From a virus, in IMG/VR virus record IMGVR_UViG_3300020183_000320, positions 1 to 31,025 of that record: a stretch of 31,025 nt of DNA; one strand, 5' to 3'. This document shows positions 1 to 31,025 of the stretch, piece after piece. Position 1 is the stretch's first letter; each line of letters opens with the position of its first letter. The translations under genes were made by a program, and so were the position numbers. The notes under the pieces were generated by a model. That model ran no database searches. It was not told the origin of the DNA and was given only the letters and a program-made list of their open reading frames with translations.

Positions 1-56
1 CCAGAACGCGTTTTTGTACGGCCATATAGGTAATTTAGGAAAACTAGGACGATAAC
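1..56. other. Leader of terminase operon, possible half of a packaging site
   Basis: Non-coding leader before the small terminase. It carries the half-site TTTTTGTAC at 11-19, whose complement GTACAAAAA nearly matches GTGCAAAAA at 30997-31005 at the other end of the window. If the ends join, the two lie as an inverted pair about 30 nt apart, just upstream of the terminase genes, where cos or pac sites usually lie. AGGA at 47-50 is a plausible ribosome binding site for the ATG at 57. The packaging role is inference. Confidence 0.35.
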
Positions 57-476
57 ATGGCGAAAAGGGGCAGAAAAGCGGTCGATCAGACGGGATGGCT
101 GCGCGCCGGCGGAGAATTGCCGGCCAAACCTGGCGGCCTGAATGCGCAGGAGGCGCGATACTACCGATGGCTCGTCGAGGCGATGACGATCGTAGGGGTC
201 GGCGGGCGGGTCGACCAGCTCCTCCTGATGCTGACGGCGCGCCAGCTCGCACGAGCCGACGAGCTCCGAGCCGCGATGGTCGACCTGCATCCGGGAGACG
301 CGATCCGCAAGTCGATCAGCGGCGACCTCGATCGGGTCGAGGGTCGAATCCAGACGGCCCTCGTCTACCTGCACCTGACGCCGAGGACTCGAGCCGGCAC
401 ACGCCTGCCGGCCGAGTCCAAGGGCAGCCTGCCAGGCGGCGACGACAATCCGATCCTGCGCCTCCTCGGCGGCTAG
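57..476 (+). CDS. terS: Terminase small subunit (P27-like)
   Basis: A 139-residue protein placed directly before the large terminase. In this family the small subunit binds the packaging site on phage DNA and loads the large subunit motor. The Lys/Arg-rich start, the helical middle with a Trp/Tyr-rich segment near residues 34-40, and the short C-terminal tail ending DNPILRLLGG fit P27-type small terminases, whose ends are often Asp-Pro-Leu like. The call rests on size, tail and position more than on any single motif. The ATG at 57 has AGGA upstream. It ends in TAG at 474-476, immediately followed by a GTG that probably starts the large subunit. Confidence 0.65.
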   Translation: MAKRGRKAVDQTGWLRAGGELPAKPGGLNAQEARYYRWLVEAMTIVGVGGRVDQLLLMLTARQLARADELRAAMVDLHPGDAIRKSISGDLDRVEGRIQTALVYLHLTPRTRAGTRLPAESKGSLPGGDDNPILRLLGG

Positions 477-2014
477 GTGATCAGCGCGCAGCAAATGTCA
501 AGCTGTTCTTCCAGCGCGCGTTAACCCATGCGAAGGGCACGCTCGCCGGTCAGGCATTCACGCTCAGCGACTGGCAATATCAGGATATCATCCGTCCGCT
601 ATTCGGCACGCTGCGTCCCGATGGCATGCGTCAGTATCGCACCGCGTACATCGAGGTGCCGCGCAAGAATGGCAAAAGCACCCTCGCCGCGGGCATCGCC
701 CTGTACCTTTTGTTGGCCGATGGCGAGCAGGGCGCCGAGATCGTGTCGGCGGCGGCCGATCGTGAGCAGGCGTCGATCGTGTTCGAGGCGGCCTCCTCGA
801 TGGTGCAGGCGTCGCCCGTCCTGTCACGCGTATGCACCGTCCTGCGCAAGGAGATCGTGACTCGAGATGGATGCCGGTATCGGGCGATCAGCGCCGACGC
901 CCACACGAAACACGGATACAACTGCTCCGGCATAGTGTTCGACGAGGTCCATGCGCAGCCGAATCGCGAGTTGTGGGATGTGCTCACGACCTCGACCGGA
1001 GCGAGAACGCAACCTCTCACGATCGCGATCACGACAGCGGGACACGATCGGGAGTCGCTCTGCTACGAGCTGCACCTGCACGCCAGGTCGATCCTCGACG
1101 GATCACTCGATGATCCGTCATTTTTGCCGGTCATCTACGCCGCCGGCGACAGTGATGACTGGCGCCACGAGGAGACATGGCGTCGAGCGAATCCAGGCTA
1201 CGGGGTCTCGGTGCTGGCCGACTACATGCGCCAGGCCTGCGCCGACGCGCAGCAGTCTCCGGCGCGCGAGCTGGCGTTCCGTCGCCTGCACCTCAACCAG
1301 TGGACGGACACGGTCACGAGATGGATCTCTCCCGACGCATGGGACGCGTGTCGGTCACCTCGCCCCGAGCTCGCCGGGCGACCATGCTATGGCGCGCTCG
1401 ACCTGTCATCGACGATGGATCTCTCCGCATTTGTGCTGGCGTTTCCGCTCGATGACGGCACGATCTGGATCGAGCCGATGTGCTGGGCTCCCCGAGGCGC
1501 CCTGCGTGATCGCGAGCGCCGAAACAAAATGAGATTCGATAACTGGTCGGCGAGTGGTCACCTGCGCGTGACCGATGGCGATGTCATCGAGTACGAGGAT
1601 GTTTACGCGCAGATCAAGGCGACGCTCGCTCGGTATCGGATCATGGACATCGCTATAGATCGCTGGAACACATCGCAGCTCGCCCAGCAGATGCAGTCGG
1701 ACGGACTCGCTGTCGTGTCATTCGGCCAGGGTTACGCGAGCATGTCGCCGGCCGCCAAGGACTGGGAGACCCTGGTGCTGGCCAAGAAAATACGACATGA
1801 CGGTCATCCGGTATTGCGGTGGTGTCTTGGCAACGCATCAATAGAGAGCGATGCCGCGGGCAATATCAAGCCCTCGAAGTCGAAATCGTCGGAAAAAATA
1901 GACGCCCTCGTCGCCGCGGTGATGGCGGTCGCGAGGGCGAGGGTCGGATCGGCAGGTGGCTCGGTGCGAGGTGCGCCGAGCATATACGAGTCACGAGGCA
2001 TGGCCACTCTATGA
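477..2014 (+). CDS. terL: Terminase large subunit (packaging ATPase-nuclease); start disturbed
   Basis: This is the motor that pumps and cuts phage DNA. The N-terminal ATPase shows a Walker A variant KNGKST (665-682) after the family signature PRKNGKS and a Walker B VFDEVH (around 935-952). The C-terminal RNase H-like nuclease shows ALDLSSTMDLS, a second Asp in IAIDRW and a third in EKIDAL. The order fits HK97/Terminase_1-type TerL. The reading frame is open far upstream, but between 170 and 502 it contains no ATG, GTG, TTG or CTG codon. The family's start (FFQRALTHAKG, after a few residues) lies at about 497-535. A GTG at 477, right after the terS stop, reads VISAQQ in another frame and would join the correct frame if one A were added to the AAA at 493-495. 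I therefore place the start at 477 and suspect a one-base deletion. The end overlaps the portal start by 4 nt. Confidence 0.9.
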
Positions 2015-3852
2015 CGATCATCGAACGCGTCATGAGCTACCTGTCCGGCACGCGCTCCGAGCAGCGCGCAGCCAGCACGACGCAGGTGTGGCGTGATCCG
2101 GCGTTGACGATGTTTTTCGGAGGCGCGGTCAGCAATGCCGGCACCAGTGTCTCGGCCGACACGGCCGCCAATTACAGCCCATTCTGGCAGGCGGTGCGCC
2201 TGATCTCCGAGACGATCGCCTCGTTGCCGATCCATGTGTATCGACGCGTCGGCGACAGTCGCGTGATCATCGACGACATCGGCGTCGGTGACATGCTCAG
2301 GATCGCGCCGAACCCCGAGATGTCGGCCATGCAGTTTCGGGCGTCATGGATCACGCACGCCCTGATCCATGGCAACGGATACGCCGAGATCGAGCGTGAC
2401 ACGCTCGGACGCCCGACCCGGATCTGGTTGCTCAATCCGACCTCGATTAGCGTCGAGCGAGCCAGTGACTCGAGCATCATCTACGGCTACCAGATGAGCA
2501 ACGGTCAGCGCATCTACCTGCCGGCCGATGATGTCCTGCACTTGCCCGGCCCTGGCACGGACGGGGTCGTCGGGCTGTCGATCATCCGGCAGGCTCGCCA
2601 GGCGATCGGCCTCGGCCTCGCCGCTGAACAGTTCGGTTCGCAGTTCTTTGGCTCCGGCGGGCGCCCCTCGGGCGTGCTCGAGCATCCCGGCCGACTCAGT
2701 GACGATGCGCGGGCTCGACTCCGCGGTGACTGGGAGCGCCTGCATGCGGGCATCGACAACGCCCATCGGGTCGCGATCCTCGAGGAGGGGATGAAGTGGT
2801 CGACGACCAGCATCCCTCCTGACGATGCGCAATTCCTGCAGACGAGAAAGTTCCAGATCGAGGAGATCGCTCGGTGGTTCAACTTGCCGCTGAGCAAGCT
2901 GCGATCCCCCGAGTCGAGCAGCTACAACTCGCTTGAGCAGGAGAACCTCGCGTTCCTGTCGGAGACTCTGCGTCCCTGGCTCGTGCGCATCGAGCAGGAG
3001 ATCCGACGCAAGCTGCTGGATGATCCCTCGACCTATGTCGAGCACAAGGTAGAGGGACTGCTGCGCACCGACATCTCGGCGCGATACAGCGCCTACTCGA
3101 TCGGTCGCCAGTGGGGATGGCTCAGCGTCAACGAGATCCGCGCACTCGAGGGACTTGATCCCGTTGATGGTGGCGATATTTATCTGTCGCCGCTGAACAT
3201 GGCACCGATCACGGCGAATACAGAGCAGGCGCCCGTCGTCGCGAATCCCGAAATCTCGCCCGTCACGCAGGCTCCGGAGGTCGATGTCTCCGCTACCGCG
3301 CTCAATGGCGCGCAGGTCACCTCGCTCCTCGAGATCGTCACGCAGGCGAGCCTGGGATTGATAACGATCGACACGGCCAAGGCGATCGTGGCGGCCGCGT
3401 TCCCGATGTTGTCGCAGCAGGCTGTCGACGCGATATTCGCGCGCTTTATCGTCGCACCAGCGCCCGCGCCAACTCCCGCACCGCAGGCCGCGAGCCTGCG
3501 CGCCGTGCCGGAAAAATACGCCGACATCTCGTTCAGTCCGCCGCAGGGCGTGCGCGAGGCGCTGCGCCGCGGCCTCGACTTGCACGAGCAGGGATACTCC
3601 GGTGACGGCCTGCAGGCCGACACGGTCTCATGGGCGACTCGCATGTCATCGGGCCAGCCGGCCAGCCCCGAGAAGATCATCGCCATGCGCGCCTGGCATG
3701 CGCGCCATGCCACCGACAAGAAGCCCGGATGGGACAATCCGCCGACTCCCGGCTATGTCGCGTTCCTTTTGTGGGGCGGCGCCCCTGGGGTGACATGGTC
3801 GGAGACGATCGCGGCTCGCATGGAGCGGGCTGATGAGGAGGCAGGCTCATGA
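2011..3852 (+). CDS. Portal protein, HK97 family, with long C-terminal extension
   Basis: The dodecameric portal forms the DNA entry channel at one capsid vertex. Residues 1 to about 400 carry the HK97 portal pattern: YSPFWQAVRLISETIASLP, then HGNGYAEIERD, then the SSYNSLEQENLAFLSETLRP stretch and a closing NEIRALEGLDPVDGGD. Family members usually stop soon after this, at around 400-450 residues; this protein has 613. The extra part has an Ala-rich helical segment (about 431-475), a Pro/Ala linker (about 480-492) and a compact C-terminal domain (about 505-605) with Trp-rich PGWDNPPTPGYVAFLLWGG. That last domain resembles a short conserved domain I know from other phage head proteins. The ATG at 2011 overlaps the terL stop, and the stop overlaps the protease start. 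Confidence 0.92.
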   Translation: MTIIERVMSYLSGTRSEQRAASTTQVWRDPALTMFFGGAVSNAGTSVSADTAANYSPFWQAVRLISETIASLPIHVYRRVGDSRVIIDDIGVGDMLRIAPNPEMSAMQFRASWITHALIHGNGYAEIERDTLGRPTRIWLLNPTSISVERASDSSIIYGYQMSNGQRIYLPADDVLHLPGPGTDGVVGLSIIRQARQAIGLGLAAEQFGSQFFGSGGRPSGVLEHPGRLSDDARARLRGDWERLHAGIDNAHRVAILEEGMKWSTTSIPPDDAQFLQTRKFQIEEIARWFNLPLSKLRSPESSSYNSLEQENLAFLSETLRPWLVRIEQEIRRKLLDDPSTYVEHKVEGLLRTDISARYSAYSIGRQWGWLSVNEIRALEGLDPVDGGDIYLSPLNMAPITANTEQAPVVANPEISPVTQAPEVDVSATALNGAQVTSLLEIVTQASLGLITIDTAKAIVAAAFPMLSQQAVDAIFARFIVAPAPAPTPAPQAASLRAVPEKYADISFSPPQGVREALRRGLDLHEQGYSGDGLQADTVSWATRMSSGQPASPEKIIAMRAWHARHATDKKPGWDNPPTPGYVAFLLWGGAPGVTWSETIAARMERADEEAGS

Positions 3853-4409
3853 TCATCGAGAGACGCGCATCCGGATCGCTGTCGAGCACGGCCGGCAAGC
3901 TGGTCGGGTATGCCAGCGTCTACGGTCCGCTGTCCGAGGATCTCGGCGGATTCAGGGAGCGGATCGCAGCGGGAGCATTCCAGCGCACGCTCGACTCGCG
4001 ATCCGATGTCCGTGCCCTGGTGAATCATGACTCGACCCTCGTCCTCGGGCGCAGGTCGGCCGGGACGCTAAGCCTGACCAGCGACTCGACCGGCCTGCGC
4101 GTCGAGATCGACCCGCCAAACACGAGCTACGCGAACGACCTGAAGGAGCTCATCGGTCGTGGTGATGTGAGCCAGATGTCGTTCGGATTTTTTGTGAATC
4201 GTGACGAATGGATCATCGAGAACGAGGCCCGAGTCCGGGTCGTGCATGATGTCGACCTCATCGAGGTCAGCGTCGTCACGATCCCGGCGTATCCGGATAC
4301 CACGATCGCGCTGCGCTCGCGTGATCGCTGGGAGCGGGAGCAGGAGCTCCGGCGACATCTACGCGAGCGCAGGATCCGAGTCATCGAGCTCGGCAGGAGG
4401 ACGAGATGA
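3849..4409 (+). CDS. Prohead protease, HK97 gp4 (U35) family
   Basis: A serine protease packaged in the prohead that removes the capsid scaffold domain during maturation and then itself. Residues 1-150 show the family pattern GYASVYGPLSE, then F...L, with the catalytic His in VNHDST and the catalytic Ser in SQMSFGF, followed by VHDVDLIEVSVVTIPAYPDT, the typical end of the protease domain. At 186 residues it is of normal length; the Arg-rich tail (about 155-186) is probably disposable. It sits between portal and major capsid with 4-nt overlaps on both sides, the classic HK97 order. Confidence 0.93.
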   Translation: MIIERRASGSLSSTAGKLVGYASVYGPLSEDLGGFRERIAAGAFQRTLDSRSDVRALVNHDSTLVLGRRSAGTLSLTSDSTGLRVEIDPPNTSYANDLKELIGRGDVSQMSFGFFVNRDEWIIENEARVRVVHDVDLIEVSVVTIPAYPDTTIALRSRDRWEREQELRRHLRERRIRVIELGRRTR

Positions 4410-5719
4410 ACGAACAGCAGAAGCTCCGCGCCGAGCGCACTCGGCTCGAGGGAGAAGTCAAGGCGCTGCACGCCGGCGCTGAAAACCGCGCATGGACTCC
4501 CGAGGAGGAGAGCAAGGTCAACGCCATCGAATCACAGATCCAGAACATCGACTTTCGCCTGATGGCGATCGAGGAGGCCATGGAGATGCCGGCCGAGCAA
4601 CCCGAGGAGAGCGGCATCGAAAAGAACGGACTGCAGGAGACGATTCAGGCCGAGGTCCGCAAGGTCATCGACAGCCTTGCCATTTCGAGGAGACGCATCA
4701 TGCCAGCACCGATGATCGTGTCGGATCTTGACGACAAGCGCGCCGAGCGTGAACGAGGCCTTGCCCTGCGCGCCTGGTTCCTCGGCAACGACGCGAACGC
4801 CGAGGAGCTCGGCGCCGCTCGCAAGCTCGGGCTCAACCTGCGCAACAACAAGCTCACCCTGCGCGCGCAGTCGACCACCACGACCGCGGGCGGATTCACA
4901 ATCCCCCAAGGGTTCCTCGCCGAGCTCGAGTCGCGGCGCCTCTTTTACAACACCTTGCGCGGCGTCGCGCGTGTGATCCGCACCGAGACCGGCAACACCC
5001 TGCCGTTCCCGACCACCGATGACACGAGCAATCTCGCCAACCTGACCGCCGAAAACACGGCGCCAGCGGCTACCGATGTCGTGTTCGGCCAGGTCAGCCT
5101 CGGAGCGTACAAGCTCGACAGCCTTGTGCAGGTCAGCAACGAGCTGCTGCGCGACAGTGGACTCGACCTCGCCAGCGAGATCGCCTCGATCCTCGGTGAG
5201 CGAATCGGGCGCAAGGAAGCTGCTTTCTTTGCGACTGGCACCGGATCGAGCCAGCCCCAGGGCGTTGTCACCGGCGCATCCGCCGGAGCGACCGCGGCCA
5301 CCACGACGACCATCACCCTGGCTAACATCATGTCGCTGGTAAACTCGCTGGACTTCGCGTACCAGCAGGGCGCCTCGTTCATGCTGCACCAGAGCGTGTG
5401 GAACACGATCCTGCAGCTGGCCGACAACCAGAACAGGCCGCTGTTCCTCGACCTGCTCAACGGCAACGGTCCGAGACTTCTCGGATATCCGGTTGTTGTT
5501 AATAACAACATGGCGAGCTCGGTCGCTGCCAGTGCGATCACGATGCTGTTCGGCGACTTCTCGAAGTATTACATTCGCCAGGCTGGAGACCTCGAGGTCA
5601 TCCGCATGGACGAGCGATACGCAGACGCGTATCAAACTGGTTTCATGGTCGTCGAGCGCGTCGACGCCAAGGTCGCGCAGAGCAACGCGATCAAGAAGCT
5701 CACGCAGCCGGCAGCCTAA
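4406..5719 (+). CDS. Major capsid protein, HK97 fold, with N-terminal delta scaffold domain
   Basis: The coat subunit of 437 residues. Residues 1-70 form a charged coiled coil (LRAERTRLEGEVKAL) and with the following linker make up the delta domain, which acts as internal scaffold and is removed by the upstream protease. The mature part starts near residue 150, where LRAQSTTTTAGGFTIPQGF gives way to the HK97-fold N-arm and E-loop. Later marks are NELLRDSGLDLASEIAS, the GTGSSQPQGVV glycine turn, the A-domain GYPVVVNNNM and a C-terminal ERVDAKVAQSNAIKKL. The cleavage site cannot be fixed from sequence. The start overlaps the protease stop by 4 nt. Confidence 0.95.
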   Translation: MNEQQKLRAERTRLEGEVKALHAGAENRAWTPEEESKVNAIESQIQNIDFRLMAIEEAMEMPAEQPEESGIEKNGLQETIQAEVRKVIDSLAISRRRIMPAPMIVSDLDDKRAERERGLALRAWFLGNDANAEELGAARKLGLNLRNNKLTLRAQSTTTTAGGFTIPQGFLAELESRRLFYNTLRGVARVIRTETGNTLPFPTTDDTSNLANLTAENTAPAATDVVFGQVSLGAYKLDSLVQVSNELLRDSGLDLASEIASILGERIGRKEAAFFATGTGSSQPQGVVTGASAGATAATTTTITLANIMSLVNSLDFAYQQGASFMLHQSVWNTILQLADNQNRPLFLDLLNGNGPRLLGYPVVVNNNMASSVAASAITMLFGDFSKYYIRQAGDLEVIRMDERYADAYQTGFMVVERVDAKVAQSNAIKKLTQPAA

Positions 5720-5721
5720 TC

Positions 5722-6372
5722 ATGGCCAGAGTCGGACAGGTAAAGCCTCGGCGCGATGTCACCTTTCCAGTCTCCATCCAGGGACTGGAGAGGACCGTCG
5801 CGCTGATGCTTAACTTTCCGAAAGCCGTGTCGGCCGCCATGAAACGCGCCGTGACGATCTCGTCGCGGCGCATCGCCAAGGACGCCAAAGCCCGCGTGCC
5901 GCAGCGTCGCAGTTTCATCAAGTATCAGGGCAAGCGTATCCCGTATTACGGACAAACCGGAACTCTGAAAAAGTCGATCGGGTTCAAGGTCGTCAAGCCC
6001 AAAAGCGCGATCGGCACGGCGCTCGCCCCGCTGGTATGGGTCGGAGTTGTCGGCCCTCGCAAGGGCCGGAAATACTCGGGCGTCGCGTTCAAGCATTATC
6101 ACAAGCCCAAGCGCACATCGGTGGCTCAGCGTGATGTGATAGTGCCCGTGATCCCCAAGTTCTACGCTCACTTGGTCGAGCACGGCGCCACGATCAAGAT
6201 ATGGCGCAGCGGAAAAACAAAAAGGATCCCGGCTCGGCCGTTCCTGAATCCTGCCCTGCATGCCAACGCGGGCTCGATCACGCAACTGGTCAGGGAGTCG
6301 CTCGACATCCAGATCGAGAAGCTGATCAAGAAGGGCGACATCATCGTCGACACGGGGGAGGTGCTCGGATGA
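5722..6372 (+). CDS. Head-tail joining / tail terminator protein, HK97 gp10-like
   Basis: A basic protein of 216 residues, two nucleotides after the capsid gene. The HK97 gp10-like signature is visible: an N-terminal helix rich in Lys/Arg, YGQTGTLKKSIGFKVVK (the ribbon that follows Thr-Gly-x-Leu), YAHLVEHGATIK and the nearly invariant IPARPFLNPAL near the C-terminus. Members act at the neck or tail end in siphoviruses. The family is usually 110-160 residues; an Arg/Lys/Tyr-rich insertion (about residues 95-140) explains the extra length. The stop overlaps the next start (ATGA). Confidence 0.82.
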   Translation: MARVGQVKPRRDVTFPVSIQGLERTVALMLNFPKAVSAAMKRAVTISSRRIAKDAKARVPQRRSFIKYQGKRIPYYGQTGTLKKSIGFKVVKPKSAIGTALAPLVWVGVVGPRKGRKYSGVAFKHYHKPKRTSVAQRDVIVPVIPKFYAHLVEHGATIKIWRSGKTKRIPARPFLNPALHANAGSITQLVRESLDIQIEKLIKKGDIIVDTGEVLG

Positions 6373-6779
6373 GCGTGCTGGGCAAGGCATGCCGCACCTA
6401 TCTCTCCGGTCGCGCCGGATACGGGTCGACCGTGCCAGGTGGCATATCGCCCGAGATCGCGAATGTTGGCACGACGATGCCGTATGTCGTCTATCAGACG
6501 ATCACGACCCAGCCCCAGATGCTGCTGTCCGGGACGCCGGCGGTCATGACTGAGCGTGTGCAGGTCACGGTCGTCAGCAATACACGCGCCTCGGCGCAGG
6601 TCGTTGTCGATTGGATCCGGGATCAGATACAGGCGAATCCGGGCCGACAGACGATCGGCTCAACGACTGTCCATCACTGGCGCATCGACGACACGGCCGA
6701 CCAGTCCGAGGTCGTCAGTGATGGGGATGATGAGGCGACTCGGTTGTCCACGATCGAGCTGGTCGGTGTTTACCAATAG
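6369..6779 (+). CDS. Tail completion protein (DUF3168 / HK97 gp11-like)
   Basis: A protein of 136 residues beginning at the ATG that overlaps the previous stop. It shows the DUF3168-type layout: an N-terminal helix, MPYVVYQTI (usual Pro-Tyr-Val-x-Y), a strand-rich middle with ERVQVTVVSNTRASAQ, and a C-terminal DEATRLSTIELVGVYQ strand pair. Proteins of this family cap or complete the siphovirus tail tube and always lie between the gp10-like gene and the tube gene, as here. Confidence 0.75.
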   Translation: MSVLGKACRTYLSGRAGYGSTVPGGISPEIANVGTTMPYVVYQTITTQPQMLLSGTPAVMTERVQVTVVSNTRASAQVVVDWIRDQIQANPGRQTIGSTTVHHWRIDDTADQSEVVSDGDDEATRLSTIELVGVYQ

Positions 6780-6791
6780 GAGAATCTAGTC

Positions 6792-7223
6792 ATGGCATTT
6801 GTAGTAGGACCAAGCGCCACCGCGGCGTTCTGCACCATCGCCAACTCTACGACCGGCACGACCGCATCGCTGTCGGGACTCGTTTCGATTGCTGCGAATG
6901 CCAGGTCGATGGCGTTCGCCGATGTCACCGCGTTGTCAGACACGACCCTGCAGCGCATTCCGGTGCGAGATGATCCGGGCACTGTGCAACTCACTATCTT
7001 TCTTGACGATACGGGCACAGCTACCAACCTTTTTACTGTTCTCAATGGCCGCCGCACGGCCAAGACGAGGACTAGGGTGACCGTCGACCTGCCGGGCGCC
7101 AACATCGACGGCCTCCTGGTATATGATGGCTACATCAGCGAGATCAGCACGCCCGAGGTCGCGTCCTCGGATGAGGCGCTCCGATTCACGGTCACGCTGC
7201 AGCTCTCGGACAAGGATGTGTGA
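6792..7223 (+). CDS. Major tail tube protein
   Basis: A beta-rich, Thr/Ser-rich protein of 143 residues with almost no charged helices. Its position between the tail completion gene and the frameshifted chaperone marks it as the tube subunit. Segments such as TDTTLQRIPVRDDPGTVQLT (here starting SDTTLQRIP) followed by GRRTAKTRTRVTV and a closing EALRFTVTLQLSD fit the tube fold, in which stacked hexamer rings use paired strands. The start at 6792 follows AGGAGAATCTAGTC, a clear ribosome binding site. It ends at TGA 7221-7223 and overlaps the next ATG by one base. Confidence 0.8.
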   Translation: MAFVVGPSATAAFCTIANSTTGTTASLSGLVSIAANARSMAFADVTALSDTTLQRIPVRDDPGTVQLTIFLDDTGTATNLFTVLNGRRTAKTRTRVTVDLPGANIDGLLVYDGYISEISTPEVASSDEALRFTVTLQLSDKDV

Positions 7224-7564
7224 TGATGGCACTGACTCGCGACCAGATCCTCGCGGCATCTCCGGCCCTGCGCGTCGAGCGCGTGCAGGTGCCCGAATGG
7301 GGCGGCGAGGTCTGCGTGAGGGAGATGACCGCGGGCGAGCGCGATCGCTGGGACGCCTGGCAGATCGAGCACACGGGCTCGGATAGGTTCAACGACCTGC
7401 GAGCCCGTCTGCTCGTCACGGTCCTCTGCGATGATCAGGGGGCCAGGCTGTTCAGCGACGCCGACATCGAGCAGGTCAGCCGTATGCCGGCCTCGGTCGT
7501 GACGAGGATCTGGTCGATCGCCGTCGACCTCGCCGGCCTCTCAGGAGATCCGGAAAAAAAGTAG
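7223..7564 (+). CDS. Tail assembly chaperone, upstream part (gpG equivalent)
   Basis: A 113-residue acidic helical protein between tail tube and tape measure, the position of lambda gpG. Such chaperones coat the tape measure while the tail is built and are not part of the virion. The N-terminal part (LRVERVQVPEWGGEVCVREM) is a strand pattern common to these chaperones, followed by helices (AGERDRWDAWQ). It ends PEKK-stop with a slippery A-run under the last codons, so a fraction of ribosomes continue in the -1 frame. The ATG at 7223 overlaps the upstream stop. ATG 7226 is an alternative start. Confidence 0.85.
   Translation: MMALTRDQILAASPALRVERVQVPEWGGEVCVREMTAGERDRWDAWQIEHTGSDRFNDLRARLLVTVLCDDQGARLFSDADIEQVSRMPASVVTRIWSIAVDLAGLSGDPEKK
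7555..7561 (+). promoter_or_regulatory. Programmed -1 ribosomal frameshift site (A AAA AAG)
   Basis: Seven A residues (7554-7560) followed by G give the heptamer A-AAA-AAG in phase with the chaperone frame, just before the TAG at 7562-7564. Slipping back one base reads on through GTA GTC TCG into the open frame that ends at 7881. Both the frame relation (codon starts shift from 2 to 1 modulo 3) and the position match the conserved tail-chaperone frameshift of siphoviruses. Confidence 0.9.
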
Positions 7565-7881
7565 TCTCGGACCCGATCCGTCGGGTCAAGTTTCGGCTCG
7601 CCGCGCTGCTCGGCATGACTGTGGGGGAGCTCGAGATGCGAATGAGCGCCCGCGAATTGGCTGAGTGGATCGAGCTTTTGCGAGTCGATCCATGGGGCGT
7701 CTATCGCAGCGACCTCCAGCACGCGCTCGCGGCATGGTCTCCACTGGCGGCCGCAGGCGGCAAGGCCAAGGTCGAGGACTTCCTGCCGCCGGATCGCAAC
7801 GAGGACTGGCGCACAGCCAAGCCGGCCAGCATCGATGACCTCATCCGCGAAACGGGCGCCAAGATATTGAGGATCACCTGA
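7561..7881 (+). CDS. Tail assembly chaperone, frameshifted extension (gpT equivalent)
   Basis: Reached mainly by -1 frameshifting from the upstream gene. The extension begins VVSDPIRRVKFRLAALLG and ends at 7881, two bases before the tape measure start. It holds the pattern common to T-type extensions, MTVGELEMRMSARELAEWI followed by a helix with DPWG, where the Met/Arg/Ser-x-x-Glu-x-x-x-Trp segment contacts the tape measure. An internal ATG at 7615 could start a separate protein, but the slippery site and the family precedent favour the fusion. Confidence 0.85.
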   Translation, partial: VVSDPIRRVKFRLAALLGMTVGELEMRMSARELAEWIELLRVDPWGVYRSDLQHALAAWSPLAAAGGKAKVEDFLPPDRNEDWRTAKPASIDDLIRETGAKILRIT

Positions 7882-7882
7882 C

Positions 7883-9808
7883 ATGGCTAATATCGCCAAT
7901 GTGGCGGTCAAGGTCGGATTTAACGGTGCGGAGGCACTGGCTGGATCCGCTCAATTATCATCGGCGATGTTGAAGCTCGCCGAATCATCCGGCAAGGCTG
8001 GGAAATCATTCAAGACCCAGCAACTGGATCAGGCATCAAAGTCGATGCAGCAATTCGCTGATAAGGCGCGCGCCGCAGCCAAGGCGAGCAGTAATGTCTC
8101 AGGCAAGACATTGTTTGAAACTCTAGGGAGCAAGGGTGCAGCCGACGCTAAGGCGGGCCTCGAGATGATCCGCGGCGTCATGCAGACATTCGTGATGGTG
8201 CCGGCCCAGGCCATGATCTCGATCATGCGCATGGGCTCCGAGTTAGAGAACATGCAGACGATCGCGCGAGGACTTGAGACGCGTGTCGGTGGCGGCGCCG
8301 AGTCAATCGATCGCCTGCGCAAGATCTCGACCGGAACGGGCGCGCCGCTCGAGACGCTCAACAAGTCGATGCTGCAATTGTCGGCATCGGGCATGAGCAT
8401 CGAGGACGCGACGCGCGCCGTTGAGAAAACGGCCAACGCGATCACGGTCCTCGGTGGCACAGCCGAGGCCGCGGGTCTCGTCACGGGAGCGATCGGCTCC
8501 CTGCGCGAAAGCGCCATGGCGAGCGAGGGACCGCTGCGCCAATTGCAGGCCTCGGGCCTGAATGTGTTTGGCGCCCTGCAGAAAGAGATCAGCAGAGCGA
8601 CAGGCCAGGCCGTCTCCCTCGATGACGCGCTCAAGATGCTGCGCGAGGGATCCGTACTGTCGAGCACGGCGATCCGGGCGATATTCACGGCGAGCGAGGA
8701 TGCGGCGGGCGCCGCCCAGCAGATCGGCGACTCATTCGGTGGACAATTGCAGAAGTTGTCGGCCGGATTTTCGGACATGTTGCGCGAGCTCGGCCAGCAA
8801 GCCTTGAAACTGTTCGAGCCCGAGAAGGCGTTCGCCGCATTGCGCGGCGTGTTTGAGGGGATCATGGAGTCGGTGCGTGAGATCGCCGACGCATTCGCTC
8901 CCGTCCTCGATCCTGCCGAGAAGGGCAAGCAGCTCAAGGATTTATTCGATTCCGGAAAAGAGATCGGCAAGACCCTCGGCAAGGCGCTGATCGAGGCGGC
9001 CGCGACATTCAAGGAGTTGATGGCGGCGCTTCTCCCCGATCTCAAGACGATTCTCAAGGACATGCGCGGACTGACGCCAGGTCGCGCAGGACTGGCTGTC
9101 GCCAAGGGCGCGGCCGGGATCCCGTTCGAGTTCGGCAAGGACATCGGCATGCAGATCATGCGCGATATCGACAAGGGATTCGGCCTCGGTATCGCCCCTA
9201 ATGGCAACCTCGCGCAGATCATCAAGGAGACTGAAGAGCTCAAGGAAAAGCTCGGCGCCGGCAATTTCGAGGGCGGCGCCTCGGCAATGGGAGACTTCGG
9301 CGACGCGATCGAGGATGTCGATGATGTCACCGAGCAGTTCGTGGCCGACCTCATTCGACAAACAGAGGAGATGCGCCAGGCTAACCAGACCGTCGAGCGC
9401 CTGCGCAAGGATGCGCTCAAGAGCTCGATGACCGACGCTGAGAAGTTCGCCGAGATGATCTCGGCGATCGATGTGAAACTCAAGCAGGCGAGCGCAGCCA
9501 GTGAGGGCCAGCAGGCGCTCCTGCGCGAGGCGCTCGGCCGGCAGGTCGGTGCGCAGATCCAGTCGGCGATCCAAAAGTTCCGGTCGCAGCAGCAGGATCT
9601 CCCGAGCGCCCTGGTGGCCGGATCGGCGGCCGAGGTCGAGGCGCGCATCCGCGCCGAGCGCGGCATGCGCACCAACGAGGAGGAGGTGCTGGCCGCGCTC
9701 GACATGCAGACACGACAGTCAGAGCAGCAGACGAGCGCGCTCAAGGAGTTGGTCGCCATCGCGGCGGCAAACGGCCGCGCGCCCGCGACGCTCGTAATGC
9801 CGAAATAG
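7883..9808 (+). CDS. Tail tape measure protein
   Basis: A 641-residue helical protein that sets tail length and helps DNA ejection. The N-terminal 50 residues are the usual Ala/Lys/Ser-rich entry. Residues 100-330 carry the family core: ELENMQTIARGLETRVGGG, GAPLETLNKSMLQLSASGM, AITVLGGTAEAAG and the GSLRESAMASEGPLRQLQA block, followed by SFGGQLQKLSAGFSDMLREL. Long amphipathic helices with Gln/Glu heptads fill the C-terminal third. At 641 residues it is short for the family and suggests a fairly short tail, if the usual length rule holds. The start follows the chaperone stop by one base. Confidence 0.93.
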   Translation: MANIANVAVKVGFNGAEALAGSAQLSSAMLKLAESSGKAGKSFKTQQLDQASKSMQQFADKARAAAKASSNVSGKTLFETLGSKGAADAKAGLEMIRGVMQTFVMVPAQAMISIMRMGSELENMQTIARGLETRVGGGAESIDRLRKISTGTGAPLETLNKSMLQLSASGMSIEDATRAVEKTANAITVLGGTAEAAGLVTGAIGSLRESAMASEGPLRQLQASGLNVFGALQKEISRATGQAVSLDDALKMLREGSVLSSTAIRAIFTASEDAAGAAQQIGDSFGGQLQKLSAGFSDMLRELGQQALKLFEPEKAFAALRGVFEGIMESVREIADAFAPVLDPAEKGKQLKDLFDSGKEIGKTLGKALIEAAATFKELMAALLPDLKTILKDMRGLTPGRAGLAVAKGAAGIPFEFGKDIGMQIMRDIDKGFGLGIAPNGNLAQIIKETEELKEKLGAGNFEGGASAMGDFGDAIEDVDDVTEQFVADLIRQTEEMRQANQTVERLRKDALKSSMTDAEKFAEMISAIDVKLKQASAASEGQQALLREALGRQVGAQIQSAIQKFRSQQQDLPSALVAGSAAEVEARIRAERGMRTNEEEVLAALDMQTRQSEQQTSALKELVAIAAANGRAPATLVMPK

Positions 9809-9818
9809 GAGCGAGTCG

Positions 9819-10751
9819 ATGGCGTACACGCTATTCTCCGAGGTGCATTCAGGACGACAGGCGACTGTCGACGCCAAGTTCAACCGCACCTATCAGCGCG
9901 TTTTCCTGGTGCGAACAGATAACGCGACATACGGTCCCTACTACGCGGGCTCGCATCCGTCACTACCTGCGATATTCTCGCCGCATCCAGAGGACGCCCT
10001 TGCGTACTGTCTGACGCTCGCGCCGTCGCAGGATCAGGACGATCCGCTGCTCTGGCGAGTGGTCGCGACCTACGGCTACAACCTCGACATGACAGCCTCG
10101 GGATCGGCGCCCTCGGGCAATCCCGCGGTCGACACGCAGCAGCAGGGCGTGTCACCGGGATCACGCGTGCAGGCTCCCGGATCCCGAGGTCGTGACTATC
10201 AGATCGCAACGAACGCCCACAACATCGCCCTGTATCGCGCGATCAATGCCAGCACGAGCGCCCTCGAGGTCGTGCAGAACACAGCGGGAGAACCACTCCT
10301 GCCACCGTTGCAGGTGATGCGCGGCGGCGCCACGATCACGGCCGGCCTCAATTCGCTGACTCCGCCGACTGCCGCATGGATCGGAGCGATCGGCATGATC
10401 AATAGTGCATCATACACCGTCGGCCCGTATGTGATCGGCCAGTACCTGGCGAGACTCAATAGCGTCAACGCGCAACTAGTCTACGAAAACGATGTTTCAT
10501 ATTGGCGCTGGTCGATCGTGTTCGAGTATCGACCCAATGGATGGGGCACCACAGTCGCGAACATGGGAAAGAAAGTCAGGATCACCGCGGGCTCCGACAT
10601 CCTGAAAAACATCGAGATCAACGGCGTATCGATCTCGTCTCCTGTCTACCTGAATCCGACCGGCACGGCCCCCTGGGTGACGGCCGATGGCGACGCGGCT
10701 CGATATCGCACATATATCGGATATGACACGGTCGCATTCCCGAGCCTGTAG
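9819..10751 (+). CDS. Putative tail structural protein of unknown family
   Basis: 310 residues, directly after the tape measure, where distal tail and baseplate proteins lie. I do not recognise the family. It is mixed alpha/beta with many aromatic and Gly/Ser/Pro turns. The N-terminal 90 residues (FLVRTDNATYGPYYAGSHPS, ending in LLWRVVATYGYNLD) look like a beta-sandwich. The middle (about 100-125) is a low-complexity Ser/Gly/Gln linker, and the C-terminal half contains TAAWIGAIGMINSASYTVGP and SYWRWSIVFEYRPNGWG. No signal peptide or membrane helix is present. The ribosome binding site is AGGAGCG before 9819. A distal tail or hub role is an inference from position only. Confidence 0.6.
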   Translation: MAYTLFSEVHSGRQATVDAKFNRTYQRVFLVRTDNATYGPYYAGSHPSLPAIFSPHPEDALAYCLTLAPSQDQDDPLLWRVVATYGYNLDMTASGSAPSGNPAVDTQQQGVSPGSRVQAPGSRGRDYQIATNAHNIALYRAINASTSALEVVQNTAGEPLLPPLQVMRGGATITAGLNSLTPPTAAWIGAIGMINSASYTVGPYVIGQYLARLNSVNAQLVYENDVSYWRWSIVFEYRPNGWGTTVANMGKKVRITAGSDILKNIEINGVSISSPVYLNPTGTAPWVTADGDAARYRTYIGYDTVAFPSL

Positions 10752-10760
10752 GAGTCCGTC

Positions 10761-11336
10761 ATGCCGGGATACCTGCTCGACGAGGACTCGATTGCCCGAC
10801 TGGCAAAGATGCTGCGCGACTACGAGCAGGGCACGCTATTCAGTCCTGGCCAGACTGATCGCGATGATGCCGGCGAGTCTCCTGTCGTCCACTATGTAAG
10901 ATGCACATCGTCAACGCCTACTAGCGGCCTGTATCCTGGCGTCCTGCTCAGCTATGACGCAAGCGCCGGCACATATTCCGATGTTCAGAATGTCCGACTG
11001 CTCGAGATCAACGGCACCGTTCCGGTTGCGAATTTTCGTTATTTCGGCCGTTTTGCCGGCTATACGAGCGGCGGCGACACGGTTTACGCTATATCGGCCG
11101 CGGCTCCCACAACGACGACAACGACCACCACGACAACGACTCCTGCTCCGACTACCACGACCACGACGACCACTAGCACGACGACGACGACCACGACGAC
11201 GAGCACTACGACGAGCACGACGACGACGACGCCCGCTCCCCTGTCGATCTCGGTCGTCACCGCGATCACATGCGAGGATGGCGTGATCACGCCCGTCTAC
11301 ACGACGATCTGCATACCCGGCGGATATATCTGCTGA
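10761..11336 (+). CDS. Thr-tract (mucin-like) virion or tail-associated protein
   Basis: 191 residues in three parts. Residues 1-110 form a folded beta-rich domain (HYVRCTSSTPTSGLYPGVLL and FRYFGRFAGYTSGGDTVYAI). Residues 117-157 are almost pure Thr: 35 Thr, with Ser and a Pro-Ala-Pro between blocks. Residues 160-191 are a short hydrophobic beta tail with three Cys, ending GGYIC. Thr is written with a mixture of ACA, ACC, ACG and ACT, so the tract looks selected as protein rather than as a simple DNA repeat. Such tracts behave as stiff extended stalks and are preferred sites of O-glycosylation; two glycosyltransferase genes follow. The stop overlaps the next ATG by one base. Function is unknown. 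Confidence 0.75.
   Translation: MPGYLLDEDSIARLAKMLRDYEQGTLFSPGQTDRDDAGESPVVHYVRCTSSTPTSGLYPGVLLSYDASAGTYSDVQNVRLLEINGTVPVANFRYFGRFAGYTSGGDTVYAISAAAPTTTTTTTTTTTPAPTTTTTTTTSTTTTTTTTSTTTSTTTTTPAPLSISVVTAITCEDGVITPVYTTICIPGGYIC
11109..11231 (+). repeat. Thr-codon tract in the 191-residue protein
   Basis: A run of ACN codons interrupted by two Pro-Ala-Pro boundaries and three AGC serines. The third codon position varies freely, which argues for selection on the amino acids. Confidence 0.9.
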
Positions 11337-12652
11337 TGGCTTGCACAGGTTTCTGCGAATGGTTCTGGAATGGCTCCTCATGGGAGCTGATCAATGACAC
11401 ATGCTCGGAGGAATGCGAGCCATGCACGGCTCCGACCGAGCCACCGGATCCCGAGCTCGGAGACTATCTGACGGTTCAATGTCTTGCAACGACAACGACT
11501 ACGACAACGACGACAGAGGAACCGACTACCACCACGACCACGACTACGACAGAAGAACCGACAACGACTACGACTACGACGACAGAAGAACCGACAACGA
11601 CAACGACTACGACGACAGAAGAACCGACAACGACTACTAGCACGACCAGCACGACGACCACTAGCACGACAACGACTACTAGCACGACGACCACTAGCAC
11701 GACAACGACTACTAGCACGACCAGCACGACGACCACTAGCACGACAACGACTACGACTACCAGCACAACTCCGGCCTGCAGTGGCACCTGTATTTGGGCA
11801 TGGTCAGATTTCGAGAATGCCTGGTATATTTTCGATTCCGACTGTTTCGGAGTCGATGTCACCTGCCTTTGCGGCGATCCCCCATCAGAGCCCGGAGAGC
11901 ATGATGAGACAGTCGTCGTCGATTGCATCACGCCGACCACGACGACATCAACGACCACGACTCCGGCCTGTGAATGCACATGGCGCTGGAACGCGACCAG
12001 CGAAACATGGCTGGTAATTGACCGCGGATGCAATCCCGAGAACGAGACCTGTGATGGTGGCTGCTCGTATCCTCCAGATCCCGGCGAGGTCGACGGCGAA
12101 GAGACGACGACCGAGTGCGCTCCTCTCTACTGCTCCGACTGTTGCGGATCCGAGGACTGCTGTCCCACCACGACGACGACCACGACGACAAGCGGCTGCG
12201 GTTTCTGCATCTATATATGGTCCGAGGCGACTCAATCATGGAGCTTGCTCAGCGGATTTGAGGAGTGCAATCCAGGAGGTGAGGGCTGCGTATGCGGACC
12301 TGCTCCGACATATACGCCTCCCGGAGACGGAGTGACAGTCGTGGTCGATTGCGAACTGGTCGGACAGACACTCGCTCCCGAGGTCATGTCGGTCGAGTCG
12401 ACCAGCACGACTCCGCGCCCGCCGATCACGCCCGAGGCGCGTGCAATGCTGGCCGTCATCAAGGCGAGGATCCGCCTGCCGTGCGCGCACCTCGGGCCCG
12501 AGCTCGAGACTCGCAGCTCGTGCGGATGCGGAAAATCTTCGCTGCGCCATTCCTGCGGTATACTGGGCGAATGTCGAGTCTATGCGCCGAGGGCGACCGA
12601 CCAGATCGCTCAATGCGTGAAGTGCCCGCACTACGAGGCGCCGCATGGCTGA
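11336..12652 (+). CDS. Multi-domain Cys/Trp-repeat protein with Thr stalks (mucin-like surface or fibre protein)
   Basis: 439 residues. Four copies of a roughly 50-residue domain occur at about 3-50, 148-198, 212-261 and 288-340. Each has the pattern Cys-x(1-3)-Cys or Cys alone, then aromatic-x-Trp, about eight residues, Trp or Ser-Trp-x-Leu, an acidic Cys, a Cys-x-Cys or Cys-x-x-x-Cys, a Pro-Pro turn and a final Val/Thr-x-Cys. Between copies 1 and 2 lies a 94-residue stalk (52-145) with 73 Thr and 9 Ser, including four EEP-spaced Thr blocks. Shorter Thr linkers sit between the other copies. Residues about 375-436 form a separate Cys-rich zinc-ribbon-like domain ending in CVKCPHYEAP. No signal peptide. 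Copies are probably disulfide- or metal-stabilised beads on glycosylated stalks; that is inference. The gene overlaps the next glycosyltransferase gene by 8 nt, which suggests coupled production. Confidence 0.8.
   Translation: MACTGFCEWFWNGSSWELINDTCSEECEPCTAPTEPPDPELGDYLTVQCLATTTTTTTTTEEPTTTTTTTTTEEPTTTTTTTTEEPTTTTTTTTEEPTTTTSTTSTTTTSTTTTTSTTTTSTTTTTSTTSTTTTSTTTTTTTSTTPACSGTCIWAWSDFENAWYIFDSDCFGVDVTCLCGDPPSEPGEHDETVVVDCITPTTTTSTTTTPACECTWRWNATSETWLVIDRGCNPENETCDGGCSYPPDPGEVDGEETTTECAPLYCSDCCGSEDCCPTTTTTTTTSGCGFCIYIWSEATQSWSLLSGFEECNPGGEGCVCGPAPTYTPPGDGVTVVVDCELVGQTLAPEVMSVESTSTTPRPPITPEARAMLAVIKARIRLPCAHLGPELETRSSCGCGKSSLRHSCGILGECRVYAPRATDQIAQCVKCPHYEAPHG
11489..11770 (+). repeat. Thr/Ser stalk-coding tandem repeats
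   Basis: Two kinds of tandem unit lie side by side. The first is a roughly 33-36 bp unit coding Thr blocks closed by Glu-Glu-Pro (four copies, to about 11626). The second is an ACT-AGC-ACG-ACN unit coding Ser-Thr blocks to 11770. The units differ in synonymous positions. Copy number probably varies between relatives. Confidence 0.85.
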
Positions 12653-13520
12653 TCCGCTGCTGACGATCGGGATGGCGACATACGACGACCCGCAGGGCGT
12701 CTGGTGGACGCTGTCTAGCCTGCGACTGCATCATGTCGGGATCCATGATCCGCGGATCGAGTTGCTCGTAATCAACGATCACCCCCAGGAGTGCCAGGAT
12801 CTCAAGAACGCCTGCGCCAACGCGGGCGCGCACCTGATCAACAGGTCAAAAAATCTCGGGCCCGCGCACGCGAAAAACACGATCTGGGAGCAGGCGACCG
12901 GACAGTATGTCCTGATGCTCGACTGTCATGTCCTGCTCGGCAACGGATCAGTCAAGTACATCATCGACGCGATCAATCAGGACAAGATCGGCAAGGATAT
13001 GTGGGTCGGACCCCTGCTCAACGAGAGGGGCGGGATCATCGCGACCGAGCTCCTGCCTCAGCTGCGCGGCGAGTTCTTCGGTATCTGGCATGTCGCCGCC
13101 GATCAACCAAACAAAATCCGCGAGGTGCATGCGCACGGGAGCGCATACGCTCTGATGCGTCGTGATTGTTGGCCAGGATTCTCGGAGCATTTTCGAGGAT
13201 TCGCCGGAGAAGAAATCTACATTCACGAAAAGGTCAGGCGCGCCGGTGGCAAGGTGATCTATCATCCGGCGCTGTCATGGTCTCATCGGTTCTGCCGATT
13301 CGCGCCCGTGCCGTATTCGTTGACGATCAATGACAAGGCCCGCAACTACCTGATCGCGGCGCACGAGATGGGCTGGAACATAGGACAGTTCCAATCCTAT
13401 TTCGCCAAGCGCCTGGCGCGCGACCAGATGATCGTCGTCGAGCGCGAGGTCGCCGCGATCTATCCTGACGCGTTCACTCGTGACTGCTCCGACATCCCGA
13501 GGTTCAGGGAGATCGACTAA
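12645..13520 (+). CDS. Glycosyltransferase, GT-A fold, polypeptide-GalNAc-transferase-like
   Basis: A 291-residue soluble transferase. The N-terminal part is GT2-like: LLTIGMATYDDPQGVWWTL, then ELLVINDHP, then NLGPAHAKNTIWEQATGQYV. The metal motif at residues 93-95 is Asp-Cys-His, i.e. the DxH form found in GalNAc-transferases (GT27) rather than the DxD of most GT2 enzymes. The C-terminal half keeps the same family's pattern: HAHGSAYALMRRDCW, GFAGEEIYIHEKVRRAGG (equivalent of the Gly-Gly-Glu-Asn loop) and HPALSWSHRF. GT27 enzymes add GalNAc to Thr/Ser of mucins. The gene starts inside the end of the Thr-stalk protein, so that protein is the obvious candidate substrate. The sugar donor cannot be read from sequence. 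Confidence 0.82.
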   Translation: MADPLLTIGMATYDDPQGVWWTLSSLRLHHVGIHDPRIELLVINDHPQECQDLKNACANAGAHLINRSKNLGPAHAKNTIWEQATGQYVLMLDCHVLLGNGSVKYIIDAINQDKIGKDMWVGPLLNERGGIIATELLPQLRGEFFGIWHVAADQPNKIREVHAHGSAYALMRRDCWPGFSEHFRGFAGEEIYIHEKVRRAGGKVIYHPALSWSHRFCRFAPVPYSLTINDKARNYLIAAHEMGWNIGQFQSYFAKRLARDQMIVVEREVAAIYPDAFTRDCSDIPRFREID

Positions 13521-13521
13521 A

Positions 13522-13776
13522 ATGGATAACCAAAACTACGGCGCTCCGTATCTCCTCTACGCGATGGGCGCATCGATGGCGGGCGCCGCATGGTGGCTCG
13601 CCGTCAACATCCTCATCCCGGTGCGGGATGATCATCGGGAGTTTTTGAAAAAGCTCGATCGCAACCTCGAGAAACTCAGCGATCAGGTCGAGACCCTGCC
13701 GTGCCGCGTCTCGGCCCTGCATGAGCGAAACTCGGCGAATAACGCGCCATCGCGCACGGTGGAGGTGAGGACATGA
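13522..13776 (+). CDS. Small membrane protein with C-terminal coiled coil (holin candidate)
   Basis: 84 residues: a short N-terminus, one hydrophobic segment (about 9-32, LLYAMGASMAGAAWWLAVNI) and a charged amphipathic tail with heptad-like leucines (EFLKKLDRNLEKLSDQVETL). Such single-span proteins with a cytoplasmic coiled coil occur as holins or holin accessories in phages, but a structural or exclusion role is equally possible. The stop overlaps the next start by 4 nt, and a papain-type peptidase lies two genes on. Confidence 0.6.
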   Translation: MDNQNYGAPYLLYAMGASMAGAAWWLAVNILIPVRDDHREFLKKLDRNLEKLSDQVETLPCRVSALHERNSANNAPSRTVEVRT

Positions 13777-14426
13777 TCTACCTAGTGCTGGCATGCTGCG
13801 CGCAGCTCACACTGCCGGCGGAGATCAGGGCGGAGCCTGGGACATTCGTCACGATCACGGCCGATACGCGTGGCTCGATCGTGCGATATGTGCCACTCGA
13901 TGCCGGCCTGCAGGTTTTCCCGGCGCACCTGCTGGCCGACAAAAAGAGCACAGTCGTGCTCTCACTCACGCCAGGGCGATATCGTGTCCTCGGATACACG
14001 GCCATCGATGGCAACCCCACCGAGCCCGCGGTCGTGTCGGTCGTGATCGGTGAGCGGCCGACACCTCCTGACCAGGTGCCCGATCATGCTGCGCTCCTGT
14101 CGGCCCTGTCCGGTATCTGGGGCGGGCATGTCGAGCGTGACAAGGACAGGAAACTCGACGCCCTGATCGCGACCTATCGCGCCATCGAGTCGATCACGGC
14201 CGACGAGAAGATCAAGACTACTGACGCGCTCATGCGGGCCTGCGTCGAGGCGCGCAAAAAGGCGGGCCTCGCTGATGACGCGATCCTGCCGATCAGGCAG
14301 AGGATCACCGAGGAGTGGACACGCGCCCTCGGTGACGCCGACGCGCCGATGACGCCCGAGCTACGGGCCCGAGCCCGAGGCGTCGCGACCAAGGTTCTGC
14401 GCGCACTGGAGGGACTGCGATCATGA
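13773..14426 (+). CDS. Putative lipoprotein with beta-sandwich domain
   Basis: 217 residues. It begins MIYLVLACCAQLTLP: a very short hydrophobic N-terminus with a Leu-Val-Leu-Ala-Cys lipobox-like site, though without the usual basic n-region. Residues 15-95 are an Ig-like beta domain (EPGTFVTITADTRGSIVRYV and LTPGRYRVLGYTAIDGNPTE). The rest is helical and Arg/Ala rich. The beta domain resembles a domain that recurs in planctomycete proteins and their phages. The enzyme-free sequence suggests a surface, lysis-accessory or exclusion role. Overlaps of 4 nt on both sides tie it to its neighbours. Confidence 0.55.
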   Translation: MIYLVLACCAQLTLPAEIRAEPGTFVTITADTRGSIVRYVPLDAGLQVFPAHLLADKKSTVVLSLTPGRYRVLGYTAIDGNPTEPAVVSVVIGERPTPPDQVPDHAALLSALSGIWGGHVERDKDRKLDALIATYRAIESITADEKIKTTDALMRACVEARKKAGLADDAILPIRQRITEEWTRALGDADAPMTPELRARARGVATKVLRALEGLRS

Positions 14427-15313
14427 GTGACTGGTATACGCCGGGATGGATCGATGATCCGGCCGCGGTCGAGGAGGTCGTGTCGACGCTGGTCGAGCCC
14501 GACATCTCGTCGACGCCGATCGGATCCGTGAGCGACCTGCCAGAGCGCGTGCATCTCTGGGACGCGGCGCGCAAGGTTCTCGGCACGCTCCTGCCACCGC
14601 GTAACCAGGGGCGAGTCGGATCGTGCGTCGGATTCGGGACGGCGCGCGCGATCGAGTACACGATGCTGTGCGAGATCGCGGCCGGGGAGCCCGAGGAGTT
14701 CGAGGCGCTGGCGGCCGAGGTGATCTACGCCGGCGCCCGCGTCGAGGTCGGCAATCGCAGGATCCGCGGCGATGGCGCGATTGGCGCGCATGCCGCCACA
14801 TGGGCGCGCGACTGGGGCGTGCTGGCCAGGCAAAAGTATGGCGACATCGACCTCGGATCCTACAGCGAGACACGGGCTCGCGAATGGGGAGATCAGGGCG
14901 TGCCCGACCAGCTCGAGGCCATCGCGAAAAATCATCCGGTGCGGCAGGTGACACGAGTCAAGACATGGCTCGACGCCAAGCGCGCCCTGGCGTCCGGATA
15001 CGCGATCTCGATCTGCAGCACTCAGGGATTCGCCATGAGGCGGGACAGCAACGGCGTCGCGGCGTCAAACGCTCGATGGGCTCACTGCATGACGCTCTGC
15101 GGATACGATCGACTCGGACAGGACGAGATCGGACGCATCGATAACTCATGGGGACCGGACGCGCACACGGGTCCGGTCGGTGCCGGCAATCCCGGCCCCG
15201 AGGGATTCTACGCATACGACGAGGTGATCAATGGCATGCTGGCGTCAGGCGACGCCTGGATATTCGCGAATGTCAACGGGTTCGTTAGGAGGTCTCTACC
15301 ATGGCTGATCTGA
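14423..15313 (+). CDS. Papain-like cysteine peptidase (C1A type)
   Basis: 296 residues with all four papain-type marks: the oxyanion Gln62 and catalytic Cys68 in NQGRVGSCVGFG, catalytic His221 in ARWAHCMTLCGYD and Asn241 in DNSWG. There is no signal peptide and no inhibitory propeptide. In a phage it may cut a host surface protein, process a virion protein or serve as the cell-wall or envelope lysin; no other lysin is recognisable in the window and a holin-like gene lies 650 nt upstream. It could also act on the Thr-stalk proteins. The start overlaps the previous stop; the last 13 nt overlap the next gene. Confidence 0.85.
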   Translation: MSDWYTPGWIDDPAAVEEVVSTLVEPDISSTPIGSVSDLPERVHLWDAARKVLGTLLPPRNQGRVGSCVGFGTARAIEYTMLCEIAAGEPEEFEALAAEVIYAGARVEVGNRRIRGDGAIGAHAATWARDWGVLARQKYGDIDLGSYSETRAREWGDQGVPDQLEAIAKNHPVRQVTRVKTWLDAKRALASGYAISICSTQGFAMRRDSNGVAASNARWAHCMTLCGYDRLGQDEIGRIDNSWGPDAHTGPVGAGNPGPEGFYAYDEVINGMLASGDAWIFANVNGFVRRSLPWLI

Positions 15314-15606
15314 TCGAACAGTACCAGCGAGTGCGCGCGCTCGCCCGCGGTCAGGAGAGCTGGACATCCCTAACGATGGCGGCCTGCCTGGCCGTGCAGG
15401 CGCAGGCGCTACAGAACATGCACAGCGTCCGAGCCAGCAAGACGCCGCTCGGTGACGCGATCCCCGACCCGAAACCGTTGCGCGTGTGGGCCGAGGAGGT
15501 TCTCGACGACCTGCTGGCGCAACGGGATCCGACTCCCGAGGCATGGCGCATCCTTGCCGAATACTGCGCCGATCGCATCCGTGTGCATGCGCTCGAGGGA
15601 TCCTGA
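15301..15606 (+). CDS. Small helical hypothetical protein
   Basis: 101 residues, Ala/Leu/Arg-rich and mainly helical, without Cys-pair, membrane or signal features. A strong ribosome binding site AGGAGG lies 8 nt before the ATG, inside the end of the peptidase gene. I do not recognise it. Its stop overlaps the start of the second glycosyltransferase, so the three genes form one unit. Confidence 0.65.
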   Translation: MADLIEQYQRVRALARGQESWTSLTMAACLAVQAQALQNMHSVRASKTPLGDAIPDPKPLRVWAEEVLDDLLAQRDPTPEAWRILAEYCADRIRVHALEGS

Positions 15607-16340
15607 TGCTGCCGTTCGTGTCCTGCCTGTGTCCGACATACGGCAGACCTGAATGTGTCGAGGAGGTCATCGAGTCATTTTTGCGGCAGGATTATCGAGG
15701 GAAAAAGGAGCTCATCATTGTCAACGATCTTCACGATCAGCGACTCATCTATGATCATCCCGAGATCCGACTAGTCAACGCCAAGGCGCGCGTGACGCCA
15801 CTGGGCGCGAAGTTCAACGCGGTCGCATCGATGGCGCAGGGCAATGTGCTGCTCGTCTGGGAGGACGACGACATCTACCTGCCGCACCGGATCAGCTACT
15901 CGATCGACCACATGCAGCGCGGGATATGGCACACGCCGATCGCATGGTATGAGGAGTCGCTGGGCGAGGTGATCCCGGCGCGCAACCTATTCCACGCGAA
16001 CCTGGCGATTGATCGCACCGCGTTCTGGTCGGTCGGCGGATACGAGGAGTCCGACTGGCCGGGCATCGATACGCGACTGTTCGAGTCGCTCAACCGCATC
16101 TATGGGAATGTCCATACGACGATATCGCATCACGAGGCTTACTATATCTACAGGTTCGGGACATCGGGACGATGTCACGCCAGCAACTGGATTGGTGAAG
16201 GGCAGACGAGCGCGCATGCCGAGCGCATCGCTCACGATGATCTACGATCGGGACGACTGACCGCGGGCGACATCACGCTGCGCCCGCAATGGCGACGGGA
16301 TTATGCCGGCATGGTCGCGAGGGCGAGGGCGAAACTATGA
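15606..16340 (+). CDS. GT2-family glycosyltransferase
   Basis: 244 residues. The GT-A core is clear: VSCLCPTYGRPECVEEVIES, ELIIVND, then ARVTPLGAKFNAVASMAQGN and the metal motif WEDDDIY (Asp 87-89). A later GGYEESDWPGIDTRLFE carries the usual acidic acceptor-loop residues. It is shorter than the first glycosyltransferase and has the classical DxD instead of DxH, so the two are likely to do successive, different steps, for example priming and extension of a glycan on the same protein. The acceptor is not shown by the sequence. The start at 15606 overlaps the previous stop by one base. Confidence 0.88.
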   Translation: MLPFVSCLCPTYGRPECVEEVIESFLRQDYRGKKELIIVNDLHDQRLIYDHPEIRLVNAKARVTPLGAKFNAVASMAQGNVLLVWEDDDIYLPHRISYSIDHMQRGIWHTPIAWYEESLGEVIPARNLFHANLAIDRTAFWSVGGYEESDWPGIDTRLFESLNRIYGNVHTTISHHEAYYIYRFGTSGRCHASNWIGEGQTSAHAERIAHDDLRSGRLTAGDITLRPQWRRDYAGMVARARAKL

Positions 16341-16383
16341 TCCGGGGATCCGAGTCATGATCCTCGACTGGCTGCGCTCCTGG
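16338..16383 (+). repeat. Left copy of direct repeat bounding the AT-rich cassette
   Basis: Bases 16341-16383 match 17426-17468 at 41 of 43 positions (mismatches at 16346 and 16380). The repeat contains the start of the HNH gene that follows the cassette. A 13-base piece, 16338-16350, recurs exactly at 16529-16541, so the boundary motif appears three times. Confidence 0.9.
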
Positions 16384-16398
16384 TGGGCATTAGAATGA
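16357..16398 (+). pseudogene. Remnant of the HNH gene 5' end
   Basis: The left repeat copy reads MILDWLRSW, identical to the start of the HNH protein at 17442, then runs WALE and stops at TGA 16396-16398. This is the orphaned first few codons left by insertion of the cassette. Confidence 0.8.
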
Positions 16399-16561
16399 CT
16401 CATCGTGAAGCCTCCAATTCTGATTTAACGAATTCTATTGCCAGCTTTCGCGCTTCAAGCTTATATAATCGATGGATTTACCAGTAAATAGTAAGCAGGC
16501 GATATTGACTAATATCACGGAATGACCGTGATCCGGGGATCGTCATAAGCATTGATTGTTT

Positions 16562-17374
16562 TCAGTCTGTGCAATTGCACGGCAGGGTTTCATCGTCGGG
16601 AAAATCAATTTCATTTTGAGATTTCGCCATGTTTATCAGTGCTCTATAACTAGGTCTATCCCATCTGAAATATCCTCTTTTTGCACTTGGCAATGGCTGT
16701 TCTTCGGCTTGCGCCCACCACTCAAGCAGTTCAGGATATTGTTTGGCGATGAGACTGATTTTTTTTGTTCCTTTTAAGAAACACCCAACACAGTTTCCCA
16801 ATAGTCTCGGAATATCCAACCTAAATGATTGATTGGCCCAAAATCTTTCAACATCTTCCAATGTGTGTTTGGCATGAAACATTGGACAATAAGCTTCATT
16901 TCTTCGAGAATTTGCTCTTACCTTGGCGACCCTATGCGGTTCGTCATAGCGCAAGCCTATACACTCAATATGACCCTCAATAAATTCTGGTATGTATTCA
17001 GACCATCTATCTAATGTTTGTATTTTAAGTTCAACGGTGCAAAATCTGGTAATCGGATTTGGCAGATAGTTTCTTTCCCTGATAAGTAAATTGAAGGGTT
17101 CTCCGTTCCTGCTCGCTGTTGCGTAGTTTACTTGCTTCCATTTTTTTTTCCCATCGTACTCAAGCCAAACAACCTCCACTCCCCATTCCAGAGAACATCT
17201 CTCGATGAATTTCAGAGTCTCCTCATGCTCAAGCCCGGTGTTTGCGAATGCTGCTTTGATGTAGTTTGGCAATTTGCCACCATGAGCGTCTATAATTTGT
17301 CGCAGCATGAAACCGGAAGTTGCTCCACCAGAAAAGGATATTACGGTTGGATCTTTGATTTCATATGGATTCAT
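16562..17374 (-). CDS. PAPS reductase / N-type ATP pyrophosphatase family protein
   Basis: 270 residues. The ATP-binding PP-loop SGGATSG is at 15-21. The family's RFCTVELK (Cys112, Lys117) follows, then HIECIGLRYDEP and the Cys pair CVGCF (195-198), with further Cys at 163 and at the C-terminal CNC. The fold activates a substrate by adenylation and is shared by PAPS reductases, thiouridine-type enzymes and DndC-like DNA phosphorothioation proteins. Phage members are of unknown function, and some relatives sit in defence islands. The Cys set could hold an iron-sulfur cluster. A leader with AAAGGA upstream of the ATG gives a good ribosome binding site. It is alone in its cassette, antisense to the neighbours and AT-rich, so it is probably expressed from its own promoter. 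Confidence 0.8.
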   Translation of the reverse strand: MNPYEIKDPTVISFSGGATSGFMLRQIIDAHGGKLPNYIKAAFANTGLEHEETLKFIERCSLEWGVEVVWLEYDGKKKWKQVNYATASRNGEPFNLLIRERNYLPNPITRFCTVELKIQTLDRWSEYIPEFIEGHIECIGLRYDEPHRVAKVRANSRRNEAYCPMFHAKHTLEDVERFWANQSFRLDIPRLLGNCVGCFLKGTKKISLIAKQYPELLEWWAQAEEQPLPSAKRGYFRWDRPSYRALINMAKSQNEIDFPDDETLPCNCTD

Positions 17375-17425
17375 TGTTATTATCCTTTTTAATTATGTAT
17401 TCTATTGTCACTTAAATCATAACTG

Positions 17426-17468
17426 TCCGGAGATCCGAGTCATGATCCTCGACTGGCTGCGCTCATGG
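17426..17468 (+). repeat. Right copy of direct repeat bounding the AT-rich cassette
   Basis: Pairs with 16341-16383 (41/43). It spans the intact HNH start codon at 17442 and the first nine codons. Confidence 0.9.
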
Positions 17469-17786
17469 CTGTCGGCCGACGCCGACCTCGTCGCGGGATC
17501 GCGTCCGAGGTCCAGCCAGTGGCCGCGGGTCAGGAGGGGTCACCTGCGCCGCTATCCGGCATGCGCGGCCTGCGGTCGCACTCGAGACCTAGAGGTCCAT
17601 CATGTCATCGCGTACAGCGATCGACCCGACCTCGAGCTAGAGCCGAGCAACCTGCTCACGCTATGCGCCGACCCGTGCCATATCGTGCACGGGCACCTGA
17701 TGTCATGGTCACGGATCAATCCGAGCGTCCGTCAGGACGCTGACGCTTACGCCGACCGCATCCGTGCGGCGCGCGCTGGCGAATGA
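17442..17786 (+). CDS. HNH endonuclease
   Basis: 114 residues. The HNH core is complete: a zinc pair CAACG, then LEVHHVIAYSD with the general-base His, then LEPSNLLTLC with the Asn, and CHIVHGH with the final His. Phage HNH proteins of this size act in packaging or as free-standing homing nucleases. The ATG at 17442 lies in the right repeat copy; reading further upstream would run into the cassette, so the true start is here. Its last 71 nt overlap the end of the leftward HTH gene, tail to tail. The neighbouring cassette and the duplicated 5' end make a homing role worth testing. Confidence 0.85.
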   Translation: MILDWLRSWLSADADLVAGSRPRSSQWPRVRRGHLRRYPACAACGRTRDLEVHHVIAYSDRPDLELEPSNLLTLCADPCHIVHGHLMSWSRINPSVRQDADAYADRIRAARAGE

Positions 17787-17943
17787 CGGCCGGCAACGAG
17801 GAGACAGGGATCGACCAGGTGCGCGGGCCGAGGCGCGTGCACGGGATCGTCCCGTCAGCGCATGCGCGTCGCACCGTGCGAACGGAGACACCGAGGCGCG
17901 CCGCGGCCTCGGTGACGGTGAGATGGATGATGTCGGATGTCAT
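17716..17943 (-). CDS. HTH DNA-binding protein, excisionase/MerR-like
   Basis: 75 residues. A winged-helix pattern is clear: LTVTEAAARLGVSVRTVRRA (helix-turn-helix), then CADGTIPCTRLGPRTWSIPV (wing), then a helix VSSLPAVIR. Such small proteins act as excisionases or transcription regulators. The ATG at 17943 overlaps the stop of the upstream gene (ATGA), making it the last gene of the leftward operon from 18753. The basic tail RRKRQRPDGRSD overlaps the HNH gene's 3' end and may be incidental. Confidence 0.75.
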   Translation of the reverse strand: MTSDIIHLTVTEAAARLGVSVRTVRRACADGTIPCTRLGPRTWSIPVSSLPAVIRQRAPHGCGRRKRQRPDGRSD

Positions 17944-18428
17944 GATGGATATTGCACTCCTGGTATATTCGCCCACGCTTTCACCAAGATCGACATCCAG
18001 AAAATCAATTTGCGCCATGCCATCTGGTTTGATTTTGCGCTGTGTTGAGTTACGGCCAACTGAGCCATGTGTGCAGAGACCTCCGGATACAGCATGGTAT
18101 TCCTATCGTTTGGACAAATAAGCTCAATCACAGAGTATTTACTCCATTTACCTAGAACAAACTGGTCGCCTTTAATGTCTTCGTGAATATCGTCGGGATC
18201 CGTATCCTCTGTGACGGCCTCGGGTCTCACTATCATGCCACTAAGCGCATCGACAAACGGTAGTGCTGCTACTTTCATCGAGCGCAAAACAAATTCATCC
18301 CAGTCTAATTCTTCTTTTCTCATTGCATCACATAGGACATCATTGGCACGGCACCATGTCACGATGGCCTGCTGTACATTGCCGGCCTTGTGAACATCGT
18401 GGATGTCGAGTCGGATGATCCTTGGCAT
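17940..18428 (-). CDS. Hypothetical protein, AT-richer than neighbours
   Basis: 162 residues from an ATG with AGGAG 7 nt upstream. I do not recognise it. It starts MPRIIRLDIHDVHKAG, is mixed and slightly acidic in the middle (TEDTDPDDIHEDIKGD) and more hydrophobic at the end (WRKLIFWMSILVKAWANIP), with three Cys spread out and no clear motif. Its base composition is more AT-rich than the HTH gene after it and the gene before it, suggesting recent arrival. A 7-bp stem-loop at 18485-18502 lies just before it. Confidence 0.65.
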   Translation of the reverse strand: MPRIIRLDIHDVHKAGNVQQAIVTWCRANDVLCDAMRKEELDWDEFVLRSMKVAALPFVDALSGMIVRPEAVTEDTDPDDIHEDIKGDQFVLGKWSKYSVIELICPNDRNTMLYPEVSAHMAQLAVTQHSAKSNQMAWRKLIFWMSILVKAWANIPGVQYPS

Positions 18429-18484
18429 GTCTGTCACTCCTGATATGGTCCGCACCTTGCGTCCCGGACGCCTTGCGGCGTTTC

Positions 18485-18502
18485 GCCTGCCCGCCGGCAG
18501 GC
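18485..18502 (-). other. Stem-loop between two genes of the small leftward operon
   Basis: GCCTGCC at 18485-18491 and GGCAGGC at 18496-18502 form a perfect 7-bp stem with a 4-nt loop. There is no T-run after it on the transcribed strand, so it is more likely a processing or attenuation structure than a terminator. Confidence 0.5.
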
Positions 18503-18513
18503 TCATCAGCGGG

Positions 18514-18753
18514 TCACATTCCGTGCGGCAGAGCCTCCTCGATCGCCTGCAGGTGAGCGGCCAGCGTGCGGGCCTCGGCGCTTCGGCGAAGCACTTCCAT
18601 CCGATCAGCGCCAGCGCGGGAGACGGCGGTCAGGCAGGCGTTGTACCGGCCGGCAATTGTCTTGTGATCCTGATCCTTGAAGCTGTCGGCGTATCGGCAC
18701 ACGAGGGCGTGGTATTCGTCGCGGGGCATCAGGGTGATCGTTTGGCTGCTCAT
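18514..18753 (-). CDS. Small helical protein, first gene of a regulated operon
   Basis: 79 residues, helical (DEYHALVCRYADSFKDQDHK and EVLRRSAEARTLAAHLQAIE). No family recognised. AAGGAG lies 6 nt before the ATG. It is the gene closest to the palindromic promoter at 18800-18828, so it is a candidate early regulator or a protein made under that control. Confidence 0.7.
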   Translation of the reverse strand: MSSQTITLMPRDEYHALVCRYADSFKDQDHKTIAGRYNACLTAVSRAGADRMEVLRRSAEARTLAAHLQAIEEALPHGM

Positions 18754-18799
18754 GTCTGACTCCTTGTTTTCGTCCCATCACCACTGCGGTGATAAGACT

Positions 18800-18828
18800 A
18801 CTATGACCGATATCGGTCATAGCGTCAA
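18800..18828 (-). promoter_or_regulatory. Promoter with a perfect palindromic operator in its spacer
   Basis: On the minus strand TTGACG (18828-18823) and CATAGT (18805-18800) are separated by exactly 17 nt, a sigma-70-type layout. Bases 18801-18822 form a perfect 22-bp palindrome, half-site CTATGACCGAT. It fills the spacer and covers most of the -10, so a dimeric repressor bound there would block RNA polymerase. A 6-bp stem in the leader (18777-18793) follows. Downstream genes are 18514-18753, 17940-18428 and 17716-17943. Confidence 0.75.
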
Positions 18829-18850
18829 GGGCGCATAAAAAAAAAATCCA

Positions 18851-18882
18851 AAAAAATAATCCCGAGGAAAATCCCTCGGGAT
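18851..18882 (-). terminator. Rho-independent terminator of the long leftward operon
   Basis: On the minus strand a 9-bp GC-rich stem (18882-18874 with 18867-18859, loop of 6) is followed by a T-rich run (18858-18851) and, after a short gap, by more T. It lies just after the stop of the gene ending at 18914 and before the operator-controlled promoter, so it separates the two leftward transcription units. Confidence 0.85.
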
Positions 18883-18913
18883 CACGACGGCGCACGGCCG
18901 ACTATCGCGCGCA

Positions 18914-19108
18914 TCACTCGATGACGAGCTTGGCGCGCCTCGACCACCGGATGCGCCCCTCGCGCACGATCTCGCCCTTGATCGGGCTCTTGGTCTCGAC
19001 CTTGCCAGGCAACGCGTCCTGCGCCTTCTTGACCTCGACCTTGGCGGCCGGCTGGACGATCACGACCTTGGCATCACCAGAAAAAAGGACTAAGAGAATC
19101 GACAACAT
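18914..19108 (-). CDS. Small secreted or membrane-anchored basic protein
   Basis: 64 residues if started at the ATG at 19108, which has GGAG 6 nt upstream. It starts MLSILLVLFSGDAKVV, a short signal-like hydrophobic segment, followed by a Lys/Glu-rich strand-forming part ending WSRRAKLVIE. No family recognised. It is the last gene of the long leftward operon, 36 nt from the terminator stem. Confidence 0.6.
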   Translation of the reverse strand: MLSILLVLFSGDAKVVIVQPAAKVEVKKAQDALPGKVETKSPIKGEIVREGRIRWSRRAKLVIE

Positions 19109-19122
19109 GCTTGTCTCCATCA

Positions 19123-19446
19123 TCAGCGGTATCGGACACAGGCGAACCAACCGCGGCTCCCCTGCACTACGGCACTCTCGACGATCGTCCGCTGCCCGTA
19201 GTAGCAGCAGGCCCTCAGCGCGGCATCGGGCCCGGCACTCGAAAAGCCGACGCCCTCGAACGCGTACACGCCACCGCGATGCGCGGCGACTCCGGCCCGA
19301 GCCGAGATCGACGCCGACTCGAATGCGGTCAGGCTCGATCCTGTATGACTCGCCTGGCCGGTCGATCTCGTCCGTTTCGCGAACAGTCCGAGAGGTCCGG
19401 CATGAGCGGGCAGGGCCAACACTAGCAACAACAGAAACGATCTCAT
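19123..19446 (-). CDS. Small secreted protein, planctomycete-associated type
   Basis: 107 residues with a clear signal peptide, MRSFLLLLVLALPAHA, cleavable after Ala-His-Ala. The mature part holds VYAFEGVGFSSAGPDAAL, then ACCYYGQR and a closing GSRGWFACVRYR. I recognise this Gly-Val-Gly-Phe-Ser, Cys-Cys-x-Tyr-Gly and Gly-Trp-x-Ala-Cys-x-Arg-Tyr pattern from small secreted proteins of planctomycetes and from their phages; its function is unknown. AAGGAGG is 5 nt before the ATG. The paired Cys may form a disulfide. It sits directly after the methyltransferase cassette. Confidence 0.75.
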   Translation of the reverse strand: MRSFLLLLVLALPAHAGPLGLFAKRTRSTGQASHTGSSLTAFESASISARAGVAAHRGGVYAFEGVGFSSAGPDAALRACCYYGQRTIVESAVVQGSRGWFACVRYR

Positions 19447-19505
19447 CACACCTCCTTGCCGGCCGACACGACCGGGCAAACGATCATACCATGCGGGCTG
19501 GGGAT

Positions 19506-19525
19506 TCAGTCCTCAGGTTCGCACC
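19506..19525. repeat. Distal copy of 20-bp direct repeat flanking the methyltransferase
   Basis: Identical over 20 bases to 20714-20733. On the minus strand it supplies the last three codons and the stop of the methyltransferase, so the inserted gene ends inside a duplicated piece of its neighbour. Confidence 0.9.
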
Positions 19526-20709
19526 ACATCCGAAAACATCGGCGAGTCTTGCGTGATCCGATTTTCGGCTAGTCTCGCATACTCCGGGTTGAGTTCGCAC
19601 AGGATTGCGTTGCGGTGTAATTGATCGGCGACAAGCGCCGTCGTGCCAGCGCCGCCGAACGGATCGAGGACGGTGCAGGGCACGGGCGAGCCGCCGCAGG
19701 TGCATGCGGGACGCCAGCCGGTGGTGCGATTGGGGTTTGCATCTCGCCAGTCTTGATACGCTTGTCCGACCTTCCGATGCACGCCAGCGTCTCCGGTGCC
19801 GTATCGGTCAAGATCGCTCGCCGCAACCTTGGGCATTTCCGGCTTCTCCACCACCCTCTCCCACGGCTTGCCACAAGTCGGGCAGCATCCCTTTTCGCTG
19901 GTGCCGGCCTTGATGCACGGCTCCACAAGGTCGGGCGGGAATGTGGCGAAGTGTGCGCCGCTGTAGGGCTGCGTGGCGACCGTCCAGACGGAGCGGCGGT
20001 TGCGGGTGCCGTCATCGACTCGCTCTGCATCCTTTGGGCCGCCCGTGTTTTGCTGATAGCGGCCACCCATCTTGCCTTCGCGGAAGAATCTCGCTGACTG
20101 TCCCTGCCGCCCAGTGCTGGCCTCCTTCACCGCCTCCGCATCGTAGAAATACCGCTCGCTCTTGGTGAGCAGGAACACGTACTCATGCGCCTTCGTGCAG
20201 CGGTCCCGCACGCTCTCGGGCATCGGGTTCGGCTTGTGCCAGATGATGTCCTGCCGCAGATACCAACCGTCCGCTTGCAGGGCAAAAGCGACGCGCCACG
20301 GGATGCCGACAAGGTCTTTTTGCTTGAGTCCGGGCGGGTTAGTTGTCGGCGGTCGCCATTTTTCCAAACCGTCATAACTGGATTGGTGCGCGCTGCTCCC
20401 GCTAATTATTTCCCTTTGCGTACCCTTGCCCCTGTTCTGACCGCCATAGTTTCCCCACGATCCCGCATACGAATCCCCAAGATTCAGCCACAGCGTCCCG
20501 TCATCCCGCAGCACCCGCCGCACTTCACGGAACACATCGACCATTTTGGAAACATATGCTTCCGGCGTGTCCTCCAACCCGATTTGCCCGTCGTGCCCGT
20601 AGTCGCGCAGCCCCCAGTACGGTGGACTTGTCACGCAGCAATGCACGGATTGATCAGGCATCGCCTTCATCGACTCGACGCAATCGCCAACTATTATTTT
20701 TACAGACAT
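19513..20709 (-). CDS. DNA methyltransferase, beta-class (N4-cytosine or N6-adenine)
   Basis: 398 residues. The catalytic motif IV TSPPYW (27-32) comes first and the cofactor motif I DPFGGAGTT near residue 355, the order of beta-class amino-methyltransferases. Ser-Pro-Pro-Tyr is common in N4-cytosine and also some N6-adenine enzymes. Between them lie IGLEDTPEAYVSKMVDVF, LWLNLGDSYAGSW, DIIWHKPNPMPESVRDR and a CCPTCGKPW pair that with CTCGG forms a zinc ribbon. It probably protects phage DNA from a host restriction enzyme or marks it. No partner nuclease is adjacent. It holds the only ACGT I found in the window, which with the flanking repeats suggests recent arrival. The start chosen is the ATG at 20709, after the neighbour's stop. 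Confidence 0.92.
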   Translation of the reverse strand: MSVKIIVGDCVESMKAMPDQSVHCCVTSPPYWGLRDYGHDGQIGLEDTPEAYVSKMVDVFREVRRVLRDDGTLWLNLGDSYAGSWGNYGGQNRGKGTQREIISGSSAHQSSYDGLEKWRPPTTNPPGLKQKDLVGIPWRVAFALQADGWYLRQDIIWHKPNPMPESVRDRCTKAHEYVFLLTKSERYFYDAEAVKEASTGRQGQSARFFREGKMGGRYQQNTGGPKDAERVDDGTRNRRSVWTVATQPYSGAHFATFPPDLVEPCIKAGTSEKGCCPTCGKPWERVVEKPEMPKVAASDLDRYGTGDAGVHRKVGQAYQDWRDANPNRTTGWRPACTCGGSPVPCTVLDPFGGAGTTALVADQLHRNAILCELNPEYARLAENRITQDSPMFSDVVRT

Positions 20710-20713
20710 CTGG

Positions 20714-20733
20714 TCAGTCCTCAGGTTCGCACC
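20714..20733. repeat. Proximal copy of 20-bp direct repeat flanking the methyltransferase
   Basis: Codes the last residues (CEPED) and stop of the small gene; identical to 19506-19525. Confidence 0.9.
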
Positions 20734-20878
20734 GACACGCACCGCGGAGCAACTCGATGATCACCAGCAGCTCCGACAGGTGCGGGTGCGATTCGACATG
20801 CAGTCCATATCGCCTCGCCAAGTGCTGCACGATCAGTCGCGCCCTGGCTGCCAGCTCATCGATCTCGACCTGATTCAT
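20714..20878 (-). CDS. Small helical hypothetical protein
   Basis: 54 residues, MNQVEIDELAARARLIVQHL followed by a second helix and ending CRCEPED. The stop lies in the 20-bp repeat. Its ATG overlaps the upstream stop (ATGA) and a GAGGAC precedes it. No family recognised. Its 3' end is the source of the repeat that bounds the methyltransferase cassette. Confidence 0.65.
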   Translation of the reverse strand: MNQVEIDELAARARLIVQHLARRYGLHVESHPHLSELLVIIELLRGACRCEPED

Positions 20879-21147
20879 CGTTTTGCGTCCTCGCTGATCA
20901 GCAGCCAGAGCTCGCGACACGACTCATCGAGCATGCGCAGTCCGATGTCGTCGATCCTACCCGACGAGTCCATGTGCTGGATCGCCATGATGCGCATCTG
21001 GTGCCGATGCCGGCGGATAGCGGACTCGAGATCGCGGATGCGCGACGACGCCTGCAGGCTGGCCTCGGCCAGCCCCTCGATGACGCCATCGAGCATCCGC
21101 TCCAGTGGCGTCCAGTTTCGATCATCGGGCGCATCGTACTCATCCAT
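20875..21147 (-). CDS. Helical hypothetical protein
   Basis: 90 residues from the ATG at 21147, overlapping the previous gene's stop by 8 nt; an in-frame ATG at 21180 is an alternative. Mostly helical, Arg/Glu-rich with a heptad-like run (LQASSRIRDLESAIRRHRHQ). No motif recognised. Part of a run of very small, tightly overlapping genes from 21790 down to 20714. Confidence 0.6.
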   Translation of the reverse strand: MDEYDAPDDRNWTPLERMLDGVIEGLAEASLQASSRIRDLESAIRRHRHQMRIMAIQHMDSSGRIDDIGLRMLDESCRELWLLISEDAKR

Positions 21148-21409
21148 CGGTGATCCCCAGCGCGCGATAATTGATGCCACGACTCTGCAGATAGCACTCG
21201 AGACAATACGGCCTCGGGTGCCCGTTCACATCGAACAGGTGCCCGCCTAGTAGCTTGGGCTGGGTCGTCCTCGGTCCGGCCAGGTCGTGGCGTTTCACGA
21301 GCAGAGTGCCGCATCGGGCGCAGTCCATGACACGGGTCGACGCGGGCAGGCGATACGACCTGCCGTTCGCGTCCTCGACCTGTCCCCATTCGATCCTTGC
21401 GGGCATCAT
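21140..21409 (-). CDS. Small zinc-ribbon protein
   Basis: 89 residues with two Cys pairs, CARC and CLEC, about 40 residues apart, separated by a Lys/Arg/Pro-rich stretch; a four-Cys zinc ribbon is likely. AGGAGG is 4 nt before the ATG at 21409 (ATGATG; the second ATG at 21406 is also possible). Phage proteins of this type often bind nucleic acid, but the partner is unknown. Overlaps its neighbours on both sides. Confidence 0.65.
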   Translation of the reverse strand: MMPARIEWGQVEDANGRSYRLPASTRVMDCARCGTLLVKRHDLAGPRTTQPKLLGGHLFDVNGHPRPYCLECYLQSRGINYRALGITDG

Positions 21410-21576
21410 CGATCCTCCTGCTGGAGCAACGACATCGCCCAGGCGTCGCGCGACGCGTGCATCATGATCGCGGTCTCGAGATCACGGATGCGGTCGCGCA
21501 GTCGAGCGATCTCGGCATCGAGTTTCCTGATCTCGTCCTGCCTTTCTTTGCGCAATTTCATGTCGCGATACGACAT
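21406..21576 (-). CDS. Small coiled-coil protein
   Basis: 56 residues, from an ATG with AGGAGGGGG upstream to a TGA that overlaps the next start. Almost the whole length is a charged coiled coil (RQDEIRKLDAEIARLRDRIR with Leu/Ile heptads), closed by ASRDAWAMSLLQQEDR. Function unknown; it may be an oligomeric adaptor. Confidence 0.65.
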   Translation of the reverse strand: MSYRDMKLRKERQDEIRKLDAEIARLRDRIRDLETAIMMHASRDAWAMSLLQQEDR

Positions 21577-21577
21577 C

Positions 21578-21790
21578 TCACCCCCTCCTGTCCGGCCGCG
21601 GCACTCCGAGCAGATCCATGACCCACTGCGGATACACGATCGCCCCGCGCCCCGGCCATCGATTCGCCTGTACTCCCGAGTGCTGGCGGATCACGGCGCG
21701 CACGCGGCGCAGCTCGGCCACCAACTCCAGCACCAGCTCGTCCTGACTCGTCGTCGCGATCTCGGCCAGCCTCTCGTCCGAGATCGCCAT
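21578..21790 (-). CDS. Small helical protein under possible translational control
   Basis: 70 residues from the ATG at 21790, with GGAGGAG 6 nt upstream. It has one helical half (ERLAEIATTSQDELVLELVA) and a Trp/Pro-containing end (NRWPGRGAIVYPQWVMDLLG). The ribosome binding site lies inside the right arm of a perfect 14-bp inverted repeat, so expression may depend on translation of the gene before it. Family not recognised. Confidence 0.65.
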   Translation of the reverse strand: MAISDERLAEIATTSQDELVLELVAELRRVRAVIRQHSGVQANRWPGRGAIVYPQWVMDLLGVPRPDRRG

Positions 21791-21795
21791 GGGAG

Positions 21796-21873
21796 CTCCT
21801 CCAGTCGGCTGAGTCATTCCGGATGACACCGATCACCTAGAAGTGTGGCGACGCGCCACGCCGACTGGAGGAG
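21796..21873 (-). promoter_or_regulatory. Inverted repeat that can hide a ribosome binding site
   Basis: CTCCTCCAGTCGGC (read on the minus strand at 21873-21860) is the perfect reverse complement of GCCGACTGGAGGAG (21809-21796). In the transcript the second arm contains the Shine-Dalgarno of the gene starting at 21790. The first arm lies in the coding end of the ParB-like gene. A ribosome finishing that gene would open the stem and free the site. Confidence 0.75.
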
Positions 21874-22561
21874 TGTACGACTTGAGCCACGCCAGCAATT
21901 CCATCCGCCCAGCCTGATCGAGTTTCTCGACCGCCCTGATGGCGCGCTCCAATGGAGTCGGCACCCTGATGATGCCGGCCTGAATGGCGGCGGCGCGAAC
22001 GGAGCCCCGCCTCTCGTTCTCAGGCAGCGCCTCCAGGCGCGCGCGCTCCTCGGCAGGGAGCTTGCGGAAGTCAGCTTGCTGATGCGGTTCGGTGATCCAT
22101 GCGGGGATTACTACCTTTTGTTGCATATTGCAACTTTCGGTAGTAATAGCTCGATCAATCTTTGCCACCATTTGCTGAGAACACCCCACCGCGTCGGCCG
22201 TCGCCTGTTGCGTTTCACCGGGGTGAGTGGCGCGGCGCTCACGGATGGCTTGGGTCTTGGTGATGACGGCGCCAACAGTTTGCCCGCGTTCAGCTTTTAG
22301 CAAGGCCTCAACTTCATCAGGAGACAGTTTCAATCGTGTCGAACACAACATGTCAAAAGAAAGAAGATCCAAGGCTTTCCATGTCTCATGCTGTTGTATT
22401 TCGACAAGAAGGCCGCGAAGCAATTGGGCATCGAAATCCAAACGGTCGCGCCCCAATTTAGCTTGAGCGACAATCCACAAAGCCCAAGACCTTGAACCTG
22501 CCGGCGCGTCGCGATTACCAACCTCATCAAGTACAGATACGCGCACAGATTTGGCGTGCAT
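21833..22561 (-). CDS. ParB/KorB-like DNA-binding protein, mosaic composition
   Basis: 242 residues. A helix-turn-helix lies at about 115-138 (ETQQATADAVGCSQQMVAKI), with the N-terminal half helical and the C-terminal part (residues 154-230) a Leu/Glu/Arg-rich domain (RKLPAEERARLEALPENERR). It resembles ParB-type partition or transcription factors, without the Arg-rich CTPase motif. The N-terminal half is AT-richer than the C-terminal half, with the change near 22110-22130, so the gene may be a recombination hybrid. A nested palindrome at 22107-22147 sits at that junction. It starts at ATG 22561 (GGAGG upstream), 35 nt inside the helicase end. Confidence 0.65.
   Translation of the reverse strand: MHAKSVRVSVLDEVGNRDAPAGSRSWALWIVAQAKLGRDRLDFDAQLLRGLLVEIQQHETWKALDLLSFDMLCSTRLKLSPDEVEALLKAERGQTVGAVITKTQAIRERRATHPGETQQATADAVGCSQQMVAKIDRAITTESCNMQQKVVIPAWITEPHQQADFRKLPAEERARLEALPENERRGSVRAAAIQAGIIRVPTPLERAIRAVEKLDQAGRMELLAWLKSYTPPVGVARRHTSR
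22107..22147. repeat. Nested palindrome inside the ParB-like gene
   Basis: Outer arms ATTACTACC (22107-22115) and GGTAGTAAT (22139-22147) pair perfectly; inside, GTTGCA (22120-22125) and TGCAAC (22129-22134) pair around TAT. Four mismatched bases separate the two levels. It could be a protein-binding site or an RNA hairpin. Confidence 0.75.
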
Positions 22562-24137
22562 ATTTTAAGCCCTCCAAACTTAGATCTTCAATCTTCTTAA
22601 AATTAAGCTCTTTATGTAAAAGTTTCTGATGTGTGCCAGCAGATCGTTCCTTGACGAAGTCGGCCCGGCTACAAGACTTATGTATCTCCTTGCGTATCTC
22701 CATTTCTTGTTGCGTAATTGTCTTGTCATTGAACGATCTTGGTGGATTATTTCGCAGCAGATCAACAAATTGAGCCGCTAACGGATGATCTGAAGCGATA
22801 CCAGCATTTTGACATACTTCGCGGAATTGTAATTCGAAAGGACTACTTTCAATTTGACCGTCAAGCATTTGCGCGGACACGGATGTGAGCTCGCCGCTGA
22901 TTGGGACGAAGCCGGTTTCATCCGATCGTGATGCTGGCCCTGAACCAATTTGACGATCAGTTGAAAACCGGACAACACCTTGCTGCTCTGACCGTATGCG
23001 CTCAATTACCCGATTCATTCGGGGATCATTTGGAACAAATGCGAAGCACCTATTTTTAGTCGGGGTGGCTCTCCACGCTCTTGCCAACATTTGCGTGATC
23101 CACGGCGTCGATCTAATATGCGTCAGGCAAGCCAAGTGAGTTATAGATGGGACATCAAGTCCCTCATAAGCCATTTGGCAGGTGACAAGACAATCAAAGC
23201 GTCCGCTCCTGAACTGATCAATGTCACCATACGGATCATTCGAATCCGTTATAGCCAAGCCCGTGCTGATTCCACGCCGCTGCAAATCTTTGTAATACCT
23301 TCTTGCTGATGACTGATCCGCTGTGACGACGAGCAACTTTCCGCTTGTGCCAGAATACTTGCAATGATCAACGCAACTTGAAAGGATCTGGTCGGCAAGA
23401 TCAGTCCTCAAAGCTGTCCAGATAGCTTGAGATTCATTTTCCGATTCAACTCCCGACAAGAGCGCATCTTTAACACCGTCCCTTTCTTGCCAGCTAATTG
23501 GGCCATCATGATAGTGGAACTCGACCGGAACTATCGCGCCCTCGCCGAGTGCTGTCGGCCTGTCATATTCAATGACTGACCCATCAAACGACTTGATATC
23601 AGGCTCATATCCTTTTGAAGTTTCACGATAAGGCACATTGTAAATAAAGGAGTTGTCATTGGTCTCGAGCGTTCCGGTCATACATACGCGGATTTTGTAT
23701 TCAAGTTTTTCAATCGACCTTGTCAATGGATTGCGTTTGCCATCATTAAAAATTTTCGCGTGATGCAACTCATCGATGACAAGAAGATATGGGCTCTTGT
23801 TCAACTCGTGCTGCCACAACTCCGGATTTGCCATCAAGGATGAATGAGTAGCAACAAATCCGCGGGTATTTCGGCTCGGATTGATGTCATTTCCGCTTTC
23901 CCTTATATCAATCCCGAAGTCCTTCTTCATTCCAAGCGCGGCCTGGCGAGCCAGCGAAAGACGAGGAACAAACCAAGCCAGCTTTAGATTCCGATGATGT
24001 TGTAAGAAGATGCCAGGTATCCGAGATTTGCCACCGCCAGGCGTGACTGGCATAAGCACATTGTACGGATATTTATTTTCTGTAATTAAACTTGCAACAA
24101 GTCGCGCGTCAGCCTGATGCTTCCTGTCAGTAGTCAT
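22527..24137 (-). CDS. SF2 DNA helicase (DEAD/DEAH-type), AT-rich
   Basis: 536 residues from the ATG at 24137, which overlaps the HNH stop (ATGA). Motif I TPGGGKS (32-38), Ia VPRLSLARQA, motif II DELHH (122-126), motif III TGT (154-156), then LLVVTADQSSARRYY, LVTCQMAYEGLDVPS and motif VI QMLARAWRATP. This set resembles type I and III restriction and phage replication helicases. Placed next to a small HNH nuclease it may work as a replication helicase, a homing pair or a defence-type complex. The gene is AT-richer than the primase and small genes around it, hinting at transfer. Confidence 0.88.
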   Translation of the reverse strand: MTTDRKHQADARLVASLITENKYPYNVLMPVTPGGGKSRIPGIFLQHHRNLKLAWFVPRLSLARQAALGMKKDFGIDIRESGNDINPSRNTRGFVATHSSLMANPELWQHELNKSPYLLVIDELHHAKIFNDGKRNPLTRSIEKLEYKIRVCMTGTLETNDNSFIYNVPYRETSKGYEPDIKSFDGSVIEYDRPTALGEGAIVPVEFHYHDGPISWQERDGVKDALLSGVESENESQAIWTALRTDLADQILSSCVDHCKYSGTSGKLLVVTADQSSARRYYKDLQRRGISTGLAITDSNDPYGDIDQFRSGRFDCLVTCQMAYEGLDVPSITHLACLTHIRSTPWITQMLARAWRATPTKNRCFAFVPNDPRMNRVIERIRSEQQGVVRFSTDRQIGSGPASRSDETGFVPISGELTSVSAQMLDGQIESSPFELQFREVCQNAGIASDHPLAAQFVDLLRNNPPRSFNDKTITQQEMEIRKEIHKSCSRADFVKERSAGTHQKLLHKELNFKKIEDLSLEGLKYARQICARICT

Positions 24138-24334
24138 TTCTTCCCCTTTCTCAAATTGCATTTCGGACACAGTGCTTGCATGTCATGCACATTGGTGGTG
24201 CCAGACTTGCTCCAAGGGATGACATGGTCGGCGTGCCAGTCGGCTGGAAGATCGGTTCCGCATATCTGGCACTTGCCGTTGGCGGCGATCCACAGCGCGG
24301 CTCGCAATCGCTTGCTGCACAGTCTCCTGCCCAT
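24134..24334 (-). CDS. Minimal HNH endonuclease
   Basis: 66 residues from ATG 24334 with GGAG 5 nt upstream. It has CQICG, then HADHVIPWSKSG (catalytic His), then TNVHDMQALCPKCNLRKG (Asn and Cys pair): a complete HNH with a zinc ribbon and little else. Such minimal HNHs are packaging or homing nucleases. Its stop overlaps the helicase start. A 220-nt run of stem-loops lies upstream of it. Confidence 0.85.
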   Translation of the reverse strand: MGRRLCSKRLRAALWIAANGKCQICGTDLPADWHADHVIPWSKSGTTNVHDMQALCPKCNLRKGKK

Positions 24335-24343
24335 CTCATCTCC

Positions 24344-24566
24344 ATGACGCGCTCCGGGAGTCGGACCCGGACAAGGATCGCCTACGATCACGCGCCCTCG
24401 CATGCAGGCTGGGTGGCATGCGACACGACAGAGTCCCGCTGTATGGAGACAGCGCCAGCCCAATCGTGCTCCCTTGCGGGAGCTCGTTGGATTTCGCCAG
24501 AGGGGCGATCGACCCGCCCCCCCGGCTATCCAGGCATCCATGCCCGGCGACCGGTGAACACCGGCA
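24344..24566 (-). ncRNA. Dense stem-loop region upstream of HNH/helicase (possible structured RNA)
   Basis: About 220 nt without a credible gene. In order along the minus strand: a 14-nt palindrome (24564-24551); a 6-bp stem closed by a GNRA-type GCAA loop (24483-24468); a 6-bp stem (24454-24437); a GCATGC pair with a 10-nt loop (near 24422-24401); a GATCG stem (near 24389-24376); and a TCCGGG/CCCGGA stem with a 7-nt loop (near 24372-24354) that looks like a tRNA T-arm. The repeated stems and the tetraloop suggest a folded RNA; comparative folding would decide. No tRNA closes across it. Confidence 0.4.
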
Positions 24567-25253
24567 CTAGAACGGCAGGTCGACTACCGACAGCGGCATC
24601 CATGCCGCATCAGCGACAAGATACACCAGTGCGTCACTGGACGACACGCTGCCGACCTCGACCATTTTCCGCAGCTCGGCGATTTGCACCTCGATGCCAG
24701 GGCCACCGCTAATGCTGGCATAGGTCCATCGCGAACGATCTTTGAACTCCTCGCGCGTTCCGGCGAAAACTTTCTCGGTCGCAGGAGGAGGAGGCACGGG
24801 CGCCGCGCTCGGCCTCGGTGGCGGCGCCGGGATCGAGGCAGGAGCGGGAGTCGGTGCCGCTGTTTTCGTGACGGCCGCTGCGACTCCGGCCGGCACGGGC
24901 GCGGCGCTTGTCACCTTAGTCCTCGTGCCGTCGCTGGTGTAGTCGACGATGATCGAGTACAGGTGCCCCAGGAACTCATCGATGTCGATCTCCTCGCCGC
25001 TGCGCATCGGTCGTCCGAGCATGCGCGCGATCAGTTTCCCTAGATTGTTCTGGCTCGTAAGCCTCGTTGGCGTCCAGGCGCTCGCGGACTTGCCTGCATG
25101 CTCGCCAGACGCGACCTCAAATTCCCAGGCGAACGATGGGCCTGCGTCAGGGAATTTCGCCGATGCCGGCATTTCCTTGCGTTCCTTGAGCTTCGCAACA
25201 TACTGCCCTGGTGGCAGTGATTCATACACATCGACTCGCATTTTCATGGCCAC
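24567..25253 (-). CDS. ssDNA-binding-like protein fused to a GYF_2-type domain
   Basis: 228 residues. Residues 1-110 look like an OB-type single-strand-binding domain of the phage/DUF669 kind (GPSFAWEFEVASGEHAG, then NNLGKLIARMLGRPMRSGEE). Residues 118-160 are a Pro/Ala linker. Residues 175-228 match GYF_2 (Trp176, Gly-Pro 184-185, Trp218 and ELRKMVEVGSVSSSDALV), a domain very common in planctomycetes that binds proline-rich or other protein partners. The fusion could tether replication proteins. The start is GTG 25253 with GGAGG upstream; ATG 25247 is an alternative. It directly follows the primase. Confidence 0.6.
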   Translation of the reverse strand: MAMKMRVDVYESLPPGQYVAKLKERKEMPASAKFPDAGPSFAWEFEVASGEHAGKSASAWTPTRLTSQNNLGKLIARMLGRPMRSGEEIDIDEFLGHLYSIIVDYTSDGTRTKVTSAAPVPAGVAAAVTKTAAPTPAPASIPAPPPRPSAAPVPPPPATEKVFAGTREEFKDRSRWTYASISGGPGIEVQIAELRKMVEVGSVSSSDALVYLVADAAWMPLSVVDLPF

Positions 25254-25255
25254 GA

Positions 25256-27256
25256 TCAGACCCCTCCTACCAACTGATACCGATAGATCGATCCCCTCGA
25301 TCCATCACCTGACTGCCGGACACGCCCGGCTATCATCAGCTCGTGCAGCAGACGCTCGGTGCGCGCCTGCGTTAGCTCGCATTTGACGGCCCACTCGCGG
25401 GCGGTCATAGGATTCGCGTCGAGCACGGCCAGCAAGCGCGCGCGATCACGCGCCTGCTCCGCGCCCTTCAGGTCGCCGGCGACGACATATCGACCCTCGA
25501 CGAGGTCGATAACCAGGTCTTTTGGTACATGTGACGCGCGACTGTCACCTGACAGGTGACGCATCGTCGTCTCGCCATCGCCCTGCAATTTGCTTAGGTT
25601 CAATATGATTTCAGCGAACCCGTTGAACGCGATGCTGCCTCGGCTCGAGGTGATCGTGTCATCGCCCGCGGTCACTGACTTCCTAATGTGATGCACTAGC
25701 ACTATAGCCACGCCCGACTTGTTCAAAGCCCACAAGGGCTGGAGCGCGTTGTCCACATCGGTGGCGTCGTTCTCGTCTGAGATTGGGAGATTGCGACTCA
25801 TCGTGTCGATGATGAGCACCTCGGCGCCGAATGCCTGGCAGTCCGCGACAGTGGCCGCGACCCATTCCGACCACTGCACGCGTGTCGGTCTCGATGGAAA
25901 CGGCCGCACATACCATCCGCAGTAATCGGCGATCCCGAGATCCGCGATCCGCTGCGCAATCGTCGGCTCATCCTCCTCGGACATGACGAGCACCTTGCAC
26001 GGTCTGGTCGCCCTCTCCAGAAAATCCTCTCCCGTGCCGAGGGCGCGGATCATGTGCGCCAGCAGCGTCGTCTTGCCGGCCTTGGGGTGCGCGCTCAGGA
26101 TCGTCGTCTGGCCGGCACTCAGGATCCCGTGCACGATCCATCGCTGGTCATCGTCGATCCGGCGCAACTCGGACGATAGCTTGTATCGACGAGCTGGCGC
26201 AGTGCCCGACTCAGGAGACTCGGTCGTGCCCGTTTTAGGTGCGGCCAGAACGCCACAGGGCGCGGGCTCTGGCACATAGCCAAGATCACGCAGCTCGCGG
26301 GCGCACTCGGAAAAATTCCCTGCATGTCGCAGGATCGCGCGCGCACCAAACAGCGAGTATGTTTTGCCGGCCTCGAACGGTTGAGCGTTGCTACTGAAAA
26401 CATAGAGCAGGGATCCGCCGACATCACCGCGGCAGTGCCCTGTCGTGGCGCTGGTCCCCTCATCCTTGCCGGGCCTGCGCCAGCGTGTGATGCCCGCGTT
26501 TGTTGCGAGCTCGACCCATCCCTCGGGCACGAGAAGATCGCGCCACTCCCCGCGTGCGTTGTAGATGTTGCCGGGGCCGTCACCCTCCAGATCGACAGGA
26601 CGCTGACTCGGAGCGGGAGTCGGCAGGGACTTCGAGGCGCCCGTCGCGACCAGGGCGTTCATGCTCTCGCACATGCTGAGCAGTTTGCTCACCGCGGATG
26701 CCGGCCACACGCACGCGTCGTCCGATCCGTGATATCGCATCCATGTGTACGGCCGCATGCTGGAGTGCACCTCGGCGCGCGATCCCGGCGCGACGACATA
26801 GTGTCCCTCGCCCCTGGTCTCGATCCAGACATCGCCCTCGAGGTCGCGTGCCAGGACACGCCCACCAGGAGGGGCGTCCTGCATGTGCATGTAGATGTGT
26901 CGGCCGCCCGAGGGCGTGACCGCTACCGATGACTCAAGCAAGAGCTGCATAAGCTCGTGATCACCCTCAGCGAGAAAAATCAAGCTCGTGTACGCGGTCT
27001 CGCTCTCGAGGTCGAGCACGAGGAGGTTACGGCTGATTCGACCGCACACGACGCCGATTCCGTAGGCCGCGTCAGCATGACCGAACCAGTGGTCGATCTC
27101 ACGGTCGAGCGGATGCGCCGAACGGTACGGTGACCAGGATCTTCGGCCGTCATGCTCTGGCAGGTGACGGCCTGATGGAGTCTTGTTTCGCCCGATAGGA
27201 AAAATGCTGTACCCATCAGCCAGCAAATTTTTCGCGCTCATGTGCACATCGATCAT
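25256..27256 (-). CDS. Primase-polymerase with RecA-like helicase domain
   Basis: 666 residues from ATG 27256 (GTG 27259 has slightly better spacing to AGGAGG). The N-terminal Prim-Pol domain shows GYSIFPIGRNKTPSG, the metal-site DLE (about 83-85), SGGRHIYM and the Trp-Ile-Glu-Thr-Arg-Gly to VVAPGS segment. Residues 230-310 are the linking domain (WRRPGKDEGTSATTGHC). Residues about 370-560 are RecA/RepA-like: Walker A HPKAGKTT (390s), Walker B VLIIDTMS, LVHHIRKS and GSIAFNG. A C-terminal winged-helix follows. It likely primes and unwinds the phage replication fork. Part of the leftward operon with CsrA-like and SSB-like genes on either side. Confidence 0.9.
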   Translation of the reverse strand: MIDVHMSAKNLLADGYSIFPIGRNKTPSGRHLPEHDGRRSWSPYRSAHPLDREIDHWFGHADAAYGIGVVCGRISRNLLVLDLESETAYTSLIFLAEGDHELMQLLLESSVAVTPSGGRHIYMHMQDAPPGGRVLARDLEGDVWIETRGEGHYVVAPGSRAEVHSSMRPYTWMRYHGSDDACVWPASAVSKLLSMCESMNALVATGASKSLPTPAPSQRPVDLEGDGPGNIYNARGEWRDLLVPEGWVELATNAGITRWRRPGKDEGTSATTGHCRGDVGGSLLYVFSSNAQPFEAGKTYSLFGARAILRHAGNFSECARELRDLGYVPEPAPCGVLAAPKTGTTESPESGTAPARRYKLSSELRRIDDDQRWIVHGILSAGQTTILSAHPKAGKTTLLAHMIRALGTGEDFLERATRPCKVLVMSEEDEPTIAQRIADLGIADYCGWYVRPFPSRPTRVQWSEWVAATVADCQAFGAEVLIIDTMSRNLPISDENDATDVDNALQPLWALNKSGVAIVLVHHIRKSVTAGDDTITSSRGSIAFNGFAEIILNLSKLQGDGETTMRHLSGDSRASHVPKDLVIDLVEGRYVVAGDLKGAEQARDRARLLAVLDANPMTAREWAVKCELTQARTERLLHELMIAGRVRQSGDGSRGSIYRYQLVGGV

Positions 27257-27474
27257 CACTTATTACCCTCCTGGTTCGATGCGTCTAGGTCGACATCCTC
27301 GTCGTACCTGCTGATCTTGATGCTTGGTCGGCACGCCAGTCGCAGGCGCACACTACCTCGGCCGATCTCCTGAACCGTGATCACTCCGAGGATCATCGGA
27401 TCCTCGTCGTCGTTGCGCTGGATGTGCAGAACGACATTTTCTCCGCGCCGTCTCGTCAGACTTAATCCTCGCAT
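27256..27474 (-). CDS. CsrA-like translational regulator
   Basis: 72 residues from ATG 27474, 6 nt after GGAGG. The pattern is close to CsrA: LSLTRRRGENVVLHI (family Leu-Thr-Arg-Lys-x-Gly-Glu-x-Val-x-Ile), then ILGVITVQEIGRGSVRLRL (Val-Arg-Leu core) and RPSIKISRYDEDV (the second RNA-contact strand with Arg). CsrA binds GGA in leader hairpins and blocks or promotes translation of mRNA. A phage copy could redirect host or phage expression. It has an insertion of 6-8 residues after the first strand. It overlaps the primase start by one base and lies under the previous gene's C-terminal tail. Confidence 0.72.
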   Translation of the reverse strand: MRGLSLTRRRGENVVLHIQRNDDEDPMILGVITVQEIGRGSVRLRLACRPSIKISRYDEDVDLDASNQEGNK

Positions 27475-27835
27475 CGTCACCCTCCATGGCTACTCTGACC
27501 AGATCCTCCACCAGCTCGTCCACCGACACGCCACGCGCGCCGGATATATAACGCAGTCGCTGCGCCGTCTCGTCTGTCATCTCGATCCTCATCCGCGTCT
27601 GAAAATTTGGACGCAGTGTCGTCGTCGTCTCCTGCTCGAGGTCGATGCTGTAAACGAACAGCGTCCAGGTCGTGTCACCGAACTCGCAGTCGACTTCTCG
27701 CAGGACATCGTCACTACCGCGGAGAACGGCGCGCGTTCCTCGTCGGTCGACCTTGACCGACTGCACGACATGATCCAGTCCGAGATGTCGCACGACCCGG
27801 TCGATGGGGCTGCGGCTGATTTCGACCTGACCCAT
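27353..27835 (-). CDS. Hypothetical regulator with RHH-like C-terminal segment
   Basis: 160 residues. A beta-rich front (DRVVRHLGLDHVVQSVKVD) precedes a ribbon-helix-helix-like segment (FQTRMRIEMTDETAQRLRYI and SVDELVEDLVRVAMEG). The rest, ARRKCRSAHPAQRRRG and onwards, overlaps the CsrA-like gene by 122 nt in another frame and looks like unselected Arg-rich read-through, so the functional protein may be about 120 residues. GAGGT lies 9 nt before the ATG. I do not recognise the front domain. Confidence 0.55.
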   Translation of the reverse strand: MGQVEISRSPIDRVVRHLGLDHVVQSVKVDRRGTRAVLRGSDDVLREVDCEFGDTTWTLFVYSIDLEQETTTTLRPNFQTRMRIEMTDETAQRLRYISGARGVSVDELVEDLVRVAMEGDDARIKSDETARRKCRSAHPAQRRRGSDDPRSDHGSGDRPR

Positions 27836-27989
27836 AGCGCTGCACCTCAGTCATGGGTATCGCGTACACGCTGCCGATCATCTCCGCGGACATGACGCCG
27901 CGCGTGATCGCATATCGCACCGCTCGCGGCGTGACGCCGAGCAGCTCGGCCGCGGTCACGACGCTCACCCGTTGCGGTTGTTTCCCCAT
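27714..27989 (-). CDS. HTH DNA-binding protein, excisionase-like
   Basis: 91 residues. VVTAAELLGVTPRAVRYAIT is the helix-turn-helix, followed by the wing RGVMSAEMIGSVYAIPMTEV. It resembles the excisionase/MerR-like protein at 17716-17943. The ATG at 27989 follows AGGAGGTGATC, an almost full match to the 16S anti-Shine-Dalgarno, so strong translation is expected. The Arg-rich tail overlaps the next gene by 122 nt and may be read-through. A TTGACT hexamer at 28044-28049 (minus strand) could be a -35 box; no good -10 follows. Confidence 0.7.
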   Translation of the reverse strand: MGKQPQRVSVVTAAELLGVTPRAVRYAITRGVMSAEMIGSVYAIPMTEVQRYGSGRNQPQPHRPGRATSRTGSCRAVGQGRPTRNARRSPR

Positions 27990-28058
27990 GATCACCTCCT
28001 GCCGTGTTCCGGCGGGGGAAGGTTACGCATAGGCCAATGAACGAGTCAAGAAAAAAAA

Positions 28059-28196
28059 TTACTGAGAAAAATTAAACGAGACGGATGTCCCGTCCCTTGC
28101 ATAACTTACGGATCCGGAAATTTTCATGGCAGGACTCGAGCATCCGGTCCCAAGAGAACTACACACGATCAATAGCAGCAGTAGTCGGTATCGCAT
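28059..28196 (-). CDS. Very small lipoprotein
   Basis: 45 residues. MRYRLLLLLIVCSSLGTGCS is a signal peptide with a Gly-Thr-Gly-Cys lipobox-like site, then a 25-residue Ser-rich mature part ending FNFSQ. AGGAGGT lies 6 nt before the ATG, which makes it real despite its size. It is divergent from the HTH gene at 28244. Rz1-type spanins are similar in length, and surface exclusion lipoproteins are another possibility. Confidence 0.7.
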   Translation of the reverse strand: MRYRLLLLLIVCSSLGTGCSSPAMKISGSVSYARDGTSVSFNFSQ

Positions 28197-28243
28197 CCTG
28201 CACCTCCTCGGGGATATCATCGACATATCGTCGGAGGATCTGC

Positions 28244-28417
28244 ATGACGACACGCGAGGCCGCTTTAATACTCAGGGTCGGTGATCGGTACATTCGTCAC
28301 CTCATTGAGGTTGGACGACTGCGGACCCGCGGTGGTGCAGGCCGGCATCAGCTCGTGCGCGAGGATGTCATGCGACTCATGGAGTCACGAGCATGCCGCC
28401 GACCTCGGTCTCGGTGA
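28244..28417 (+). CDS. Small HTH protein (excisionase-like)
   Basis: 57 residues. MTTREAALILRVGDRYIRHL is a helix-turn-helix, followed by a wing with GGAGRHQLVREDVMRLMES. GGAGG lies 8 nt before the ATG. It is divergently placed 47 nt from the lipoprotein start and overlaps RusA by 25 nt. It is the third such small HTH protein in the window. Confidence 0.7.
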   Translation: MTTREAALILRVGDRYIRHLIEVGRLRTRGGAGRHQLVREDVMRLMESRACRRPRSR

Positions 28418-28773
28418 CGCTCCCGATACCACCGAGCGTCAACGCCATCTGGCGATGCCAGGGCAAGCGCATCCGCAAGAGCAAGGTCTACCGCAACTGG
28501 TGCACATCCTGCGATGTCATTGCGCTGCAGGGCATGATCCCTCGACCGCGTTACGCTCGGCCCGTCTCGGTCGAGATCATCGTGCGATCCGGTCACGGTT
28601 GGAGGCGGGGTCGCGACCTAGACAACACGGCCAAGCCGATCATTGACTGGCTCGTGTCCTGGCAGATCATCGAGAACGACGACTGGTCAATCGTGCAGCA
28701 TGTCACGATCTCACTCGACACGATGCCGCGGCCAGCAGCATGCGTCGATGTGACCGTCAGAATTTCGCAGTAA
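28393..28773 (+). CDS. rusA: Holliday junction resolvase RusA-like
   Basis: 126 residues. VTLPIPPSVNAIWRCQGKRI is the RusA N-terminus (Pro-x-x-Pro-Ser-x-Asn), RDLDNTAKPIIDWLV gives two of the three metal-binding Asp, and IIENDDWSIVQHVTI gives the third. The enzyme cuts four-way junctions formed during phage recombination and clears branched DNA before packaging. It overlaps the HTH gene and is followed by the non-coding stretch at 28774-29148. Confidence 0.92.
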   Translation: MPPTSVSVTLPIPPSVNAIWRCQGKRIRKSKVYRNWCTSCDVIALQGMIPRPRYARPVSVEIIVRSGHGWRRGRDLDNTAKPIIDWLVSWQIIENDDWSIVQHVTISLDTMPRPAACVDVTVRISQ

Positions 28774-28887
28774 GCCACCTATTTTTTTAGACGACTATCC
28801 GTCCAACATTTCAAAGATCGTCGCTTCTAGGGCCAGTTATGCGAATCTGGCGGGCAATGGCGTACCATTGATGGCGGCCTGATCACG

Positions 28888-28937
28888 GCCTCGCATACGC
28901 GCGCGCGCGCGAGTGTATCGAGCCTCAGATTTTTTTT
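28888..28937 (+). terminator. Probable Rho-independent terminator after rusA
   Basis: A GC-rich imperfect hairpin (CTCG...ATAC with GTAT...CGAG around the (CG)7 run, with one bulge) is followed by CCTCAG and eight T. It would end transcription of the HTH and RusA genes. Confidence 0.5.
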
Positions 28938-29027
28938 GTGAGCCGTAGCGACAGCGGAGGCGAAATGAAAAAAATCAATAGGCTCATGAACACAGACACG
29001 ATACTATGAAGTGTCAGTGATAATGTA

Positions 29028-29050
29028 TTTAATACAGTTACTGTATTAAA
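29028..29050. promoter_or_regulatory. Perfect inverted repeat, operator candidate
   Basis: TTTAATACAG (29028-29037), a TTA spacer and CTGTATTAAA (29041-29050) form a perfect 10-bp repeat. It lies about 100 nt before the HNH gene that opens the rightward late block. It could bind one of the small HTH proteins. No T-run follows either strand closely enough to call a terminator. Confidence 0.6.
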
Positions 29051-29148
29051 GCAAACATCGTGCCAAACGATCACGGCGTCGTGGTCCTCGGCTCGGTGCA
29101 CTCGCTCCCTATCGGTCGCCTCGCTGCCCTCGCCGAGGACTTGACGCT

Positions 29149-29454
29149 GTGGCGGATCGCATCCCGAATCATCGACCTGCGAGGCCCGTGTCACGACCAT
29201 CACGGAGTCGCGACACACGCGCCTCGGCACACGAGCGCGGATACGATCGCACCTGGCGACGCTGGCGCCTCATGATCCTGCGAGAGGAGCCTGTCTGTCG
29301 CATGTGCGGCGGATCCGCGGATCAGGTCGACCACATCGTGCCACTACGCGCCGGTGGCGCGAACGATCGAGCTAACCTCCAGCCACTGTGCGCGTCGTGT
29401 CACTCGATGAAAACGGCGCAGGATCGGTTGCGTTACAGGCTCGGCCCGGAATAG
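29149..29454 (+). CDS. HNH endonuclease, packaging-associated type
   Basis: 101 residues from GTG 29149, with GAGGAC upstream. Residues 1-45 are Arg-rich with the conserved HERGYDRTWRRWR. The HNH core has CRMCG, ADQVDHIVPLRAGG, ANLQPLCASCHSMK. This is the small HNH typically found beside terminases of HK97-like phages, where it works with TerL in cutting. It lies in the rightward block that would join the terminase operon if the genome is circular. Confidence 0.85.
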   Translation: MADRIPNHRPARPVSRPSRSRDTRASAHERGYDRTWRRWRLMILREEPVCRMCGGSADQVDHIVPLRAGGANDRANLQPLCASCHSMKTAQDRLRYRLGPE

Positions 29455-29463
29455 GATCATTGC

Positions 29464-29667
29464 ATGAAAATCCGCATCCTCCAGCACATGGTCGGGACGA
29501 TCGTCAGCTACCAGTGCAACGACATCGTCGACATGCCTGATCACGACGCACGCCTCGCGATCGCGGCCGGCGTCGCGGTGCCGGTCGATGACACGCCCGC
29601 GCCACCGATACCAGAGCCCGAGATCCCTGAACGCTCGCGATCCCGCAGCAGACGGGAGACGAGATGA
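29464..29667 (+). CDS. Small phage protein upstream of connectors
   Basis: 67 residues. A strand-rich start MKIRILQHMVGTIVSYQCND is followed by MPDHDARLAIAAGVAVPVDD and a Pro/Glu and Arg-Ser-rich tail. This shape (a short strand pair, an Asp/Ala helix, then a charged tail) is common just before gp6-like genes in HK97-type phages and may be a capsid or head-fibre accessory. The stop overlaps the next ATG. Confidence 0.65.
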   Translation: MKIRILQHMVGTIVSYQCNDIVDMPDHDARLAIAAGVAVPVDDTPAPPIPEPEIPERSRSRSRRETR

Positions 29668-30281
29668 ATCTCGTCACGCTCGTCGAACCCGCTGTCGAGC
29701 CGGTCACGCTGGCCGAGGCGAAAGCGCACTTGCGCGTCGACAGCTCGGACGAGGATAGCACGATCTCGATGCTGATCACCGCGGCTCGCATCCATGTCGA
29801 GCGATACACGAGACGCAGCCTAATCTACACCGGGCATCGACTCCTGCTCGACTTCTGGCCACACGACATTGAGCTACCGAGATCGCCCGCAATCGTCGCG
29901 GCCAGCAACACGGTTGCGGGGATCGCATACGCGACACCGCGCATCAGGTACTATGACGAGAACGGAGTCCAGCAGACGCTCACCTACGCGGCCGACGACT
30001 TCGACACTCTGGTTAACGACAACCCGCCGCGCCTCGTGTTGTATCCTGATACGACCTGGCCATCGCTCCAGACCGCGCTGCGAGGAGGGATCGAGATCGA
30101 CTGGATCGCGGGGTACGGTGCCGCGGCCGCATCCGTGCCGGCCCCGCTCAAGCTGATCATCAGAATGCTGGTGGCGCACTGGTACGAGCAGCGTGAGGCG
30201 GTCGCTCCTGGCACGATGTCTACCGTGCCCATGGCGGTCGAGTCGATCCTGATGGCATATCAGGACGGGAGTCTCGGCTGA
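29664..30281 (+). CDS. Head-tail connector, HK97 gp6-like
   Basis: 205 residues. The gp6-like opening PVTLAEAKAHLRVDSSDEDS is followed by helical ITAARIHVERYTRRSLI, a strand-rich middle with FWPHDIELPRSPA, then GIEIDWIAGYGAAAASVPAP and a C-terminal helix LIIRMLVAHWYEQREAVAPG. It forms the ring between portal and tail. Finding it here, away from the capsid gene, supports circular permutation. ATG overlaps the previous stop by 4 nt. Confidence 0.88.
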   Translation: MNLVTLVEPAVEPVTLAEAKAHLRVDSSDEDSTISMLITAARIHVERYTRRSLIYTGHRLLLDFWPHDIELPRSPAIVAASNTVAGIAYATPRIRYYDENGVQQTLTYAADDFDTLVNDNPPRLVLYPDTTWPSLQTALRGGIEIDWIAGYGAAAASVPAPLKLIIRMLVAHWYEQREAVAPGTMSTVPMAVESILMAYQDGSLG

Positions 30282-30658
30282 TGGCACGGCGCACGCTGAT
30301 CGGCGAGCTGCGCCACCGCATCGAGATCCAGTCCTCGAGCGAGGCGGCCGACTCGTTCGGCCAGGATGTGCGCGCCTGGTCGACATACGCGACCGTGTGG
30401 GCCAGCGTCGAGATGAGCTCAGGTTCGGAGATCCAAGTCGGATCGTCGCAGCAGGCGCTGTCACCGTATCGTGTCATCATCCGGTATCGCGGTGATGTGC
30501 GCCCGTCGCATAGGATCATCTACGGCTCGCGCATCCTCGAGGTCGTGAGCGTGATGGATCTGACCGGATACCGGACACACGAGACGATCTCCTGCATCGA
30601 GTCGACGCCAGGCATGGTCACGACGACCACGACAAGTACGACTACGACGGGAGCGTAG
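30281..30658 (+). CDS. Head closure protein (gp7/SPP1 gp16-like) with a Thr tail
   Basis: 125 residues. The beta-barrel pattern of head-tail joining proteins is clear: IGELRHRIEIQSSSEAADSF, ATVWASVEMSSGSEI, YRVIIRYRGDVRPSHRIIYG and ILEVVSVMDLTGYR. After the fold come residues 111-125, VTTTTTSTTTTGA, a short Thr/Ser tail not found in usual members. It echoes the Thr stalks at 10761-12652 and may be glycosylated by the same enzymes. It overlaps the gp6-like stop by one base. Confidence 0.85.
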   Translation: MARRTLIGELRHRIEIQSSSEAADSFGQDVRAWSTYATVWASVEMSSGSEIQVGSSQQALSPYRVIIRYRGDVRPSHRIIYGSRILEVVSVMDLTGYRTHETISCIESTPGMVTTTTTSTTTTGA

Positions 30659-30670
30659 TAGGAGGTGATC

Positions 30671-30970
30671 ATGTTTCCGTCGCAATCTTTGCTCGTGTTG
30701 CTTGATTTCGCGCGCGGGCGCAAGTCGTGGGGCATCGAAGTGTTTGATGCGGCCATCGATGTCCTCGGGTATTTCGGCCGCGCTTGGCTCGGTCAGCAGC
30801 AACAGATCATCGCCGGCGGCGAGGAGCCCAACGATCAGGAGGTCGTGATCGCCCTCGAGACGCTCGCTGCAAGCGAGGGATCCGATGGACATCCGGTTGC
30901 GTCGGTGCCACCGATGGTCGTCTCGATCCTGCTTAGCTGGGTGCTCAAGCAAATTGTTAAGAACATCTGA
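30671..30970 (+). CDS. Hypothetical protein at the end of the connector block
   Basis: 99 residues from ATG 30671, which follows AGGAGGTGATC, a near-perfect ribosome binding site. Two amphipathic helical parts (SLLVLLDFARGRKSWGIEVF and PMVVSILLSWVLKQIVKNI) flank a polar middle with GGEEPNDQEV. No family recognised; a small virion or lysis-linked role is possible. It is the last gene before the right end. Confidence 0.65.
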   Translation: MFPSQSLLVLLDFARGRKSWGIEVFDAAIDVLGYFGRAWLGQQQQIIAGGEEPNDQEVVIALETLAASEGSDGHPVASVPPMVVSILLSWVLKQIVKNI

Positions 30971-31025
30971 TAGCAGCGTCTATACCTAGGGGGGGGGTGC
31001 AAAAAGTTACGGGGCAGCGGGAGAC
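30971..31025. other. Right end: G9 run and half of a possible packaging site
   Basis: 55 nt without a gene. A run of nine G (30989-30997) is followed by GTGCAAAAA at 30997-31005, which is an inverted match (8 of 9) to TTTTTGTAC at 11-19. The G run is a likely sequencing or assembly weak point. Confidence 0.4.

Follow-up and report, generated by a model that had tools for sequence, protein, structure and literature searches.

The question raised by this locus is whether a phage glycosyltransferase, whose gene overlaps that of a threonine-tract protein, glycosylates the threonine tracts coded beside it. The window, i.e., the whole stretch of DNA analyzed, is the 31,025-bp IMG/VR virus record IMGVR_UViG_3300020183_000320, positions 1–31,025. 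It carries the head/tail block of an uncultured tailed phage: TerL, portal, protease, major capsid protein, neck, tail terminator, tail proteins, and tail assembly chaperone. The tail block is followed by a probable tape-measure gene, g310, Thr1, Thr2, and the gene for the DxH glycosyltransferase, with a second glycosyltransferase gene, GT2b, 2 kb further on. The features are as follows.

7883–9808, + strand: probable tail tape-measure protein, 641 aa, judged from its place after the tail assembly chaperone and its retention upstream of the threonine and DxH genes in close relatives
9819–10751, + strand: g310, a 310-aa protein whose fold has no assignment, between the tape measure and Thr1 and in the same place in close relatives
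10761–11336, + strand: Thr1, 191 aa, with a helix plus beta domain (residues 1–115), a 35-Thr tract (116–158), and a Cys-bearing tail
11106–11234, + strand: DNA coding the Thr tract of Thr1
11336–12652, + strand: Thr2, four Cys/Trp modules linked by Thr tracts, plus a C-terminal Cys-rich domain
11489–11773, + strand: DNA coding the main Thr2 tract
12645–13520, + strand: DxH glycosyltransferase, GT-A fold, 291 aa (PF00535, conserved residues, and Foldseek)
13480–13776, + strand: 98-aa protein with one hydrophobic stretch, probably a membrane protein judging from its sequence, kept within the close clade only
15603–16340 (the better start), + strand: GT2b, second GT2 enzyme with a DDD motif, probable extender (PF00535)

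No PHROG match was found for the tape-measure candidate, nor did g310 match anything in PHROG, Pfam, or NCBIfam.

The Thr1 stop and the Thr2 ATG overlap in TGATG. Although the longest Thr2 ORF opens at 11270, translation probably begins with the ATG at 11336. The Thr1 tract has 11 + 24 = 35 Thr, and the main Thr2 tract has 73 Thr within residues 52–146; on recount, both figures agreed exactly with those of an earlier, sequence-only reading of this DNA. (ACN)8 has 13 matches in the window, whereas 100 shuffled sequences average 0. The same reading described the ACN codons as freely varying. All four codons are indeed used, with entropies of 1.52 and 1.85 bits in the tracts, but the Thr2 tract consists in part of DNA-level tandem repeats, with units of 33 to 75 bp and 81–100% matches. 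Thus, the tract has grown partly via duplication.

The repeated module of Thr2 is C-x(3)-C-x-[YW]-x-W, with Thr tracts between modules. Cys/Trp modules beside the tracts are conserved in relatives, which confirms the Thr1 and Thr2 reading frames. The C-terminal Cys-rich domain of Thr2 is an ORF of its own in most relatives. In the relative L003, the DxH enzyme of which is 95% identical, the Thr2 modules and tract lengths are already different, as fits recombining stalks. The Thr1 tract is internal in the window protein and C-terminal in most relatives; that is, its position is variable and its presence constant. In a fold search, the Thr1 N-domain hit nothing beyond weakly matching ribosomal proteins (E ≥ 0.02), and profiles of the Cys/Trp module and of Thr1 found no convincing match in the PDB.

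The gene for the DxH enzyme overlaps Thr2 by 8 nt (12645–12652), as the sequence-only reading had it. The enzyme matches PF00535 (GT2) with an E value of 6e-10 and 39.7 bits, the gathering cut-off being 23.3. Its DxH motif, D93-C-H95, lies in the context MLDCHVLL and is at the expected place in 207 of 210 family domains. In GT27, metal is coordinated by the DxH plus a further His. In the phage enzyme's family, which spans 31–95% identity, D93, H95, E189 and E190 (a GEE-type motif), and a distal H214 are fully or almost fully conserved. The DxH gene evolves under purifying selection: dN is 0.023 against a dS of 0.221 for one relative and 0.147 against 0.990 for another.

How closely does the enzyme resemble the polypeptide GalNAc-transferases, i.e., GT27, with which the sequence-only reading had likened it? 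The two have the DxH motif and the GT-A fold in common. An AlphaFold (AF2) model with a pLDDT of 80.8 and a pTM of 0.82 finds polypeptide GalNAc-transferases as its top Foldseek matches, the best in the PDB being GalNAc-T2 (E 1.3e-12). Bacterial GT2 structures score almost equally, however (AvpGT, 4e-12; GlfT2, 1e-11), so that Foldseek separates the two groups weakly, and identity to the structural matches is 12–16%. The sequence profiles match polymer-type glycosyltransferases first; their best link to GT27, ppGalNAc-T12, is not significant (E 0.48, profile A2). A C-terminal ricin-type lectin domain is usual, though not universal, in GT27; Pfam finds none in the phage enzyme and gives GT2-type matches alone. 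No signal peptide is apparent by eye. Thus, the likeness stands for the motif and the Foldseek ranking and weakens with the nearly equal bacterial folds and the profile result. Since bacterial GT2 folds score close and the sequence profiles miss GT27, we label the protein a DxH GT-A enzyme resembling GT27 and claim no GT27 membership. Nor does resemblance to a ppGalNAc-T imply GalNAc as the donor.

The second GT2 enzyme reported 2 kb on is likewise present, with GT2b matching PF00535 at an E value of 1e-9 and 38.8 bits, above the gathering cut-off. Three genes separate it from the DxH gene, coding for a small membrane-like protein, a 217-aa protein, and a papain-like peptidase (PF00112). The peptidase, at 14423–15313, could serve lysis or processing. 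When GT2b relatives were fetched independently, 15 of 23 loci had a local DxH-family gene, mostly with a Thr tract upstream, and this pairing is also present at 24–34% GT2b identity. GT2b adjoins the DxH gene in L032 and L033 and lies divergently beside it in L042 and L045; in the phage L535 the two enzymes are a single fused protein. Methyltransferase-like regions are found downstream of the DxH domain in the DxH ORFs of L529, L530, and L536, and beside GT2b in L042 (4326–5210) and L045 (4198–5073), − strand. The Pfam match to Methyltransf_24 is weak and limited to L529 and L530, the others being judged by eye. These regions may possibly serve methylation of a glycan.

If the DxH enzyme acts on Thr tracts, the two should occur together in other phages. 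Viral relatives were fetched through the enzyme alone, and the 39 loci with enough upstream sequence were counted. A Thr tract is coded within the fetched DNA at 34 of these 39 DxH loci and at 0 of 102 control loci, the latter chosen by Gly tracts. Across the analysis, controls were selected by Gly tracts or at arbitrary positions, which falls short of full randomization. The control region L489, taken from a tract listing and hence not random, was left out. In a wider viral set, with a threshold of at least 15 Thr per 30 aa, the figures are 41/57 versus 1/56 (Fisher p 2e-16). Many viral loci belong to one close clade, and near-duplicates are among the loci counted, such that these raw counts overstate independence and counts by cluster are fairer: a Thr-rich ORF lies within 3 kb in 23 of 29 viral clusters at 70% identity, compared with 13 of 249 background ORFs. 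At 40% and 50%, single-linkage clustering suffered from chaining and gave no useful grouping. Only four relatives came from a terminase search, a number that could not support a contingency table across the clade. Among INPHARED phages, no match was found for three members of the DxH family.

The five viral exceptions (L044–L048) are larger phages; three of their contigs code Thr tracts elsewhere, and the remaining two are 41–46 kb. In the wider set, several more large contigs with no local tract have (ACN)7 elsewhere, as against 1 of 29 control contigs. The sequence-only reading had held that relatives keeping the transferase, with no Thr tract anywhere, would speak against it. No clear case emerges, given these distant tracts, yet exceptions remain: nine DxH contigs (G004, G006, G133, G135, G136, G139, G141, G143, and G147) have no (ACN)7 tract, although these records may be partial and some contain shorter Thr-rich stretches.

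One alternative is that these phages commonly carry Thr-tract fiber genes and that the DxH gene sits beside them by history, with no action on their products. Thr tracts are in fact widespread among viral contigs, and one clade supplies many of the loci. The pairing nevertheless holds at 31–47% glycosyltransferase identity, in different gene contexts, and in bacteria (see below), with control rates near zero. We regard simple carry-over as the least probable of the alternatives, and quite improbable in itself. The pairing of the DxH enzyme with Thr-tract genes is real and recurrent.

The converse does not hold. The enzyme is coded at 3 of 120 Thr-tract loci and 0 of 118 Gly-tract loci, and it was found nowhere in 50 Thr-tract records, for which a positive control was run. 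In L130 and L141, both from the converse scan, the Thr ORF overlaps the glycosyltransferase ORF as in the window. Thus, Thr tracts alone fail to predict the enzyme, and other Thr-tract phages would have either no glycosylation or other enzymes. A generic enrichment of GT2 genes near Thr tracts was rejected, with 5/50 versus 4/50 records over the cut-off.

The absence of the enzyme from most Thr-tract phage loci counts in favor of a second alternative, namely that the glycosyltransferases alter the host surface (lipopolysaccharide or a cell-wall polymer), for example to block superinfection, with the Thr tracts serving as unmodified flexible linkers and the proximity to tail genes being incidental. 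GT2 enzymes often make surface polymers, and it is polymer-type enzymes that come first in the sequence profiles. This proposal leaves unexplained why the overlapping Thr-glycosyltransferase gene order is found repeatedly and why different phages show the same pairing, as do bacterial loci, there with small exported peptides that have Thr tails. On balance we think it unlikely.

The bacterial loci were found by profile scans of genome contigs. Nothing related came up with the close alignment, A1, and the broader alignment, A2, gave 78 homologous loci in many phyla, with DxH homologs at 30–38% identity; Rhodococcus erythropolis and Bradyrhizobium diazoefficiens are among the carriers. At 32 of the 78 loci, the homolog is adjoined by small peptides with twin-arginine-like signals and Thr tails. 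In many loci, the small proteins combine such a signal with the motif W-[ST]-K-P...PAHA ahead of a tail rich in Thr. A Thr-rich ORF (at least 13 Thr per 30 aa) is present at 31 of 66 bacterial loci and in none of 32 control regions, which come from enzyme-carrying genomes (p 3e-7). Counted by 70%-identity clusters, 25 of 46 are flanked by a Thr-rich ORF no more than 3 kb away, versus 0 of 96 background ORFs. About half of the bacterial loci have no strong Thr-rich neighbor at the threshold used. At some, the glycosyltransferase is fused to an HprK-related kinase-like domain, a match that falls below the NCBIfam cut-off, with PqqD and NTP_transf_5 genes close by. The HprK-fused DxH loci are within L313–L390, e.g., L343 (6654–10307) and L316 (6519–9314). 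With their Tat-signal PAHA peptides, the HprK/PqqD/NTP_transf_5 loci apparently constitute an undescribed bacterial peptide-modification locus.

Apart from the enzyme and its Thr-rich neighbor, the bacterial loci and the phage genes have little in common, and this speaks for the neighbor being the substrate. The functional link that the sequence-only reading drew between the Thr-tract genes and the DxH enzyme, and its proposed check in related phages, are borne out by co-occurrence in divergent phages and, unexpectedly, in bacteria as well. It could still be supposed that the enzyme modifies other sites of the Thr proteins, i.e., Asn-x-Ser/Thr or the Cys/Trp modules, the tracts being coincidental spacers. 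Asn-x-Ser/Thr motifs are present in the Thr2 modules, and these modules are kept with the surrounding genes in their clade; partners in other phages and in bacteria have no such modules, however, and the Thr-rich tract is the main common part. We consider modification at other sites very unlikely.

What is observed comprises the gene order, the sequence motifs, the fold as predicted, the selection on the DxH gene, and the recurrent pairing. We think it likely that these reflect a dedicated cassette, in which the Thr tracts of Thr1 and Thr2 are O-glycosylated by the DxH enzyme and the resulting glycan is lengthened by GT2b. What follows on the reaction and its site on the substrate, on which enzyme acts first, on the place in the virion, and on any benefit is our inference. 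In the infected cell, Thr1 and Thr2 would be made beside the DxH enzyme, from overlapping genes, and the enzyme would use a nucleotide-sugar as donor to glycosylate the hydroxyls in their Thr tracts. GT2b would attach a second sugar afterwards. The glycan-covered tracts may then form stiff stalks on the tail that hold the Thr2 Cys/Trp modules and the Thr1 beta domain apart, and any benefit might lie in adhesion or shielding.

The proposed cassette has counterparts in known systems. In animal mucin-type O-glycosylation by GT27, the substrates are Thr-rich stalks, as predicted for the phage. Gram-positive serine-rich repeat adhesins, e.g., Fap1, have dedicated glycosyltransferases beside them (PMC5207161, PMC6973325). 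They likewise combine a low-complexity, hydroxyl-rich stalk with enzymes from their own gene cluster; the phage cassette differs in having Thr repeats instead of Ser, in its DxH enzyme, and in being phage-borne, and no accessory Sec-type genes were recognized among the scanned window proteins. Mycobacteriophages Che8 and Rita are described as having virion O-glycosylation (Freeman et al. 2023, as cited in PMC11256854 and PMC11652166), in which phage-encoded glycosyltransferases act on virion proteins, as proposed for the window. By these accounts, capsid or tail proteins are decorated in mycobacteriophages, in contrast with the long Thr tracts, DxH enzyme, and overlapping genes of the window. 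In the literature covered, which included few subscription journals, the pairing is not described among reports on poly-Thr phage proteins, GT27 in phages, or HprK/PqqD bacterial loci.

We favor, with some reserve, a broader proposal: that the DxH proteins form a new polypeptide O-glycosyltransferase family of phages and bacteria, dedicated to poly-threonine stalks and a prokaryotic and viral counterpart of the mucin-type enzymes. Its phage members would come with an extender glycosyltransferase and some methyltransferase-like fusions, and its bacterial members with the HprK-like fusion, PqqD-type genes, and Tat-type Thr peptides. It is probable that prokaryotes, and the viruses that infect them, build threonine stalks coated with sugar in the manner of mucins. 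If so, mucin-type glycosylation of threonine stalks extends beyond animals and their relatives, with phages carrying a compact cassette and bacteria applying a related enzyme to exported peptides. Enzyme and substrate would then make a defined pair, open to testing, and the enzyme, a small polypeptide glycosyltransferase, would be a candidate for use in biotechnology. Some of the Thr-rich proteins of viral metagenomes might be accounted for in this way.

Several observations concern the rest of the window. A PAPS-reductase-like protein (phrog_424), a phage auxiliary gene, lies at 16562–17374 on the − strand, and PHROG matches identify DNA methyltransferase, helicase, and primase/polymerase-like genes at 19513–20742, 22527–24170, and 25256–27259, all on the − strand. 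The window begins with CCAGAACGCGTTTTTGT (positions 1–60), 94 bp before TerL. L190, L191, and L192 share this start, which suggests a fixed genome end. At the opposite end of the window, head-tail adaptor and head closure genes are found at 29664–30658.
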